Source: Verrucomicrobiaceae bacterium E54 (GTDB lineage Bacteria > Verrucomicrobiota > Verrucomicrobiia > Verrucomicrobiales > Akkermansiaceae). From it: a DNA stretch of 64,000 nt. Positions 1 through 64,000 of the stretch are shown one piece after another. Each line of letters begins with the position of its first letter. Positions within the stretch are counted from its first letter, which is position 1. Below the pieces are notes generated by a model. The model ran no database searches and had not been told where the DNA came from. It was given only the letters and a program-made list of their open reading frames with translations. The position numbers and the translations under genes are program-made. The DNA is taken from positions 1-64,000 of the forward strand of contig JAKZES010000010.1 in the NCBI GenBank assembly GCA_022548915.1, written 5' to 3'.

Positions 1-416
1 CGGGTGTTGGCCGCGATGCAGAAGTAGCCCATCACCTTCATGCCTTCGGCGTGGCCGAGCTTGACCATCTCGGTGAGGAAGTCGTGCTTGAGGCCCGGTT
101 GCTCGGGGATGAGGTCGCTCTTGTACCACGCATAGCCGTTGCAGGACACGGCGAAGGTCTGGATCACATTGGCCCCGATGTCCTTGTACCACTGAGCGTG
201 CTCTTTCGGATCGGCCTCGGCCCAGGTGCCGGGTCTGGCAAAGCCCGCCCTGCGACCGAGTGCCCAGTTGAAGTCGATGCAGTAGGACTTGATGGCGGGA
301 CTCTTGACCTCCTTCGAGGATGGGTCATTGGGTGCGGCGCTCACCGGGATGGCCCCCATCAGGGACAGGGTGAGGAGCGTGGCGGCGAACTTGGGCAAGG
401 GTCCGGATGGGTTCAT
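1..416 (-). CDS. Secreted hypothetical protein, N-terminal part (TIM-barrel hydrolase-like)
   Basis: The gene runs off the left edge, so only about 138 N-terminal residues are visible. It starts at an ATG read leftward from 416, followed by a Sec-type signal peptide (hydrophobic stretch near residues 9-24, AxA-like end at about residue 28). The mature part begins with IDFNWALGR, then WYKDIGANVIQTFAVS and LGHAEGMKVMGYFC. That alternation resembles the first beta-alpha units of secreted glycoside-hydrolase-like TIM barrels that PVC bacteria annotate as hypothetical or putative alpha-L-fucosidases; this is a resemblance only, and no catalytic residue is in view. It lies 33 bp downstream of the PDZ/toroid gene on the same strand, so the two are probably co-transcribed. 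Confidence 0.7.
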   Translation of the reverse strand, partial: MNPSGPLPKFAATLLTLSLMGAIPVSAAPNDPSSKEVKSPAIKSYCIDFNWALGRRAGFARPGTWAEADPKEHAQWYKDIGANVIQTFAVSCNGYAWYKSDLIPEQPGLKHDFLTEMVKLGHAEGMKVMGYFCIAANT

Positions 417-449
417 GTCCGTTGAGAGCTTGGGTCGGGGCAGGGGGGG

Positions 450-2837
450 CTACTCGGCTTGCTTGTCGGACTCCTGCTTTAGATTGAGTCCGATCCGCTT
501 GGCTTCCTCCACCGTGATGAGCTTGCGCGGGTTGGTGTCATTCATGATCTGCTCGACCACCTTCTGCCAGCGTGGAGTGAATCGGTCGCCTTCCTTGTTG
601 ATGTCCTTGTGAGCCTCGAATCTGGGAATGTAGGGCTTCGCATTGGCACCGTATTTCGGCAGGGCACCCATCAATGCCTGATATTTGAAACCCCACTTGC
701 CACCCCGGTGGAAGATCCCTTCCTCGAGGAAGTCCAGGCCTTCCTTGATGTTCAGGTTGGCGAGCACCTTGATGCCGTCGGCGTTCAAGGTGCTGCTGTA
801 GGTGTGATAGCCGGGGTCCTTGTCCTCGAGCACATGCAGCAGTTCGTCCGCGACGATGTGAAAGTCCTCAAGGGGAATGTCCTGCAGAAGCGAGGCCCCG
901 AAACTCCTGACCGGTTGCCGGGGATGGGCGAGAAATTGTTCGGCCACCCGGTAGCGGACCCGGCTCTCGACTTCGATGCCTTCCTCCAGCTCCGGCGCCT
1001 TGATTGCCCGGGTCATGGTTTCCAGGGCTTGGGCGATCTTGGTGTCCACATGCCCGAACGGATCGGGCTCGGACCGCTCCTCCAAGGCCAGCCTCATGAT
1101 GTCGTCGTAGAACGGGAGGGCATCCTGGCGGCAATTTCCCTGACCCAGCGCCGACACGGCGGCGACCCGCACGTCGAGGGATTCGCTGGTGTCATTGAGC
1201 ACGCTGGCGAGGAACGACGCGGTGCCCGGGGTTGCCTCCCGGGACATGACTCCTCCCAGGCATTCGAGAGCCGTGATTTTCTCCCGCTCGTTGCCGTGCG
1301 TGGCGAGACGTTCCAGCCGGGGGCTGATCGGGTCGGTCGAACGGTCCTTCTCGGCCTTGTGGGTGCTGGCCCGTCGTCGTGCCTGGACCTCCCGGACCAC
1401 GCCCACCCGCACCTGGGGGAAGGGGTGGTTGAACATCTCGAAGAGTTCGTCGGTGCTCTTGGCCGAGTAGTCGATCTTGGCCATCGTGATGAGCTTGTGG
1501 ACCTTCTCGCGGTCACGAACCCAGATGGACGGGTCGGCCTCCCGGCCGGTGATCAGAAGCACCTTGCGGGGAAGGCAGTAGGTCAGCAGAGCCTGGCCCG
1601 CGAAGAACCCGCCACGGCCCTGGCCCGGGAAGCCTCCCTGCCAGTGGCGTTTGCCGTTGAAATACCACAGCGAGCGCATGAAGAACTCGTGGGTGACTTC
1701 AGGTCCGGACAGGCTGGCACCGAGTGGCGTCCAGAGCGGATTGAAGAAGTGGCTGGCGTGGCCCACGGTCAACTGATCGTGCGTGGGGACGCAGACCCGG
1801 GAGAAGTATTTGGCGCCCCGCTGGTCGCCCTTCAGCGCCATGCTGACCGCCGCCGAGCCGCTCGATCCGTTGTTGTTGAAGATCTCAGGCTTGTGCCCGT
1901 GCACTCCGTAGGGGAAGCCGCCGTTGCCGATGTGGTCGGCCACATAGGCGTAGGTTTTCTCGATCGCTGCATCCAGTGCGGGTTCATTGAGGCCACATTT
2001 CTGGGCGATGAGCAGGCCGACGAAGTTGGGAATGCTCGCGGCATTCATGATTCCGTAGCCGGGCGCGCGTCTCAGGTCTCCCCGGGCCATGCGATGACCC
2101 CACAAGCCGACCCCGTCCTGTCCACGCGCAAGGCCGAGTGCGTAGGTGCGGAGGGCAGGCAGCACCGCTTCATCCCTGGTCAGCAAGTAATATTCTCCCA
2201 GCGCGATGCAGTTGTAGCCCCAGGTCCAGCCCGTGGATCCCATGTCGGGTTGTCCGGTCTCCAAATACTGGTCGACGACCTCTGGATCCACCTTGAGAAT
2301 GTCCGAGCGGTGGATGTAGTCCCGAACCGCATCGAGGTGCTTCCGTTCCCCCGTGGCCATGAGTCCCAGGAGCCCGGTCCGTGTGGGGCTTGAGCCGAAA
2401 CCTTCCTCCTTCATCAGTCGACCGGCCGCCTGCTCGATGATGGCATCGGTTTTCGGGCAGTTGTAGGGCGCCGTCGGGCTGTAGGCGCCGAGCGTTCGCA
2501 GTTGGAGGGAAACCTTGTCTCCATCCTCGAGGAGCAGAACGAGTTCTCCGCCCGGGGCCTCCGCCTGATCGAGGGACCGGGCGATGGCCACAATCGGGTG
2601 CTCGGTGAACCTTTCGTTCCCGATGCCAACGACGATGTCGCCGGCCTTGAGCTTGCCGGAGGCTGGCGAGCCTTCCTCACAGCTTGTGACGTGAATGGTG
2701 TCCGCGGTCTTCGGCCATCGGGGCAAGGCGTGGCCCTCGATGCCGATCGCGCCGAAGGCAAGGGGCTTGTGCTTTTCCGCGGCGTGGATGGAGGAGGCCA
2801 CAATGAGCACGGAAAGGATCAGCTGCGGAATCGTCAT
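450..2837 (-). CDS. Secreted PDZ + alpha-toroid + HEAT-repeat protein (DUF6288-like)
   Basis: A 795-residue exported protein. Residues 1-19 are a signal peptide ending SIHA-A. Residues about 25-115 look like a PDZ domain (GSPASGKLKAGDIVVGIGN, then a beta strand VSLQL). From about 130 to 430 come tryptophan/glycine-rich helices (GSTGWTWGYNCIALGEYYLL, GGFPYGVHGHKP) resembling the alpha-alpha toroid of terpenoid-cyclase/DUF6288 proteins. The C-terminal third consists of repeated helices (RLERLATHGNEREKITALECL) typical of HEAT repeats, which usually bind proteins. No catalytic site is evident; a periplasmic scaffold or peptidoglycan/glycan-related role is possible but unproven. It is divergent from the tandem regulators and followed on its own strand by the partial gene at the window edge. 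Its upstream region carries the shared regulatory element. Confidence 0.8.
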   Translation of the reverse strand: MTIPQLILSVLIVASSIHAAEKHKPLAFGAIGIEGHALPRWPKTADTIHVTSCEEGSPASGKLKAGDIVVGIGNERFTEHPIVAIARSLDQAEAPGGELVLLLEDGDKVSLQLRTLGAYSPTAPYNCPKTDAIIEQAAGRLMKEEGFGSSPTRTGLLGLMATGERKHLDAVRDYIHRSDILKVDPEVVDQYLETGQPDMGSTGWTWGYNCIALGEYYLLTRDEAVLPALRTYALGLARGQDGVGLWGHRMARGDLRRAPGYGIMNAASIPNFVGLLIAQKCGLNEPALDAAIEKTYAYVADHIGNGGFPYGVHGHKPEIFNNNGSSGSAAVSMALKGDQRGAKYFSRVCVPTHDQLTVGHASHFFNPLWTPLGASLSGPEVTHEFFMRSLWYFNGKRHWQGGFPGQGRGGFFAGQALLTYCLPRKVLLITGREADPSIWVRDREKVHKLITMAKIDYSAKSTDELFEMFNHPFPQVRVGVVREVQARRRASTHKAEKDRSTDPISPRLERLATHGNEREKITALECLGGVMSREATPGTASFLASVLNDTSESLDVRVAAVSALGQGNCRQDALPFYDDIMRLALEERSEPDPFGHVDTKIAQALETMTRAIKAPELEEGIEVESRVRYRVAEQFLAHPRQPVRSFGASLLQDIPLEDFHIVADELLHVLEDKDPGYHTYSSTLNADGIKVLANLNIKEGLDFLEEGIFHRGGKWGFKYQALMGALPKYGANAKPYIPRFEAHKDINKEGDRFTPRWQKVVEQIMNDTNPRKLITVEEAKRIGLNLKQESDKQAE

Positions 2838-2896
2838 GGATGGTCTGGTGGGTGGTTGTCGGACTGAATTGGCTTCGACTACGGCCTGTCACGGGT

Positions 2897-2943
2897 CGTC
2901 TTGCGGGGAATGGATGTTGACTTCTGGCACCGAATCTAGGATA
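2897..2943 (-). promoter_or_regulatory. Shared upstream element, copy J
   Basis: Read leftward, this shows TATCCTAGA, then CGG, then CCAG, matching the spacing of the element found upstream of other exported-protein genes. It lies about 60-105 bp upstream of the ATG at 2837, inside the divergent intergenic region shared with the first regulator. The 3' half is weaker than in the best copies. Confidence 0.45.
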
Positions 2944-2953
2944 GGATCAACCC

Positions 2954-4024
2954 ATGGAGCCATTCTGTCGCCGATCCACCAGCGAGCAGCTTGTTGAACA
3001 CCTGCGGCGACAGATCGAGGACGGCACGCTCAGGGGCACCATGCCCGGTGTGCAACAGCTGGTGAGGACCCTCGGGGTCAATTCCGTGGCGGTCGGCAAG
3101 GCGGTGAAGCAGTTGGAGCACGAGGGGCTGATCATCCATCAGGGAGACCGCAAGAGCAGGAGGGTGGCCGAGAGGGTGGTCCGAAAGTCGAATTTGCTGC
3201 GGATCGGCATGCTGGATTACGAGACATCGGATGCACGGCGTTGTGATGTGCTTGCCGTCAGGCAGGAATTGATGAGGCTGGGACACACGGTTTTTTCCTG
3301 TCCGAAGAGTATGCATGAGCTGGGGAGGGATCTCGGCCGGATCCGAAGGCAAGTCACTTCGTTGGATGCGGATGCGTGGATCGTCTTCGGCGGCTCGGGC
3401 CCGGTCCTGCAGTGGTTCGAGCAGCAGCGGAAGCCGACCTTTGCCATGTATGGGCGTTTCAACGAGGCGAACGTGGCGTCCGTGGCCACCCGCAAGGTTC
3501 CGGTGATCTCGGCCGTGATTGAGAAGTTGGTGGGGTTCGGGCATCGCCGGATCGTCTTGCTGACCAGGGAAGAGAGGCGGGTGCCGGAGTTGGGCCTGCT
3601 CGAGCGGTCGTTCATCGAGGAGCTGGAGAAGCACGGCATCCAAACCGGTAAGTTCAATGTTCCGGATTGGGAGGATACGCCGGAAGGCCTCAAGCAGGTC
3701 ATTGACTCGTTGTTCAGGTCCACCCCGCCAACGGCGTTGCTTGTCGGTGACTCCATGCTGTTTCAGGCCATCCAGCTTCATCTGGCATCCATGGGCATTC
3801 TTGCTCCGAGGGATGTTTCCCTGTTCTGCAATGATTCTGAAACGAGCTTCCTGTGGACGCGTCCCGAAGTCTCCCACATCCAATGGGATTATCGTCCCGT
3901 CGCGCGTCGCGTTGCGAAATGGGCGAATCACATCGTCGAAGGCAGGAAGGACACCAGCAAGAGCTTCATCAAGACGCACTTGTATGAAGGTGGGACCATC
4001 GGGCCGGTCGGGCCAATGGCATGA
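2954..4024 (+). CDS. GntR-type HTH / LacI-type sensor transcriptional regulator (copy 1)
   Basis: A 356-residue DNA-binding regulator. Residues about 8-70 form a GntR winged helix (STSEQLVEHLRRQI, then LGVNSVAVGKAVKQLEHEGL). Residues about 78-350 resemble the periplasmic-binding-protein-like sensor of LacI/GalR repressors (LGHRRIVLLTRE-type strand, PPTALLVGDS, PRDVSLFCND, C-terminal PVARRVAKWANHI). Such proteins normally bind a sugar or sugar phosphate and control nearby catabolic or export genes. It is immediately followed by a close paralogue at 4097 and divergent from the PDZ/toroid gene, which is a natural target. The ATG lies only 14 bases from a stretch contributing to the leftward regulatory element, so both directions may be controlled from one site. 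There is no signal peptide; it is cytoplasmic. Confidence 0.87.
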   Translation: MEPFCRRSTSEQLVEHLRRQIEDGTLRGTMPGVQQLVRTLGVNSVAVGKAVKQLEHEGLIIHQGDRKSRRVAERVVRKSNLLRIGMLDYETSDARRCDVLAVRQELMRLGHTVFSCPKSMHELGRDLGRIRRQVTSLDADAWIVFGGSGPVLQWFEQQRKPTFAMYGRFNEANVASVATRKVPVISAVIEKLVGFGHRRIVLLTREERRVPELGLLERSFIEELEKHGIQTGKFNVPDWEDTPEGLKQVIDSLFRSTPPTALLVGDSMLFQAIQLHLASMGILAPRDVSLFCNDSETSFLWTRPEVSHIQWDYRPVARRVAKWANHIVEGRKDTSKSFIKTHLYEGGTIGPVGPMA

Positions 4025-4096
4025 TGGGACGATCGACTGGGGTTCACACGGCTTCCGCCATTGGCATTCGGCACCTGAATCAGAACAGAACAAGAC

Positions 4097-5176
4097 ATGG
4101 AGCTATTCCGCAAGCTATCGACCAGTGAACAACTTGCCGAACATCTGCGGCGGCAGATCCACGGCGGCACGCTCAAGGGTGCGTTGCCAGGGGTGCAGCA
4201 GTTGGTCAAGACCCTGGGGGTCAACTCCGTGGCGGTCGGCAAGGCGGTGCAGCAGTTGGAGCGCGAGGGACTCATCCTTTATCAGGGAGGTCGGAAGAGA
4301 AGACTAATTGTCGAGGCGGCCCGGGGAAAGGCGGCGACGCTCAAGGTGGGCGTGCTGAACTTCAGTGCCGCGAGTGCCGCGAGCCATGACATTCTATCCA
4401 TTCGTCAGGAACTGATGAATGCCGGTCATGATGTTATCGCATGTCCCAAAAGCATGAAGGACCTGGGAATGAATGTGGACAGGGTTGCGCGGGCGGTCCG
4501 GGCCATCGGTGTCGATGCCTGGGTCGTCGGCACCGGGTCGAGTGAAATTCTTGGATGGTTCAAGCAGCAGGAGATTCCCACCTTCGGGCTCCATGGCCGA
4601 CAGATGAACATCAGGATTGCCGGTGCCGGGATCCGAAAGGTTCCGGTGATCTCGGCCTTGATTGAAAGACTCCACGCCCTCGGCCACCGTCGAATCGTGC
4701 TGCTGACGCGGGAATACCGGAGGAAGCCGCAATTGGGTTTCTTTGAGCGATCTTTCATCGAAGCGCTGGAGAAGCAGGGAATTGAGACCGGACCCTACAA
4801 CGTCCCCGATTGGGACGATACACCGGCAGGCCTCGATCGGGTCATCGACTCCCTGTTTCACACCACCCCTCCCACGGCACTATTGGTGAGTGATCCGGTG
4901 ACCCTTCATGCTGTCCAACTCAAGCTGGCGGCCAAGGGGGTCCTGGCACCGAGGGATGTGTCGTTGTTCTGCAACGACTACGAGCCCAGCTTTCTGTGGA
5001 CGCGCCCCGAGGTCTCGCACATTCGCTGGGATCATCGCCCGGCGGTGCGCAGGGCCGTGAGGTGGGCTAGCAACATCGCCAGAGGTCGGGAGGACACCCG
5101 GAAGTGCTTCATCGAGGCACGGCTTCACGAGGGCGAAACCATCGGGCCTGTCCGATCCGGGGAGTTGAAGTGGTAG
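4097..5176 (+). CDS. GntR-type HTH / LacI-type sensor transcriptional regulator (copy 2)
   Basis: A 359-residue paralogue of the preceding gene with the same architecture: winged helix at about residues 8-70 (ALPGVQQLVKTLGVNSVAVG), then a LacI-like sensor with LGHRRIVLLTREYR, PPTALLVSDP and the FLWTRPEVSHIRWD segment shared almost word for word with copy 1. The two proteins align end to end, so this is a tandem duplication whose copies have since diverged, mostly in the ligand domain (about residues 85-170). That pattern suggests the same DNA operator with different effectors. The 72-bp gap between the genes has no clear terminator, so co-transcription is likely. The next gene downstream is convergent. 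Confidence 0.87.
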   Translation: MELFRKLSTSEQLAEHLRRQIHGGTLKGALPGVQQLVKTLGVNSVAVGKAVQQLEREGLILYQGGRKRRLIVEAARGKAATLKVGVLNFSAASAASHDILSIRQELMNAGHDVIACPKSMKDLGMNVDRVARAVRAIGVDAWVVGTGSSEILGWFKQQEIPTFGLHGRQMNIRIAGAGIRKVPVISALIERLHALGHRRIVLLTREYRRKPQLGFFERSFIEALEKQGIETGPYNVPDWDDTPAGLDRVIDSLFHTTPPTALLVSDPVTLHAVQLKLAAKGVLAPRDVSLFCNDYEPSFLWTRPEVSHIRWDHRPAVRRAVRWASNIARGREDTRKCFIEARLHEGETIGPVRSGELKW

Positions 5177-5221
5177 GCATTCGGCACATGGGGCGGGGTT
5201 CCGATCGGAGGTCGCAGGAGC

Positions 5222-8200
5222 TCACGGTGCCAACCCGACCCCCACTTGGAAAAATCGGGCCTTCTTCGAGGAGTCGAGCCAGAACGGGTAGTTGAGCTCC
5301 AGGAGGTCGTAGGTGGCGCCGTCGACGCCCGTGAATGTGCCCAACGGGGTGGGCGCTTGCAGCCACCCAGGGGCCGGTGAGGCGTCGCTGGATTCCCAGT
5401 CGGTCAGGTCCGAGCTGAAGCGCCATGAGTAGTTCACGCTGCCGGGGCTTCCATGATCCCTGCGACGGATGAAGCGAACGGTGAAGTCGACACCACCGCC
5501 GTCCGGGAAGGCATGCTGAACCACCGGATTGCCCGGGGTCACCGTCGAACCGTCCCATTCCAGCGATTGCGCGTCCGCTACGGCCGGATTGGTGCCGAAA
5601 GCGAACTCGAGGAGGTTGCTGCTGCCGTCACCATCGTAGTCGTCATCGAGTCCGGTCATTCCGCCGACGTCGTGGAGCGCGATCCAGGACGCGAAGGGAT
5701 CGGGGGCTGCGGTGGTGACGGTGATGGTCGCTTCATCGAAGACCGCACCGTAGCCATCGTTGCAGGTCAACCTGAGCACGAAGGTGCCCGCTTCGGTGAT
5801 GGTGGCGGTGGTGTCGATGGCGGTGGCATCGTCGAAGCTCACGGCGGCGGCATTGCCGCTCGTCACCTGCCAGCTTGCGGTGATCGGATCGCTGTCGCCA
5901 TCCAGGACCGTGCCGTCGAGGGTGACGATGACCCCGGCGGCTCCCGGCGCCTCCGACTTGTAGGGGTGGTCTCCGGGAAGGTTACCGGCCAAGCCCCACT
6001 TGTGGGCGAGGTAACCTTCGAGATTCTGGCGGTCTTCGGTGGAGAGCTCGTTGCTGAACCAGAGGATTTCACCCACGTCATGACCGGTGTTGTCGGAGTT
6101 CAGTCCGATGCGGTTGAGGATGGTGTTCAGCGAACTCGTCGAACCATAAGCGCCTCCCCAGATGTGCGCCCCGGAGGTCGTGAGCGAATGATTGGTCGCA
6201 AACCCGGAGAAGGCACCGCCATCCAGATTGTATTTTCCCGAGGCCGCATTGGTGCCATCGAAGGAGACCTGGTTGTGTTTGATGAAGAACTCATTGGCGC
6301 CGCCCGTACTGCTGCCGATATTGAGGATGGTCGAGGCGTCGGTGCTTCGGATGTTGACCACGCCGACGCCCATGAGCCGGTTGGGACCATTGGCGACCGC
6401 CATGTGCTTGTTGCCAGCCCGGACGGTGATCAGGGGGAGCCCATTGAGGGTTTGGACGCCGATTTCCGGCTGGTTGCCGGCGTTGCCCTGGGTGGCGTGG
6501 TTGCCACTGCCGCTCTTGTCATTCCACGCGCTGACCGAGCCGCTGTTCTCCGTGATGGTTTCTGCATCGCTGGCGTCATACCAGACCACGGTCGTGGTCA
6601 GCTCTTCCGGAGTCCATGGGCCGGAGTTGCCCAGAACGACGGTTTGATTCGCACCGGCATCGACGGTGGGCGCATTGTTGTCGTCGTCCTGGATGTTCGC
6701 GGTTACGCTATTGATCGCGACGGCCTCCCAATCGGGGTCGGAACTGCTGCTTGAGTGGGAAATGATGCCGGTGTGGATGAATCCCTCGTGATCGGAATCA
6801 TCGACTGCGGTGACGGTAACGGTCTGGGGCGTGTTCCAATCTCCAGTCGTGAAGGTGAGTGTGGTGGGGGAAACGTTGACTTCGGCATCCGTGCTGATGG
6901 TGACCACAACATCCTGGCTGGGAGCTTCGCTGAGCACGGCGGTGTAGGTATCCGTCGCGCCGCCCTCGGCCACATCAGTGGAGTCACCGGATTCCGTGAT
7001 GACGACCGTGGGTGCATTACTCACTGTGATCTCGATGTAGCCCTTGGTCAGGGTGCCACCGGTGTTCACGGCGAAGGCAAAGGAATCCAGACCGCTGTAA
7101 TCGGTATCGGGCGTGTAAATCACGTCGGAGCCCGACCAGGATAGGGAACCATGAGTCGGTTGGGTCAGGACGGTATTACTGGAAGAACTGCCGGCGACCT
7201 GGAGGTCAATGGTTTTGGAGACATTGGTGGTCGCTTCCACCTGGCGATCTGCCTGCTCGGAAATGCTGAGCGATTCGGTGGCAGCGCGATTGTTGGTGTA
7301 TCTCCAGGAATCCGACAGATCCGCGAAGTTCATATCCGCGGAGGTGGACTGGAAGAGCACGTCAAAGCTCTCCGCGCTGCTGGCACCGGGAATCCCGACC
7401 ACGCTGACGTTCTGGATGGTGTCGTGATTCGTGCCGTCGAAGGTCAGGGTTTTGGGGCTGACGATGGCTGCCGTCCCCGCACTGAGTGACACATCCACAG
7501 TCACCGGCGATTCGGGTGGATTGACGAAATAGACCGACATCGTCTCCTCCGTGCCCGGGGTCACTGTCTTGGCCGTGTGGGAGCTCGGTTGGGTGGTGAA
7601 GCCGGGAGGGCGCAGGTTGAGCGTGGACATGATCCAAGAGGTCTCATAGCCGATGCTGCGACGTGTGCGTTCATCCGCGGTGCCGTTCTTGCCGATCGGG
7701 CAGCGGCCAGTGAGGTTGGTCATCAGGTAGGCGACGGCGGCCTCATTGACGACGGCTCCGTAGTGGTTGCCGTCCGAATAAAATGGTGAGGTAATACCGA
7801 GTGCATCCTTGGCGGCGGCCCAGATGGTTTGAATCGGCAGCACGCGCACCCCGCTTGCAACGTGATTCAGGTTGATGAGGTCAAAGGCGGTGCGCGTGTC
7901 TCCACGGTAGCTGCCCGTAATGGTGTCGATGCCGTAGAGCATCTCCAAGCCGCCATCGCCCTCAGGGTCGTCCTGATCGCGGATCGCGAAGGGAAAGGCA
8001 TAGGTGGTCCGGTAGGTGGCCGGCTGCACCACGTAGCGCGTGGAACCGGACGGGTTGTTCCGGCCGATGTAAAGGTGCTGTTTTCCACTGAATCCCGAGG
8101 GGTTGTCGTCGTAGTTTTCCAGCGACAACTGCGGCTGAAGCAGGCCGTACAAGTGCCGTTGGTTGGCGTAAGGCGTGTATTTGAGGAAGCCCTGTTCCGA

Positions 8201-9142
8201 ACTGGATTGGACGCCCGATCCGCGGATGACCCGGTCCTTGTCATCGAGACGTTTGTGGGGATTCTCCTGATTGAAGACTCCCGAGTAGTGGCTCTGGGTG
8301 TTGTGGGTCTGGACGGTGTTGTTGGCTAGGGTCGCCAGTGCACTGGTGGTCGGATGGTTCTTGTAGGTGTAGGTGGAGTCGCTGGCCGCATCCTTGCCAA
8401 GGATCTTGTGGTAGAGGGTGGCGGCGGCAAGATAGGCCCCATCGGCGGTGGGATGGGTGCCCGAATCCTTCGAGGTGTAGTCGTCCCAGGCGAAGCCGGC
8501 GGGGGCGACCGTGATAGCGCCCGAGTCACCGACCCGGTAGGAGACTTCCCCGAAATCGGCGACAGGGACGGAGGAGCCGGCGTGCGGCCACTGCATCATG
8601 AGAACGGGCTCGGCCGTTCCCTGCCTGACCGTGTCGACGATGAGCTTCACCCCCATCGCATACACCCCCGGCGTGTTGGCGATGAAGGAGGGGTCGCCCA
8701 TGAGGATGACGTAATCCCATGCCCTGTCCTCCGGTGCGGTGCCCGCGCCCCGCAGGTTGGCGAGGCGGTTGGCTCTTCCGTCCGGCCAATAGTAGTAGTT
8801 GAGCAGACTGTAGGCTCTCGACGTGGCATTCGTCGTGGGGTTGTACAGGAGTCTCGTGGTGGTGTTGTCCGAGATGTTCTCGAAGCGCACATTCACGGTG
8901 GTGAAGGCGCCGTCGTCGTCGAGAATGTTCTGCAACTCGTCGACAATCAGCTGGGGATTGAAGGCATTCTGATTGCCGGCGATGGAGGGATACTGGTCGC
9001 TGGAGTAGGAGCGACTGGTGCCGATGACCAGAATGTCGAGCTGCTGGGCGTGCAGTCGACTCGGGCAGGCCGCCAGTATCAGGAGCACGACGGCGAGGGC
9101 GAGGAAGGTCGGGCGGTCGTGCCGTCGGCTGGAGCGTTTCAT
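5222..9142 (-). CDS. Giant exported multidomain protein with SGNH-like head and adhesion modules
   Basis: The chosen ATG at 9142 gives 1306 residues and a strong signal peptide (MKRSSRRHD, a long hydrophobic core, LHA-QQ). An upstream TTG/ATG at 9235/9232 only adds a non-signal leader. Residues about 35-260 look SGNH/GDSL-like: VIGTSRSYSSD (Ser block), WDYVILMGD, and GTHPTADGAYLAA (His block). Next come beta modules: an Ig-like or Calx-beta-like segment (VAEGGATDTYTAVLSEAPSQ) and a cadherin-like one (IYTPDTDYSGLDSFAFAV). A PKD-like domain begins NAPTVDAGANQTVV, is interrupted by a LamG-like insert (WYDASDA to HKWGLAGNLPGDHPY), and resumes VTLDGTVLDGDSDPITASW. The end has an acidic DDDYDGDGSSNLLEFAFGT linker and a terminal module shared with the protein at 37489. 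There is no PEP-CTERM tail. Likely a surface esterase/adhesin; substrate unknown. Confidence 0.8.
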   Translation of the reverse strand: MKRSSRRHDRPTFLALAVVLLILAACPSRLHAQQLDILVIGTSRSYSSDQYPSIAGNQNAFNPQLIVDELQNILDDDGAFTTVNVRFENISDNTTTRLLYNPTTNATSRAYSLLNYYYWPDGRANRLANLRGAGTAPEDRAWDYVILMGDPSFIANTPGVYAMGVKLIVDTVRQGTAEPVLMMQWPHAGSSVPVADFGEVSYRVGDSGAITVAPAGFAWDDYTSKDSGTHPTADGAYLAAATLYHKILGKDAASDSTYTYKNHPTTSALATLANNTVQTHNTQSHYSGVFNQENPHKRLDDKDRVIRGSGVQSSSEQGFLKYTPYANQRHLYGLLQPQLSLENYDDNPSGFSGKQHLYIGRNNPSGSTRYVVQPATYRTTYAFPFAIRDQDDPEGDGGLEMLYGIDTITGSYRGDTRTAFDLINLNHVASGVRVLPIQTIWAAAKDALGITSPFYSDGNHYGAVVNEAAVAYLMTNLTGRCPIGKNGTADERTRRSIGYETSWIMSTLNLRPPGFTTQPSSHTAKTVTPGTEETMSVYFVNPPESPVTVDVSLSAGTAAIVSPKTLTFDGTNHDTIQNVSVVGIPGASSAESFDVLFQSTSADMNFADLSDSWRYTNNRAATESLSISEQADRQVEATTNVSKTIDLQVAGSSSSNTVLTQPTHGSLSWSGSDVIYTPDTDYSGLDSFAFAVNTGGTLTKGYIEITVSNAPTVVITESGDSTDVAEGGATDTYTAVLSEAPSQDVVVTISTDAEVNVSPTTLTFTTGDWNTPQTVTVTAVDDSDHEGFIHTGIISHSSSSSDPDWEAVAINSVTANIQDDDNNAPTVDAGANQTVVLGNSGPWTPEELTTTVVWYDASDAETITENSGSVSAWNDKSGSGNHATQGNAGNQPEIGVQTLNGLPLITVRAGNKHMAVANGPNRLMGVGVVNIRSTDASTILNIGSSTGGANEFFIKHNQVSFDGTNAASGKYNLDGGAFSGFATNHSLTTSGAHIWGGAYGSTSSLNTILNRIGLNSDNTGHDVGEILWFSNELSTEDRQNLEGYLAHKWGLAGNLPGDHPYKSEAPGAAGVIVTLDGTVLDGDSDPITASWQVTSGNAAAVSFDDATAIDTTATITEAGTFVLRLTCNDGYGAVFDEATITVTTAAPDPFASWIALHDVGGMTGLDDDYDGDGSSNLLEFAFGTNPAVADAQSLEWDGSTVTPGNPVVQHAFPDGGGVDFTVRFIRRRDHGSPGSVNYSWRFSSDLTDWESSDASPAPGWLQAPTPLGTFTGVDGATYDLLELNYPFWLDSSKKARFFQVGVGLAP

Positions 9143-9546
9143 CTGGGTGGGTTCGGAGGCAGGCCGGAAGGATGGCCTTGCCGCCATCGCCTCGACGTGT
9201 GGGCCGAAATTCGTCGATCGAGACGAAGGCATCAAATCCCTTCATGCCTGAAGCCTGATACCAAAAATAGGGTAGCGATCAGAATGGATCGTCCTTCAAG
9301 CCCATCGCATTCTTCCCTCCAGCGCATCGGAGTCGGTGCTCCGTGAAATATCGGCATGCAAGCACACGTTCGTCCAAGTATCGAGACGCTCATGAGGACG
9401 AACCGCTGGGATGGGATCAGGCAGAATGCGTCCGCTTGTCATCGGCGGGATGCCCCCGACGCCGATGTCCTGTGCTCCGGCCCGCGGCGTTCCTCATTCA
9501 CCATTTGAGGCGTGCCTGTCGCGGCCTCGTCACCAGGGAAATTGCT
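9143..9546. other. Divergent intergenic region
   Basis: About 400 bp between the leftward giant protein and the rightward isomerase-like gene. It holds the leftward copy of the shared upstream element at 9241-9274 and a plausible Shine-Dalgarno (AGGGA, 9535-9539) for the rightward gene. Open frames extending into it on both strands have no recognisable protein content. I see no RNA gene or terminator. Confidence 0.5.
9241..9274 (-). promoter_or_regulatory. Shared upstream element, copy K
   Basis: Read leftward: TACCCTATTTTTGGTATCAG, then GCTTC. This keeps the CCTA / TGG / CAG spacing of the recurring element. It lies about 100-130 bp upstream of the preferred ATG at 9142. If it is a promoter, its position supports that start over the upstream TTG at 9235. 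Confidence 0.45.
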
Positions 9547-10497
9547 TTGAACACTCCACTCATCAACCGGCGCGCGGCACTGAAGACCGGCCTGGCGGGC
9601 GCCTTTTCGTTGCCGGTCGCGGGCCGCGCTGCGGATGGGCCAACTCCAACACCCGAACGCACGCCGACCATCGGCATCGCCACCTTCGGCTTTCCGAAGT
9701 TCAGCAACGCGGAGCTGGCCCGGGAACTCGCGGATGCCGGGATCTCCACCATCCAGCTTTTCCTCAGCCAGACCGACAGCAACTTCTGGCGCTACAACGG
9801 GCGCAGCGACCTCTCCGGCCTGACCGCCGAACGCTGCCGGGAGATCGCGGAAACCTACCGCAATGCCGGGGTGGGCATCCACAGCCTCGGTGTTTACACC
9901 AACCTGATCCATCCGGACCCCGCCGAGCGCAAGGCGAACCTGGACTACTTCGAGGACATGATGGTCGTCGGGCGGCACATGGGCGTGCGAACTTTCATCA
10001 CCGAGGCGGGCCACCACCAGCCGGAGAAGCCGCAGGCGGTGGAGTATCATTTCCAGCAATCGGTCTGGGAGCAGATGGTGGCCACCGGGAAGGATCTGGC
10101 CGGGCTGGCCGAGCGCCACGACTCGGTGGTTCTGTTGGAGCCCTTTTTCCGGGGCTTTCTCACCAGCGCGAAACGAACTCGATTGTTCCTCGAGGCAGTC
10201 GGTTCACCGCGCCTCCGGGCGCTGCTCGATCCGGCGAACCTGCTCGAGGTAAACGACCTCGACGAGATGTTCGACCAGCTCGGCGACCACATCGACTGCC
10301 TGCATGCCAAGGACCGCAAGCTGCATGTCGATCGCGGCGTCCCGGCCGGTCAGGGTGATCTCGATTACGTCCGCTTCGCCCGGTTGGCTGCCGAGCGCAC
10401 CCCCGATGCGCCCTTCATCCTCGAATACGTGGGGGCGGAAAATTACCGCGCGGCCCGGGAACACCTGCGCGAAGCACTCCGTCGAGCGCGGGAATGA
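9547..10497 (+). CDS. Exported sugar phosphate isomerase/epimerase-like TIM barrel
   Basis: The chosen TTG start at 9547 has AGGGA seven bases upstream and yields 316 residues with a twin-arginine-like signal (INRRAALKTGLAG, then a hydrophobic core ending GRAA). The body is a xylose-isomerase-like TIM barrel: GIATFGFPKFSNAELARELA, GISTIQLFLSQ, LLEPFFRGF, LLDPANLLE, DCLHAKDRKL and ILEYVG. The Glu, Asp, His and Glu in the last four segments are where this superfamily binds its divalent metal. Exported members in PVC bacteria and Bacteroidetes often act on 3-keto-sugars or related intermediates, frequently near DUF1080 proteins; here a DUF1080 gene lies convergently 24 bp away. The exact reaction cannot be read from the sequence. 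Confidence 0.8.
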   Translation: MNTPLINRRAALKTGLAGAFSLPVAGRAADGPTPTPERTPTIGIATFGFPKFSNAELARELADAGISTIQLFLSQTDSNFWRYNGRSDLSGLTAERCREIAETYRNAGVGIHSLGVYTNLIHPDPAERKANLDYFEDMMVVGRHMGVRTFITEAGHHQPEKPQAVEYHFQQSVWEQMVATGKDLAGLAERHDSVVLLEPFFRGFLTSAKRTRLFLEAVGSPRLRALLDPANLLEVNDLDEMFDQLGDHIDCLHAKDRKLHVDRGVPAGQGDLDYVRFARLAAERTPDAPFILEYVGAENYRAAREHLREALRRARE

Positions 10498-10521
10498 TGC
10501 CAAAGACGAGCGAGAGCTGGC

Positions 10522-11259
10522 CTACTCGACACCGCCCTCCGCCATGATCCGTGCCGCTTCCCCGGCGCCGATGTCGCGGATGAATATGTTCCGCCAGGTG
10601 ATCTCCCCGCCGTGCGTCTGCAGTTGGATCGGGCCCTTGTCGGGCACGCGGCCCTTGCGGTTGAAGTAGTTCTCCATCCTGGCGTGATCCACGACCAGCT
10701 TCCCGTTGAGGAAGACGGTGACGTGCTCGCCCACCATGATGATCCGGAGGTGGTTCCACTCCCCGAAGGGCTTGTCGGCGAGCACCAGCGGGTCCTTTCC
10801 TGCCGCTCCCTTGCGGTTGTTCCAGAGGCCGCCGGAGCCTTTGTCGGCTCCGAGCTTGAACTTGGCCTTTTCGGTCGAGTCCCAGATCTGGACCTGGGGA
10901 ATCCCGCGCAGGTAGATTCCGCTGTCTGCCTTGGGAACCGTCTTGTAGTCCACGAGCAGCTCGAAGTCGGCATACAGCTTTTCGGTGGTGAGAAACAGTC
11001 CGTGTCCGTCGTTGTGGAGTTCGTCTCCCTGCGCCTTCCAATGCTTGTTGATGTCCTCGAGGCTGCCCTTCATCTTTGCGGCCAGCTCCTCGGGTGGCAG
11101 CGCGAGATACTTCTCCGGGTTTTCGGTGTTGGCGCCCCACCATCCGCTGAGGTCCTTGCCGTTGTAGAGGGCGGTGAAACCCTCGGGTGGCCGGACCTCG
11201 GCATGGAGCGAGGCGGCATGGACGCCAGCCATTGAGAGAATGACCAAAACCGGTCGCAT
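10522..11259 (-). CDS. Exported DUF1080 protein (3-keto-glycoside hydrolase/lyase-like)
   Basis: The ATG at 11259 gives 245 residues with a short signal peptide (MRPVLVILSMAGVHAASLHAE). Upstream TTG/ATG codons at 11310/11307 remain possible. The body matches the DUF1080 beta-sandwich: GFTALYNGKDLSGWWG at the start, then FELLVDYKTVPKADSGIYLR, EWNHLRIIMVGEHVTVFLNG and GPIQLQTHGGEITWRNIFIR at the end. DUF1080 is a concanavalin-like fold; characterised members cleave 3-keto-glycosides produced by an oxidoreductase. Together with the convergent TIM-barrel protein this suggests catabolism of an oxidised sugar. It is not in an operon: the rightward pseudopilin block begins about 215 bp away in the other direction. 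Confidence 0.88.
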   Translation of the reverse strand: MRPVLVILSMAGVHAASLHAEVRPPEGFTALYNGKDLSGWWGANTENPEKYLALPPEELAAKMKGSLEDINKHWKAQGDELHNDGHGLFLTTEKLYADFELLVDYKTVPKADSGIYLRGIPQVQIWDSTEKAKFKLGADKGSGGLWNNRKGAAGKDPLVLADKPFGEWNHLRIIMVGEHVTVFLNGKLVVDHARMENYFNRKGRVPDKGPIQLQTHGGEITWRNIFIRDIGAGEAARIMAEGGVE

Positions 11260-11388
11260 GCCGCGGAGGGTAATGGCCTCGAGAAAGAAGGCGACTCCAA
11301 TTGACATCAACTCGGGAGCGTCCCGGAAATGCCACTCGCCTGCGAGTCGGCTGGGAAGCCTGCAATCGAGGGTTGTAGAATGGATCCT

Positions 11389-11435
11389 TGTCCTAGAAAT
11401 GGTGTCAGATGCATTCTGTTTTTTTATCGGAGGCG
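11389..11435 (+). promoter_or_regulatory. Shared upstream element, copy I
   Basis: TGTCCTAGAAATGG, then TGTCAG, then ATGC: one of the best copies in the first half. It begins 87 bp before the ATG of the first pseudopilin-A gene. The downstream ATTGAG half is replaced here by a T-rich run (TTTTTTT). Confidence 0.6.
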
Positions 11436-11475
11436 AGGCCTCGGTGCGGTGTAATCAGGTTTCGTCATTTGGCCG

Positions 11476-14400
11476 ATGGAGTCCCTTTCCCGATCCCGTT
11501 TCGGACGCCACAGGGGTTTCAGCCTCGTGGTCACCGTGATGATGATGGTGCTGCTCTCGCTTCTGGCGGTGGGTCTGCTCAGTCTGGCGACGATTCGCCT
11601 CCGTGCCGGCGGCCAGGGCCTTGCGATGACAGAGGCCCGGGCCAATGCCCGGCTGGCCCTGGTGGTCGCGCTCGGTGAGTTGCAGAAACAGGCCGGGCCA
11701 GACCGGCGCATCACCGCCAACAGCGCGATCTTCGACTCGACTCCGGACACGCCTGAGGTGGACGGGCTTCGGACTTCCGGCCAGATACTCGGCGTGTGGG
11801 ACAGTTGGAGCAGTTGGCTCAATGGAGAGATGGAGCTGGAAGATGGGAGCCGTCTGGCAATCGGGGACACCTACAAGAAGGGGCGCGACGAGCGTCTCTT
11901 CCGTCGCTGGCTGATCTCGCACCCGGAGCCGGATGTCCTGAGCGAGATCGACGCGCCGTCCCGCGGGGGCTTCGGGTTTGATGGGGAAAACTCCGTGTTG
12001 CTGGTCGGCGAGGGCACGCTCGGCGCATCGCCGCCCACGGAGGAACGGGTGCGGGCGGGGCTGATCGAGGCCGGTGGGACGGGTGCGCTGGCCTGGTGGG
12101 TCGGGGCGGAGAACCAGAAGGCCTCGATCGCCAATCCGGCGGTCGAGCGGCGGTCGATCGAGCAGATCCGGACCGGCATCGGCTCGTTGTCGCATGCCGA
12201 CGCCCGTCCGCTGGAAGGCTTGGAGGCGCTGGCACCCGGGGAGGTATCGGCCCGGCGCTACGTTTCCCTGCCCACCGCCGAAGTGGCGGTCGTGGCGGCG
12301 GGCGGCAGTGCGAGTCCGCTACGGAAACGCTTCCATGCCCTCACCGCCTTCAGCCGTTCCCTGCCGATCGACGTGCGCGACGGCCGGCTGAAGACCGACC
12401 TCAACCTCCTCTTCGAGAACGACGAACTCCCGGAGGGCTATCGCATCGAAAGCGATCACGAGCCCGCCGTCCGGCCGACGAGCCGCGATCTCGCCGGCTA
12501 CTCGCCGAAGCTGCCGCAGCGCACCCTGTTTTCCTGGGGGCGGATGCATGCCTTCTACCGGATGTACCGTCCGCAGCCGAACCCGATCCCGAACCCGACG
12601 CTGGCGGGAATCTTCGAACCCTCGGTGCAGTATGACGGATCCGCGGCCTTCGTTTCGATGTTCCTGAACAAGAACAAGAGGCACGCAGTGGGGAGCTACA
12701 ACGACGCCGCCTATGCGCGGATGCCGGTGATTCTCAAGCACTATGCGAACATCGGCCTGCAGACCGAGAGAGTGTCGAGTTCGCCCGAGCGATTCGAGTA
12801 TTACATCACCTTCTCGCCGGTGACGGTACTGTGGAACCCGTACAACATCCGGCTCAGGTTGCCGAACGACTTTCTCGGGCAGACCACGCTCTTTTACAAG
12901 AACCTGGAGATGGAATATCGTGTGTGGCTCAACGGGCAGCCGATGAGTAACTGGGTCGAGTTCGACTATCGGTCTCCAAACAGCAACGAAAACAGGCTTG
13001 GCGGCGATCTTCAGACCCACTTCACATCGAACGGCACTTCCACCGGGCCGCCGATCATCTTTGAGCCCGGCGAGATGCTGTTCTTCTCCCATTCGGAGGA
13101 CAGTGCGGAGAAGTACAAGAATGCGAAGTTCCAGCTCGGTTATCAGCCGCAGAACTTCGACAAGCGCCGGCTCAAGGTTCCGGGCATGGAAAACCTCACC
13201 GGCCGGCCCCGCGTCGGAATCTCGCTGCGTTTCTCCAACGCCGTCAGCCACAATGCCAATCATGCTGGCTCGAACTCCGGCTCCTTTGCAGTGCGTTACA
13301 CGACGGTGAAGGGAACGAGAGGTCTACTCCAGGTGGTCGAGGGCTCGGGGGAGGTGACGGATGCCGACGCCCATATGCCGTCTTGGTTCGGCATCGACTG
13401 GTTCCTGCCTGATCAGGCCAACCAGGAAATCATCGCCGATGATCCCCAGAATGCCGCTCCCTTCCAGTATGGCGACAGCGAGCCGTATGCGATCGCGTCG
13501 GTGGGCATCACGGCCAAGACCGCCGCCCAGCCGTCCTATCCCGGCCATGTCGGGTGGGTGGGCGACTGGCGCTGCAAGAACTGGCTCAACGCCAGCCCTG
13601 CCTTCTTCGGCACGCAATTGCTCAACCCGACCGACCGCAACCGCGCGCAGTGTCCGTACTTCCTCCACTTCACCGAGCTGGACGGAGGCGTGGACCTGTC
13701 GGCGGTCACCCCCCACAGCGGCGTGAACGCCATTCTCGGTTCGGGGGTTGCCGGTGCCGAGCAGATCTCCTTCGCGCCCGTGATGGAAATCCCGACCCGG
13801 CCGATCACCAGTCTTGCCGGCTTTGCCGGATGTCGGCTGCTGCCGGGATGGTGGGACGAGTCGCCGCTCTCCCGCGAGTCTCCGGTGCGCAGCGACCTGA
13901 CGTGGATGGTGAAGCGCCTGTCCTACCACAGCGGCGTGCCCGGGGTGGGGATCGGCAACTCCTTCGCCCATCCGATGCTCGAGCCGGATGACATCTACAC
14001 CTATCACGACGTCTCGCGGGTCGACAACCGGAACTACTCCGAGGCGTTTTCCGACTACTGGGATCATCTGCTGCTGGCCAACGACGCGCTGTGGGACGGC
14101 CATTTCCTGTCCTCGGTGGCGACGCCGGTCGATGGTTCGCGTCCGCCCGAGGAGCGGCTTGAAGCGTTCTTCAAGCAGGGCGATCCGCTCGACGATGTGA
14201 GGCTCGAGCCGTGGCTGGGTGGCGAGGACCCCGACGTGGTCATCGAGGAAGTGCTCGGGGACGGCGGCTGGGACCGGCTGGCGGGCTACCTGATGATCAA
14301 TGGCGGCTTCAATGTGAACTCGACCTCCGTGGATGCCTGGAAAGCGCTCTTCTTCGGCCTGCTCGGCCGGCCATTTGTCTATCAGGAAGAGGATGGATCG

Positions 14401-15150
14401 ATCGGCACGATCACTCCGGACGAGGACGAGGCGGTGTTGAGCCGGTTCCATCTGCCGACGACACGGCAGGAGTGCAAAGACCCTCGCAACGGCGCTTTCG
14501 ACGGTACAACCGGCCTCAGCCGGTGGTCCGGCGTCCGCTATCTCGATCGCGACCAGCTCGCGCGTCTCGCCGAGGAATGCGTGCGCCAGGTGAAGCTGCG
14601 CGGTCCCTTCCTCAACATGTCGGATTTCGTCAACCGGCGGCTGAGCGACGACGAACTCGGTGTGCGTGGGGCCTTGCAGGCGGCGATCGACTACGACGAC
14701 GATTCTCCCGAGCCGGGGTCGATCAACCACGCCTTCAAGAGCCGGGAGGACATGATCCGGGATTCCGATGTCTCGGGGCTGGGATACGCCTTTCCCGAGG
14801 CAGCAACCGGCTCCCGCTTCACGGGCATTCCCGGCTATGTTGTCCAGTCCGACCTGCTGCAGGCGCTGGGCAACTCGCTCACCGTGCGCGACGACACCTT
14901 TCGCATCCGTGGCTATGGCGAGAGCCGTGACCGCTCGGGCAAGGTGCTGGCCCGCGCCTGGTGCGAGGCGATCGTGCAGCGCGGGCCCGCCTATGTCGAT
15001 CCGGCGGACGAGCGTGACGTCCCATCCGTGGTCCGTGACGAGAATGGAGATGAAACGAATGCGGGCGGCACGCTTGCAGCCACCAACCTGCGTTTCGGTC
15101 GGCGTTTCGAAATTGTCGGCTTCCGCTGGCTGAGCCCCGAGGAAATATGA
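11476..15150 (+). CDS. Giant pseudopilin-like protein, Verru_Chthon cassette A type (copy 1)
   Basis: A 1224-residue protein with a prepilin leader: MESLSRSRFGRHRG, then FSLVVTVMMMVLL, so cleavage is expected after Gly14 and the helix spans about 15-36. The mature +5 residue is Val, not the usual Glu, as in tip-type pseudopilins (GspK/PilX). ARANARLALVVALGELQKQA follows the helix. The ectodomain exceeds 1100 residues and near the end has GPFLNMSDFVNRRL, similar in position to the helical domain of GspK-like proteins, and the family hallmark FNVNSTSVDAWKA. This matches the family named 'Verru_Chthon cassette protein A' (TIGR02600 as I recall), whose function is unknown. The usual B, C and D partners are absent; instead a small exported gene overlaps by 4 bp. 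It is paralogous to the gene at 24875. Confidence 0.85.
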   Translation: MESLSRSRFGRHRGFSLVVTVMMMVLLSLLAVGLLSLATIRLRAGGQGLAMTEARANARLALVVALGELQKQAGPDRRITANSAIFDSTPDTPEVDGLRTSGQILGVWDSWSSWLNGEMELEDGSRLAIGDTYKKGRDERLFRRWLISHPEPDVLSEIDAPSRGGFGFDGENSVLLVGEGTLGASPPTEERVRAGLIEAGGTGALAWWVGAENQKASIANPAVERRSIEQIRTGIGSLSHADARPLEGLEALAPGEVSARRYVSLPTAEVAVVAAGGSASPLRKRFHALTAFSRSLPIDVRDGRLKTDLNLLFENDELPEGYRIESDHEPAVRPTSRDLAGYSPKLPQRTLFSWGRMHAFYRMYRPQPNPIPNPTLAGIFEPSVQYDGSAAFVSMFLNKNKRHAVGSYNDAAYARMPVILKHYANIGLQTERVSSSPERFEYYITFSPVTVLWNPYNIRLRLPNDFLGQTTLFYKNLEMEYRVWLNGQPMSNWVEFDYRSPNSNENRLGGDLQTHFTSNGTSTGPPIIFEPGEMLFFSHSEDSAEKYKNAKFQLGYQPQNFDKRRLKVPGMENLTGRPRVGISLRFSNAVSHNANHAGSNSGSFAVRYTTVKGTRGLLQVVEGSGEVTDADAHMPSWFGIDWFLPDQANQEIIADDPQNAAPFQYGDSEPYAIASVGITAKTAAQPSYPGHVGWVGDWRCKNWLNASPAFFGTQLLNPTDRNRAQCPYFLHFTELDGGVDLSAVTPHSGVNAILGSGVAGAEQISFAPVMEIPTRPITSLAGFAGCRLLPGWWDESPLSRESPVRSDLTWMVKRLSYHSGVPGVGIGNSFAHPMLEPDDIYTYHDVSRVDNRNYSEAFSDYWDHLLLANDALWDGHFLSSVATPVDGSRPPEERLEAFFKQGDPLDDVRLEPWLGGEDPDVVIEEVLGDGGWDRLAGYLMINGGFNVNSTSVDAWKALFFGLLGRPFVYQEEDGSIGTITPDEDEAVLSRFHLPTTRQECKDPRNGAFDGTTGLSRWSGVRYLDRDQLARLAEECVRQVKLRGPFLNMSDFVNRRLSDDELGVRGALQAAIDYDDDSPEPGSINHAFKSREDMIRDSDVSGLGYAFPEAATGSRFTGIPGYVVQSDLLQALGNSLTVRDDTFRIRGYGESRDRSGKVLARAWCEAIVQRGPAYVDPADERDVPSVVRDENGDETNAGGTLAATNLRFGRRFEIVGFRWLSPEEI

Positions 15151-15869
15151 TGCCGATGATGTTCCGGGTTCCACTCAAGACGGCGCTCGCCGCAGTTATC
15201 CTAACAGGCTCCGCTGCGTTGGTCGCGCAGGAGGCCGGAGAATCGCCGGCCAGCGGAATTCGCTTCGTCTGCACCGACCTGCCCGCCGGAAGTCCACCCT
15301 CGCTCGACCTGTTGCTCGATCCCGAGTCCGGGGAAAGCGTCGAGGTTCCGCTGCTGAGGCGGGCGCCCGGCGACTATCGGCCCTTGCCGAAGGGCGCGGT
15401 CATCCGGCTCGGGCACCAGCCGGCCGATCCCGCGGACGCCTTTGTCACGATGGCCCTGGGCGGGAAACCCGCCGACGCCCGCCGCCTGCTGGCGATCCTG
15501 GTGCCGAAGCTCGATCGGGAAGAGGCTTCGTATCCCTTCAGCATGCAGGTGATCGACGAAGAGCGGTTCAGGCCCGGCGATTTCCTGTTTATCAACCTAA
15601 CGCCTTTCGAGTTCGCGGTCAGCTTCGACGGCAAACGCTTCGGGATCAGGAAGGGAGCCGTTAACCTTCACGACCCCGAGGATCTCGACGAGCCGCGCAA
15701 CTCGCCGGTGATGATCACATTCCGACCGGCTGGGACCAAGGAACGCTGGCAGGTGCTGGCTCGCACCACGTGGCGCCTGCGTCCGACCCGCAAGGAGGTG
15801 TGCGTGTTCCACTGGGACGAACGGCAGGGCCGCCCGGCACTTCGCGGCCTCACCATTTCCGCCCCCTGA
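15147..15869 (+). CDS. Small exported partner of cassette A (copy 1)
   Basis: A 240-residue protein whose ATG overlaps the stop of the pseudopilin gene (ATGA), a sign of translational coupling. Residues 1-28 form a signal peptide ending ALVAQE. The rest is mostly beta, with no family I can name. A central FRPGDFLFINLTPFEFAVSF segment aligns with FRPGDNYLFNRTG in the equivalent protein at 28252, and both follow with a short strand ending in KPGA or KGA, so the two are distant paralogues. Both sit directly behind a pseudopilin-A gene, so A plus this protein behave as a two-gene unit. A periplasmic partner or assembly factor for the pseudopilin is a reasonable guess only. Confidence 0.75.
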   Translation: MMPMMFRVPLKTALAAVILTGSAALVAQEAGESPASGIRFVCTDLPAGSPPSLDLLLDPESGESVEVPLLRRAPGDYRPLPKGAVIRLGHQPADPADAFVTMALGGKPADARRLLAILVPKLDREEASYPFSMQVIDEERFRPGDFLFINLTPFEFAVSFDGKRFGIRKGAVNLHDPEDLDEPRNSPVMITFRPAGTKERWQVLARTTWRLRPTRKEVCVFHWDERQGRPALRGLTISAP

Positions 15870-15894
15870 GCTCTTGAAATCCGAACTGACAACG

Positions 15895-16899
15895 ATGGTT
15901 ACAGCAAACACAGGTGAAGCCGTAAGACCGGATCGAATCACCAATCTGGTCCCGAGGATCCGCGAGCGGGTCGGGGAAACGGTGGTGGGGCAGGAGGAAA
16001 CGGTGGAGCGCACGTTGATCGCCCTCTTCACCGGCGGACACCTGCTGCTGCAGGGCATGCCGGGCCTCGCCAAGACGCTGCTGGTGAACACGATGGCGTC
16101 GGCGATCGATCTCAAGTTCGGACGGGTGCAGTTCACGATCGACATGCTGCCGAGCGACATCATCGGCTCGGAGATCCTCGACCAGAAGACGAGCGAGTTC
16201 CGCACGGTCAAGGGTCCGGTCTTCACCAACCTGCTGCTGGCCGATGAGATCAACCGGGCCGCGCCGAAGGTGCAGGGTGCGTTGCTCGAGGCGATGCAGG
16301 AACGCAAGGTCACGATCGGGGGCGTGACGCATCCGCTGCCGGCGCCGTTCCTGGTGATCGCGACGCAGAACCCGGTCGAGCAGTCGGGGACCTTCGAGTT
16401 GCCCGAGGCGCAGCTCGACCGCTTCATGATGTGCCACCGCCTCGACTATCCTCCGGCCGCGGACGAGGAGGACATCATCCGCCGGCAGCTCGGCATGAAG
16501 CTCAAGCGGCAGGGCGAGGGAGCCGTTCCCGAGTCCGCCTTCGACCGTCTTGAGGGCCGGGAGCCGGTGGCGAGGCTTGCGGACCTGGTGGAGGTGATGG
16601 GATTCGTCCAGCAGGTCCATGTCAGCGAGGTGATCACCAGGCACGTGGTGGAGCTCATCGGGCGGACGCGTTCTCATGAATGGATCGAACTCGGGTGCTC
16701 GCCGCGTGCGGGACTGGCGATGGTGACGGCGGCGCGGGCCCGGGCCTTCATTCACGACCGTGACTACGTGGTGCCGGATGACATTTTCGCCCTGGCCGGG
16801 GATGTGATCCTCCACCGCATTCGTTTGACTTACGAAGCGCTTGCCGAGGGGCACGAGGCCGGCCGGGTGCTCGAGGAGATTCTGGCCGAGCTGGGCTGA
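15895..16899 (+). CDS. MoxR-family AAA+ ATPase
   Basis: A 334-residue cytoplasmic ATPase. Walker A is GMPGLAKT at about residues 54-61; Walker B is LLLADEIN with Asp117-Glu118. ATQNPVEQSGTFELPEAQLDRF is the sensor-1/arginine-finger region typical of MoxR. The C-terminal lid has GCSPRAGLAMVTAARARAF. MoxR ATPases act as chaperones that remodel or activate proteins carrying VWA domains, and genes for such proteins follow here directly. The ATG at 15895 is preferred; an in-frame TTG at 15874 would add seven residues. Its stop overlaps the next start by one base (TGATG). Confidence 0.95.
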   Translation: MVTANTGEAVRPDRITNLVPRIRERVGETVVGQEETVERTLIALFTGGHLLLQGMPGLAKTLLVNTMASAIDLKFGRVQFTIDMLPSDIIGSEILDQKTSEFRTVKGPVFTNLLLADEINRAAPKVQGALLEAMQERKVTIGGVTHPLPAPFLVIATQNPVEQSGTFELPEAQLDRFMMCHRLDYPPAADEEDIIRRQLGMKLKRQGEGAVPESAFDRLEGREPVARLADLVEVMGFVQQVHVSEVITRHVVELIGRTRSHEWIELGCSPRAGLAMVTAARARAFIHDRDYVVPDDIFALAGDVILHRIRLTYEALAEGHEAGRVLEEILAELG

Positions 16900-17771
16900 T
16901 GGCGATGCGTTACCGGCTTGCCAACGCCCACGACCGCCTCAACCAGCGGCAGTTCACCATCGCGGTGCGGCGGCTGGCGACGTCTTTGGGCTACGGTTCG
17001 GACCGCTCGCGGTTTCTCGGTTCGGGAATGGACTACGTGCAGAGCCGTCCCTACGTCCCGGGGGATCCGGTCAAGCAGATCGACTGGCGGGTTTCCGGGC
17101 GCACCGGCAAGCCCCACGTGAAGGAGTATGAGGCGACCAAGATGACCCCGGTTTATCTGTTGGTCGATACTTCGGCCTCCATGTGCGTGAGCTCGATGCC
17201 GGTCAGCAAGTACGCCTGGGCGGTGCAGATCGCGACCGCGCTGGCCCTGGTGGCGCTGGATCGCATGAGCCCGGTGGGCGTGCTCGCCTGCGGGGAGCGG
17301 GACCTGCACATCAAGCCGACCTTGTCGAGTGGGCTGGTGATGCAGTGGTCGTATCATCTGCGGCACTTCGACTTCCATGAACGGACCTCGCTCGGCGTGG
17401 CCTTGCGGGAATTGACCGCCTCGCTCAAGTCGCGCTGCCTGATCCTGGCGCTCAGTGACCTGCACGATCCCGAGGCGGTCGCCGCCCTCAAGCTGGCCGC
17501 CCAGGAGCACGATGTGGCGGCGCTGCAACTGCAGGATCCCGCCGAAAGGGGCGTGCGGGGCGGGGGATTCTTCCGCGCCCGCGAGGCGGAAACGGGTGAA
17601 GCCTTCGTGGCGCATGGCTCCCACACCTGGTTCGACGATCACGACCGCATGGCCCACGAACTGCACCGGGCGGCGGTGGATCATGTTCTGTTGAAAACCG
17701 AAACCTCCTTCGTGCCCAAGTTGGTCCATTTTCTCGCGCGGAGGAACAGGCTCGGAAGGGGGGCGAGGTGA
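16899..17771 (+). CDS. DUF58 domain protein (VWA-like), MoxR partner
   Basis: A 290-residue protein with the DUF58 signature YVQSRPYVPGDPVKQIDWRV at about residues 46-65, followed by VDTSASM (residues 89-95), a VWA-type metal-binding DxSxS motif. There are no membrane segments and no signal peptide, so it is probably cytoplasmic or peripherally membrane-bound. DUF58 proteins almost always follow moxR, as here, and are thought to be MoxR clients in Bat/aerotolerance-type systems. The start overlaps the moxR stop, and its own stop overlaps the next start by 4 bp. Confidence 0.93.
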   Translation: MAMRYRLANAHDRLNQRQFTIAVRRLATSLGYGSDRSRFLGSGMDYVQSRPYVPGDPVKQIDWRVSGRTGKPHVKEYEATKMTPVYLLVDTSASMCVSSMPVSKYAWAVQIATALALVALDRMSPVGVLACGERDLHIKPTLSSGLVMQWSYHLRHFDFHERTSLGVALRELTASLKSRCLILALSDLHDPEAVAALKLAAQEHDVAALQLQDPAERGVRGGGFFRAREAETGEAFVAHGSHTWFDDHDRMAHELHRAAVDHVLLKTETSFVPKLVHFLARRNRLGRGAR

Positions 17772-18625
17772 GAGGTGATCTCGGGGCCTGCACCGTGTCG
17801 GCGCTGCTTCTGATAGCGACTCTCTGTCATGCCGGGGAGGCTACGGTCGATGAGCGGAGGGCGCCTAGCCGGGCGATCGGGCTGGAGGCGACGTGGGAGG
17901 TCGAGCTCGACGGATCGCTTCTCGAAGTCGTCGGCTACTCCTCGCGTGCGCCGGTGGAACTGCGCATCGAGGACGCCACGCCTGCCGATGGCGGCTACCG
18001 GTATCGGCTGGCCTACACCGTGCTCGAGCCGGGAAGGCACAACCTGGCGGCGCTGCTGGAGTGCCGGGACGGATCCCCCACGGATGATCTTCCGGCGCTG
18101 GTGGTCGAGGTCGATTCGCTCCTGCCGGGCGACGGGATCATCGGCGTCCAGTCGGTGAGGATCGGCGAGGAAGTGAGGATCGGCGGCTACACTCGAATGA
18201 TGGTGCTGCTTGCCATCGGCTGGCTGGTCGGACTGGCCTTGCTGATCTTGTTAGGAAGAAGACGGGTCCCGAAACCCGCGGTCGTCGTCGAGGCATCGCA
18301 GCCCACCGTCGCCGACCTTCTGCAGCCGCTGGTGTTGCGCGCTGCCGAAGGATCCCTCGACCGGAATGGCCAAGCCCGGCTGGAGCGCCTGTTCATCGCC
18401 TTCTGGAGGGAGAAGCTCGGCCTGGGCGACGCTTCGATGGCGAGGGTCATGGATCGCCTCCGCGAGCACGAGGTGGCCGGCGAACTGATGAAGCATCTGA
18501 CCGAGTGGTTTCACCACCCCTCGCAGTCGCCGGCGATCGAGGTGCCGGCCCTGATGGAGCCCTACCGGGAGATCGCGGCCTTGCAAGTCGAAGGTCGCGC
18601 GACTGCGGAGGCTGAGAACCACTGA
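17768..18625 (+). CDS. Single-span membrane protein of the MoxR/VWA operon (DUF4381-like)
   Basis: A 285-residue protein starting at GTG overlapping the DUF58 stop. Residues 1-22 form a signal peptide, followed by an extracytoplasmic beta domain of about 120 residues, one membrane helix at about 143-162 (MMVLLAIGWLVGLALLILLG), then a helical cytoplasmic tail of about 120 residues (LFIAFWREKLGLGDASMARV). This layout and position match the DUF4381-type membrane proteins that sit between DUF58 and VWA genes in Bat-like operons. Sequence similarity to that family is only suggestive. Its likely role is a membrane scaffold joining MoxR/DUF58 to the VWA proteins. Confidence 0.8.
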   Translation: MRGDLGACTVSALLLIATLCHAGEATVDERRAPSRAIGLEATWEVELDGSLLEVVGYSSRAPVELRIEDATPADGGYRYRLAYTVLEPGRHNLAALLECRDGSPTDDLPALVVEVDSLLPGDGIIGVQSVRIGEEVRIGGYTRMMVLLAIGWLVGLALLILLGRRRVPKPAVVVEASQPTVADLLQPLVLRAAEGSLDRNGQARLERLFIAFWREKLGLGDASMARVMDRLREHEVAGELMKHLTEWFHHPSQSPAIEVPALMEPYREIAALQVEGRATAEAENH

Positions 18626-18635
18626 TCACCCGGGC

Positions 18636-19649
18636 ATGGAAGCGTTTCTCAAGAAGATCGGCCTGGACTTCGGCGAGCTGTCGTTCGCCTCGCCGTGGGT
18701 GATCCTGCTGCTGTGCCTGCCGGTGATGATGGGTTTCTGGGAATGGAAGCGTCGCGGCCATCCCGTGGTCATGCCCTTCGATCATGGGACCCAGGCGGTC
18801 GGCACGGGGTATGCCCGCTTCATCAACACCTGCTCCCTGCTCACGCCTCTGCTCCTGGCCGTGGCCATCCTGGTGGCGGCCGGTCCCCGGCGGAAGGGTA
18901 CGCCGGAAAACCAGCGCCGCCTGACCAACATCCAGTTTTGTCTCGATATCTCCGGCAGCATGGCCACTGGTCAAGGCATGAACTACGGCGGGATGGGGAT
19001 CACCCGTTACGAGGCCGCGATGCGGGCCATTCGCAACTTCATGGAGTTCCGCGAAGACAAGCGCGATGCCTTCGGCCTGACCGTGTTCGCCGAGGATTGC
19101 ATGCACTGGGTTCCGTTGACGCGTTTCACGCCTGCGATCGCCAACGCCGATACCTTCATCCATCCGCTCCACCTGCCGACGAACAAGCGCGGGACCCATG
19201 CCGGCAAGGCGTTGCTGGCCTGCATCGAAGAATTCGAGCGCCGCGACGAGCGGATCGAGGCGACCCGGACGAACCCGGAAGCTGCGAGCCGCATGATCAT
19301 CCTGGTCACCGACGGTCAGCCGCAGGATCTGGAGGGAGGCGCGGAGGACGAGGTGGTGGGGGCCTTGCGCCGTCACGGCGTCCGGGTATTCGTGATTTCG
19401 CTGTGCGAGGAAGGGGTCAACCCGGAGGTGGAATACATCGCCCACCAGACCGGCGGCGCGGTGCTGCCCGCCTTCGACGAGCAGGAACTCGGCAAGGTGT
19501 TCCGGCGCATCGACGAAATGCAGCCCGTCGAGATGATCGCCACCGTGCCGGTCTCCATCGACAACTACGGACCTTTCGCACGCATCGGTCTTTTTCTCGC
19601 CTCCCTGTTCGTCATGACTCTCTTCGGCTTCCGCTACACGCCATGGTGA
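18636..19649 (+). CDS. VWA-domain membrane protein, BatA-like
   Basis: A 337-residue protein with membrane helices at about 19-36, 68-83 and 312-332. Between them is a VWA domain with an intact metal-ion-dependent adhesion site: CLDISGSM (Asp104, Ser106, Ser108), a TNKRGTH threonine and VTDGQPQDLEG. The topology (two N-terminal helices, VWA, one C-terminal helix) is that of BatA/BatB proteins, whose VWA domain faces the periplasm. It starts 10 bp after the previous stop, and its stop region overlaps the next VWA gene by 7 bp. Characterised Bat proteins are linked to envelope stress or oxygen tolerance; the function here is inferred from family and context. Confidence 0.92.
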   Translation: MEAFLKKIGLDFGELSFASPWVILLLCLPVMMGFWEWKRRGHPVVMPFDHGTQAVGTGYARFINTCSLLTPLLLAVAILVAAGPRRKGTPENQRRLTNIQFCLDISGSMATGQGMNYGGMGITRYEAAMRAIRNFMEFREDKRDAFGLTVFAEDCMHWVPLTRFTPAIANADTFIHPLHLPTNKRGTHAGKALLACIEEFERRDERIEATRTNPEAASRMIILVTDGQPQDLEGGAEDEVVGALRRHGVRVFVISLCEEGVNPEVEYIAHQTGGAVLPAFDEQELGKVFRRIDEMQPVEMIATVPVSIDNYGPFARIGLFLASLFVMTLFGFRYTPW

Positions 19650-20632
19650 TCGCCCCCGTCATTGCCCTGCTGGCCATGGTCCTCGTGCTCGTAGCCGAGG
19701 CCTTGCATGCCCGGCGTTGTCGGGTGGTGGCGGCCCTGGCCTTCGGCCCGGCGGAGGCCCCCCGGCCATGGGTGAAGCACGTGCCCTACCTGCGGGCCCT
19801 TGCGGTGGGGGTGTTCGTGTGGGGGTGCACGACGCTCCTGCTGATCAAACCGATTGCGGGAGGCGAGCGGGACTTTCCCGAAGAGAAGCTCCGTCACGTG
19901 ATCTTCGTGTTGGACGTTTCACCGAGCATGGAAGGCATCGCGGATGCCGGGGAGGATAAGGGGGCGGGAGGGGGGCGTATCTCCCGCGCCAGCCGGGCGA
20001 AGGCCATCGCGGCCGACCTGATCAACCGCATGGCCCACGACCAGCTCCATTTCTCGCTGCTCGCCTTTTACACCGAAGCGAGACCAGTGGTCGTGGACTG
20101 CCCCGATCCGTCCCTCGTGCTGGAGATGATGGACCGCCCGCTCTCGAACGCCTTCGAGCCGGGGGCAACCGACATGATCCGCGGAGTGGCGCTCGCCTGT
20201 GATGTGGCCCGGGATTGGAGGACGGGCAGTGCCACCATGGTGCTCATCTCGGATGGCGATACGGTCGAGGAAACCGCCATCCCCGTGCTGCCCGAGGCCA
20301 TCGGCCGGGTGGTAGTGGTCGGAGTGGGGGACCCGCGGCAGCCGACCGAGATCCACGAACACCTGTCGCGACAGGACCGCGGCGAGCTGACCAAGTTGTC
20401 CCGGCGACTGGGCGGAAGTTATCATGACGGGAACCTTACCTGGGTGTCCGACCAGCTTCTTGGGGACCTGACCAAACCGCAGCCTCTCGGCCGTGTGCTT
20501 GTCTGGACCCGAAGGGAGCTTGCCATCCTCGCGGTGGTGATCGGCGCCGCGGTTCTGGCGGCGATTCCGCTGGCTCTTGAGTTCTTCGGCGAATCCGCAA
20601 ACTACATCAAGGGAAGGGAGAAGATCGCATGA
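19643..20632 (+). CDS. VWA-domain membrane protein, BatB-like
   Basis: A 329-residue protein. The ATG at 19643 is chosen because it begins a membrane helix (MVIAPVIALLAMVLVLVAEA) and overlaps the previous stop by 7 bp; an open frame extends much further upstream but only as a shadow of the preceding VWA gene. Helices lie at about 2-21, 50-68 and 295-315. The VWA domain has FVLDVSPSMEG (Asp91, Ser93, Ser95) and LISDGDTVEET. It is a paralogue of its neighbour, as BatA and BatB usually are. The next gene begins within its last 4 bp. Confidence 0.92.
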   Translation: MVIAPVIALLAMVLVLVAEALHARRCRVVAALAFGPAEAPRPWVKHVPYLRALAVGVFVWGCTTLLLIKPIAGGERDFPEEKLRHVIFVLDVSPSMEGIADAGEDKGAGGGRISRASRAKAIAADLINRMAHDQLHFSLLAFYTEARPVVVDCPDPSLVLEMMDRPLSNAFEPGATDMIRGVALACDVARDWRTGSATMVLISDGDTVEETAIPVLPEAIGRVVVVGVGDPRQPTEIHEHLSRQDRGELTKLSRRLGGSYHDGNLTWVSDQLLGDLTKPQPLGRVLVWTRRELAILAVVIGAAVLAAIPLALEFFGESANYIKGREKIA

Positions 20633-21336
20633 GAGGATGGATCACGATGATCTGGCTGATGATTCCGATCGGGCTGGCCTATCACTGGTTCAGCCCGGAG
20701 GGCGCGGTCGCCCGCCGGAACGATGTGGTATCCAGACAGTGGGACGCGGCACGCGAGGCCGTGCAGGCGGCTGCGGAGGTTGGCGAAGGTGGTGAGCGTG
20801 AGCGGCTGCTTGCCGAGGCGAGATCCAAGTACGAGGAGGCGCTCGGATTGCTGCCGAAGTCGGAAGAAAGCGTCATCCCCCGCCAACAGATCGCGCTGGA
20901 GAAGGCGCTGGTGGTGATCCGGCAGGGATTCATCGAGGAAGGACTGCACGAACTGGAGGGACTCATGGAGGCCATCCAATCCGGCGAGTGGCCCGAGGGA
21001 TTCGAAGACAACTTCCGCGCCGCCGCCGCCTCCGGCGCCTATCAAGCGGCAACCGAGATGCGAATGCGGGGATATACCCGGGAAGAATGGGTGCCGGCCG
21101 CGGACGATGCGCGGCAGCAGTACTGTCTGCTGACCGACAAGTACGACGAGGCCGACACCGCCACGGCCCGCATCCTCAAGCAGAACCTTGAGGAGTCCGT
21201 CCGTCTCGTGCGGATGGATCTGGCCCGGATGGAGAGCGACCCACTGCCCGATCCTCCCGGGCCGACCCGAATGAGGCGGCCGGGCGCGAGCGGCAAGGAA
21301 GCCTTCATGAAGTCACCCTCGGCACCAGGACACTAA
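20629..21336 (+). CDS. Small membrane-anchored helical protein of the MoxR/VWA operon
   Basis: A 235-residue protein with an N-terminal anchor (MRGWITMIWLMIPIGLAYHW) followed by charged helices of TPR-like spacing (LAEARSKYEEALGLLPKSEE, IALEKALVVIRQGFIEEGLH) and a proline-rich tail. The SD-like GGGAGAAG stands about six bases before the ATG, which overlaps the VWA stop by 4 bp. In other Bat operons a TPR protein (BatC) holds this position; the resemblance is in position and helical pattern, not in a firm domain match. It is probably periplasmic and involved in protein contacts. Confidence 0.75.
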   Translation: MRGWITMIWLMIPIGLAYHWFSPEGAVARRNDVVSRQWDAAREAVQAAAEVGEGGERERLLAEARSKYEEALGLLPKSEESVIPRQQIALEKALVVIRQGFIEEGLHELEGLMEAIQSGEWPEGFEDNFRAAAASGAYQAATEMRMRGYTREEWVPAADDARQQYCLLTDKYDEADTATARILKQNLEESVRLVRMDLARMESDPLPDPPGPTRMRRPGASGKEAFMKSPSAPGH

Positions 21337-24300
21337 TGATCATGATCCCTAACGATTCACCATCCCTTCAGCCTCGCGCTTTCGTGGCAGCCTGTCCCCG
21401 GATCGCTCTTCTGCTTGTCTTCGGCATCATGATGCTCGGAGCGGGTTCCATGGCTCGCGCGGATCAGACGGGAGATCGTCAAGACACTCGGGATGAGATG
21501 TTTCAACACCTGCTCCAGCTTCCCCGGTCGCAGGCGATCGAGTGGCTCGAAGAGCGGTTCGAGAGCAGCCCGGAATCACGCATGCAACTCGTCGAGCGGG
21601 TGGGCACGGGCCGCACGATGGAGGAGTTGCGCCGGAATCGGGTCGACGAGGCAAAACGCGGGGATCTTCTCCGTCTGCAAGAGCTGATCGCCGAGGCGCT
21701 GATCCGGTCGTCGGGCGAGGAGGAGCCGCTGCTCGGCACCGGCCTGACGCAGCTTGCCGGCGGTTGGCTGCGGGAGGCGGAACACGCGATGGTCGTCGAG
21801 CGCGACAAGGCCGAAAAGGCAAAGCAGCGGTCGTTCCGCCCGAGCAATTACCGCTACTCGCCCGGTCCCCCGGCGCTCGCCTTTTCCGTGCTCAACCGTA
21901 CCGTTCCGCGCGGGTCATGGATCGAATGGGTGAGCCCGGACATGCGGGATCAAATCGACGCGACCCTCGCCCGCCTCGCGATGCGACAGCACAAGGCCTA
22001 CGGCAGCGAGGTGCAGGCCCGCATCCTGCGAATCGCGGAGACCAACCCGCGATTGGCCGGGGAACTGGCGGAGGAATACCTCGGCTTCCGGGCCCGTCAA
22101 TACAACCCCGGGCTGTTCACGCAGATCGCCCCCGACCCGTTCGGTCGGAAGGAGGTCGGCATCCCGCTCACCCATGCGACCCAGAAGGCGAACCTGACAT
22201 TCCTCCGCGACTTTGCGAACGAGCTGGCAGACCACGGCGTCAACCTCGCGCAAAGCGACGCCTTCGTGCAGGCTTTCATTGAGAGTCATGCCATCACCGA
22301 GGTCTTCCAGCCGGCGGACATTCGGGCGGTGTTCGGCCCGGTCGATGAAATGTCCACCCGCCAGATCATCGGGCTGACCCGGGCGATGAAAACGCGGCTC
22401 GGAGATATCTGGCGCAGTGAGAAGGCGAACAAGGAGCAGCTCACCCGGCGCGGGCCCGAGGAAATCGTCGAGTCGGTGAAGGCAGGCTACGAAACGGCGG
22501 CCCGGATGCTCGAAAGAGCCTGTGAGCAAAGGCCGGACGACTGGAAGCTGCACGCCTTCCGCGGCTCGCTCCTGCACGACAAGGCACAGTATGCCTACTT
22601 GAACAACGAGGATCGCGCCGCCTTCTGCGCTGCCCGGGACGCAGCCCTCGACAGTTTCGAGGAAGCCGGGTGGACCTATCTCCTTTCACTTTCCGGCAAG
22701 GAGCCGGCGAATCGGACCATCGAGCCCTTCGTCGCCTGGCTCAACGTGATCCTCGGCAGCAGCGATTTGGCGGGTCTAACGGTGGAGGTCATGCCCGATC
22801 TCCGTGGTCACACGTGGAGCAGCCGGCTGCGGGACCTGCGACGGCTGCTGGAGTCGATGGCCTTCGTCGAGGAGCTGCGGGGCAGTGACCTGACGCCCGA
22901 CCAATTGCGTGCCGCGGTGCTCAAGGAACATGCCAGGGCGAAAAGGATCGACCGGGATATCTGGAAGCTGCGGGGAAGGGCCGCCGACGAGCGCACAGCC
23001 CCCCACGAGGTCACGCCTGCCATGCTCCGTTCGCTGGACCTGAGCGCGGAGGAGAAATCCCTCCTCGACGACTACGAAAAGCTCGAGGAGCGGCGCAAGA
23101 AGAGCGACCTCCTGCGCTGGCACCTCGGGGCGCTGTGCACTTACTTCGAGGAGTCCCTACCCGAACTGCCGCCCCACATGCGTCAGCGCTATCTCGGGGC
23201 GGGGCTGAAGTTGATCGACAAGGCCGGTTGGACGGAGCTGCCGGAGGGGCAGTTGGTTCGCGGCATCATCGCCGACTACGAGGACGTGCTGACCGAACTG
23301 AGGCTCGCCGTGGAAGTCGATGGATCGGAGCGCATCGACCCCCGGGCCAGCTTCGGCATGATGGTGAAACTTCAGTTCACCGAGGAGGTCGAGGCCAGCA
23401 GCGGCGGCTTCAGCCGCTATCTCGTCAACGAAACCACCGAGAGCCAGTACGCCGGGCGCAATACCGGCTTCGCACTCATCGACTACCGCGACAACCTCGA
23501 GCGGCGGATCCGCAACGCCCTGGAGGAGGACTTTCTCATCGAGCAGATCGTCTTCGAGAAGACGAGGAATGCGGTTCGCGACATCCCGAATGCGAAGTCG
23601 TCGGGCGGTCAGGAGTTCGGCGAGCGCCGCTGGCGCGAACAGGCCCTCGCCTACGTCGTGGCGCGGCCGATGGATGCGGCGGTCGATTGGATCCCACGGA
23701 TCTACATGGACATGACCTTCAACGACGGCACCGGCAAGGTGGTCCTGCCCGTGCCCTCGCGGAAGGTGAAGATCAACTGCAAGCCGGACGCCGGCGCCTC
23801 CCCGGTCCGCAGGATGTCCGGCCTCAGGATCACCCAGATCGCCAACCCGCAGAAGCTGCTCGAGGAGAACGGCCACGTCGAGCTGCGTATCTCCGCCGTG
23901 GCGCGGGGCCTGATCCCCGGGATCGACGAAATGCTGGATCTCGCCGTGCCCGGATTCGCAGCGCCGGTCGTCACTGAGGCGGAGCCGGCGCTCGTCGAGA
24001 AGTTCAAGCTGGAGGACGGCCGGTTCTTCGCGGAATCGCGGCGCGGATGGGTCCTCGAATACCGTCCGGACGAATCGCTCGACCGTGAGCAACCGGTCTT
24101 TTCCTTTCCCGGCTTCAATTCCGGTTTCCTGGATCGAGCCGAGCGAACCCGCGCGGAAGCTGTCCGGTTGGAAGTTTCCGATCCCGGGTCGGTCAGCCGG
24201 ACCGAGAAACTCTACACGCCTGAGTTGGTCAGCAAGGTCCAACGCAACATGGACTACGTCACCGTTCCGGATGGAGAGCCGGTCGCCCTGAACCCGCAGG

Positions 24301-24650
24301 AAGTGCCGGAGGTTCCCGTGAGTCGCTGGAGATACCTGGCGATCGGTCTGGTCGGCTTGTTGCTCATGGCGATCGTCGTCGTGCTGGTCGTCCGGAACCG
24401 GCGCAAGGAAGAGCCCGAGATGCACCCGCACTCGCTCGCGATGCCGGAAGAGGTGAACGGGTTCAGCATCCTGTGCCTGCTGCGTGCCATCGCGAGGGAT
24501 CCGTCGGTTCGCCTGTCCAATGACCAGCGTGCCCAACTGGCCGGTGACATGCGAAGGATCGAGCGGACGAGTTTCCGGCCCGATGCGGAGTCCCCCGAGT
24601 CGGACCTGGCCGGCATCGGGACGAAGTGGCTGGAGCTGGCGCGGAGGTGA
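21336..24650 (+). CDS. Large membrane protein of unknown family, last gene of the MoxR/VWA operon
   Basis: A 1104-residue protein with a signal peptide or anchor (residues about 20-42, ALLLVFGIMMLGAGSMARA), about 950 extracytoplasmic residues, a C-terminal membrane helix (YLAIGLVGLLLMAIVVVLVV, about 990-1010) and a cytoplasmic tail of about 85 residues. The outer part is helical at first (RTMEELRRNRVDEAKRGDLL) and later predominantly beta (VVLPVPSRKVKINC; GHVELRISAVARGLIP). I do not recognise any domain. Position and topology recall BatD (signal, long beta ectodomain, C-terminal helix), but it is about twice as long as usual BatD proteins. Its ATG shares a base with the previous stop. Confidence 0.8.
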   Translation: MIMIPNDSPSLQPRAFVAACPRIALLLVFGIMMLGAGSMARADQTGDRQDTRDEMFQHLLQLPRSQAIEWLEERFESSPESRMQLVERVGTGRTMEELRRNRVDEAKRGDLLRLQELIAEALIRSSGEEEPLLGTGLTQLAGGWLREAEHAMVVERDKAEKAKQRSFRPSNYRYSPGPPALAFSVLNRTVPRGSWIEWVSPDMRDQIDATLARLAMRQHKAYGSEVQARILRIAETNPRLAGELAEEYLGFRARQYNPGLFTQIAPDPFGRKEVGIPLTHATQKANLTFLRDFANELADHGVNLAQSDAFVQAFIESHAITEVFQPADIRAVFGPVDEMSTRQIIGLTRAMKTRLGDIWRSEKANKEQLTRRGPEEIVESVKAGYETAARMLERACEQRPDDWKLHAFRGSLLHDKAQYAYLNNEDRAAFCAARDAALDSFEEAGWTYLLSLSGKEPANRTIEPFVAWLNVILGSSDLAGLTVEVMPDLRGHTWSSRLRDLRRLLESMAFVEELRGSDLTPDQLRAAVLKEHARAKRIDRDIWKLRGRAADERTAPHEVTPAMLRSLDLSAEEKSLLDDYEKLEERRKKSDLLRWHLGALCTYFEESLPELPPHMRQRYLGAGLKLIDKAGWTELPEGQLVRGIIADYEDVLTELRLAVEVDGSERIDPRASFGMMVKLQFTEEVEASSGGFSRYLVNETTESQYAGRNTGFALIDYRDNLERRIRNALEEDFLIEQIVFEKTRNAVRDIPNAKSSGGQEFGERRWREQALAYVVARPMDAAVDWIPRIYMDMTFNDGTGKVVLPVPSRKVKINCKPDAGASPVRRMSGLRITQIANPQKLLEENGHVELRISAVARGLIPGIDEMLDLAVPGFAAPVVTEAEPALVEKFKLEDGRFFAESRRGWVLEYRPDESLDREQPVFSFPGFNSGFLDRAERTRAEAVRLEVSDPGSVSRTEKLYTPELVSKVQRNMDYVTVPDGEPVALNPQEVPEVPVSRWRYLAIGLVGLLLMAIVVVLVVRNRRKEEPEMHPHSLAMPEEVNGFSILCLLRAIARDPSVRLSNDQRAQLAGDMRRIERTSFRPDAESPESDLAGIGTKWLELARR

Positions 24651-24742
24651 GCGGACGCCACTGGCCCCAGCCGAGCTCCGAATGGACTTCCTGGGAGGGC
24701 GCGTCTTCTGCGTGCCGGTGCCGCCGGCTTCGCGAGCGTGGC

Positions 24743-24789
24743 TGTCCTAAGAATGACATCAGTCGCTCATGGGATTCAAGTTGAGGGCG
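24743..24789 (+). promoter_or_regulatory. Shared upstream element, copy B
   Basis: TGTCCTAAGAATGACATCAG, then TCGC, and after a 17-base gap AGTTGAGGG. This is among the closest copies to the one at 46488. It lies about 130 bp upstream of the ATG chosen for the second pseudopilin-A gene, in the 224-bp gap after the MoxR/VWA operon, which suggests the second A unit has its own transcription start. Confidence 0.6.
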
Positions 24790-24874
24790 GGCTTGTCCGG
24801 TCGGCACAATGTCGAAAAAGCAGGACGCGTCCCTCCTTGCCGCAGTGGGAGAGCGCCCTGGTTTCCGCCAAGCC

Positions 24875-27800
24875 ATGATTTCAAAACCCACACGGATACG
24901 CCGGGCCGGCCCACCGGGCTTTGCGCTGGTGGTGACCGTCTCGTTGATGGTGCTGCTGGCCCTGTTGGCAGTGGGCCTGCTGAGTCTCTCGACGGTGAGC
25001 CTGCGTGCGTCGTCCAAGGGAGCCGCGCAGGCCGAGGCGCGGGCCAATGCGCGCCTCGCGCTGGCGCTGGCGATCGGGCAGTTGCAGAAGACCGCCGGGC
25101 CGGACCAGCGGGTCACCACCACTGCGGACCAGTGGACCGAGGCCGGCGGCGATGGCGCGGAATCGTCCGCCGCCGAGGAAAACCGCCACTGGACCGGCGT
25201 CTATCGCGCCTGGCCGGCCGAGACCGAGCAGCGCCCGCAACCCGAGTTCGTGTCGTGGCTGGTCTCCGGGCAGGCCGAATCCGCGGCCCGCCAAGAAACC
25301 GCCGGGGGCGAGACCGCCGACCCGGTTGTCCTCGTGGATCGGGGCACGCTCGGCGATGCGCCATCGGGCCGGGTGACGGTTCCCGCCCTCGCGGTCGCCG
25401 ACGAGCGGGGCGCGGCGCGCCTGGGTTGGTGGACCGGCGACCAGGGCGTCAAGGCGGTCCTCGACATTCCCGAGACGTCCGAAGCTCGATCGCCAGCCGA
25501 AATCCGCGCAAGCCTCCAGGCCGCCCGCCAGATGGGGGTTCAGCTCGCCGCCGACGGAAGCGGACGACAACCCTTCGCCGAACTGGAGACGGATGATGCG
25601 CGACGCCGTCTGGTCACGGACTGGCCCCAGTCCGCCTTCCTCGCCGACGATCCCGCCTTACCTCGTGGGCTCTTCCACGATCTCGCGGCCAGCTCCTCCG
25701 GCATGCTGACCAACGTGCGGGCCGGCGGCTTCCGGAAGGATCTCTCGATGTATCTTGAAAGGGAACCCTCCGAGGCCCCGATCGAGCCGCTCTACGAGAT
25801 CGACGGACGCGCCGGCATCAACTTCGCCGAACTCTGGCTCTACTATCAGGTCTACAAGGATCTCCAGTCCGGTCGCAGACTCGCCTTCACCACCGGCGGC
25901 AGCAGCTCGACCGATACGCCGTTTTTCGAGATCGATGGCAGCTTGGCGGCGGTGTCCCAGGATCACGCCATTCTCTACAAGCAACCGACCCTCATCAGCT
26001 ACAAGTCCGTGCTCTCGTTTCATGCCCGGACGGTGAACACTTCGAACGGTCCCAAAAAGCGGCTCGCGGTGGTTTGCGATCCGATCATCACCTACTGGAA
26101 TCCGCTCGACGTCCCGGTTTCGCTGCAGCCCGCCTACAACTCGGTCAAGTTCTGGCAGCTCCCCTACGACCTGACCCTCACGGTCGGCGGACGCACGGTC
26201 ACGACCAGCCTGCGTCGGGCCCTCGCCGCCAGCAGTTGGCACTTTCTCACCCTCATCGCCGGCAAGGTGCAGCCCATCGTGCTCAAGCCCGGCGAGGTGC
26301 TGGTCTATTCGCAGGCGGCCAACACCACCATCAGGAGGTACAATCCGGGGCTCAACTACGTCGACGGCAAGGCCGGCTGGAACCTCGGCGGGGGCGTCGC
26401 CGTCGATCTCCGCGATCCATCCGGCGGCTACATCGAGGGCGACCCGAATGATATCATCCGCTACCGGATCCGGCCCAACGACGAGGTTTCGCGAGGCTCC
26501 CGGCACTTTTCACTTACCGACTACGGGCTCTATTACAAGGAGGACCGGTCGTCCCGCGGGCAATCCCTGAGGATCGGCAGCTCGACGATCGACGGCATCT
26601 ACGGCGATCCCTACAGCTCGAGCTCGCCGAAGCCGGATGCCTATCGCCTCGTGGCCACCCAGGCCCCGCAGGTGTTCGACAAGTTCAACTCGGCGGACAC
26701 CCGACCGCTCACCTTTGCCCGGCTCGACGGCCGCAAGGAGCCGTTCATGCTCCACGCGCACAACGCCAAGACCGAGTTCGGCTCCGACCGTGGCGGGCGC
26801 TGGCTCGCCCGGCACAACCCCAAGTCAACCGAGCACGACTTCGGCACCCTCTCGGAGGAGGAACTCGATCTGCTGCCCTTCGAGATCCAGGTCGAGCCCC
26901 TCGATGGCTGGAAAAACCGGAACCTCGAGGTCAGTCCCGACGGCAACGGTTTCTTCGGCGGTGGGATGAACGCCGAATTTGGCACCAACTTTCTCGTCAC
27001 GCACTTCGTGCCCCGCCAGCCGGTGTTCTCGCTGGCGGCCTTTCAGCACGCCTTCGCCAACGGCTTCGATGCCGGTTCGACGTCCTCCGGGTCCACCGTG
27101 GTCCGACCCCGGCGTCCGATGCTTCCCCAGATCTGCCACCCCATCGGCAACTCCTTGGCCCCCTCGGTGCTGCCGCCGGAACAGACCGACGGCACCCTCG
27201 ACGGTCGCCGCACCCTCGCCGACCATTCCTACCTCGCCAACCGGGCGCTGTGGGACGACTGGTTTCTTTCCGGCATCGCCCCGGACCCGCAAGGCCGGCG
27301 CACCCAGAGCCAGGTCGCCCTCGACTTCCTCAGCGGCGACCGGCCCCTCTCGGTCGCACGCTACCGCCTGACGTCCGATTCCGGGCAGCCCGACGGCCTC
27401 ATCGACGAGTGGTTCGACGGCGACCAGCCCGCTGCCGACGCCCACCTCCTCACGGCCGCCGCCCTGCGGGTCGACGGGCTTTTCAACGTCAACTCGACCT
27501 CGGTCGAGGCGTGGAAGGCCATGTTCGCCGCCCTGCGTGAACATCCGGTCGTCACGCGCGACCAGAGCGGGGCCGAAGACGTGACTTCCAGCGAAGAATC
27601 CATCACCCCCGTCGCCAACCTGGTCACTTCCGAAGACCTGATCGCGAGCGGCGACGGCAATGTCGATGTCAAGGATCCCGCCCAGTGGATCGGTCGCCGC
27701 ACGCTCGACGATGACGAGATCGACGCGCTGGCCAGGGCGCTCGTCCGCGAGATCCGCAAGCGCGGCCCCTTCCTCTCGCTCGCCGATTTCATCAATCGCC

Positions 27801-28255
27801 GCCCCGGCAGCGAGCGCGACCTGGCGGCCGCCGGGGCCGTCCAGAGCGCCCTCGACTCCGAGCAGGCCGGGATCAACAGCGCCTACGTCGAGGGGCCCCG
27901 CGCCGTCCCCGATGCCGACGCCAACCGCTATCCCTTCCCCGAGGCCGAGGCGGGGGCCGCTGCCTACGGGGCGCCGGGCATCGTCCGCCAAGCCGACATC
28001 CTCACGCCCATCGCCCCCATGCTCTCGGCGCGCTCGGACTCGTTCGTCATTCGCGCCTACGGCGAATCGGTCAGCGGCGGCAAGGTCGTCGCCCGCGCCT
28101 GGTGCGAGGCCGTGGTCGAGAGGCAGGCCGCGTTCGTCAGCCCCCAGGACGAGCCGAACACCGCCGCCGCCGATCTGGTGTCGGACGTCAACCGCCGCTT
28201 CGGACGTCGTTTCGAGCTGGTGTCCTTCCGCTGGCTCCACCCGAACGAGGTATGA
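24875..28255 (+). CDS. Giant pseudopilin-like protein, Verru_Chthon cassette A type (copy 2)
   Basis: From the ATG at 24875 the protein has 1126 residues; an earlier in-frame start at 24809 would place 22 extra residues before the leader. The prepilin leader is MISKPTRIRRAGPPG, then FALVVTVSLMVLL, with expected cleavage after Gly15 and Val (not Glu) at mature position 5. Like copy 1 it continues with an AEARANARLALALAIGQLQ segment, a large ectodomain, the FNVNSTSVEAWKA hallmark at about residue 870 and GPFLSLADFINRR at about 963. The ends are conserved between the copies and the middle is strongly diverged. It is followed with a 4-bp overlap by a small exported gene, repeating the A-plus-partner arrangement at 11476-15869. 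Confidence 0.85.
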   Translation: MISKPTRIRRAGPPGFALVVTVSLMVLLALLAVGLLSLSTVSLRASSKGAAQAEARANARLALALAIGQLQKTAGPDQRVTTTADQWTEAGGDGAESSAAEENRHWTGVYRAWPAETEQRPQPEFVSWLVSGQAESAARQETAGGETADPVVLVDRGTLGDAPSGRVTVPALAVADERGAARLGWWTGDQGVKAVLDIPETSEARSPAEIRASLQAARQMGVQLAADGSGRQPFAELETDDARRRLVTDWPQSAFLADDPALPRGLFHDLAASSSGMLTNVRAGGFRKDLSMYLEREPSEAPIEPLYEIDGRAGINFAELWLYYQVYKDLQSGRRLAFTTGGSSSTDTPFFEIDGSLAAVSQDHAILYKQPTLISYKSVLSFHARTVNTSNGPKKRLAVVCDPIITYWNPLDVPVSLQPAYNSVKFWQLPYDLTLTVGGRTVTTSLRRALAASSWHFLTLIAGKVQPIVLKPGEVLVYSQAANTTIRRYNPGLNYVDGKAGWNLGGGVAVDLRDPSGGYIEGDPNDIIRYRIRPNDEVSRGSRHFSLTDYGLYYKEDRSSRGQSLRIGSSTIDGIYGDPYSSSSPKPDAYRLVATQAPQVFDKFNSADTRPLTFARLDGRKEPFMLHAHNAKTEFGSDRGGRWLARHNPKSTEHDFGTLSEEELDLLPFEIQVEPLDGWKNRNLEVSPDGNGFFGGGMNAEFGTNFLVTHFVPRQPVFSLAAFQHAFANGFDAGSTSSGSTVVRPRRPMLPQICHPIGNSLAPSVLPPEQTDGTLDGRRTLADHSYLANRALWDDWFLSGIAPDPQGRRTQSQVALDFLSGDRPLSVARYRLTSDSGQPDGLIDEWFDGDQPAADAHLLTAAALRVDGLFNVNSTSVEAWKAMFAALREHPVVTRDQSGAEDVTSSEESITPVANLVTSEDLIASGDGNVDVKDPAQWIGRRTLDDDEIDALARALVREIRKRGPFLSLADFINRRPGSERDLAAAGAVQSALDSEQAGINSAYVEGPRAVPDADANRYPFPEAEAGAAAYGAPGIVRQADILTPIAPMLSARSDSFVIRAYGESVSGGKVVARAWCEAVVERQAAFVSPQDEPNTAAADLVSDVNRRFGRRFELVSFRWLHPNEV

Positions 28256-28905
28256 TTTTTCGCCTGATCCGCCTCGCCGTCCCGCTCCTTGCGCTGCTTC
28301 AGCTTGCTCATGCCGGGCCGACGGTGCGCGTCCTTTCCGAGAGCCTGCCGGCGGGGGTCGAGGAGCTGGTGATGCTCGCCGACGACAAGGCCAGCGAGCC
28401 CTTCAAGCCACCGACCAAGTATCTCTCCGATGAAATCGAGCCACCGGCTCGGGCCTTCGAACTGCGCACCTCGACGGATCGCCGGTTGGTTGGCAGGATC
28501 GCGCTTCCCGAGGAAGGCGACCGCTTCATCCTGCTGCTGCTGTCAAAGCCGGACGGCACCCTGCACGGCATCGTCCTGCGCGCCGACCAGCCCGGATTCC
28601 GCCCCGGCGACAACTACCTCTTCAACCGCACGGGCAAGAGCGTCGTCGGCTACGTCGGCACCACCCGCTTCCGTCTCAAACCCGGCGCCGGCCGCGTGGT
28701 CCGGCCTTCCGGCAGGGCGGACGAGGGCTTCCATCAGGTCGGCTTCGGCGTCGAGGAGGATGCCGGCACCCGCGCCCTCAGCATGACCCGCTGGCCTGTC
28801 GATTCCGAGGTCCGCTCGTACGTCTTTTTCTTCAACAACCCGCGCACCGGCCGCGTGGACTACCGGGCCGTCGACGAGTTCATCCCGGCGGTCAAGCCCG
28901 AGTGA
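28252..28905 (+). CDS. Small exported partner of cassette A (copy 2)
   Basis: A 217-residue protein. The ATG at 28252 overlaps the pseudopilin stop (ATGA) and begins a signal peptide (MIFRLIRLAVPLLALLQLAHA-G), which is why longer upstream frames are rejected. The mature part is beta-rich with RFILLLLSKPDGTLHGIVLR and the FRPGDNYLFNRTGKSVVGYV segment related to the partner protein at 15147. No named domain is recognised. Its repeated placement behind a pseudopilin-A gene argues for a joint function with it. Confidence 0.78.
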   Translation: MIFRLIRLAVPLLALLQLAHAGPTVRVLSESLPAGVEELVMLADDKASEPFKPPTKYLSDEIEPPARAFELRTSTDRRLVGRIALPEEGDRFILLLLSKPDGTLHGIVLRADQPGFRPGDNYLFNRTGKSVVGYVGTTRFRLKPGAGRVVRPSGRADEGFHQVGFGVEEDAGTRALSMTRWPVDSEVRSYVFFFNNPRTGRVDYRAVDEFIPAVKPE

Positions 28906-28934
28906 GGGACGCGCCCGGGTCAGGCGTCGTGAGC

Positions 28935-28980
28935 TGTTCTAAGATTGGTGACAGGTGGTATTTCGGATCCCATTGACGAT
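28935..28980 (+). promoter_or_regulatory. Shared upstream element, copy F
   Basis: TGTTCTAAGATTGGTGACAG, then GTGG, and later CCATTGAC. It lies 97 bp upstream of the PEP-CTERM gene start at 29032 and just after the stop of the preceding gene, consistent with a new transcription unit. Confidence 0.55.
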
Positions 28981-29031
28981 AAGTTCGCCGGCCGGCACCT
29001 TCGGAACGTTTTCCCCGGAAGGAGATTGATC

Positions 29032-29832
29032 ATGAGCATGACCATCCAACGACCCTTGATCGCCACATTGCTGGCGGCGTGTTCCACCGCAACCGCAGTC
29101 CGCGGCGCGACCCTGTTCACCGACGACTTTTCCGACAAGACAGTGGGCGCAATCATCACTGATGGCTTGGGTCCCGGTGGTGATCGAGCGGGGTCTTCAT
29201 CAGCGGACCAGCAGGTTGCCAGCAATTCGGGAAGTCCATTTGGTGCCAGCAACACCTATGCCGATATCAATGACAGTAGCAACACCTGGGGCACACTCCG
29301 GTCGAACACCTACACGGAGCTGAGTGGTGCGGTGAGCACCTTCCAGTTCGATTTTCACGAAACCTCGACCGGTGGCAGTGACGTTCTCACAGTCGGTTAC
29401 GCCGAGAGTGGCGGAACACTTCCCGACCGGGTGAGAGTGAACTTAGACGACGGGAGGATTACCGGGCTCACAACGACCGTATCTAACACATATTCCCTGA
29501 ATACGAGCTACACGATGTATCTGATCTTCAACGACACCGGCGCGGCGGTGAACTACGCCGGAGGCACCGTGGCCGCCGGCACTGCGGATGTGTGGATTGA
29601 GGATTTTGGGGGTGGAAACGCGACCTACGCAGGCTCGGTCAACGCGACCGGATCACAAACGGCTTCCTATCGCGTGGTCTTTCGATCCTTCAGCACCCAG
29701 ACGCAGCAGGTGTATGTGGATAATGTAACCGCTTTCACGGGTGCCGCGGCAATTCCGGAACCGTCCAGCGCTTTTATTCTCCTTGGTGCGACGGGCGGAC
29801 TCCTCTTGCTTCACCGTCGCCGGGCGTCTTGA
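29032..29832 (+). CDS. PEP-CTERM surface protein, M1-type beta module
   Basis: A 266-residue exported protein. The ATG at 29032 has AAGGAG seven bases upstream, one of few clear Shine-Dalgarno sequences here. A signal peptide (residues 1-24) is followed by a beta-sandwich of about 210 residues called M1 here: TLFTDDFSDKT at the start, FQFDFHETSTGG, RVRVNLDDGRITGLT, TSYTMYLIFNDTG, then QQVYVDNVTAF at the end. The C-terminus is a complete PEP-CTERM sorting signal: AIPEPSSAFILLG, a hydrophobic helix and HRRRAS. Such tails are recognised by exosortase, which is not encoded in this window. The same M1 module recurs in the proteins at 32943, 37489, 42098 and 42970. Confidence 0.88.
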   Translation: MSMTIQRPLIATLLAACSTATAVRGATLFTDDFSDKTVGAIITDGLGPGGDRAGSSSADQQVASNSGSPFGASNTYADINDSSNTWGTLRSNTYTELSGAVSTFQFDFHETSTGGSDVLTVGYAESGGTLPDRVRVNLDDGRITGLTTTVSNTYSLNTSYTMYLIFNDTGAAVNYAGGTVAAGTADVWIEDFGGGNATYAGSVNATGSQTASYRVVFRSFSTQTQQVYVDNVTAFTGAAAIPEPSSAFILLGATGGLLLLHRRRAS

Positions 29833-29907
29833 TCCGGGCGACAGCCCCACCAGGGTTTCGGGTCCGTTCCGGTCTTGAGGCTCAAGTAAACATCCAAGCC
29901 GAGCCTC

Positions 29908-29955
29908 TGTCATAGAATCGGATTCAGTCACTCACCGCCTTCGATTCGAGCATGG
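29908..29955 (+). promoter_or_regulatory. Shared upstream element, copy G
   Basis: TGTCATAGAATCGGATTCAG, then TCAC, with CGATTCGAG about 15 bases on. It lies 118 bp upstream of the ATG of the esterase gene at 30026. Confidence 0.55.
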
Positions 29956-30025
29956 TCTCGGCCCGGTGTCAGGATCGCGCCGCTGACGGGTTTCCGTGAC
30001 GGCTTCCGCAGCAGAACCGACTCTC

Positions 30026-32887
30026 ATGAAACCCATCCGAATTCCGAAACGTCCCATGCCACTCCGGTCACAAGCCGCATGGCTGTTGTTGCTGGCGGCA
30101 TTCCTTGCATTGCCGGGGCGGTCGGAGGTGCTGGTCTCCGAGGACTATGAGACGGGGCAGACCGTCGGAGAGCTGCCGAGCGGCGCGACGGTGGTGCTGC
30201 CGGGCACGCCGACGGATTTCATTTCCACGCTCATCATTGATTCCGGATCGAACGCTGCCGGGAGCGGGAATGGGGTCCGCCTGTGGGACAACAGCACGGT
30301 CTCCGGCGCCGGTGTCCGTCTCGGCTACGACCTCGTCGGCAGCGCCGCGGAACAACTCTCCGCGGTGCGGATCGACTTCTCCTTCGCCCCCCTGAGCACT
30401 TCCAGCAGTGGATTCTACGTCAGTGCCTCCGTCGGAGAATTCGGGGTGAGCCAATCCAGCTCGACGAAGCGCTTTCTGGACTGCCGACTTTATGCCGATG
30501 GGACCATCGATTTCATTTCATCCACCGGCCCCGACAGCACCAACAACCCGTTGCTGGCTTCGAGCAACACGCTGAGCATTTTCGTCAATGACGACGACTC
30601 CAGGTCGATCAGCTATGCCGCCCCGGATTCCAGCACGAGATCCCTGGGTGCCAATTCGGTGGCCTACTGGCTGAATGGCGCGCTCAAGCTCGAGACCGCG
30701 ATGGAAGACCGAACGACCGCCGCCGGAACGGTCTTCAACTCAAGCAACAACATCGGCCGGTTTTCGTTTGCCTCCTTGTCGACGGCCTACGGGCTGGAAT
30801 TCGCGATCGACGACCTGGTGGTGACTGCGCTCGAGGAAGCCGCCCGATTCCACAACCTGTTCCAGGACCACATGGTATTGCAGCGCGATCTGGCCGTGCC
30901 CGTCTGGGGATTCGCCGCGCCGGGGACTTCGGTGGAGGTGTTGCTCGACGATGCGCCCGCCGGTTCGGCGGTGGCCGATGCGAATGGCAGATGGACGGTT
31001 CATCTTGCGCCGCAGGCGCACGATGGCGGGCTCTCCCACGAGCTGAAGCTCATGGCCTCCGGGGAGGTCGTCCAGACCGTTTCCGATGTGATCTTCGGCG
31101 ATGTCTATCTCTGTTCCGGCCAGTCCAACATGGAATGGGAGATGGATCTGGTGGCTGGGTTTGCCGATGAGTATGCCGACGACAACAACCCGCACATCCG
31201 GCATATCGCTATCGAGCGCACCATGTCGCCGACGCCGCTGGACGAGCCGGTCATCGAACACGCCTGGGCCACGACCAACCCCGCCGACATCCCCGATTTC
31301 ACCGGTGTCGGCTACCTGTTCGCCCGGGAAATCCATGCCCGCACCGGCGTGCCGGTCGGTCTGCTGAATTCGAGCCACGGCGGACAGGGAATTCGCAAGT
31401 TCCTGAACTCCGAGGGGGTGGCAGCGGTGCCGGAACTGGCGGGCTATCTCGCCAATGCCGAACAGGGAGGTGTCAACGAGTTCGCCCAGGTTTTCAACGC
31501 GCAGATTTCCCCGCTGCTTCCCTTCGGCATCTGCGGATTTCTCTGGTATCAGGGGGAGTCCGACCGCCACGGCCCCATTCAGTATGAGGAAAAGATGCGT
31601 GCCCTCATGCGTGGCTGGCGTGCGGCCTGGGGCTATGGGGACCTGCCGTTCTACTATTGTCAGTTGCCCCATTTTTTCCGGGACACCGACATCAATTATC
31701 CTGAAACGGGATATCCTCTCATCCGCGACGGGCAGTTGCGGGCCCTGACGGAGGAGAACAGCGGCATGGCGGTGCTGATCGATGTCGGCGAGGACGACAA
31801 CATTCATCCGACCAACAAGCTGGATCCCGGCTTCCGCCTGGCGCAATGGGCGCTGGCCGGCATTTACGGAGCCAACGTCGTTTACAGCGGTCCGGTTCCC
31901 TTCGAGACCCGCGTGGAGGGCTCGCAGATTCGCGTGATCTTCGATTACGCCGAGGGCGGGCTGATGATCGGGATCAAGAATGGAACCGATCCCGTGGAAG
32001 AGGTGGTGGGCGGGCCCTTGGAATGCTTCGAGGTCGCCGGCTCGGACCGGTCGTTTGTTCCGGCCCAAGCCGTCATCGACGCCGACACGGTGCTGGTCTC
32101 GGCGCCATCGGTCCCGGCGCCCAGGTATGTGCGGTACTGCTACTCGGCCGCGTCGAATGGAACCAACCGGCTCTACAATGCCGCCGGGTTGCCGGCGGCG
32201 GCTTTCCGCAGCGACCTGTCGTTCAGAATTTCGGTCTACAGCGGCAGTGGCTCGGCGGAGCCCGTGTTTCCCGGCAGCGTCCGCTCGGTGACCGCTTCAT
32301 TGCCTCCTGCGGGCAAGGTGTTCGATCGCTGGCTCGGCGGGGGGGATGCCATTGCCGACGCCAACAGCGCCAGCACCACGGTCACCATGCCGGAAAGGGA
32401 CCTGTATCTCATCGCAACCTACCGCGACTCCGGCGAACCGGCCCACACCCTGACCGTGAACAGCGGGGCGGGGGACGGAACGGCGCAGGCGGGAGGCATC
32501 ATGGAGATCGCCGCGGATCCCGCCCCGCCCGGACAGGTCTTCGCCGGCTGGACCGGTGACACGCAGACGCTTGTCGACGTCCAGGCCGGCTTCACCACGA
32601 TGCGGATGCCGGCATCGGATGCCACCGTCACCGCCACCTATCAGCTGGCCGGCGAGGTGCCGCCACCTGCGCCGTTGTTCAGGATCGAGGAGGTCACGGC
32701 GAACGAGGTTTCCATGCTTTTCCGGGATGACGAAGGTTGGCGCTACGAGCTGGAACGCTCGCCCGACCTTGCCGATTCCGAGTGGGATACCGTCCTCTAC
32801 AATGTCAAAGGCGACGGCTTTGAGAAGGTTCTGGTGACTCCTGCAAACGGCGAGCCCCGGAGCTTCTACCGCCTGCGGGTGAAGTAG
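30026..32887 (+). CDS. Secreted sialate O-acetylesterase-like esterase with beta and InlB-type repeats
   Basis: A 953-residue secreted protein; signal peptide to about residue 35. Residues about 36-275 form an N-terminal beta module (VLVSEDYETGQ start, FAIDDLVVTAL end). The SASA-type esterase follows: CSGQSNMEWEM with nucleophile Ser367 in GQSNM, GLLNSSHGGQGI, FLWYQGESDRHG, and VGEDDNIHPTNK carrying the Asp/His pair (His594). This family removes O-acetyl groups from sialic acid or from other acylated glycans. Two divergent InlB B-type repeats follow, ending VTMPERDLYLIATY and RMPASDATVTATY. The last 80 residues resemble the YELERSPDLADSEW / FYRLRVK terminal module common in this phylum. No PEP-CTERM tail. 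It opens the glycan-degradation stretch and is followed 55 bp later by the GH85 gene. Confidence 0.88.
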   Translation: MKPIRIPKRPMPLRSQAAWLLLLAAFLALPGRSEVLVSEDYETGQTVGELPSGATVVLPGTPTDFISTLIIDSGSNAAGSGNGVRLWDNSTVSGAGVRLGYDLVGSAAEQLSAVRIDFSFAPLSTSSSGFYVSASVGEFGVSQSSSTKRFLDCRLYADGTIDFISSTGPDSTNNPLLASSNTLSIFVNDDDSRSISYAAPDSSTRSLGANSVAYWLNGALKLETAMEDRTTAAGTVFNSSNNIGRFSFASLSTAYGLEFAIDDLVVTALEEAARFHNLFQDHMVLQRDLAVPVWGFAAPGTSVEVLLDDAPAGSAVADANGRWTVHLAPQAHDGGLSHELKLMASGEVVQTVSDVIFGDVYLCSGQSNMEWEMDLVAGFADEYADDNNPHIRHIAIERTMSPTPLDEPVIEHAWATTNPADIPDFTGVGYLFAREIHARTGVPVGLLNSSHGGQGIRKFLNSEGVAAVPELAGYLANAEQGGVNEFAQVFNAQISPLLPFGICGFLWYQGESDRHGPIQYEEKMRALMRGWRAAWGYGDLPFYYCQLPHFFRDTDINYPETGYPLIRDGQLRALTEENSGMAVLIDVGEDDNIHPTNKLDPGFRLAQWALAGIYGANVVYSGPVPFETRVEGSQIRVIFDYAEGGLMIGIKNGTDPVEEVVGGPLECFEVAGSDRSFVPAQAVIDADTVLVSAPSVPAPRYVRYCYSAASNGTNRLYNAAGLPAAAFRSDLSFRISVYSGSGSAEPVFPGSVRSVTASLPPAGKVFDRWLGGGDAIADANSASTTVTMPERDLYLIATYRDSGEPAHTLTVNSGAGDGTAQAGGIMEIAADPAPPGQVFAGWTGDTQTLVDVQAGFTTMRMPASDATVTATYQLAGEVPPPAPLFRIEEVTANEVSMLFRDDEGWRYELERSPDLADSEWDTVLYNVKGDGFEKVLVTPANGEPRSFYRLRVK

Positions 32888-32942
32888 GCCGCTTGCCGGG
32901 CGTTGCGTGCATCGGTGTGCGCTCAGCTCATCAAACCAATCC

Positions 32943-35900
32943 ATGAACAACCCATTCCTGATGCTCCCGGCGCGTGTGGGCCGCCGGATGCTCGTCTTCT
33001 TGCTTGCCTTCATGCCCTTCGCCCACGGCCAGTGGTTCGGCGACGACTTCGAAGGCCATGATGCCGGCGCCGACCTCGGCACTTCGGGTCCGTGGGATGC
33101 GGTCACCGCCGGCCTGCCGGTCCGCGACGAGAACACCGCCGCGCCCTTCGGTTCACCGAACCAATTCCTCGACTGGAACGATGCGAGCGACGCCGTCAGC
33201 CTGAAGGCGCTCTCTCCCAACATCGCCGCCGCCGCGGGGGCCGTCACCACCTATGCCTTCACCTTCCGCGAACCTTCCGGCGCCGCGGACGGGCGGCTCG
33301 TCTTCGGCTACACGCAGGCGGATGGCGACCTCATTTCCACGACCGGCCGCCTTCTCGTGAATCTCGACGACGGCTTGATCGCCGGACTCACCACCACGGC
33401 CGCCAACAGCTACAGCCTCGACACGCCCTGCCGGGTCCATGTCGTCTTCAATGACACGGCGGCGACGGTGATCGTCGCGGGCGAATCGATCGCCTCGGAA
33501 CAGGCGGGCGTGTGGATCCAGCCCGTCGGCGGTCCGCTGGCGTTCGCCGGCACCCGCGACGCCTCGAACACTCCCACTTCCTCCTACCGAGTCGGCTTCC
33601 GGAGCTACAACCCGGATATCCAGCAGGTGTTCGTCGATGACGTGTCCCTGCACGCCGGGGTCGTGCTGCCCACCCCGGACCCGTCCTCAAAGGACAGCAT
33701 CGTGGGCCGCGCCCAGGCCTCGGCAGATCCGGTCGGCTACTATCCGGATGCGAGTTCCTCGACGGTGGGCATCGGGGGTGCCAGCGGCAGCCGGACCGAC
33801 CGGCAGGTTGTCCTCGGCTTCACCCTGCCGAACCTACCGGCCGGGACCACGCTCGGGTCGGCCGATTTCAACTTCGAGATCACCGCCTACCAGAACCACA
33901 GCGGCGCCGACCCCGCGCTGGACGTCTATCTCCTCGACACCGCGGATCCGGATTCTTCGGGAACGGACTTTTTCTACCACGGCCCCGACGACCCCAATCC
34001 CGACACCACCTTCGTTGGCACCGTCGACCTTTCCGAACCCCAGGGTGGCCAGGTCAACTATGGCGACGACGAGCAGGACCAGACGATGACCCTCTCCGGC
34101 GATGCCCTTGCCCTGCTGCAGGGATTCTACGGGGGCGACCACATCCCCGAGCGCACCGAGGTCTTCTTTCGCTTCAATCTCGACAACCTGGTCACCGGCA
34201 GCGGCGACGCCGGTCTCGACGGCAGCGTGTTCGATCGCTACTTCATCGACTTGGGAGTGGGGGAGTCGGGCCTCGAACTCGGCGCCACAGAGCTTGTTTC
34301 TCCGACCGAGGGCTTGATCGTGCACCTCGACGCGTCCTCGCCGGGCAGCGTGTCGGTCGACGGGTCGGGCAACGTGACCTCCTGGGCCGACCTCACGGTG
34401 AACGGCAACGACGCGGTCCCGACCCCGGGGGACGCGCCGGTCACCTTCCCCTCGGAGAACCTCTCGGACAAGGGGCTCGCGGGCGTGGACTCCGACCATT
34501 CGACTGCCCGAGCGCGGATGGACCTGTTTTCACCCAGGGAAGCCCAGGACGGCTGGCTCGACTTCGCCGGAAGCGCGGGCGGCAATTCCGGCTTTGCGAT
34601 TCTGGTCGCCGTCCAATGCGACAGCTTCCTCGGCGGGAGCGTTCGCGACGTGGTGATGGCCAACCATGGCACCAGTCCCACCAGCGCGGACCACCAACTC
34701 ATGATCCGCTGCGAGCAGGGCACGATGATGGCTTCGCTCAACGGGACGGTGCTGGAGACCGGGAGCAATCTCGCCGCGGGAAGAACCGTGGTGCTGGCCC
34801 TCAACTACGACGCGGCCACCGGTGAAACCGAGTTCTGGGATTCCTACAACGACACGCCGGTGACCGCCATCGTGCCGGCCGGCGACTTCACGGGTGCGGG
34901 GCCGATGCGCCTGTTCGGCAGTCCCAATGGCGATCAGGGAATGGACGGCATGATCGGCGAGGTGAAGATCTACTCGCGGCTGCTGGCCGGGTCCGAGTTT
35001 GTCTCGGAGCGCGAGGCGATGAAGGCGAAATGGGCCGACGACTTCGTGCCCGAGCCGACGATGCCGATCTGGTGGCCGGACACGCTGCTCGCCTGGGACC
35101 CGCAGGCCGACCCGGACGCGCCCTTCTACCGCAGCACGGTTGCCCTGCGGGAGCGCTTCGAGGTGCTGCCGGCCCTGAAGGCGAACGGCAATGCCCGGTC
35201 CGGTCAGGGCGGCATCCAGAGCCTCGACACCTACAATCCCGGAAGTGCCGGCCGGCCGGCGTTCGGCCGTTTCACCGGAGGGGACGCCTATGCCTTCACC
35301 TACTGGCAGTATGTCGAGGAGGCCGTGCAATGGGGAGGCTCCGCGGGGGAGGGGATCATTGTGCCGCCCACGGCGGAGATGATCGATGCGGCGCACCGCA
35401 ACGGAGTGCCGATCCTGGGCACTGTCTTTTTCCCGTGGCAGGCGATTGGCGGCCGCCTGGAATGGGTTCAGGATTTCGTGCAGGACGATGGAAACGGGAA
35501 CTACCCGGTGGCGGACAAGCTGATCGAGGTCGCCGAGTTCATCGGATTCGACGGATGGTTCATCAACCAGGAATACGGCGCCACCGCAGCCGAGGCGGCG
35601 GCCATGCGCGACATGATCCGCTACATCCGCGAAAACAGCGACCTGCGGATCTCGTGGTACGATGCGATGAACGAAAGCGGGGCGGTCGGCTGGCAGGACC
35701 AACTCAACACCAACAACGACTGGTACCTGCGTTATCCCGAGAACCCCGGCGGCAACCGGATCGCGGACTCGATCTTCCTCGACTACGTGGTCAACGCCAC
35801 CACCGTGCAGAGTTCGCGCAACCGGGCCATCGACCTCGGGCTCGACCCCTACAAGATCTTCTCGGGCTTCGAGATGGCGGAAGCGCCGGGATTCAAGGAG

Positions 35901-37349
35901 TCCACCGGACCGCGCCAGAACATCTCGACCGCCTTCCCAGACGGGCTCGACCACGTCACCTCGGCCGGGCTTTTCATCCCGGGCGCTCAGGCGGAAACGC
36001 TGGCCGACCAGGACCTCTTCTGGACCGGCTCCAGCGGCGACCCGCGCGACACCTCCACGACGGTGGGCACGGGCAACTGGCATGGCATTGCGCACCACAT
36101 CGCGGCCAGGTCGCCGATCGACTCGCTGCCCTTCGCCACCGATTTCAGCATCGGCCGCGGCGAGCGTTTCAACATCGACGGCGTCACTCAACTCAACAAC
36201 GCGTGGTGGAACCGCTCGCTCCAGCCCGTGCTGCCGACCTGGCGCTGGATCATCGACAGCGTCGGCTCGGAGCTGGTTCCGGAACTCTGGCTGGGGGACA
36301 GCTATCAGGGCGGAAACTGCCTGCGTCTCAGCGGGGATCTCGACGCCGTCAACACCCTCCGGCTCTACCTCATGGACCTCCCCGTTTCCTCGGACACCAA
36401 GGTGAAGATCGTCTTCAAGTACGGCGACGGCAGTGGCAGCGGCCCGGATGCCGCGATGGAGGTCGGGGTCTCGATGGCGAGCGCGCCCACCGCGTTCACC
36501 TACTACGACGTCGGCGGCCATGCCACCGGTTGGAACGAGGTGGTGATCGACCTGGGATCCCATGCCGGCGAGCGGATCGCCGCCCTCAATCTCAGGTTCG
36601 GATCCGGTGCGTCGCTGCCGCTTTCCTCGTATGAAATGCGGGTCGGCATGATGGCCATCTACGACGAATCCGAACCGTCGCCGGAGCCGGTCAGCAACGT
36701 CCGGGAGTTGGACATCGCCGTGAGGTCCAACCGCATCGACGGCAAGGTCGCGTGGGACCATGCCCCGGGTGACGTCTCCTACTACAATGTCTATCTCCGA
36801 TCCGCCGGCGGCAGCTTGAGCTACGTCGGCAGCACCCCGAACAACCACTTCTACTTCGGCAACAAGCCTTACTTTGTCGATTTCGGCTCGGTGGTGGTGG
36901 AAACCGTGGGTGCCGGCTTCGTGCGTTCGGTGCTGTCGGACGAGACCTTCGAGGCATGGTCCGGCGGCGAGCCTTTCGACGGCGACTTCAACCGCGACGG
37001 CGTGAGCGACGGGATCGCGTTCCTGCTGGGGGCGCCGACCATGGAAACCGATGCCCGGGACCTGCTCCCGACTGCGGAGGAAGTCTCCGGCGGGTTGAAA
37101 CTCACCTTCACCTGCCGGCCGGTCGCCGAGCGTGGTGGCGCGCTGCTCACGCTCCAGCACAGCGGCGATCTCGGGGTGACGGATCCCTGGGTCTCGGCAG
37201 CCGTGCCGGACGCCAGCAGCGGGCCGATCAACGGAGTGAACTTCGTGGTGAGCCCGGGGCCCGGATCGCTTCATACCGTGGAGGCGACAATCGAGGCAAC
37301 GGAGGCCGCCGACGGCCGGCTGTTCGGACGCCTGCACGGCACGCAGTAG
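32943..37349 (+). CDS. GH85 endo-beta-N-acetylglucosaminidase, multimodular
   Basis: A 1468-residue secreted enzyme from the ATG at 32943; signal peptide about 1-29. Order: an M1 beta module (about 30-235), module Y (about 240-440, shared with the protein at 37489, ending FYGGDHIPERTEVFFRFNL), a LamG-like domain (IVHLDASSPGS to GEVKIYSRLL), then GH85 (about 705-1100). GH85 is identified by IWWPDTLLAWDP, GTVFFPWQA and the catalytic GFDGWFINQEYG, with Asn875 and Glu877 spaced as in the family's substrate-assisted Asn/Glu pair. A galactose-binding-like region and an FNRDGVSDG linker with a terminal beta module follow. GH85 enzymes cut the chitobiose core of N-glycans, releasing the glycan from glycoproteins. 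It is unusually long for GH85 because of the added modules. It probably shares a transcript with the esterase gene. Confidence 0.9.
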   Translation: MNNPFLMLPARVGRRMLVFLLAFMPFAHGQWFGDDFEGHDAGADLGTSGPWDAVTAGLPVRDENTAAPFGSPNQFLDWNDASDAVSLKALSPNIAAAAGAVTTYAFTFREPSGAADGRLVFGYTQADGDLISTTGRLLVNLDDGLIAGLTTTAANSYSLDTPCRVHVVFNDTAATVIVAGESIASEQAGVWIQPVGGPLAFAGTRDASNTPTSSYRVGFRSYNPDIQQVFVDDVSLHAGVVLPTPDPSSKDSIVGRAQASADPVGYYPDASSSTVGIGGASGSRTDRQVVLGFTLPNLPAGTTLGSADFNFEITAYQNHSGADPALDVYLLDTADPDSSGTDFFYHGPDDPNPDTTFVGTVDLSEPQGGQVNYGDDEQDQTMTLSGDALALLQGFYGGDHIPERTEVFFRFNLDNLVTGSGDAGLDGSVFDRYFIDLGVGESGLELGATELVSPTEGLIVHLDASSPGSVSVDGSGNVTSWADLTVNGNDAVPTPGDAPVTFPSENLSDKGLAGVDSDHSTARARMDLFSPREAQDGWLDFAGSAGGNSGFAILVAVQCDSFLGGSVRDVVMANHGTSPTSADHQLMIRCEQGTMMASLNGTVLETGSNLAAGRTVVLALNYDAATGETEFWDSYNDTPVTAIVPAGDFTGAGPMRLFGSPNGDQGMDGMIGEVKIYSRLLAGSEFVSEREAMKAKWADDFVPEPTMPIWWPDTLLAWDPQADPDAPFYRSTVALRERFEVLPALKANGNARSGQGGIQSLDTYNPGSAGRPAFGRFTGGDAYAFTYWQYVEEAVQWGGSAGEGIIVPPTAEMIDAAHRNGVPILGTVFFPWQAIGGRLEWVQDFVQDDGNGNYPVADKLIEVAEFIGFDGWFINQEYGATAAEAAAMRDMIRYIRENSDLRISWYDAMNESGAVGWQDQLNTNNDWYLRYPENPGGNRIADSIFLDYVVNATTVQSSRNRAIDLGLDPYKIFSGFEMAEAPGFKESTGPRQNISTAFPDGLDHVTSAGLFIPGAQAETLADQDLFWTGSSGDPRDTSTTVGTGNWHGIAHHIAARSPIDSLPFATDFSIGRGERFNIDGVTQLNNAWWNRSLQPVLPTWRWIIDSVGSELVPELWLGDSYQGGNCLRLSGDLDAVNTLRLYLMDLPVSSDTKVKIVFKYGDGSGSGPDAAMEVGVSMASAPTAFTYYDVGGHATGWNEVVIDLGSHAGERIAALNLRFGSGASLPLSSYEMRVGMMAIYDESEPSPEPVSNVRELDIAVRSNRIDGKVAWDHAPGDVSYYNVYLRSAGGSLSYVGSTPNNHFYFGNKPYFVDFGSVVVETVGAGFVRSVLSDETFEAWSGGEPFDGDFNRDGVSDGIAFLLGAPTMETDARDLLPTAEEVSGGLKLTFTCRPVAERGGALLTLQHSGDLGVTDPWVSAAVPDASSGPINGVNFVVSPGPGSLHTVEATIEATEAADGRLFGRLHGTQ

Positions 37350-37390
37350 CGGTTTAGCGGATGTTCGGGCAGTCACGCGGCGCAGGCATC

Positions 37391-37437
37391 TGTGCCAGAA
37401 ATGGTTCCAGTTGCTTCCTGAGTTGCCGATTGATGGC
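37391..37437 (+). promoter_or_regulatory. Shared upstream element, copy D
   Basis: TGTGCCAGAAATGGTTCCAG, then TTGC, and CGATTGATGG about 16 bases on. It lies 98 bp upstream of the gene at 37489, just after the GH85 stop. Confidence 0.6.
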
Positions 37438-37488
37438 TGGCTTGTCCGGACGCCATCGTGAGCGTGGATTCACTCCACTCGACAACCC

Positions 37489-39675
37489 ATGAAAACCATC
37501 GTCTGCCCCCGCCACTGGCCTGCCGTCCTCACCTTCGCATTCATCTCCGCCTCCCCGGCCGCTCTGGGCCAGTTGCTGACCGACGATTTCGAGAGCTATG
37601 CGGCCGGCAGCGCACTCACTACTTCCGGTCCGTGGGCCACGGCCACCACGGGTCTGACGGTTCGTGACGAAGCGGCCGCCGCTCCCTTCGGAGATCCCAA
37701 CCAGTATCTCGACTACAACGACGCCGGCGGCGCGAGTGTCCGACTGACTTCCTCCAACATCAGTGGCACCGTGGGGGAGCTGACCACCTACTCATTCGAC
37801 TTCAACGAACCATCGGGAGGAGGGGGAGACGAGCTCATCATCGGTTACGCCAACAAGAATGGCGATTTGGACAGCAACACGAACCGACTCCGGATGCAAC
37901 TCGACGACGGCGTGATCAAGGACCTCACGTCGGCCGCGAATCCCGGGACCTCCGACAGCTACAGCCTCGACACCTCCTATCGCCTCTACGTGGTGTTCAA
38001 CGACACGGGAGCGGCGGAGAGCATCGCCGGCGAATTGATCGCCTCGCAGGAGGCGGGTGTGTGGATCCACCCCATTGGCGGTTCCCTTACCTTCGTCGGG
38101 AGGGACAACCCCTCCGCGAATTCTGTCTCGGACCAATACAGGGTCGGATTCCGTAGCTTCAGCACCCAAGAGCAGCAGGTGCTCATCGACAACGTCTCGC
38201 TGGACGCGGGTGCCGCGTTGCCCGACAGCGATCCGCCGGTCCTCACGGCGAAGGAGCCGGAAGGGGCAACGTTGCCGATCCACCCCGACGTCACTCCGAC
38301 GGCGACCTTCGATCGCAGGATCATTCCGGGTTCCGGCAACATCACGCTCAAAAAGACCGACGGGGACGTCACGGTCGCCACCCTGGACGTCACCGATCCG
38401 GCCCAGGTCGCTTTCTCCGGCTCCAGCTTGCGGCTCCTCCCGCCCAGCCCCCTCGATCTTGACACGGAATACTACGTCCTGATCGACAACGGGGCCATCG
38501 AGAGCATCGTCGGGGTGGATTACCCCGGAATCTCGGACACCACCACCTGGAGCTTCAAGACCGCCACTTCCCTGACTCCCGTCGCGGCTACCTTCAGCGC
38601 CGCCGATCGCATCGAAGGGCGGGCGGAATCGACTTCGACCGGCTATTTCCCGGGGGATGGAGGCAGTGGCCAAGTAGGCATTGGCGGCGGCACCGGCAGC
38701 CGGATCGACGTCAACCTCGTGCTCTCTTACGATCTTCCGACACTCCCGGCCGGCACCACCGTCGGTGCCGCGACCTTCAACTTCGAGATCAGCAACTACT
38801 TCAACCACAGTGGCGCCGACCCCGCCCTCGAGGTCTATCTGCTCGACAGCAGCGACCCGTCGACCACCGGCACCACCTTCTTCTATCACGGCCCGGCCGA
38901 TCCGAATCCGGAGGTCGAACGGGTCGGGTCCACCGACATCTCGCTGCCACAGGGAACCTCGGAAACCTACGACCCCGACGAGCAGGACCATTCCCACACC
39001 CTCACCGGTGACGCGCTCGCCCTCATGCAGAGCTTCTACGGCGGCGATCACGTTCCCGACCAAACCACGGTCTATTTTCGCTTCAATCTCAGCAATCTGA
39101 TCAAGCCCGGCGAGACCGGGGAAGGCGCGGACCTGTCCGGGTCCACGCTCGACCGCTACTTCGTCATCGCCAATGGCGACGAGTCCGGCCTCGTCATCGA
39201 CGCCATCGCCGCTTCGGGGCCGTATGACACCTGGGTGACTTCCTTCGACTGGTCCGCCTACGGCAGCCCCGACCAGACCCCGACCGGAAACCCCGACCTC
39301 GACCTGTTCTCCAACCTGTTCGAGTTCGCCTTCGGCACCGACCCGACGGTCTCCGACTCGTCCTCGCTCATCTGGACGGATCCAACCTTCACACCGGGCT
39401 CGCCCGTCGTCGCCCGGAGCTCCCCCGGAGGCGAATTCAGGGCCCGCTTCGTTCGCCGGACCGACGCCGGCGATCCGGGCAGCGTCAACTACGCCTGGCG
39501 CTTCAGCTCCGACCTCGCCGACTGGGAATCCAGCGACGACGCGCCCACCTGGCTGGTCGCACCCACCCCGCTGGGCACCGATGGTGACTACCAACTGGTG
39601 GAGGTGCCCTTCCCGTCCCTCGACAGCGGCCCGGACGCCCGGTTCTTCCAAGTCGAGGTGACCGAGGTGCCGTAG
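37489..39675 (+). CDS. Secreted modular protein (M1, Big_5-like, Y and R modules)
   Basis: A 728-residue exported protein with no catalytic domain I can identify. Signal peptide about 1-27. Modules in order: M1 (about 28-240), an SbsA-type Ig-like domain (about 245-360; HPDVTPTATFDRRIIPGSGN), module Y (about 365-560), closely matching GH85 module Y (NHSGADPALEVYLLD, FYGGDHVPDQTTVYFRFNL), and a C-terminal acidic linker plus module R (FSNLFEFAFGTDPTVSD to ARFFQVEV), which also ends the giant protein at 5222. There is no PEP-CTERM tail. The composition suggests a carbohydrate- or surface-binding protein acting next to the GH85 and GH29 enzymes. Confidence 0.8.
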   Translation: MKTIVCPRHWPAVLTFAFISASPAALGQLLTDDFESYAAGSALTTSGPWATATTGLTVRDEAAAAPFGDPNQYLDYNDAGGASVRLTSSNISGTVGELTTYSFDFNEPSGGGGDELIIGYANKNGDLDSNTNRLRMQLDDGVIKDLTSAANPGTSDSYSLDTSYRLYVVFNDTGAAESIAGELIASQEAGVWIHPIGGSLTFVGRDNPSANSVSDQYRVGFRSFSTQEQQVLIDNVSLDAGAALPDSDPPVLTAKEPEGATLPIHPDVTPTATFDRRIIPGSGNITLKKTDGDVTVATLDVTDPAQVAFSGSSLRLLPPSPLDLDTEYYVLIDNGAIESIVGVDYPGISDTTTWSFKTATSLTPVAATFSAADRIEGRAESTSTGYFPGDGGSGQVGIGGGTGSRIDVNLVLSYDLPTLPAGTTVGAATFNFEISNYFNHSGADPALEVYLLDSSDPSTTGTTFFYHGPADPNPEVERVGSTDISLPQGTSETYDPDEQDHSHTLTGDALALMQSFYGGDHVPDQTTVYFRFNLSNLIKPGETGEGADLSGSTLDRYFVIANGDESGLVIDAIAASGPYDTWVTSFDWSAYGSPDQTPTGNPDLDLFSNLFEFAFGTDPTVSDSSSLIWTDPTFTPGSPVVARSSPGGEFRARFVRRTDAGDPGSVNYAWRFSSDLADWESSDDAPTWLVAPTPLGTDGDYQLVEVPFPSLDSGPDARFFQVEVTEVP

Positions 39676-39720
39676 GATGTGCCGTCCTATAGATCGGTAG
39701 TTTTGAGAACCGCAGATTAA

Positions 39721-39775
39721 GGGGATTACGCAGATTTCCAAGATCCAGAAATCTGCGTAATCCCGGAAATCCCCT
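39721..39775. repeat. Inverted repeat containing GATTACGCAGATTT
   Basis: A 16-bp arm (39723-39738) is repeated inverted at 39748-39763 with a 9-bp spacer, followed by a partial third copy. It lies in the 223-bp gap before the fucosidase gene. A degenerate relative (GGGGGATGACGCAGATTCC) is at about 41930-41948. Phrases like CGCAGATTACGCAGATT recur in intergenic DNA of this phylum. Confidence 0.65.
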
Positions 39776-39898
39776 AAATCCATGGTAAACAGCGCCGTCC
39801 GGGCTTTGAGGATAATGTCTCGTCTGTTAGGCGGACTACACCAGCATGACCGAGACTCCCTCGCTGGCCCACCTGCCCATGGGCTGACGAATATTCTT

Positions 39899-41437
39899 AT
39901 GCCAGGCACTCATTCCATCTTCAGTCCACTCGACAGGATCCTCCCAACGCGGACGTCCTTGTCCGGTCTCCTGCTGATCTCCACCCTCATCACCTCACCC
40001 ATGTCCGCGAACCCACCCATCGCCAACGACCAGGGGACCACCGGCCTGCGTGCCGGGGAGACTCCGGAGCAACGAGCCGAACGCCTTGCCTGGTGGAAGG
40101 AAGCCCGTTTCGGGATGTTCATTCACTGGGGGCTCTACGCCAAGCTCGGCGGGGAGTACCAGGGGCCGGATGACGACAAACCCCGTCGGACCGACTGGAT
40201 CGGCGAGTGGATCATGAACTCGCTCCGCATTCCGGTCGCCGAATACAAGAGCCTGGCCACCGACTGGAATCCCCAGAACTGGGATGCCCAGGCCATCGTC
40301 CGGCTCGCGAAGCAGGCCGGCATGAAGTACATCGTCATCACGACCAAGCACCACGAGGGCTTCGCCATCTACGACTCCGACGTTTCCGACTGGAACATTC
40401 ACGATGCCACTCCGATGAAGCGCGACCCGATCGCCGAGCTGGCCGAGGCCTGCCGGCGTCACGGGCTCAAGCTGGGCTTCTACTACTCCCACAACCAGGA
40501 TTGGTGTCACCCCGGCGGCGATGCCTGGGGCTCGTTTTCGTGGCGGGGAAAGAAGGAGTTCCTGCCCGGCTGCGAACTTCCGGACGGGGAGGGTCGCTGG
40601 TGCTCGGGCTGTCACTGGGATAAGGCGCAGCTCGGGGACTATGACGAGTATCTCAGAACCGTCGCCCTGCCGCAGGTGGAGGAAATCCTGACAAAATACG
40701 GGCGGATCGACATCGTCTGGTTCGACACGCCACGGGTCCGCCGCCCCGCCGCCACCCGCGAGCAGATGCAGCCGTTTCTCGACCTGGTGGAGAAGCACCA
40801 GCCGCATGCCCTGATCAACAATCGTCTCGGGGCCGGCATCGAGGGCGACTACCGGACTCCCGAGCAGGAGATCCCCGACACCGGCCTCGACTACGAGTGG
40901 GAGACCTGCATGACGATGAACGAATCGTGGGGCTACAAAAGCTTCGACCACGACTGGAAGTCGCCGGAGGAGATCCTCTGGATGCTGGTCGACATCACCA
41001 GCAAGGGCGGCAACTTCCTGTTCAACATCGGCCCGGACGGCATGGGCAACATCCCCGCGCCGAGTGTTTCAAGACTGCTGGCGGTGGGGGAGTGGATGGA
41101 GACCCATGGCGAGGCGATCTACGGCTGCGGCCCGAGCCTCCTGGAGGGGCTGCCGGACGGCATCCGCAGCAGCACCAAGGTGGATGAGGACGGACACACG
41201 AGGATCTTCCTCTTCATCAAGGACTGGCCCAAGGACGGCAAGCTGGAGGTGTCGGGAGTTTCCGGAGAGCCGGTCGAGAGCCGTCTTCTGGGATCGGAGG
41301 TCGGGGTGGAGGCCCGTGTCGTCGATGAAGGACTTGTGGTCGAGGGCCTGCCGCAGAAGCCGCCTCACGAGATGGTTTCCGTCCTGTCGCTTTCCTTTAC
41401 GGAGCAACCTGTCCTCCGGCCAGGGCCGGAGCAGTGA
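39899..41437 (+). CDS. GH29 alpha-L-fucosidase
   Basis: The ATG at 39899 gives 512 residues; the frame stays open upstream into repeat-rich DNA but gains no domain. A signal-like N-terminus (LSGLLLISTLITSPMSA) precedes the catalytic domain: RFGMFIHWGLYAKL, GMKYIVITTKHHEGFAIYDS, GLKLGFYYSHNQDW and YGRIDIVWFDTP, where Asp276 of WFD is the expected nucleophile, then ETCMTMNESWGYKS and GGNFLFNIGPDGMGNIP. GH29 retaining enzymes release terminal alpha-L-fucose. No obvious carbohydrate-binding module is attached. A weak copy of the shared upstream element at 39683-39700 and the inverted repeat at 39721 precede it. Confidence 0.94.
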   Translation: MPGTHSIFSPLDRILPTRTSLSGLLLISTLITSPMSANPPIANDQGTTGLRAGETPEQRAERLAWWKEARFGMFIHWGLYAKLGGEYQGPDDDKPRRTDWIGEWIMNSLRIPVAEYKSLATDWNPQNWDAQAIVRLAKQAGMKYIVITTKHHEGFAIYDSDVSDWNIHDATPMKRDPIAELAEACRRHGLKLGFYYSHNQDWCHPGGDAWGSFSWRGKKEFLPGCELPDGEGRWCSGCHWDKAQLGDYDEYLRTVALPQVEEILTKYGRIDIVWFDTPRVRRPAATREQMQPFLDLVEKHQPHALINNRLGAGIEGDYRTPEQEIPDTGLDYEWETCMTMNESWGYKSFDHDWKSPEEILWMLVDITSKGGNFLFNIGPDGMGNIPAPSVSRLLAVGEWMETHGEAIYGCGPSLLEGLPDGIRSSTKVDEDGHTRIFLFIKDWPKDGKLEVSGVSGEPVESRLLGSEVGVEARVVDEGLVVEGLPQKPPHEMVSVLSLSFTEQPVLRPGPEQ

Positions 41438-41593
41438 TCAACCGGCCTTCCGTCGTCGCAGCGACCGGGACAAGCCATTCCAGATGATCCTGGAATCCGC
41501 AGTTGAAGGCGTTGCACGACCATTTTCAATCCCGGATGATGGCGATTAAAGGGAATGGCACTTCCTTAAGCGCACTTGTCATGTCGAGTTTCG

Positions 41594-41820
41594 ATCCCGG
41601 TAGGGATCCCAGCCATTAGCGCGGGGTCATCCGCTCTGCGGATGCACCCCGGGAAAAGGACGCAGAGAGGTCTCCGATCCCGGGCCGGGATCGCAGCCGC
41701 TCCGACATGGGAGGGCGGCTCGAAGCAGGCTGGCATCCCGATGGGATGCGGATCTCCGCCCACACACGGTTCCCGGGGTCTGCGACCGCCGGGCTAATGG
41801 CTGCCATCCCGCCGGGATGG
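41594..41820. repeat. REP-like palindrome cluster with inverted arms
   Basis: Four imperfect palindromes of one type, GATCCCGG..GGGATC or CATCCCG..GGGATG, lie at about 41593-41608, 41676-41692, 41734-41748 and 41804-41818. The outermost two carry the flank CAGCCATTAGC / GCTAATGGCTG in inverted orientation, so arms 41594-41620 and 41793-41819 pair over about 27 bp. This is the build of a bacterial interspersed mosaic element made of REP sequences. I see no transposase in the window. Confidence 0.75.
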
Positions 41821-42044
41821 TTCACGAAGTCCGGACCACCCTCAAGAGGCCACGGATGATTGAGGCATTTTCCTGGCTGGGATCGCGATCATCGCACTTA
41901 TCGAAGTGCCATTCGGATTAGGGGGATGACGCAGATTCCGGATCTCTGAAAATCCGCGGTTTCCAATCACAGGGGCACCTGGCAGGAAGTGCGCTGCAAG
42001 GACCACCACCTGACCCTCTTTGGCGAGGTCTGAGGAATCTCCAT

Positions 42045-42072
42045 CAAAAAGGCTCGCCCGTTGGGCGAGCCT
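42045..42072 (-). terminator. Rho-independent terminator
   Basis: Read leftward: stem AGGCTCGCCC, loop AAC, stem GGGCGAGCCT, followed by a run of U. The ten-base-pair perfect stem lies 25 bp past the stop of the leftward PEP-CTERM gene at 42098, which it most likely terminates. Confidence 0.85.
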
Positions 42073-42097
42073 GGGAGGAGAGCTTCTTTTGGCGATC

Positions 42098-42892
42098 TCA
42101 GCGACGACGACGCAGGAGGAATAGACCAGCGATTGCAGCGAAGCCCAAGGAGGAGGGCTCGGGAATGGCGGCGGCCCCTTCGAACAAGGTGACATTGTCA
42201 ACGATGGCATCCTGAAGGTCACCATTGAACGTTCTGAAGCCTACGGAATATCCATTGGTCGTATCCTTTTGACCGGTAGCAGTTCGGGAGCCCGCGAAAT
42301 AGGGAGACCCGCCTCCGCTTTGCTGCAGCCAGATGTCGGCGGTATTGGCGGCAAGAGTTCCTCCGCCATAGGCCACCGGATTATCCGTGTCGTTGAGGAT
42401 CATGTAGAAGGTATAGACGGTGTCCAGGCTGTAAGAAGTGGTGCCCGTCGTAGAGAGGCCGTCAACGACTCCATCGTTCAGGAAAACGCGTGCCCGGCTT
42501 CCGCTCGTGTTGATATCGCCCCGTGCGAAGCCGACATTCAGGTTGGCCCCCCCGCCACCAGACGGCTCGTAGAAATCAAACTGGAAGGTTGTTACCGCAT
42601 TGGCAGTCTGGGAATATTCCGCCGACTGAATTTGAAATCCGTTGTTACCGACAGTGTCGAAAAGCTCCAAATACTGATTCGGGGTTCCAAACACGGTGGA
42701 CGTGCTCTCATCCCGAACCACCGACTGGAGGTTGGACGTTACTGCGAAGCTACCGCTGTTGGTGCCGGAAAGGTTCGCGTTGGCCGTTAAGTCTTCGAAG
42801 TCTTCCGTGAACAGGACGGCGGCATGCGACGGAAGCGCCAGTGTGGCAAGAAGGGCGATTCCTTGGAGCAGGTGGAGGCGTTGGTGGATCAT
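42098..42892 (-). CDS. PEP-CTERM surface protein, M1 type (tandem copy with intact anchor)
   Basis: A 264-residue protein: signal peptide (HLLQGIALLATLALPSHA-A), M1 beta module (VLFTEDFEDLTANANLSGT, FQFDFYEPSGGGG, RARVFLNDGVVDGLSTTG, YGGGTLAANTADIWLQQSGG, AIVDNVTLFEG) and a full PEP-CTERM signal (AIPEPSSLGFAAIAGLFLL, then RRRR). The adjacent upstream gene at 42970 is a near-identical tandem copy up to and including PEPSS, so a recent duplication with sequence homogenisation is evident. A strong terminator follows. Only a weak version of the shared upstream element (about 42911-42935, leftward) is visible. Confidence 0.92.
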   Translation of the reverse strand: MIHQRLHLLQGIALLATLALPSHAAVLFTEDFEDLTANANLSGTNSGSFAVTSNLQSVVRDESTSTVFGTPNQYLELFDTVGNNGFQIQSAEYSQTANAVTTFQFDFYEPSGGGGANLNVGFARGDINTSGSRARVFLNDGVVDGLSTTGTTSYSLDTVYTFYMILNDTDNPVAYGGGTLAANTADIWLQQSGGGSPYFAGSRTATGQKDTTNGYSVGFRTFNGDLQDAIVDNVTLFEGAAAIPEPSSLGFAAIAGLFLLRRRR

Positions 42893-42969
42893 GGTTCGGA
42901 TCGGTGGTTTGGTTGCTGTTGGGGAATTTTAGACAGAATGCAAGCGGTCATCGCGGTCGGAGCGATCTC

Positions 42970-43983
42970 TCAGGGTGCCGTTTCGGCCCGGAGGAAGGTG
43001 GCGGACTTGGCGGTGCCGAGGTTGAACTGCACCGTGGCGTTGCCGCTGCCATCGGTGGTCACCTCGTTGCCGACGAGCGTTCCCACGCTGGCTCCGGTCA
43101 GCGGGATCGGATCCAGATCCGGATTCGAGAAATCCAGGTCGTCGGCCTCGACCAGCTTGTAGTTGGTGTTGGGGGCGCCCGCGAGGCTCACCTCGGCGCT
43201 GCCATCGCTTGGATCGTAGGTGAAGCCGGCGAGGGTCACCGAAGAAGGCTCGGGAATGGCTGCGGCCCCTTCATACAGGCTGACATTGTCGACGATGACA
43301 TCCTGAAGATCACTATTGAAAGTTCTGAAGCCTACGGAATATCCATTTGTTGGATCCTTTTGACCGGTAGCCGCAAGGGAGCCCGCGTAGAAGGGAGCCC
43401 CGCCTCCGCTTTGCTGCAGCCAGATGTCGGCGGTATTGGCGGCGAGCGTTCCTCCGCCATAGGCCACCGGATTGTCCGTGTCGTTGAGGATCATGTAGAA
43501 GGTGTAGACGGTGTCCAAGTCGTAGGAAGTGGTGCCCGTGGTGGAGAGGCCCTCAACGACTCCGTCGTTCAGAAACGCGCGTGCCCGGCTTCCACTCGTG
43601 TTGATATCGCCCCGCGCGAAGCCGACATTCAGGTTATCTCCCCCGCCACCGGACGGCTCGTAGAAATCGAACTGGAAGGTCGTGACCGCATTCGCAGTCT
43701 GAACATACTCCGCCGATTGGACTTGAAATCCATTGGTTGTGTTCCCGTCGAAAAACTCGACATATTGGTTCGGGGCACCAAACACGGTGGAAGTATTCTC
43801 GTCACGGACCACCGACTGGAGGTTGGACGTCACTGCAAAGCCACCGCTGTTGTCGCCGAAAAGGTTTTCGTCGGCCGTTAAGTCTTCGAAGTCTTCCGTG
43901 AACAGGTCGGCGGCATGCGACGGAAGCGCCAGTGTGGTGAGAAGGGCGATTCCTTGGAGCAGGGGAAGGCGTGGGTGCATCAT
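42970..43983 (-). CDS. M1-type surface protein whose PEP-CTERM anchor is replaced by module K
   Basis: The chosen ATG at 43983 aligns with the start of the tandem copy at 42892; an upstream frame to 44037 adds an unlikely leader. 337 residues: signal peptide, M1 module almost identical to the neighbour, and EGAAAIPEPSS. There the neighbour continues into a membrane helix and RRRR, but this protein continues VTLAGFTYDPSDGS into an 87-residue domain (module K: NTNYKLVEADDLDFSNPD, NATVQFNLGTAKSATFLRAE). The protein is therefore secreted without a membrane anchor although it retains the PEP motif. Module K also ends the proteins at 60240 and 51772 and sits inside the one at 53527. Confidence 0.9.
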   Translation of the reverse strand: MMHPRLPLLQGIALLTTLALPSHAADLFTEDFEDLTADENLFGDNSGGFAVTSNLQSVVRDENTSTVFGAPNQYVEFFDGNTTNGFQVQSAEYVQTANAVTTFQFDFYEPSGGGGDNLNVGFARGDINTSGSRARAFLNDGVVEGLSTTGTTSYDLDTVYTFYMILNDTDNPVAYGGGTLAANTADIWLQQSGGGAPFYAGSLAATGQKDPTNGYSVGFRTFNSDLQDVIVDNVSLYEGAAAIPEPSSVTLAGFTYDPSDGSAEVSLAGAPNTNYKLVEADDLDFSNPDLDPIPLTGASVGTLVGNEVTTDGSGNATVQFNLGTAKSATFLRAETAP

Positions 43984-44251
43984 GGTTCGGCTGAAGGGGG
44001 TGGATGCTGTTGGGAATGGATCAATGGCCAGTTCCAAGTGCCGGGCAGAGGGATTTCAGGGGACGAAGTTCGTTTGGAGCCTGAGGCTTGAATCCGCCGT
44101 GAAAATCCTCAGATGTCGCGACCAGGATTGACTTTTCGATGCAGGAATCGTCGCCACGACTCCCGCGTCCTCAAGAGAATTTGCAAAGAGTGCCTGTTTC
44201 CTGAATTAGAACAGTTTGCCGATTGGTGATCGGGCCCGCCTGCCGGCGGTC

Positions 44252-44370
44252 TCACTCGCGTTGACGGCGCAGGAGCAGGCCCATGCCGATCAGCCCAAGC
44301 AGTGCCGTGGAAGGTTCTGGAATTGCTGAAATCCAAATGGCGGAGTTGGAGCCTTCGTATCCGTCCCAGG
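44252..44370 (-). pseudogene. Orphan PEP-CTERM tail, out of frame
   Basis: Directly behind the FAD oxidoreductase stop, in another frame, lies about 40 codons reading AWDGYEGSNSAIWIS, AIPEPSTALLGLIGMGLLL and RRQRE before a stop. This is a perfect PEP-CTERM signal with no gene of its own. It may be the remnant of a surface-protein gene removed by recombination, or a tail the oxidoreductase lost through a frameshift. There is no start codon or ribosome-binding site of its own. Confidence 0.6.
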
Positions 44371-45939
44371 CTAATCCTCCGGCAGGTCCAGGGGGATGCC
44401 GCATTCGCGCAGGCGGGTCTGGAGCCGCGTCACGTCGATCGACTGCACGGCACCTTCGCCGGCCATGACCGCGGCGATCCCGGCGGCCTCGCCGAGATGC
44501 ATCCACGTTGGCTCCAGGCGGATCGCCGCGAAGGCGACGTTGCTGGCGGAAACGCAGACCGGCACCAGCAGGTTGGTGCATTCCTCCACTTTCGGCGTGA
44601 TGGCGCGGTAGGGGATGTCGAAGCGCATTCCCTCCTGCCACATGCGGCCCTCGTTGATGAAGTGATCCCGGTCGACCGCGTAGCGCGTGACATGGTGCGA
44701 GTCGATGAAGTGGGAGCCGATGTGGATGACGTCCTGCTTGTGGCGCCGCGTCGTGACGTCGTGCTGGGTGAGCACATACGGACCCTGCATCCGGCGCGCG
44801 GCGCGAATGTAGAGGTACCATGGCCAGTGGTCGTTGTCGGTCCACTCGTCCTTGCAGAAGCCGTACTTGGCCATGTCCTGGCGGATGCTCTCCGGCACCC
44901 GGGGATCCGATTTCAGGAACCACAGCATCCCATGGGTGTAGTCGCGATACTGCCGGTGGATCTTCTCGCGTTCCTCGAACGATGCCTCCGACCACGCGGT
45001 CTGCGCGCCGGGAATGCTCATCGAGACATAGGAAAACTGGCGGTTGTTGAGCTCCTTCTTCCTCGGGGAACCCGGGATGTCGTAGAGGCCGATGATGGCG
45101 CCAAGCCGCTTGAGGTAGCCGGCCTCGATGCAGCGCGCCAGCAGCTCGTGCTGCTTCGGGTCGTAGTTCTCCGGCTTTTCGATCGGCACCATGTTGGCCG
45201 GGTCCGTGGTCAGGTTCAGCCGGACGTTGTAGCAGATCGGGTGCTCGCTGGCGCCGAACTCCTCGGGCGGCGGCCCCGGCATGACACCGAAGAGCAGATT
45301 TCCGTCATCATCGTAGGGCGAGACCTTCACCTTTTCGTCCATGTAGCGCACGCCGGCCAGGTCCTCGTCGTAGGTGTCCCGCGCCTCGCGACCCACGGTG
45401 TAGGAAACCCCGGCCGCCGCCATCAGGTCACCCTCGTAGGTCGCGTCGATGAAGACCCGGGCCCGGTAGCTCGTCCCGCCTCGGACATGCAGCGCGGTGA
45501 GGCGCGTCCCGTTCTTTTCGACCTTGTCGAGCAACTGCTCGTAGCGAACCGGGACCTCCGCCTCCCCGAGTATCTCGAGGAAGACCTGCTCGGCATGCTT
45601 CGACTGCCACTGCCGCACCCCGCGCATGATCGCCCGTTCGGGGAATCCGCTGCGCAGCGCCGCCTCCTTGGTGAACTTCTGGCACAGCCCCCCCAGCGTG
45701 TCCGGATGCATGTGTTCGCCTTCGTCGCGGTTGAGGCCGCTCGTGCTCAGGCCACCGACGTGCCTCGTCTGTTCGAGCAAGACCACGGAGGCTCCTTCCC
45801 GCGCGGCCGCGATCGCCGCCGTGATCCCGCCCGGGGTGCCGCCGTAGACGCAGACGTCCGTCTCGACCACTTCGGCGTGAAGAACGGCACCGAGCATGCC
45901 CGGGAGAGCCAGCAGCGCGGCGATGGTTGATCGGGTCAT
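44371..45939 (-). CDS. Exported FAD-dependent oxidoreductase (FAD_oxidored type)
   Basis: The ATG at 45939 gives 522 residues with a signal peptide (TIAALLALPGMLGAVLHAE); a GTG at 45948 is the alternative. The nucleotide-binding site is VCVYGGTPGGITAAIAAARE, followed by VVLLEQTRHVGGLSTSGLN, and later VFIDATYEGDLMAAAGVSYT, REARDTYDEDLAG and the C-terminal FAAIRLEPTWMHLGEAAG typical of the PF12831-type family. These Verrucomicrobia/Planctomycetes proteins are usually exported and near carbohydrate genes; substrates are mostly unknown. It is related to the oxidoreductase part of the fusion at 53527. A foldback element begins 53 bp upstream, where its promoter should lie, and no copy of the shared upstream element is seen. 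Confidence 0.87.
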   Translation of the reverse strand: MTRSTIAALLALPGMLGAVLHAEVVETDVCVYGGTPGGITAAIAAAREGASVVLLEQTRHVGGLSTSGLNRDEGEHMHPDTLGGLCQKFTKEAALRSGFPERAIMRGVRQWQSKHAEQVFLEILGEAEVPVRYEQLLDKVEKNGTRLTALHVRGGTSYRARVFIDATYEGDLMAAAGVSYTVGREARDTYDEDLAGVRYMDEKVKVSPYDDDGNLLFGVMPGPPPEEFGASEHPICYNVRLNLTTDPANMVPIEKPENYDPKQHELLARCIEAGYLKRLGAIIGLYDIPGSPRKKELNNRQFSYVSMSIPGAQTAWSEASFEEREKIHRQYRDYTHGMLWFLKSDPRVPESIRQDMAKYGFCKDEWTDNDHWPWYLYIRAARRMQGPYVLTQHDVTTRRHKQDVIHIGSHFIDSHHVTRYAVDRDHFINEGRMWQEGMRFDIPYRAITPKVEECTNLLVPVCVSASNVAFAAIRLEPTWMHLGEAAGIAAVMAGEGAVQSIDVTRLQTRLRECGIPLDLPED

Positions 45940-45991
45940 GGTGCTCACACGGATCCGGGGAGCGAAATCTTTCGCCTCCGGGATCGTCCGC

Positions 45992-46152
45992 GGGTGTCAC
46001 TGAAAGTGGTGGGCAAGCACATGTGGCCGGGCCTTCCAGGCCCGTCGCCCACTTCGTGGTGAGCCTTGGCAACGGGGCTGGAAGCCCCGGCCACGGTTCC
46101 GTGAGGCATCCGCTGAGTCGCACGAACGTGCCCACCACTTTCAGTGACACCC
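45992..46152. repeat. MITE-like foldback element with perfect 24-bp terminal inverted repeats
   Basis: The arms 45992-46015 and 46129-46152 are exact reverse complements over 24 bp (GGGTGTCACTGAAAGTGG start). Inside them a second, imperfect pair of about 22 bp (GTGGCCGGGCCTTCCAGG against CTGGAAGCCCCGGCCAC) nests, so the whole 161 bp can fold into a long hairpin. No coding capacity and no clear target-site duplication at the arm ends. It sits just upstream of the leftward FAD oxidoreductase. Confidence 0.85.
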
Positions 46153-46214
46153 ATCGCCCGGGTTTCCTCTTGCGCTCCTCTTGGATTCCCTATCCTGAAA
46201 GGATTGCAGGCGAT

Positions 46215-46425
46215 AGCCCGGGGTTGAGGATCCCGCGTATGCGGGAGACGACCACCCCGGGTTGGATGGTGGGTTGAATCCGCACCCTGAAAGGCGTGCA
46301 AGAAATGCCGGATGCACCGGAATCGACCGCGCCCTCTTCGACCCGCTGCCGGGGTCGAATCTTCTGATTGTTGGCATTCCCCGGGTATTCGTCTCCCGCA
46401 TGCGCGGGATCCTCGACCCGGGGCT
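46215..46425. repeat. REP-like element with 47-bp inverted arms
   Basis: The left arm 46215-46261 and right arm 46379-46425 are imperfect reverse complements over about 47 bp, each centred on a GGATCCCGC..GCGGGAGACGA hairpin. Between and beside them are shorter palindromes of the CCTGAAAGG type (near 46195 and 46289) and GATCCCTGCCGGGATC just outside the right arm. Together with the foldback element it fills most of the 735-bp gap between the FAD oxidoreductase and the thioredoxin-like gene. Confidence 0.8.
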
Positions 46426-46487
46426 ACACTCTTCGATCCCTGCCGGGATCAAGAATCGATCTTCTGGGTTCGCACCCCAGAAGGCAC

Positions 46488-46534
46488 TGTCCTAAGAATG
46501 GCGTCAGTTGCCTTTTGATTATCCGGTTGAGGGA
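46488..46534 (+). promoter_or_regulatory. Shared upstream element, copy A (reference copy)
   Basis: TGTCCTAAGAATGGCGTCAG, then TTGC, then TTGATTATCC and GGTTGAGGG. This is the clearest copy and is used as reference for the others. It lies 187 bp upstream of the thioredoxin-like gene start. GG and GC in AATGG..TTGC are 8 bases apart, so it is not a sigma-54 promoter (which needs 10). Confidence 0.6.
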
Positions 46535-46674
46535 ACGTTGGTCCCGCCGCCAGTTTGCTCCGGGGTGGGTGACTCCCTTCCGCCGCGTCGCGCGCAACCG
46601 GCTCGCGAATCTTGTCCCGATGATATGCGGGAGCGGAGGCAAGGAGCCATCACCTCTCCATCCGGGAGAAAACC

Positions 46675-47646
46675 ATGAAGCACTCAGTATCGATCCTGTC
46701 CCTCGCCGCCATCGGCCTCGCGATCCATGGCAGCCTTTCGCCCGCCACCCACGCCGCCGTGAAAGGCGCGAAGCCCATGCCCCTCAGCGAAGGCTGGACC
46801 AGCGACTTCGAGGCCGCCCGCAAGCAGGCGGCCGCGGAAAACAAGAACCTGCTTCTCGACTTCACCGGTTCCGACTGGTGCGGGCCATGCATCAATCTCA
46901 AGAAAACCATCCTCGGCAAGGATGCCTTCAAGCAGGGCGTGAAGGACACCTACATCCTGGTCGAACTCGACTACCCGCGCGACAAGTCGCTGCAGACCGA
47001 GGAGACCGTCCAACAGAACCGGGCACTCGCCCAGCTCTACTCGATCAAGAGCTTTCCCACGGTCCTCTTGACGGATGCCGAAGGACGTCCCTTTGCCCAG
47101 ATGACCGGTTTCGGAATGGAGCCGGAGGAGTATGCCAAGGAGGTCAACGAGAAGATCTCCGCCCTCACGCGTCGCGACGAGGCCCTCGCCAAGGCCAGAG
47201 AACTGGAAGGCCCCGAGAAGGCGAGGGCATTGTTCGAAGCCCTCGAATCCATGAAGCTGAGGGACGAGCATATCGCGAGCTTCTACGGAAACCTGATCGA
47301 ACAGATCAAGGAAGCCGATCCCGATGACGAATCGGGCGCTACCCGGGCACTCGGGATGCGGAAGAAGCTGAGCGAACTGTTCGCCGAGCTGAAACCTCTG
47401 GGGCGCGCGTCGAAAATGGACGAGGCCCTGGCCTTGTTGGACGATGCCCTCGCCTCCGGTGACTTCGAGGGCGAGATCAAGCAGCAGGTCGGCTACGAGA
47501 AGGTCCGGGTCCTGCGGGCGATGAAGAAGAACGACGCAGCCATCCAGGCGGCGGAGGAAGCGGTGGCCATCGCTCCCGATGGCAAATGGGTGCGCCTGTT
47601 GGAAGGAATCAAGGGCCAGCTTGAGAAGGAAAAGAGCTCCGAGTGA
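46675..47646 (+). CDS. Exported thioredoxin-fold protein
   Basis: A 323-residue protein with a signal peptide (about 1-27, ATHA-A) and a GGGAGA Shine-Dalgarno before the ATG. Residues about 40-155 form a thioredoxin domain: NLLLDFTGSDWCGPCINLKK with Cys69 and Cys72 in the CxxC active site, and the cis-Pro segment SIKSFPTVLLTDAEGRP. The remaining 160 residues are helical with TPR-like spacing and a charged end. It probably acts as a periplasmic thiol-disulfide oxidoreductase helping secreted proteins fold. It is monocistronic: repeats on both sides isolate it from its neighbours. Confidence 0.9.
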   Translation: MKHSVSILSLAAIGLAIHGSLSPATHAAVKGAKPMPLSEGWTSDFEAARKQAAAENKNLLLDFTGSDWCGPCINLKKTILGKDAFKQGVKDTYILVELDYPRDKSLQTEETVQQNRALAQLYSIKSFPTVLLTDAEGRPFAQMTGFGMEPEEYAKEVNEKISALTRRDEALAKARELEGPEKARALFEALESMKLRDEHIASFYGNLIEQIKEADPDDESGATRALGMRKKLSELFAELKPLGRASKMDEALALLDDALASGDFEGEIKQQVGYEKVRVLRAMKKNDAAIQAAEEAVAIAPDGKWVRLLEGIKGQLEKEKSSE

Positions 47647-47706
47647 GGTCCGGTCTTTCGGCCTTCTCATACCGGCTTTTCCCGATTGCCCGACGAAATG
47701 GAATTC

Positions 47707-47789
47707 ACCGCCAAGACGCCAAGGTCGCAAAGGTAGGAAGAATCGAAGAGCCATCGGTCGAGGCTTTGCGTCCTTGGCGTCTTGGCGGT
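47707..47789. repeat. 25-bp inverted repeat hairpin (ACCGCCAAGACGCCAAGG type)
   Basis: The arms 47707-47731 and 47765-47789 match as reverse complements at 24 of 25 positions around a 33-bp loop. It lies in the 196-bp gap between the thioredoxin-like gene and the PLP enzyme gene. No U-tract follows on either strand, so it is more likely a dispersed repeat than a terminator. Confidence 0.8.
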
Positions 47790-47842
47790 TCCATCCTCCT
47801 CATTCGGCGATCGCCCACTTCGCCGACGAGCCAACCCGGAGC

Positions 47843-48829
47843 ATGCACGATTCCTCTCTTCGCATTTTCCCGGCCAGCGGCCGGATGATCCGGCAGGTGC
47901 CGCCGACGCCGCTCGTGCCGGTGGAACTCGACCCCGTGCTCGGGCCGGTGTTCTGCAAGCTGGAGTTCCTGAACCCGAGCGGCTCGACCAAGGACCGCAT
48001 CGCGCGCCACATGCTCGAGAAGGCGTGGCGACGGGGTGAGCTGAACGAGGGCGACACGGTGGTGGAAGCCTCCAGCGGCTCGACCAGCATCGCCCTCGCG
48101 CTGGCCTGCGCCCAGATGGGGCTGCGCTTCGTGGCCTTCATCCCGGATTCGGCCAGCGCCGAGCGTGGCCTGATGATCCGGGCCTACGGAGGGGAGGTGC
48201 GACGGGTCGAAGGCGGCATGCGGCAGGTCCTCGACGCCGCCATGGAAGCCGCCGCCGAAAATCATTGGTTTGCGACCCGGCAGTTCGAGAATCCCGACAA
48301 TGCCGAGGCCCACCAGCGCGCCACCGGCCCCGAGATCCTCAGCCAGATGGAGTGCGGGTGCGTGGACGTGGTGGTGAGCGGCGTGGGGACCGGCGGCACC
48401 CTTTGCGGGCTTTGGTCGGCCTTTCACGAGGCCTGCTGCAAGGTCACCGCAGTCGCCGCGATCCCCTGCGAGGGCGATGCCTTCGGCAGCAACGCGGAGT
48501 GCTGCAGCGTGACCTTCAGCAAGGAAGTCCCGGGCGTCATCGAGTGCCTGTCGAAGCTCTACGATGACTGGAAGGCGAAATGCCCGCCGGGGCGACTCGA
48601 GGAAGTGCTGATCGATGAGCGGGAGTGCCTCGAACTCACCCGGCGGCTCTGGAGCCAGGGCTTCCCGGTGGGCCCCAGCTCGGGGCTCAACTACGCGGCG
48701 GCGCTGGAGGCGAAGCGCCGCCACGGTCGCGAGGCCCGGGTCGTGACGGTGTTTCCCGACCGCATGGAGCGCTACTTCTCGCACCGGGTGTTCCAGCACC
48801 TGAGATCGGGGAGGGGAGGATGGGGCTGA
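47843..48829 (+). CDS. PLP-dependent enzyme of the cysteine synthase / beta-synthase family
   Basis: A 328-residue cytoplasmic enzyme. The ATG at 47843 is chosen because the upstream open frame runs through the intergenic hairpin. It carries LEFLNPSGSTKDRIARHML with the PLP-binding Lys50, an ASSGSTSIALALACAQ substrate/phosphate segment (the usual form is SGNTG, so the Asn is replaced), and SGVGTGGTLCGLW as the PLP phosphate loop. The C-terminus has FPVGPSSGLNYAAALEA. Fold type II enzymes of this group make cysteine or related amino acids by beta-replacement, or break them down. The altered loop warns against calling it O-acetylserine sulfhydrylase outright. A damaged partial copy of the gene lies at 50611-50768. 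Confidence 0.88.
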   Translation: MHDSSLRIFPASGRMIRQVPPTPLVPVELDPVLGPVFCKLEFLNPSGSTKDRIARHMLEKAWRRGELNEGDTVVEASSGSTSIALALACAQMGLRFVAFIPDSASAERGLMIRAYGGEVRRVEGGMRQVLDAAMEAAAENHWFATRQFENPDNAEAHQRATGPEILSQMECGCVDVVVSGVGTGGTLCGLWSAFHEACCKVTAVAAIPCEGDAFGSNAECCSVTFSKEVPGVIECLSKLYDDWKAKCPPGRLEEVLIDERECLELTRRLWSQGFPVGPSSGLNYAAALEAKRRHGREARVVTVFPDRMERYFSHRVFQHLRSGRGGWG

Positions 48830-48932
48830 AGCTCCGCAGCTTGTCCCGCTGGCACGAACGCAGGTTCAAGGAACGGGGGAAGGAATCCCGCCTGCCGGGT
48901 GGGCGGGGGTCGACGAGGGGCACTGAATCAGC

Positions 48933-48979
48933 TGTCCTGGAAATGGAAATAGTTGATGGAGGGGTTCCGGATTGATCAC
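48933..48979 (+). promoter_or_regulatory. Shared upstream element, copy H
   Basis: TGTCCTGGAAATGGAAATAG, then TTGA, with CGGATTGATC about 16 bases on. It lies 196 bp upstream of the start at 49129. The 299-bp gap 48830-49128 otherwise shows only a GC-rich hairpin without U-tract at about 48887-48907. Confidence 0.5.
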
Positions 48980-49128
48980 CAGTACGGGTGGTGGTCTGGT
49001 CCACGCCGATGCCTTTCGCCACGGCTGTCATCGTGCGGATCCTTGGCACCCCCCTTCCAATCCCGGTCGTCAGAGCTCCTCATGTCGATCTCGGATGCAT
49101 TTTCGGCAGTCAAATAGCGCATCAACCC

Positions 49129-49470
49129 ATGAACTCATCCAATCACGCCCCTGCTTTCGCCCGCGACGGTTTCGTGAAAGTCAATGCCCTGCTGCAGGCC
49201 GCTGAGGTGGATCGCCTGCTTGCCTTGTATGACCGCTTCCTCGACGGTTCGATCAAAGTCGGCTCGATGCGGGCCGACCTCGGCGCAGGAACCGACCGCA
49301 AGGAGGGGGCCACCCTCCACTACAGTCGCGGCAATACCACTCCCGGCCACCGCCGCGCCCTGATCCTCAACTTCCGGCCGACGGAGATGATCCGGCTCGA
49401 ACGTGAACTCGGGTTCGATCACGGGAAGAGTGACAACACCCGCCGGAATCGCAACAAGGCGACGGAATGA
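49129..49470 (+). pseudogene. Internally deleted phytanoyl-CoA dioxygenase-like gene
   Basis: An open frame of 113 codons reads like the two ends of a PhyH-family protein joined together. The N-terminal part is FARDGFVKVNALLQAAEVDR and RADLGAGTDRKEG. At about residue 65 it jumps to TLHYSRGNTTPGHRRALILN, then FRPTEMIRLERELGFDHGKS. Intact relatives are about 250-280 residues and carry the iron-binding HxD and second His between these parts; none of that is present. It is probably an in-frame deletion product and inactive as an oxygenase. It overlaps the next gene by 4 bp (ATGA), so it still belongs to a translated unit behind upstream element H. Confidence 0.65.
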
Positions 49471-50525
49471 ACTCCAAACAGTTGATCCACGCCACCCTCC
49501 GCGGCGAAAGCGTGCCGCGACCCGTGTGCGGCCCGCTTGCCTGCCATTTCTGCGGGCGTTACTACGGCGTCCCGCTCAAGGATTACACGCTCAACGCCGA
49601 CACCCTGGCCGACTGCGTCATCCGCTACCATCATGAGTTCCGCCCTGATGCGGTCTGGATCTCGGCCGACACTTGGATCACCGCGGAGGCCATGGGAGCT
49701 GCGGTCCATTTTCCGGGTGACGATCAACCGATGTGCGGCCATCCCGAGCCGACCTACCGCAGCATCGAGGAACTCGCCAAGATCCCCGCTCCCGATCCCA
49801 CGAGCCTCGGCCGGCAGCCGCTCATGTGTCAGGCATTGCGCAAGGTGGTCCGGGAGATCGGCGACGAGACCTTCGTGGTCGCCTGCATCGACCAGGCGCC
49901 CTTCTCGCTCGCCTGCGCCCTGGGCGGGATCAACGAGATGATGATGGCGACGGTCGCCGACCCCGACTTTGCGCGGGCGCTGCTTGAGAAATGCACTGAG
50001 CATGTCGTTGCCTACGCGCAGGCTCTCGCGGCGGAAGGTGCGGACATGCTGAGCACCGGCGACTCGCCCGCCGTCATGCTCGGGCCGGCCACCTACCGGC
50101 AATACGCCCTGCCCTTCGAGCAGCGTGTCTTCGAAATCCTTCGCGACACGACCCGCTGCAGGCTCTCGCTCCACATCTGCGGCGACTCGACCGAGATCCT
50201 GACCGACATGGCAAGCTCCGGAGCCGACGTGCTTGAGCTCGACTACGGTGTCGATCTCGGCCACGCCTGTGATGTTCTGCCGGAGAGCATTGCGATCTGG
50301 GGGAACATCAACGCCGTTTCCCCGCTCTACAACGGGTCGCCCGTGGAGGTGCGGGCCGCCGCCGGGCAGGCGCTCGAGGCGGCACGGAGAACGGGGCGCA
50401 AGCGATTCGTTCTCAGCTCCGGATGCACCCTGGCTCCCGACACGCCGGGAGACAACCTCCACGAACTCATCGACTCCGCCGTCGCGCACCCCGGAGGCGA
50501 AACGTGGCAACGAAGAGCAAGGTAA
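49467..50525 (+). CDS. Uroporphyrinogen decarboxylase-family protein (URO-D fold, methyltransferase-like)
   Basis: A 352-residue cytoplasmic protein starting within the stop of the truncated dioxygenase frame. URO-D fold signs: RPVCGPLACHFCGRYYG near the start, DAVWISADTWITAEAMGA, EGADMLSTGDSPAVMLGPAT, LSLHICGDSTEIL (a metal-binding HxC position in methyltransferase-type members), ADVLELDYGVDLGHAC, IWGNINAVSPL and FVLSSGCTLAPDTPGDN. The HICG and SSGC cysteines fit corrinoid or cobamide-dependent methyltransferase relatives (MtaA/MtbA-like) better than haem-pathway HemE, which lacks them. Many PVC genomes have multiple copies near sugar genes; the substrate is unknown. Confidence 0.87.
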   Translation: MNSKQLIHATLRGESVPRPVCGPLACHFCGRYYGVPLKDYTLNADTLADCVIRYHHEFRPDAVWISADTWITAEAMGAAVHFPGDDQPMCGHPEPTYRSIEELAKIPAPDPTSLGRQPLMCQALRKVVREIGDETFVVACIDQAPFSLACALGGINEMMMATVADPDFARALLEKCTEHVVAYAQALAAEGADMLSTGDSPAVMLGPATYRQYALPFEQRVFEILRDTTRCRLSLHICGDSTEILTDMASSGADVLELDYGVDLGHACDVLPESIAIWGNINAVSPLYNGSPVEVRAAAGQALEAARRTGRKRFVLSSGCTLAPDTPGDNLHELIDSAVAHPGGETWQRRAR

Positions 50526-50610
50526 CATGCCACCACCGACCAGGCGGATGATCAAATCATGATGGGATTCCCCACCCAATTTAAGGGGGCTCCCGGGGTG
50601 GGAGGAAGCT

Positions 50611-50768
50611 TGGGGACCGGCGGCACCCTTTGCGGGCTTTGGTCGGCCTTTCACGAGGCCTGTTGCGAGGTCACCGCAGTCGCCGCGATCCCCTGCGTGG
50701 ACGACGCTTTCGGCAGCAACGCGGAGTGCTGCAGTGTGACGCACCGTGTCTTCCAGCACCTGCGATAG
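50611..50768 (+). pseudogene. Partial, internally deleted copy of the PLP enzyme gene
   Basis: Bases 50611-50740 repeat 48384-48513 of the PLP gene with few changes (GTGGTLCGLWSAFHEACC reads in both). Bases 50741-50766 repeat 48781-48806, its 3' end (HRVFQHLR). The intervening 267 bp are missing, a multiple of three, so the frame continues to a stop. Without the catalytic Lys region it cannot be an enzyme. The rest of the 405-bp gap 50526-50930 holds no gene; the shared upstream element of the next gene follows directly. Confidence 0.85.
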
Positions 50769-50806
50769 GTGCTTGGAGGAGAGGCGAAAGCGATACTTCG
50801 ATTGCC

Positions 50807-50853
50807 TGTGCTAACAATGGCAACAGATACCTCGGAGCTTTTGGATTGAGAGT
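50807..50853 (+). promoter_or_regulatory. Shared upstream element, copy E
   Basis: TGTGCTAACAATGGCAACAG, then ATAC, with GGATTGAGAG about 16 bases on. It lies 124 bp upstream of the PEP-CTERM gene at 50931 and appears to serve the closely spaced run 50931-60014. Confidence 0.6.
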
Positions 50854-50930
50854 CCGCTTGTTTCCGGTCACCACGCCATAGTTTCCTGTCAATCGAACCC
50901 CACGGCAAACCACAAACCCCACGGCACACC

Positions 50931-51749
50931 ATGTTCCAGACCACCAACCGCCTTCCAGCCATCGCCGCCGCCTTGTTCGCCGGCTCGCTATGCTCCAACG
51001 CCGCAGTGCTTTTCCAGGACGATTTCAGCGGCTTGGTCGGTGACAATTTGAACGGCACGACTCCGGACGTCACGCAGGGGACCACCGCGTGGGTGGCCGA
51101 TACGGAATACAAGGCGGATGGCAGCGGGGAGGCGACGCCGGATACGAACCCCTCGATCCGCGCCTATCTGACGCTGGGCTCCCTGATCGACGACAACCGC
51201 GGCAACGCCGACGCCATTTACACGCTCTCGGCCACAGTCAGCGTCACGGCAGGGACGAGCGGGCAATGGCACGCCATCGGCTTCTGGGACAACGATACAC
51301 CGCCCGAGAATTTCGGCAGCAACGTCAGCGGGTCTGGCACCGCGGAAGGCACCGCCTGGATGCTTCGCCGGGACAACGCTGAATTGCGCGTTTTCAGAGG
51401 TGTTGGTACAGGTGGCGGAATCGGCGAGTCCACGGCATCGCCAAACAACGCTGCCGGCACCGTGGATCTTCAGGTCGTCCTCGACCTGAGCGATTGGAAC
51501 GGCATCGACAACTGGGGAAGCGTGACCTATTTCGCGAAGCTGTCATCGGTATCCACCTACACCGAGATTGCAGCCGGCGAACTCGACGCCGCGAACTCGA
51601 CCTTTCAGGCGGTAGGCATCGGGGGTGGGCTTGTTGCTGCTGACTTCGACTCCTTCGAACTCTCACAGATCCCTGAGCCCTCGTCTCTTGGCCTGCTGGG
51701 CATCGCCGGGGTCTCGCTGCTGATGCGTCGCCGGCGGCAGACACGCTGA
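50931..51749 (+). CDS. PEP-CTERM surface protein, M2-type beta module
   Basis: A 272-residue protein. Signal peptide (AIAAALFAGSLCSNA-A), then a beta-sandwich of about 215 residues called M2: VLFQDDFSG, TPDVTQGTTAWVADTEYKAD, AYLTLGSLIDDNRGNADAIY, AIGFWDNDTPPENFGSNVSG, ESTASPNNAAGT, DWNGIDNWGSVTYFAKLSS and DSFELS at the end. The C-terminus is a complete PEP-CTERM signal (QIPEPSSLGLLGIAGVSLL, then MRRRRQTR). The same M2 module, highly similar, is fused to enzymes in the next two genes. M2 opens like M1 (FxDDF) but is otherwise a separate family. It begins a close-packed rightward run of five genes. Confidence 0.9.
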   Translation: MFQTTNRLPAIAAALFAGSLCSNAAVLFQDDFSGLVGDNLNGTTPDVTQGTTAWVADTEYKADGSGEATPDTNPSIRAYLTLGSLIDDNRGNADAIYTLSATVSVTAGTSGQWHAIGFWDNDTPPENFGSNVSGSGTAEGTAWMLRRDNAELRVFRGVGTGGGIGESTASPNNAAGTVDLQVVLDLSDWNGIDNWGSVTYFAKLSSVSTYTEIAAGELDAANSTFQAVGIGGGLVAADFDSFELSQIPEPSSLGLLGIAGVSLLMRRRRQTR

Positions 51750-51771
51750 CCTGCCGCGATCCCGTGCCGCA

Positions 51772-53445
51772 GTGAGAACCCAGACCCTTTCCGTTGTGGT
51801 GTTTCGGCTCGCCTTTACGCTGATCGCCTTGGCAGGCCTGACGCCGCAGGCGCATGCCGAAAGCGCCTTGCTGGCGAAGGTGCGGGACGGGGATGACGTG
51901 AAGGTCGTCCTGCTCGGCACCAGTCTCACGGACAACGGGACCTGGCCGGCGTCCCTCCAAACCTGGCTCACCAGCGAGTCGCCCGGGCCGGGAACGGTCA
52001 CCGTGGTCAATCGCGCCGCGGGCGGCGAGGCCTCGGATCACGGCCTCGCCGTACAGACGCCCGCCGCCCTTTTGGACAACCCGGACTGCGTGTTCATCGA
52101 GTTTTCGATGAATGACGCGGCCACCTCGAAGAACATCACCCTGCAGCAGTCCGAGGACAACCTGAACGCGATGATCGACGCCTTCGTCGCCCAGAACCCG
52201 GACGTCATCATCGTCCTGCAGACGATGAACAACCTGCCTCCGGACACCTCGCCCTTCAGCCCACGGGTCAACCTGAACGGCTACTATCAAATCTATCGCG
52301 ACGTCGCGGCGGCCCGGGGCGCGATCCTGATCGACCATTATCCGAACTGGCTGGACCTCTACACCAACGACCTCGCGACCTGGCAAAGCTACATGGAAGA
52401 TGCCGTGCACCCCAACCCACTCGGACAGGACCAGGTTCTTTTTCCTGAGCTGCAGGCGGTGCTGGGGCCTCCGGCGGCTCCTCCATCCGTCTCCGACACC
52501 CTGATCTTCCAGGATGACTTCGACGGCGCAGGCGGTAGTCCTCTCGATGGCACCACGCCGGATGTCACCCAGGGCTCCACGGTCTGGGTGGCGGATGCCG
52601 AATACGAGGCCGATGGCTCGGCGTTGATCAACACGGAGAATCCATCGCGGCGTGCGTATCTGACTCTGGGAAACCTGATCGACGACAACCGTGGCAACGC
52701 GGACGCGCTCTACACACTCTCGGCCACGATCAACGTCCCGCCCGGCACCACCGGCATCTGGGAGGCCATCGGCTTCTGGAACAATGACACACCGCTCGAG
52801 AATTTTGGTACCGGCGGAGGCGAATTGGGCGGCCAACCGCGCGGCACCGCCTGGATGCTTCGCCGGGACAACGCTCAAATCCGTGTGTTCAGGGGCGTCG
52901 GCTTGGGTGGCACACTCACCGAGTCCACGGCCTCGCCGAACAATGTGGCCGGGACCCTCGACTTCAAGGTCGTCCTCGACCTGACCGACTGGAACGGCAC
53001 CGACAACTGGGGAAGCGTGACCTATTCCGCCAAGCTGTCCACGGACTCCACCTTCACCGAGATCGCCGCCGGCGAACTCGACGCTGCGAACTCGACCTTC
53101 CGGGCGGTAGGCCTGGGCGGCGGCACGGTGGGAGCACAGGTTTCTTCCTTCGAGCTGACGAAGCTCAGCCTCGCGCCGCCGGAACTCGCCGACTTTTCCT
53201 ACGACGGCACGACCGGCAACGCGGAGGTCCGGATCATCGGGGCGGCCAATACCCGCTACAAGTTGGTCCGTGCCGACGACCTCGACTTCGCCACCCCGGA
53301 CCAGGACCCGTTGCCCTTGACCGGCGCGACGGTCGGCGGCCTCGATGGCGGTGGAGTGATCACGGACCCCGGCGGCAATGCGACGGTGCAATTCAACCTT
53401 GGCACCGGGGCGTCCGCGTTCATTCGGGCTGAGGAACAGCCCTGA
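51772..53445 (+). CDS. Secreted SGNH hydrolase fused to M2 and K modules
   Basis: A 557-residue protein starting at GTG 22 bp after the previous stop; signal peptide to about residue 29 (AHA-E). Residues about 35-240 are an SGNH hydrolase: VVLLGTSLTDNG (nucleophile Ser in a GTS variant of GDS), NRAAGGEASDHG, FIEFSMNDAA and MEDAVHPNPLG with the Asp/His pair. Residues about 245-465 are module M2, close to the stand-alone PEP-CTERM protein before it. The last 85 residues are module K (NTRYKLVRADDLDFATPD, NATVQFNLGTGASAFIRAE). There is no PEP-CTERM tail. Likely an esterase acting on acylated glycans; M2 and K could be binding or docking parts. Confidence 0.87.
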   Translation: MRTQTLSVVVFRLAFTLIALAGLTPQAHAESALLAKVRDGDDVKVVLLGTSLTDNGTWPASLQTWLTSESPGPGTVTVVNRAAGGEASDHGLAVQTPAALLDNPDCVFIEFSMNDAATSKNITLQQSEDNLNAMIDAFVAQNPDVIIVLQTMNNLPPDTSPFSPRVNLNGYYQIYRDVAAARGAILIDHYPNWLDLYTNDLATWQSYMEDAVHPNPLGQDQVLFPELQAVLGPPAAPPSVSDTLIFQDDFDGAGGSPLDGTTPDVTQGSTVWVADAEYEADGSALINTENPSRRAYLTLGNLIDDNRGNADALYTLSATINVPPGTTGIWEAIGFWNNDTPLENFGTGGGELGGQPRGTAWMLRRDNAQIRVFRGVGLGGTLTESTASPNNVAGTLDFKVVLDLTDWNGTDNWGSVTYSAKLSTDSTFTEIAAGELDAANSTFRAVGLGGGTVGAQVSSFELTKLSLAPPELADFSYDGTTGNAEVRIIGAANTRYKLVRADDLDFATPDQDPLPLTGATVGGLDGGGVITDPGGNATVQFNLGTGASAFIRAEEQP

Positions 53446-53526
53446 GGCTCCCTTGTCCGCCGAGCCGCAAGGCCTTCGGCCCTGGGCCGTCTTTTCACAG
53501 CAACGCCATTCGCCATACCCCACAAG

Positions 53527-56181
53527 ATGCCACGCCGAATTCCATCCGCCCGCCTCGTCTTGGCGAGCCTGCTCGCCGGGCTCGCCCTTGCCAATGGAGA
53601 CGAGATCCTTGTCCAGGATGACTTCAGCGGCTCGGGCACCAGCCCCCTGAACGGCACCGCCCCCGACATCACCCAGGGTGCCGCCTCCTGGGTGGCGGAT
53701 GCCGAATATGCGGCCGATGGTTCGGCGACGTCCGGCCAGGCATCGCGCCGCGCCTACCTGACTCTGGGAAACCTGATCGACGGCAACCGCGGCAATCCCG
53801 ACGCGATCTACACGCTTTCGGCGACCCTCGGCGTTTCGTCCGGGACCGGTACCGCCTGGGAGGCCATCGGTTTCTGGAACAATGACACACCGGCCGAGAA
53901 TTTCGGCAGCAACGTCAGCGGGTCGAACACCGCGGAGGGCACCGCCTGGATGCTGCGCCGGGAGAACGCTCAGATCCGTGTTTTCAGGGGCGTCGGTTTA
54001 GGTGGCACACTCACCGAGTCCACGGCCTCGCCGAACAACGTGGCCGGAACCCTGGACTTCAAGGTCGTCCTCGACCTGACCGACTGGAACGGCACCGACA
54101 ACTGGGGCAGCGTGACCTATTTCGCCAAGCTGTCTTCGGACTCGACCTACACCGAGATCGCAGCCGGCGAACTCGACGCCACCAACTCGACCTTCCGCTC
54201 GGTGGGCATCGGCGGCGGAACCACCGGCGCGGATTTCGCCTCCTTCGAGCTGTCCAAGTCGGAGGCTCCGACGATTCCGGATCCTCCGGCACCGCGCTTG
54301 GCGAACTTTTCCCACGACCCCTCCAATGGCAACTCGCAGGTCGAGATCCTGGGGAAACCCAACACCCGCTACCAACTCGTCGAGTCCGAGGACCTCGATT
54401 TCAGCCGCCCGGACCTGCCGACCGTGCTTCTCACCGGGGCCACGGCGGGCACCCTCGAGGTAAGCGGCGACCAGGTTGTCACCGATGCGACGGGCCGCGC
54501 GCAGGTGTCCTTCCGGCTCGCGACGGGCAAGAGCAGGGATTTCATCCGAGCGGAAGAGGTCGGCATCGCCGGGCCGAAATACTACATGCCCGTCGCCGCC
54601 GCCGATCCCGTGACGCTGAATTACGATGTGGCCGTCTATGGCGGCACCTCGGCCGGGGTGACCGCGGCCATCCAGGCTGCGGACATGGGCAAGAGCGTGG
54701 TCCTGCTTTCCTTCAACCGGCACGTCGGCGGGTTGACCTCCGGTGGACTGACCGCCACCGACCTGGGTGACCAGACCTCGATCGGAGGGCTGGCGCACGA
54801 GTTCTACACCCGCATCGGCGTGTTCAAGGATTTCAGCCCCTCGGCGGCGGAGGCCCTTTATCTCACCATGCTCGACGAGGCGGGCGTGACCGTGCTCTTC
54901 CGCCGCTGTCTCGAGTCGGTGGCGATGCAGGGCAACCATATCGGTTCGATCACCATGGAGACCGGGGAAACGATCGGGGCGGACATGTTCATCGACGCCA
55001 CCTACGAAGGCGACCTGCTGGGGGCGGCCAACGTCTCCCACCACGTGGGCCGGGAGCCGGAGGCCACCTACGGCGAATCGTTCGCGGGCCACTGGAAATT
55101 CGGCGATGCCAACATGGAGGACGTGTACCAATTCTGCCGCCTGCCGATCAGCCCCTACGTGGTCGCCGGCGACCCGGGTTCCGGCCTGCTGCCGGAGATC
55201 ATGACCGACCCGGCCGGCACCCCAGGGCAGGGCGACCACCGGGTGCAGGCCTACAACTTCCGCATGCATCTCTCCAACGCGGCCGGGCGCGTCCCTTTCC
55301 CGCAACCTGCGGGCTACGACCCCGCCCGCTACGGCCTCTTGGCACGCTTTCTCAACGAACCGGGCATCACCTGGACGCTCTCCCCCACGCGGGCCCCCAT
55401 GACCGACGGTCCGGTGCAGATGCGCAACGGCGACTCGAACAACGCCGGCAGCTTCTCCTCGGACTACGCGGGCGGCAGCAACCGCTGGCCCGACGGCACT
55501 TTCGATTCCGCCGCCTTCTCCACGCTCCCGGCACCGCGGCGCGGCCTGCCGGTTGCGCTCCATGAACTCTATCTCCTGCGCGAGGACCTTTTCCAGGAGC
55601 ATCTCCGCTACCAGCAGGGATACATGTATTTTCTCGCCAACGACCCGCAGGTTCCGGACGAGCTTCAGGATCGGGTCAATGCCTGGGGACTGCGGGCGGA
55701 CGAGTTCGTGCAGACCGCGAACTGGCCGCACCAGCTCTACATCCGCGAAGGGCGCCGCATGGTTTCCGACTACGTCATGACCCAGGCGAACTGCGAATCG
55801 ACGGTGACCGTCGCCGACTCCGTGGGTCTCGGATCCTACGCCATGGATTCGCACATCTGCCAGCGGGTGGTGGTTGAGGAGGACGGGGTCACCACCGTCC
55901 GCAACGAAGGCTTCCTGATCAAGGCCGTCCCCCAACCCTATCCGATTTCCTACCGCTCGATCGTCCCCACGGAGAGCGAGTGCGACAACCTGCTGGTGCC
56001 CGTTTGCCTCTCCGCCTCGCACGTCGCCTACGGGTCGATCCGCATGGAACCGGTGTTCATGATCCTCGGCCAGAGTGCCGGGACCGCCGCGGCCATCGCC
56101 AGCGACAGCGGCATTTCCGTCCAGGCCGTCGATTACGCCGACCTCGAACCTCAACTACTGGACGACGGGCAGAAACTGTAG
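53527..56181 (+). CDS. Exported FAD-dependent oxidoreductase fused to M2 and K modules
   Basis: An 884-residue protein; signal peptide about 1-24 (LALANG-D). Module M2 spans about 25-240 and is nearly identical in long stretches to that of the preceding gene (GVGLGGTLTESTASPNNVAG). Module K follows (about 255-345; NTRYQLVESEDLDFSRPD), then the oxidoreductase (about 355-880): VAVYGGTSAGVTAAIQAADM, RHVGGLTSGGLTATD, MFIDATYEGDLLGAANVSHH, YIREGRRMVSDYV and VPVCLSASHVAYGSIRMEP, FMILGQSAG. The catalytic part is a paralogue of the protein at 44371. Having beta modules N-terminal to the oxidoreductase is an unusual arrangement. Substrate unknown; sugar oxidation at the cell surface fits the context. 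Confidence 0.87.
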   Translation: MPRRIPSARLVLASLLAGLALANGDEILVQDDFSGSGTSPLNGTAPDITQGAASWVADAEYAADGSATSGQASRRAYLTLGNLIDGNRGNPDAIYTLSATLGVSSGTGTAWEAIGFWNNDTPAENFGSNVSGSNTAEGTAWMLRRENAQIRVFRGVGLGGTLTESTASPNNVAGTLDFKVVLDLTDWNGTDNWGSVTYFAKLSSDSTYTEIAAGELDATNSTFRSVGIGGGTTGADFASFELSKSEAPTIPDPPAPRLANFSHDPSNGNSQVEILGKPNTRYQLVESEDLDFSRPDLPTVLLTGATAGTLEVSGDQVVTDATGRAQVSFRLATGKSRDFIRAEEVGIAGPKYYMPVAAADPVTLNYDVAVYGGTSAGVTAAIQAADMGKSVVLLSFNRHVGGLTSGGLTATDLGDQTSIGGLAHEFYTRIGVFKDFSPSAAEALYLTMLDEAGVTVLFRRCLESVAMQGNHIGSITMETGETIGADMFIDATYEGDLLGAANVSHHVGREPEATYGESFAGHWKFGDANMEDVYQFCRLPISPYVVAGDPGSGLLPEIMTDPAGTPGQGDHRVQAYNFRMHLSNAAGRVPFPQPAGYDPARYGLLARFLNEPGITWTLSPTRAPMTDGPVQMRNGDSNNAGSFSSDYAGGSNRWPDGTFDSAAFSTLPAPRRGLPVALHELYLLREDLFQEHLRYQQGYMYFLANDPQVPDELQDRVNAWGLRADEFVQTANWPHQLYIREGRRMVSDYVMTQANCESTVTVADSVGLGSYAMDSHICQRVVVEEDGVTTVRNEGFLIKAVPQPYPISYRSIVPTESECDNLLVPVCLSASHVAYGSIRMEPVFMILGQSAGTAAAIASDSGISVQAVDYADLEPQLLDDGQKL

Positions 56182-56213
56182 TACGACCACTCGCCCCCGC
56201 GCGCCAGGCCTCC

Positions 56214-57641
56214 ATGATCCGAAAGCTCCTGCTGCTCCTGCTTCTCGTCGCCCCGCTCGCCGCCCGCCCGGCCCTCGACAAGCCGAATCTCGTCGTGGTC
56301 TTCCTCGATGACTGCGGCTACGGTGACTTTTCCCATACCGGCAACCCGACCATCCACACGCCCCATGTTTCGCGAATGGTCCGGGAAGGGCTCAATTTCC
56401 CCCAGTTCTACACCGCCTCGCCCGCCTGCACGGCGGCGCGTTACGCCCTGCTCACCGGCCGCAATCCCGCCCGCTCGGGACTTGGAACCTGGGTGCTCAA
56501 CCCCAACGCCGCCAAGCACCTCCACCCGGACGAGATCACCCTGGCCGAGGGGCTGAAGAACCGCGGCTACGCCACCGGCTTCTTCGGCAAGTGGCACCTC
56601 GGCAACCCGAACCCGAGCAATGGCAACACCCCGAACAGCTTTCCGCTCGCTCACGGCTTCGACCTCTGGGAGGGGACCAACGTTTCCAACGACTACAATC
56701 CCGGTGCCAACCTGATCCGCACCAACCCCGGCGGCACCGACCCGATCGCCGGTTATGAGATGATCGAGGAGAACATCTGCTTCAAGACCGCCATCCACGA
56801 GGACCTCACCCGCCGCTACCGGGACTGCGCGGTCCAGTTCATCCAGGACCACAAGGACGAGCCGTTTTTTCTCTACGTGGCGCCCAACATGCCGCACCTC
56901 CCGGTCCATGCCTCCGATGCATTCAAGGGGATCTCGCTGCGCGGGCTCTACGGCGACTGCATCGAGGAGATCGATGCCATGATGGGCACTCTCCTCGCCA
57001 CGCTCGAGGCCGAAGGCATTGCCGAGAACACTCTCGTCATCTTCACCTCCGACAATGGCCCGTGGATTCGTTTTCAGGACACCGCGAGCCATACGAAATA
57101 CGGCGAGGCCCGCCTGCTGGTGGGCTCCGCGCTGCCGTTCCGCGACGGAAAGGGATCGACCTGGGAGGGTGGGGTGCGGGTGCCCGGCGTCTGGTACTGG
57201 CCCGGCACCATCCCGCCGGCCTCGGTCGTCCGCCAACCGGCCTCCACCTTCGACATCCTGCCGACCGCCTTCACGCTCGCCGGTGAGCCGCTGCCGACCG
57301 ACCGCACCCTCGACGGCCGCGACATCCGGCCCTACCTCAATCCGTCCACCTTCCCGGGGAGCGTGTCCGACTTCGAGTTCATCTACACCGGCGCCTCCAA
57401 CAACCAGGTCTATGGCGCCCGCAAGGGACCGTGGAAACTCCACACCAAGCTCTACTCCCAGACCGGTGACGACTACGGTTTCTCCGCCTCCGTGGCCAAT
57501 CCGCTTCTGTTCAACGTCGAGCAGGATCCCCACGAGCGATTCAACGTGGCCGGCAGCCACTCCGCCGAGGTCGCGGAACTCCAGGCCCTCCGCCAGGCCT
57601 TCCTCGATTCCGTCGCCAGTGAGGGCACCTTCTGGGATTAG
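56214..57641 (+). CDS. Type I sulfatase with CTAAR active-site motif
   Basis: The ATG at 56214 begins a signal peptide (IRKLLLLLLLVAPLAA) and gives 475 residues; the frame is open far upstream only as a shadow. Metal-binding FLDDCGYGD (Asp32, Asp33) is followed by SPACTAARYALLTGRNPA, the formylglycine site at Cys72. The consensus is C-x-P-x-R; here the Pro is Ala, giving C-T-A-A-R. GFFGKWHLG and FTSDNGPW are intact. It belongs to the arylsulfatase family that cuts sulfate esters from carbohydrates in glycan-degrading bacteria. It lies 32 bp after the oxidoreductase and 6 bp before the GH95 gene, suggesting desulfation coupled to defucosylation. Confidence 0.93.
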   Translation: MIRKLLLLLLLVAPLAARPALDKPNLVVVFLDDCGYGDFSHTGNPTIHTPHVSRMVREGLNFPQFYTASPACTAARYALLTGRNPARSGLGTWVLNPNAAKHLHPDEITLAEGLKNRGYATGFFGKWHLGNPNPSNGNTPNSFPLAHGFDLWEGTNVSNDYNPGANLIRTNPGGTDPIAGYEMIEENICFKTAIHEDLTRRYRDCAVQFIQDHKDEPFFLYVAPNMPHLPVHASDAFKGISLRGLYGDCIEEIDAMMGTLLATLEAEGIAENTLVIFTSDNGPWIRFQDTASHTKYGEARLLVGSALPFRDGKGSTWEGGVRVPGVWYWPGTIPPASVVRQPASTFDILPTAFTLAGEPLPTDRTLDGRDIRPYLNPSTFPGSVSDFEFIYTGASNNQVYGARKGPWKLHTKLYSQTGDDYGFSASVANPLLFNVEQDPHERFNVAGSHSAEVAELQALRQAFLDSVASEGTFWD

Positions 57642-57647
57642 GCCAGT

Positions 57648-60014
57648 ATGGAAACGATTCGCTCCTGCGCACAGCTCTCCGGCATAACCTCCCGGCTCGT
57701 GCGTTGCCTGCTCTTCACCGCCGTCCTTCCTGGGGTAGCAAGGGAGCTCCCGTCGGCCGCCACCGACTCCTTCAGCACCGCTGGAGAGCCCATCGCCTTG
57801 GAAATCCGGCGCAGTCAGCCGCCGGTTTACCGCAACCCGGAGCATTTGCGGAGATACATGGACGATGCCATGACCTTCGCCCATTCGGACTGGTCGCGGG
57901 AAGGCTCTCCCGTCGGCAACGGCCGGCTCGGCGCGATGGTCTTCGGCGACCCGCTGAATGAACGCATCCATTTCAACGAACTGAGCCTGTGGACGGGAGG
58001 CGCCGAGGACTACCCCGGATACGATTTCGAACCGTTCGGCAGCTACCAGAGCTTCGGCGACCTCTTCATCGAGATGGACGGCGAGGGGGAAGTCGAAGAT
58101 GACTCGCGGGTTCTGGACCTCTCGACGGCGACCCACCGCACCCGCTGGACCCGCGATGGCGTCAAGTTCCAGCGCGAGGTCTTCGCCAGCCATCCGGATG
58201 AGGTGATCGTCGTCCGCATCACGGCGGATCAGCCCGGAAAGGTTGCGGGAACCGTTCGGCTGCAAGGTGCCCACGGCGAAACAAGCTTTACGAAAGGCAA
58301 CCGGATCCGCTTCCGCGGAAAGTTCTCCAACGATTTGCGCTACGCGGCCTCGGTCACGGTTCTGAACGAGGGAGGCGAGATCAAATCGCGTGACGGCCGA
58401 CTCAGCTTCACGGGAAATGCCGCCACTCTGATCCTGGCGGCAGCGACCGACTATGCCCTCGATCCATCCAGAAATTTCCGGAATGGGATCGATCCGCTCG
58501 TCGCCATCGCCAGTCAGACCGAGGCGGTGGTGGGGCAGGATCCCGGGGCGCTGCGCGAGCGTCATCTGCGCGATTTCCAGTCCCTGATGGGGCGGGTCGA
58601 GTTGGATCTCGGTGCCGCGCCCGCGGGGCTTTCGATCGACGAGCGCCTCGACGCCTACCGCGCGGGAGCCGAGGACCCGCATCTGGAAATGCTGCTCTTC
58701 CAGTTCGGGCGGTATCTGTTGATCTCATCGTCGCGGGATTTCCTGCCGGCCAACCTCCAGGGCGTGTGGAATGAGATGAACGATCCCGCTTGGTGCTGCG
58801 ACTACCACACCAACATCAACCTCCAGATGAATTACTGGCCGGCCGAACCGGCCAATCTGGCGGAGTGCGCCAAGCCGCTTTTCGATTGGATCGAGGCGTG
58901 CATCCCCACCAACCGGGCGGCCACCCGGAAGGCCTTCGGGGACGAGACCCCGGGCTGGACGATGCGCACCATGGTCAACGCCTTCGGCGGCGCCATGGCG
59001 ACCTGGAACCTGCCGGCCTCCGCATGGTTCGCGCGGCACTACTGGGATCACTACGCCTTCACCCAGGACCGCGAATTTCTCGCCCGAACCGCGTGGCCGG
59101 TCCTGGAGGAAGTCTCGGGCTTCTGGCTGGGCCATCTGGTCGAGCGGGACGGCAAGCTGGTCGTGCCCAATGACTGGTCGCCCGAGCACGGTCCGCGCGA
59201 AGACGGGGTGGCCCATGGCCAACAGCTCGTCTGGGATCTCTTCACGAACACCCTCGAGGCGGCCGCCGTGCTGGGAATCGACACCGCCTTCGTCGGCCGG
59301 GTGCGCGAGGCGCGGGACCGACTGCACGGACCGCAGATCGGTTCCTGGGGTCAGTTGATGGAATGGATGACCGAGCGACCGCAGCTCGAAAAGTCCGGCC
59401 ACCGCCACACCTCGCACCTGTTTGCGGTGTATCCCGGGCGTCAGATCTCGGCCACGGGCACGCCGCAGTGGGCAGAGGCGGCGAAGGTTTCGCTCACCGC
59501 CCGCGGCACTTCCGGCAACTCCCGCCGTTCGTGGACCTGGCCGTGGCGGTGCGCGCTCTGGAGCCGTCTCGGCGAGCCGGAACGAGCCGGGGGGATGATC
59601 CGCGGGCTCGTGACCCACAATCTGCTGCCCAACCTGCTCGCCACCCATCCACCGTTCCAGGTGGACGGCAACCTCGGGATGACCGCCGCCATCTGCGAGA
59701 TGCTCGTGCAGAGTCATGCGGGAGAAATCTCCCTCCTGCCTGCGGTTCCGGTGAAATGGAAGCGCGGTTCATTCGCCGGCCTCCGGGCCCGGGGCGGATT
59801 CGAGGTCGGCGCGAGCTGGGACGAAGGGGGCATCACCGGGGCCTCGATCCATTCCCTGAGCGGCGGACCGGTGAGCCTGAGGCTGCCGGTCGAAACAGAC
59901 CAGGTTCACTGCATCGACGAAGCGGGCGGGACCCGTGTCACGGTGAGTCCCGATCCTGGCGGGGTTTTCCGCTTTTCCACCCGGGCGGGGTCGCGCTACC
60001 GGGTCGAGTGGTGA
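57648..60014 (+). CDS. GH95 alpha-L-fucosidase/galactosidase
   Basis: A 788-residue secreted enzyme with an N-terminal signal (VRCLLFTAVLPGVA). GH95 features: the N-terminal domain starts WSREGSPVGNGRLGAMVFG, then INELSLWTGG-like FNELSLWTGGAED. The (alpha/alpha)6 catalytic domain has FLPANLQGVWNE, CDYHTNINLQMNYWPAEP with Asn389 and Asn391, NDWSPEHGPREDG with Glu513 (the likely general acid) and FQVDGNLGMTAAICE with Asp673. These match the catalytic Asn/Asn/Glu/Asp set of the family. GH95 enzymes are inverting and release alpha-1,2-linked fucose or L-galactose. Together with GH29 at 39899 the window has two distinct fucosidase chemistries. It ends the run 50931-60014. Confidence 0.94.
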   Translation: METIRSCAQLSGITSRLVRCLLFTAVLPGVARELPSAATDSFSTAGEPIALEIRRSQPPVYRNPEHLRRYMDDAMTFAHSDWSREGSPVGNGRLGAMVFGDPLNERIHFNELSLWTGGAEDYPGYDFEPFGSYQSFGDLFIEMDGEGEVEDDSRVLDLSTATHRTRWTRDGVKFQREVFASHPDEVIVVRITADQPGKVAGTVRLQGAHGETSFTKGNRIRFRGKFSNDLRYAASVTVLNEGGEIKSRDGRLSFTGNAATLILAAATDYALDPSRNFRNGIDPLVAIASQTEAVVGQDPGALRERHLRDFQSLMGRVELDLGAAPAGLSIDERLDAYRAGAEDPHLEMLLFQFGRYLLISSSRDFLPANLQGVWNEMNDPAWCCDYHTNINLQMNYWPAEPANLAECAKPLFDWIEACIPTNRAATRKAFGDETPGWTMRTMVNAFGGAMATWNLPASAWFARHYWDHYAFTQDREFLARTAWPVLEEVSGFWLGHLVERDGKLVVPNDWSPEHGPREDGVAHGQQLVWDLFTNTLEAAAVLGIDTAFVGRVREARDRLHGPQIGSWGQLMEWMTERPQLEKSGHRHTSHLFAVYPGRQISATGTPQWAEAAKVSLTARGTSGNSRRSWTWPWRCALWSRLGEPERAGGMIRGLVTHNLLPNLLATHPPFQVDGNLGMTAAICEMLVQSHAGEISLLPAVPVKWKRGSFAGLRARGGFEVGASWDEGGITGASIHSLSGGPVSLRLPVETDQVHCIDEAGGTRVTVSPDPGGVFRFSTRAGSRYRVEW

Positions 60015-60063
60015 GGGGAGGGGCGCCTGAAGCCCGGGGGATCACAGCCAGAACCGTGCAATC

Positions 60064-60110
60064 TGTCCTAAAAATGGACTCAGTTGCTTGGTGATTTTCC
60101 AATTGAGAGA
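60064..60110 (+). promoter_or_regulatory. Shared upstream element, copy C
   Basis: TGTCCTAAAAATGGACTCAG, then TTGC, then GTGATTTTCC and AATTGAGAG: nearly the same as copy A along its whole length. It lies 176 bp upstream of the ATG at 60240. Confidence 0.6.
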
Positions 60111-60239
60111 CGCGCCTCCTGGCCGGCATTGTGCTGGGAATTCGCTGACATCGCCCCCATCCGTCGAGCCTGGCGGTCCGGGGGCGTGATCCGAAAGTCA
60201 TTTCCTGTCCGAAGCCATCTCGTCGAAAATCATCCGACC

Positions 60240-61202
60240 ATGAAAGTCAAAGCAAGCTTGCTCGCCCTTGCCGTCGCCTTCGGCACGACGGGCGCTTCTC
60301 CCGGCGAACTCACCAGCGTTCTCGATTGGACGGGTGACTCCGACAACACGGGGGACTCGATCACGACCACCACGCCTGCGGTCGTCCTCGAAGGTGCAGG
60401 CACACTCGGCCAGCCGGGTGCTCCTGACGGCACCCAACTCGTCAACATCAGCAACGGCATCTACGACCCCGAAGATCCATTGAGCCCGTCTTACGTTCCT
60501 GCTCCGGACACTCCTTCCGGCTACTCGGGAGGTTTGCAGGCTTACTCTTTCCTCTCCGAAAATGTCGGCAGTACGACCGCGGGAGGTAACAACGATCCAG
60601 CCCCGGTGATCATCTTCGATCTCGGGGCGGACACCATCATTTCCGGCTACCAGATCTGGAACTATCGGGACGGAACCTTCTCAAGCAACATGCTGGAGGA
60701 TTACGCTCTGAGTTTTGCGACGGATGCGGAGGGCACCGCCAGCTTCGGGTCGTCCATCGCCGATATCAACGGCACTGCCAGCACCGCGAACACCGACGGC
60801 CTGCAGAGTATTGCAGCGGTGACCGCCCGTTACATCCAGTTCACGCTGTTGTCCCGTCATTCCGGCAGGAAGGTGGGGGTGGAGGAGATCCAGTTCGACT
60901 TGAGCGCCATCGGGGGACCCTCCGCCGACCTTGCCTTGGCCGACTTCAGCTACGATCCGGGCGACGGCAGTGCCGAGGTGAGCATCACGGGTGCCGCCAA
61001 TACCAACTACAAACTGGTCGAGGCTGATGACCTGGATTTTTCGAATCCGGACCAGGATCCGATCCCGCTGACCGGTGCCAGCGTTGGAACCCTCAACGGC
61101 AACGAGGTGACCACCGACGGCAGCGGCAATGCCACGGTGCAGTTCAACCTCGGCACCGCCAAGTCCGCCACCTTCCTCCGGGCGGAGGAGGTGCCCGAGT
61201 GA
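60240..61202 (+). CDS. Secreted discoidin-like protein with C-terminal module K
   Basis: A 320-residue exported protein; signal peptide about 1-21. The main domain (about 25-225) resembles F5/8-type-C (discoidin) folds: PVIIFDLGADTIISGYQIWN, LEDYALSFATDAEG, ARYIQFTLLSRHSGRKVGVE, EIQFDL. Such folds bind sugars or surfaces. The final 88 residues are module K, nearly identical in protein and DNA to the K module at 42973-43233 on the other strand. No PEP-CTERM tail. The ATG at 60240 is preferred over the frame's earlier TTG/ATG codons because it starts the signal peptide. Confidence 0.85.
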   Translation: MKVKASLLALAVAFGTTGASPGELTSVLDWTGDSDNTGDSITTTTPAVVLEGAGTLGQPGAPDGTQLVNISNGIYDPEDPLSPSYVPAPDTPSGYSGGLQAYSFLSENVGSTTAGGNNDPAPVIIFDLGADTIISGYQIWNYRDGTFSSNMLEDYALSFATDAEGTASFGSSIADINGTASTANTDGLQSIAAVTARYIQFTLLSRHSGRKVGVEEIQFDLSAIGGPSADLALADFSYDPGDGSAEVSITGAANTNYKLVEADDLDFSNPDQDPIPLTGASVGTLNGNEVTTDGSGNATVQFNLGTAKSATFLRAEEVPE

Positions 61203-61285
61203 GGAAGTAATCGGGCCTCCTGAACAACGAGCAATCTCCCGTCCACGGTCAATCCATCGAATATCCAAGTGAACCCATTCGAATC

Positions 61286-61978
61286 ATGAAATTCACTTCA
61301 ACCACCCCGTCGCCAATCATGAAGCCAACCTTGTTCCTCTCGATTCCGGTGTTTTCTAGCCTTGTTCTCGTAGCGGCACCACTGGCTTCGGCCGCAGTGA
61401 TCTACCCGAGTTCCGCAACGACGGACGGCGGGACATCGTCGTCATTGTTCGACGTCTCGAACCTTTTTGACGAAAGTGTCACAGGTCCGGGCGATACGCT
61501 TCCAGGCACCGTGAGCAACAACAACATCGCCTATGTTAGTGCAGATCCGCCGACCGGCGGTTTTCCGGTGACCATCACGGTCGACTTCACGGAGGCCGTT
61601 GACCTGAGCGCCTTCTATCTTTGGAATATTTCGCACAATACCTCAGACAATCCACGTGACCGCGGAGTCCGCGATTTCTCGCTGACCTTCTATGATGGCG
61701 CGGGTGCGACCGGTAGTCAGATTGGTACGGTATACTCTGCCACTGCGGCCATCGGGCCATTGAGCGGAGTAGCCATCCCTTCGCAAACCTTCACTTTCGC
61801 AAGCGCCTATGAGGGGGTGCTATCGGTGGAGTTCAAAATGATCAACAATCAGGCGGATCCGACCCGCTGGGTCGGTGCCCGGGAGATCGCTTTTGCTCCC
61901 GTTCCGGAACCGTCGAGCAGTCTGCTTGGCGGGCTTTGTGGCGTTGCACTGTTGCTGCGCCGCCGCCGCAGCGTGTAG
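61286..61978 (+). CDS. PEP-CTERM surface protein, discoidin-like
   Basis: A 230-residue protein; a second ATG at 61319 would give a tighter signal peptide (MKPTLFLSIPVFSSLVLVAA) and may be the true start. The mature part starts AVIYPSSATTDGGTSSS, then VTITVDFTEAVDLSAFYLWN, VRDFSLTFYDGAGATG and WVGAREIAF, recalling discoidin-like domains of PEP-CTERM proteins. The tail is complete: PVPEPSSSLLGGLCGVALLL, then RRRRSV. It lies 83 bp after the discoidin-K protein and may share its transcript. The 236-bp gap that follows (61979-62214) shows no convincing gene. Confidence 0.87.
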   Translation: MKFTSTTPSPIMKPTLFLSIPVFSSLVLVAAPLASAAVIYPSSATTDGGTSSSLFDVSNLFDESVTGPGDTLPGTVSNNNIAYVSADPPTGGFPVTITVDFTEAVDLSAFYLWNISHNTSDNPRDRGVRDFSLTFYDGAGATGSQIGTVYSATAAIGPLSGVAIPSQTFTFASAYEGVLSVEFKMINNQADPTRWVGAREIAFAPVPEPSSSLLGGLCGVALLLRRRRSV

Positions 61979-62214
61979 CGACGCCCATTCCATGGAGCCC
62001 CATCTGCGCCCTCTATTCGAGCCAACGGTCTGGTGGGGCACCCATCCAACCCGGAGTATCTGCCGAATTGCTTGGCGGTCGTGGCTTGCCGAACTTGGTC
62101 GGCTTCGGACGGCGGCAGAAGCGGTGGAGGGGCCGGACTTGTTCGTCGTTTGGAAGCGGGTGAAATCGTGCTCTCCAGGAGCACGGACCTGAAGTTCATA
62201 CAACCCCCAGACTT

Positions 62215-63804
62215 GTGAAACCGAATCGGCTCTGCCATCGCCAGTGCTTTTCCCGTCGTGCAACTGGAGGCGGGTTTGGCATGTTCGCTGCCGCCTGCAT
62301 CGCGTGGATTCTGGGTGGGGTGGACTGCCATGGTGCGGATATCGCGGCCGATGGAAATCAGAGGATTCACGGAATTTTGATCTCCGGCAGCGGGAGTCAG
62401 CACTGGCCGCAGACGCGGGACTTTCACGACCTGCTTGTCAATGACTACGCGGCCGATCCTGCCGATCTGCACGTGTTGATCGCCGATGGGAAGGAACCGG
62501 ACACCTCCGCGGAGATCGTGGACGGCATGGCCACCCGCGAGACCCTGGGTGCCGCGTTTGCGAAGATTGCCGCTGAGATCGACGAGGACGACTTGTTCCT
62601 TTTCTACGTCGAGTGGCACGGCAAGGGGTATGTGGGTCGCATCCCCGAGATCAAACGCAACGCGGCCTATCACGGTTTTTTCGGCAGCCCGCCGTTGATC
62701 GCCGGGGAAGGGGACGAGAAGGACTTCAAGGAATCCGAGCTGAACCTGTCGCTTTTCTGCGCCGCGGGCGGGCTCCTGACCGGTCGCGACTTTCACTACG
62801 GCATGGGGGAATGGGGCGTCGCCTATTATCCCCGGTCGAAAATGGTCCGCTATCGGGTCATGAGCCATTTCGGGGATGTTCAGGTCGCGGGCATGGGCAA
62901 GCTGAGTGACTCGGATGTACTTCTCGAGCGCTTCACCGACTACACCCTCGGCGATCACAACAAGAACGGGAGGATCGAGAAGGACCTCGGCGAAGTCTGG
63001 GATCCGGACGGCGACGGCAAGCCGCCATGGGATCCGGAGACGGGCGAGTTCGACGAGGATGACTGGGGGGAGATCGACAAGTTCGAGGACGACTGTTCCT
63101 CGGGCGCATGGCACTCGAAGCTTGGCGGTGTCAAGTTCACGGTCTGGGACGCCGGCCTGGACAACCGGGCGGACATCGACATCAACCCCGGCGAGCAGCT
63201 CGAGGTCGATGGAACCGACACGGACAACGACGGCTGCATCGACGGCTTCGATCTCAACGACGACGGCGACATGGACGATTGGGTGTCGGTGCACGAAACC
63301 ATCCAGATCCATCGCGACGAGCTGATCGACGACGAGGTGCGGGACTACGCCGACACGATCACGAAGGGGACGAAGGTTTTCCTCATCAACTCGTGCTTCG
63401 GTGGTGGATTCGTGAATGACCTTTCCTCCGACAACACGATCATCCTTTGCGGGTCTCCCGAGGAATGCAGCGCCAGCGCCCAGGTCATGCCGAAGAAGTT
63501 GATCGAGGCCTTCGGGGAGAAGTTCGATCAGGCGGATGCCGACGGCGACGGCATGGTGAGCTTTCTGGAGGCGTTCAACTATGTCTGTGTCCGCCGCCAG
63601 TCGGGTTCCGGAGGCGGCTTCTATCGCTTCCAGTACGACGATAATGGGGACGGCATTTCCCAGGAAGGGCTGCTTCCCAAGGGAGGCGATGGTACGCTGG
63701 GGAGCCGGGTGGGTCTTCGGAAAACGGCGAAGGCAGGAACCGATCCCGATACGGAGCGGGATGGGCAGGGAGGGAGTCCGACGGAGCCGAACGTGCAAAA
63801 CTAG
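62215..63804 (+). CDS. Secreted clan-CD peptidase (caspase/legumain fold) with acidic insert
   Basis: A 529-residue protein from GTG 62215; an ATG at 62281 is possible. N-terminal hydrophobic signal (MFAAACIAWILGG). A caspase-type fold is indicated by HGILISGSGSQHWPQTRDFH, VLIADGKEPD, LFLFYVEWHGKGY with His135 and VFLINSCFGGGFVND with Cys394, followed by IILCGSPEECSAS: the His/Cys dyad and following strand of peptidase C13/C14-like enzymes. Between His and Cys lies an insert of about 250 residues with several DxDxDG calcium-type loops (DPDGDGKPPWD, DTDNDGCIDGFD, LNDDGDMDDW); another (DADGDGMVSFLEAFN) follows the Cys. I infer a calcium-dependent extracellular cysteine peptidase; substrate unknown. 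Confidence 0.8.
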   Translation: MKPNRLCHRQCFSRRATGGGFGMFAAACIAWILGGVDCHGADIAADGNQRIHGILISGSGSQHWPQTRDFHDLLVNDYAADPADLHVLIADGKEPDTSAEIVDGMATRETLGAAFAKIAAEIDEDDLFLFYVEWHGKGYVGRIPEIKRNAAYHGFFGSPPLIAGEGDEKDFKESELNLSLFCAAGGLLTGRDFHYGMGEWGVAYYPRSKMVRYRVMSHFGDVQVAGMGKLSDSDVLLERFTDYTLGDHNKNGRIEKDLGEVWDPDGDGKPPWDPETGEFDEDDWGEIDKFEDDCSSGAWHSKLGGVKFTVWDAGLDNRADIDINPGEQLEVDGTDTDNDGCIDGFDLNDDGDMDDWVSVHETIQIHRDELIDDEVRDYADTITKGTKVFLINSCFGGGFVNDLSSDNTIILCGSPEECSASAQVMPKKLIEAFGEKFDQADADGDGMVSFLEAFNYVCVRRQSGSGGGFYRFQYDDNGDGISQEGLLPKGGDGTLGSRVGLRKTAKAGTDPDTERDGQGGSPTEPNVQN

Positions 63805-63860
63805 GTCCGACTTCCTTTCCAACCCACTTGCAGGCCCCCATTCGGAATACTCACCGTCTT

Positions 63861-64000
63861 ATGAAACCTACCCTGATTCTCGCCTTGGCCGGAGCGGTCG
63901 TGACCACCGTCCATGCGGCCGAGGTCCTCCACTACTGGGACATGGACACCGTCGATGGCGGGGGCGTTCCGCTCGATGTGGTCGGCGGCCTCGTCACCAC
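63861..64000 (+). CDS. Exported LamG-like protein, N-terminal fragment
   Basis: The gene is cut by the right edge; 46 residues are visible. A signal peptide (MKPTLILALAGAVVTTVHA-A) is followed by EVLHYWDMDTVDGGG and PLDVVGGLVT, the typical first strand and turn of LamG/concanavalin-like domains in verrucomicrobial surface proteins. Many of these end in PEP-CTERM, but the end is outside the window. Confidence 0.7.
   Translation, partial: MKPTLILALAGAVVTTVHAAEVLHYWDMDTVDGGGVPLDVVGGLVT

Follow-up and report, generated by a model that had tools for sequence, protein, structure and literature searches.

The window considered here, a stretch of 64,000 nucleotides of Verrucomicrobiaceae bacterium E54 forming the first part of contig C11, carries twelve copies of a recurring DNA element. 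The copy at 46487–46507 on the plus strand, CTGTCCTAAGAATGGCGTCAG, stands ahead of a thioredoxin-like gene (46675–47646) and is followed on the same strand, 40 bp past its first base, by a -35-like hexamer, TTGAGG (46527–46532), and by the place that the alignment of all sites assigns to a weak AT-rich -10-like patch (46551–46556). Other plus-strand copies precede the gene of a pseudopilin-like protein of 1148 aa (24742–24762), a secreted protein gene at 60240–61202 whose F5/8 match falls below the cut-off (60063–60083), a gene for a secreted Big_5 protein with an alpha-L-fucosidase gene 283 bp further on (37390–37410), a short-gap run of PEP-CTERM, GDSL, FAD-oxidoreductase, sulfatase, and GH95 genes (50806–50826), and a PEP-CTERM-like gene at 29032–29832 that was recognized by a pattern of our own and has no Pfam match (28934–28954). 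Three more on this strand lie ahead of a SASA acetylesterase gene followed by a GH85 gene, with TCGA replacing TTGA (29907–29927), PhyH-like and URO-D genes, whose products are not exported (48932–48952), and the gene of a pseudopilin-like protein of 1207 aa, this last copy having a TTG start and no TTGA (11388–11408). On the minus strand, copies face the gene of a secreted protein of 1306 aa (9255–9275) and the gene 42970–43983 (44194–44214), and another (2924–2944) lies between the divergent genes 450–2837 and 2954–4024, over the promoter of a GntR + LacI regulator and without TTGA on its downstream side. That regulator, P0001 (2954–4024, plus strand), is the proposed reader of the motif; it has the GntR + Peripla_BP_3 domains of an AraR-like protein, as does P0002 (4097–5176, plus strand), which is 61% identical to it and has a degenerate core of 6.3–7.8 bits in its promoter (4068–4088, minus strand).

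All eleven coordinates named in the original prediction carry a copy. The twelfth in the window, at 44213 on the minus strand, was absent from that first list, and eleven further copies lie on contig C144 of the same genome, for a total of 23. The count derives from a matrix built on the 11 listed copies and then retrained; the final set consists of 24 sites minus the overlapping weak matches at C144 30580 and 28882 (minus), plus the site at 15177, and a weak match at 54083 is also excluded. Four of the 23 are weaker matches or additions made after retraining, when TTGA was already known, and three of these four have TTGA.

The core is a 21-bp quasi-palindrome, CTGTCCTA-N5-GG-N3-CAG, or C-TGTCCTA-N5-GG-N3-CAG in full, with the ends CTG and CAG (the frame CTG-N15-CAG). 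The motif had been described as TGTCCTA and CAG followed at once by TTGC, without palindromic symmetry. The first part of that description stands, the TTGC directly after CAG is found in only 3 of the 11 listed copies (3 of 23 overall), and the denial of symmetry was partly right, given the quasi-palindromic frame. The sigma54 consensus, GG-N10-GC, is absent as had been stated, the spacing being GG-N8-GC where a GC exists. The CTG-N15-CAG frame also occurs in a 21-bp palindrome on contig C213 (L124:7404–7424), CTGTCATC-N5-GATGACAG, about 270 bp upstream of another regulator paralog.

The motif repeat is confirmed as real. Matches to its first 14-mer with at most three mismatches number 18 in the window against 7.9 expected, a count that 0 of 100 shuffles reach, and the 14-mer combined with CAG and TTGC, again with at most three mismatches, occurs four times in the window against 0.01 expected. 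On the two motif contigs, C11 and C144, the 11-copy matrix scores 16.6 bits or more at 19 places, its 11 training sites among them. All 19 are intergenic, where intergenic DNA makes up 9% and 13% of these contigs, and all point at a same-strand start at a distance of 66–230 bp. On the held-out contig C144, all seven matches scoring 16 bits or more lie between genes, and each has a gene start on its own strand no more than 250 bp away; lowering the threshold to 10 bits gives 15 matches, of which 10 are intergenic and nine fit this placement. Two control contigs (400 kb) contain no match of at least 16 bits and, at 10 bits, 16 matches of which one is intergenic and none fits. In the intergenic DNA of the two motif contigs (20.9 kb), core plus TTGA stands ahead of a same-strand gene 16 times; the intergenic DNA of the controls (32.5 kb) has no such case. 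Integron attC sites were considered for the repeat and rejected on inspection, as the sites point at gene starts and do not lie between all genes.

Beyond the core, conservation continues in two blocks. TTGA is present in 16 of the 23 copies, at offset 39 in six and at offset 40 in ten when counted from the opening C of the core, and in five of the eight held-out sites, which were used neither by the first list nor in matrix training. The ATTGAG element of the original prediction survives in this form, as TTGA at offset 39 or 40, in eight of the 11 listed copies and fails at 2943, 11389, and 29908. An AT-rich patch follows 25–28 bases past the first T of TTGA, across an 18-bp spacer. Its letters are A or T in 60 of 92 cases versus 120 of 391 in the intervening GC-rich stretch (p = 2e-9), and 0 of 2000 shifted controls match this signal; in the eight held-out sites the proportions are 20 of 32 versus 46 of 136 (p = 0.004). 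By their sequence and spacing, TTGA would be a sigma70-like -35 element and the AT-rich patch a weak -10-like element. Core, TTGA, and patch together extend over about 70 bp, and the flanks outside them are near random. The idea of an RNA structure was given up in view of the position of the core, upstream of the -35; a search against Rfam of the window and of the regions of the right repeat on C11 and the left repeat on C144 (L059/L063) gave no match.

A scan of the whole genome (5.9 Mb in 255 contigs) with the model finds matches only in the first 61 kb of C11 and on C144, so that the motif does not form a genome-wide promoter class. All 18 own-genome model matches at E ≤ 10 fall on these two contigs, seven of them outside the training set. 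Three 14-mers with one mismatch lie on other contigs, and one exact match to the degenerate pattern lies outside the island described below, on C188; the pattern outside the island is at chance level, since its 57 matches genome-wide compare with 140 for a reversed control. None of 17 same-genus genomes has a model match at E ≤ 0.1, and four genomes of other genera have one weak match each (E 0.026–0.084). With a refined model, one of 386 genomes of the order has a match at E ≤ 0.001, namely the source genome itself, whose matches arise by construction as the model was trained on the island sites. These searches scored a subset of the candidates from a first look (150 of 431 in the own genome, 58 per genome in the search of relatives, 12 order-wide), so weak copies elsewhere could be missed. 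The right end of C144 and the left end of C11 share an exact 26-bp overlap with one gene reading through, so the two contigs are adjacent and the 23 sites span about 123 kb.

The motif region is bracketed by two direct repeats, C144:14440–14613 and C11:67324–67497, which are about 174 bp long and 90% identical to each other. They stand 0.6 kb and 7.3 kb beyond the outermost motif sites and contain the 3' end of tRNA-Pro(TGG), of which an intact copy is present on contig C246. A shorter, 20-bp repeat piece is seen near C11:67640. The right flank, with the L19 ribosomal protein gene and its neighbors (named from sequence), is kept in all six same-genus stretches examined, out of 12 genomes with the flank gene, and none of the six matches genes of the island's right end; no tRNA was found in the six stretches of 20 kb. 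With tRNA-derived flanking direct repeats and absence at the same place in the relatives examined, both criteria for genomic islands, the approximately 131 kb between the repeats are best read as such an island, and the block was probably once mobile. A tyrosine integrase gene (PF00589; C144:13212–14426) adjoins the left repeat on its outer side and may therefore belong to a tandem neighbor element. Mobile-looking genes, as read from the sequence, lie beside the intact tRNA-Pro (C246:1–6200), and together with the integrase they suggest a second integrative element in tandem. The minus-strand site at C144:15177 is a good motif copy with TTGA and has no convincing gene downstream before the integrase.

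Between the repeats 72 genes were called, of which 64 were scanned against Pfam (38 of 40 on C11 and 26 of 32 on C144). The scanned proteins include seven sulfatases, GH85, alpha-L-fucosidase (GH29), GH95, GH20, and GH2 enzymes, three SASA acetylesterases, GDSL and FAD-oxidoreductase proteins, and PEP-CTERM proteins, a repertoire that probably acts on a glycan carrying sulfate, fucose, and acetyl groups. Other recurring products are four DUF6288 proteins (450–2837 in the window; C144 30635–33127, 54412–57147, and 69740–72115) and giant proteins that begin with a pseudopilin-like head and match no Pfam family (11527–15150 and 24809–28255 in the window; C144 34431–38159). Several secreted proteins have in common a C-terminal end of the form (G/H)(N/H)ATVQFNLGT..ATFLRAE or a variant of it (42970–43983, 51772–53445, and 60240–61202 in the window; C144 26788–29945 and 51184–52086), a possible unnamed module or sorting tail.

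The motif had been predicted to precede units of exported proteins. Signal peptides are predicted for 17 of 22 motif-first genes (the site at C144 15177 is omitted, as it precedes only a 33-aa ORF), compared with 23 of 44 other island genes, 13 of 54 genes of the right flank, and 101 of 320 genes of the control contigs, gene and signal-peptide calls being from scripts of our own with a crude signal-peptide predictor. Measured against the genome, the bias is strong (p = 3e-5 versus control contigs); measured against the island itself, it is weak (p = 0.064 versus its other genes). It is in part an island property, and the unit behind the copy at 48933 does not share it. Among motif-first genes, 15 of 23 code for proteins of fewer than 400 aa, several of them PEP-CTERM proteins; 17 unit-first genes of the island are without the motif.

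At Pfam gathering scores, the GntR + LacI-type (AraR-like) family is the only transcription-factor family among the 64 of 72 island proteins scanned. The GntR wHTH domain (PF00392, cut-off 27) scores 27.2 bits in P0001, just above the threshold, and 32.2 in P0002, and the LacI/GalR-type sensor domain (PF13377, cut-off 26.5) scores 59.8 and 52.7 bits, respectively. A third regulator, P0003 (C144:48855–49946), was recognized by sequence and alignment, outside the Pfam scan. It is the last gene of a same-strand run at C144 39159–49946 behind the motif copy at 39064; this run has internal gaps of 304 and 123 bp and, P0003 included, may or may not be a single unit. The heads of the three proteins (residues 1–66) have 50–51 of 66 residues in common in pairwise comparison, and their recognition regions 24 of 27, whereas the rest of the protein is 46–57% identical, from which it follows that they may read the same operator and perhaps respond to different ligands. 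The genome contains 19 matches to the regulator family at E ≤ 1e-20, and among the listed matches outside the island none exceeds 46% identity. At E ≤ 1e-98 to P0001, the 386 genomes of the order yield only the island regulators and one homolog of 46% identity, and the best segment identity in a GTDB scan is 48%; going by the named relatives of the regulator in that scan, the organism would belong to Verrucomicrobiota, near Akkermansiaceae. Comparison of P0001 with PDB sequences gave four matches, all LacI-type chains, and no AraR.

The core at 2943 ends nine bases ahead of the P0001 start codon and overlaps the P0001 promoter. Promoters of homologous regulators were collected from the own genome, from relatives, and from Verrucomicrobiota in GTDB. 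A de novo search of 74 of them yields the motif TTTnttCTTGaCAaCTatCC, which starts at -45 to -41 in 52, with a log-likelihood of 223 versus 66–75 in three shuffles. Its best match in the P0001 promoter is at -44, and the P0002 and P0003 promoters match it poorly (3.0 and 0.5 bits). After this -35-like motif, many homologs have an inverted repeat of the type CCTGTCC-N6-GGACAGG whose letters vary between homologs. For an anchored test of these arms, 78 rows were reduced to 67 by dropping near-identical promoters and those with no -35-like hexamer, and to 64 by setting aside the three island genes. In these 64 homologs, an arm matches its own partner at 4.75 of 7 positions versus 4.22 for permuted partners (z = 5.35, 0 of 5000 permutations), and 18 have at least six of seven matches versus 5.0 when permuted; many homologs thus seem to have an auto-operator after the -35. 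In the P0001 promoter this very place is occupied by the island motif, CTGGCACCGAATCTAGGATAG in the direction of the gene. The P0002 promoter has the degenerate copy (6–8 bits), and that of P0003 lacks the core (1.0 and -0.9 bits).

Several observations count against pairing the motif with these regulators, among them the missing TTGA at 2943 and the promoters of P0002 and P0003. Unanchored inverted repeats with six of seven arm matches occur in 34 of 78 promoters, a modest excess over 18% in shuffled sequences and 31% in distant controls, and perfect 6-bp arms occur in 6 of 75 family promoters, a weak signal. The island core is asymmetric, its right side extending one or two bases beyond what is seen in the symmetric repeats of several homologs, and the core matrix scores at most 13.5, below the scores of the island, at 14 own-genome and six G002 paralog loci. 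Around other paralogs, the core–TTGA geometry gave one match in 14 own-genome loci, none in six G002 loci, and three in 27 GTDB loci (per 10 kb of intergenic DNA, 0.4 around paralogs, 7.65 in the island, and 0 in the control), so activation is no shown trait of the family. When the neighborhood of each paralog was searched for further copies of that paralog's operator, 41 matches were counted versus 22 expected, as raw counts.

Our preferred interpretation, which we consider probable, takes the element to be the operator of a sugar-responsive GntR/LacI-type regulator encoded on the island, together with the promoter under its control. A dimer of the regulator would bind CTGTCC..GG..CAG and contact RNA polymerase from about -65, switching on about 20 promoters that serve PEP-CTERM genes and genes for secreted glycan-degrading proteins, while P0001 would repress its own gene through the same site, which overlaps its own promoter; the LacI-type domain may sense a sugar released by the island enzymes. 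The value of -65 for the operator center at the targets comes from counting the AT-rich patch as the -10. A fixed position there suits an activator, and the site over the P0001 promoter is in a repressor position. P0002 and P0003 are probably also readers of the operator. Against this interpretation, the reader could be a regulator whose gene lies elsewhere in the genome. Of the two possibilities originally raised, an activator site and an alternative sigma factor, the first is favored by the constant distance between the core and a sigma70-like -35 downstream of it and by the copy in the promoter of an island regulator, and the second is disfavored by the confinement to one island, the conserved span of about 70 bp, and the sigma70-like downstream block.

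The same operator and regulator might instead act by repression at the targets, from an upstream or looping operator and with a sugar relieving the effect. Such an arrangement would resemble Bacillus AraR, described as a repressor released by arabinose (PMC4218819), and would suit the repressor-like overlap of the 2943 copy with the regulator's own promoter. At the targets, however, the sites lie upstream of TTGA and the -10-like patch, not over them, and at a fixed distance, and we regard repression there as unlikely.

A promoter class of an alternative, ECF-type sigma factor, with TGTCC as its -35 and CAG as its -10, would account for the constant spacing. ECF groups with TGTC-type -35 elements exist, and ECF promoters have -35 and -10 blocks about 16 bp apart with no further block. 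Here, only 12 bp separate TGTCC from CAG, a second block, TTGA, follows at 39/40 and then the AT-rich patch, model matches are found in one island only, and no sigma factor family reaches the Pfam gathering score in the 64 of 72 island proteins, which leaves this explanation very little room. Equally improbable is that the element is a dispersed repeat or a leader RNA that multiplied when gene cassettes were duplicated and that has no regulatory function. The downstream genes do include paralogs (PEP-CTERM, pseudopilin-like), so some motif copies may be duplicates, but conservation is confined to the core, TTGA, and the -10-like patch, unrelated genes are preceded as well, and the core lies upstream of the -35 and hence outside the RNA. 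Least credible of all is a degenerate sigma54 promoter (TGG...TTGC), for which the superficial resemblance of TGG-N3-CAG-TTGC to -24/-12 elements and the RpoN dependence of PEP-CTERM genes in other phyla, with one such gene reported in PMC9850573, are offset by the 8 bp, in place of 10, from GG to GC and by the lack of TTGC in 20 of the 23 copies.

If the element is indeed the operator of an island regulator, an anonymous repeat becomes a testable regulator-operator pair, and the sites provide a predicted promoter map (operator, -35, and -10) for secreted sulfatases, glycosidases, and PEP-CTERM proteins of Verrucomicrobiota. With no significant model match elsewhere in the host genome, the distribution suggests that this island for glycan degradation came with a control circuit of its own. 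In the wider regulator family the operator arms co-vary, and the family thus lends itself to the study of how GntR specificity is encoded. A more general proposal, which we offer tentatively and would not yet call probable, is that Verrucomicrobiota use a large family of GntR/LacI chimeras whose operators and DNA-binding domains co-diverge into private codes, and that one such code has expanded to 23 promoters in an approximately 131-kb glycan island integrated at tRNA-Pro, its protein activating from about -65 and repressing itself so that the network of the island would be insulated.

Among open-licence PMC articles, as represented by their titles and the beginnings of their abstracts, no description of the motif or of such a regulon in Verrucomicrobia was found. 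The N-terminal 60 residues of two of the pseudopilin-like giants resemble Verru_Chthon cassette protein A (TIGR02600; E 5e-7 and 8e-4), but with scores of 28 and 17 versus a cut-off of 332 the giants are not members of that family. PEP-CTERM/exosortase regulation by PrsK/PrsR and sigma54 is likewise a system in which a promoter motif is common to PEP-CTERM genes; unlike that system, the present motif has no sigma54 spacing, precedes many genes that are not PEP-CTERM genes, and is confined to an island. With AraR of B. subtilis, P0001 and P0002 have in common the order of GntR and Peripla_BP_3 domains and, in the interpretation proposed here, a regulon of polysaccharide-degrading genes that has several operators (PMC4218819, PMC4494728). 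The operators of AraR are palindromic, and the island motif is quasi-palindromic. At least eight AraR boxes, At(T/A)tGTaCGTAcaa(A/T)T, are given for five promoters (PMC4218819). The differences are an ara box of 16 bp, GTACGTAC, versus a 21-bp core here, present at 23 sites and upstream of the -35, and a repressor as described for AraR (PMC4218819, PMC4494728) versus the activation proposed here. As operator sequence and length differ, the island regulators are not filed as AraR, and the architecture alone is common to both. The polysaccharide-utilization loci offer a further parallel, with sulfatases, GH2, GH20, GH29, GH85, and GH95 enzymes, and acetylesterases under local regulators. Control of such loci elsewhere is by SusR or hybrid two-component systems, whereas here one motif runs through about 123 kb and GntR/LacI chimeras are the predicted control.
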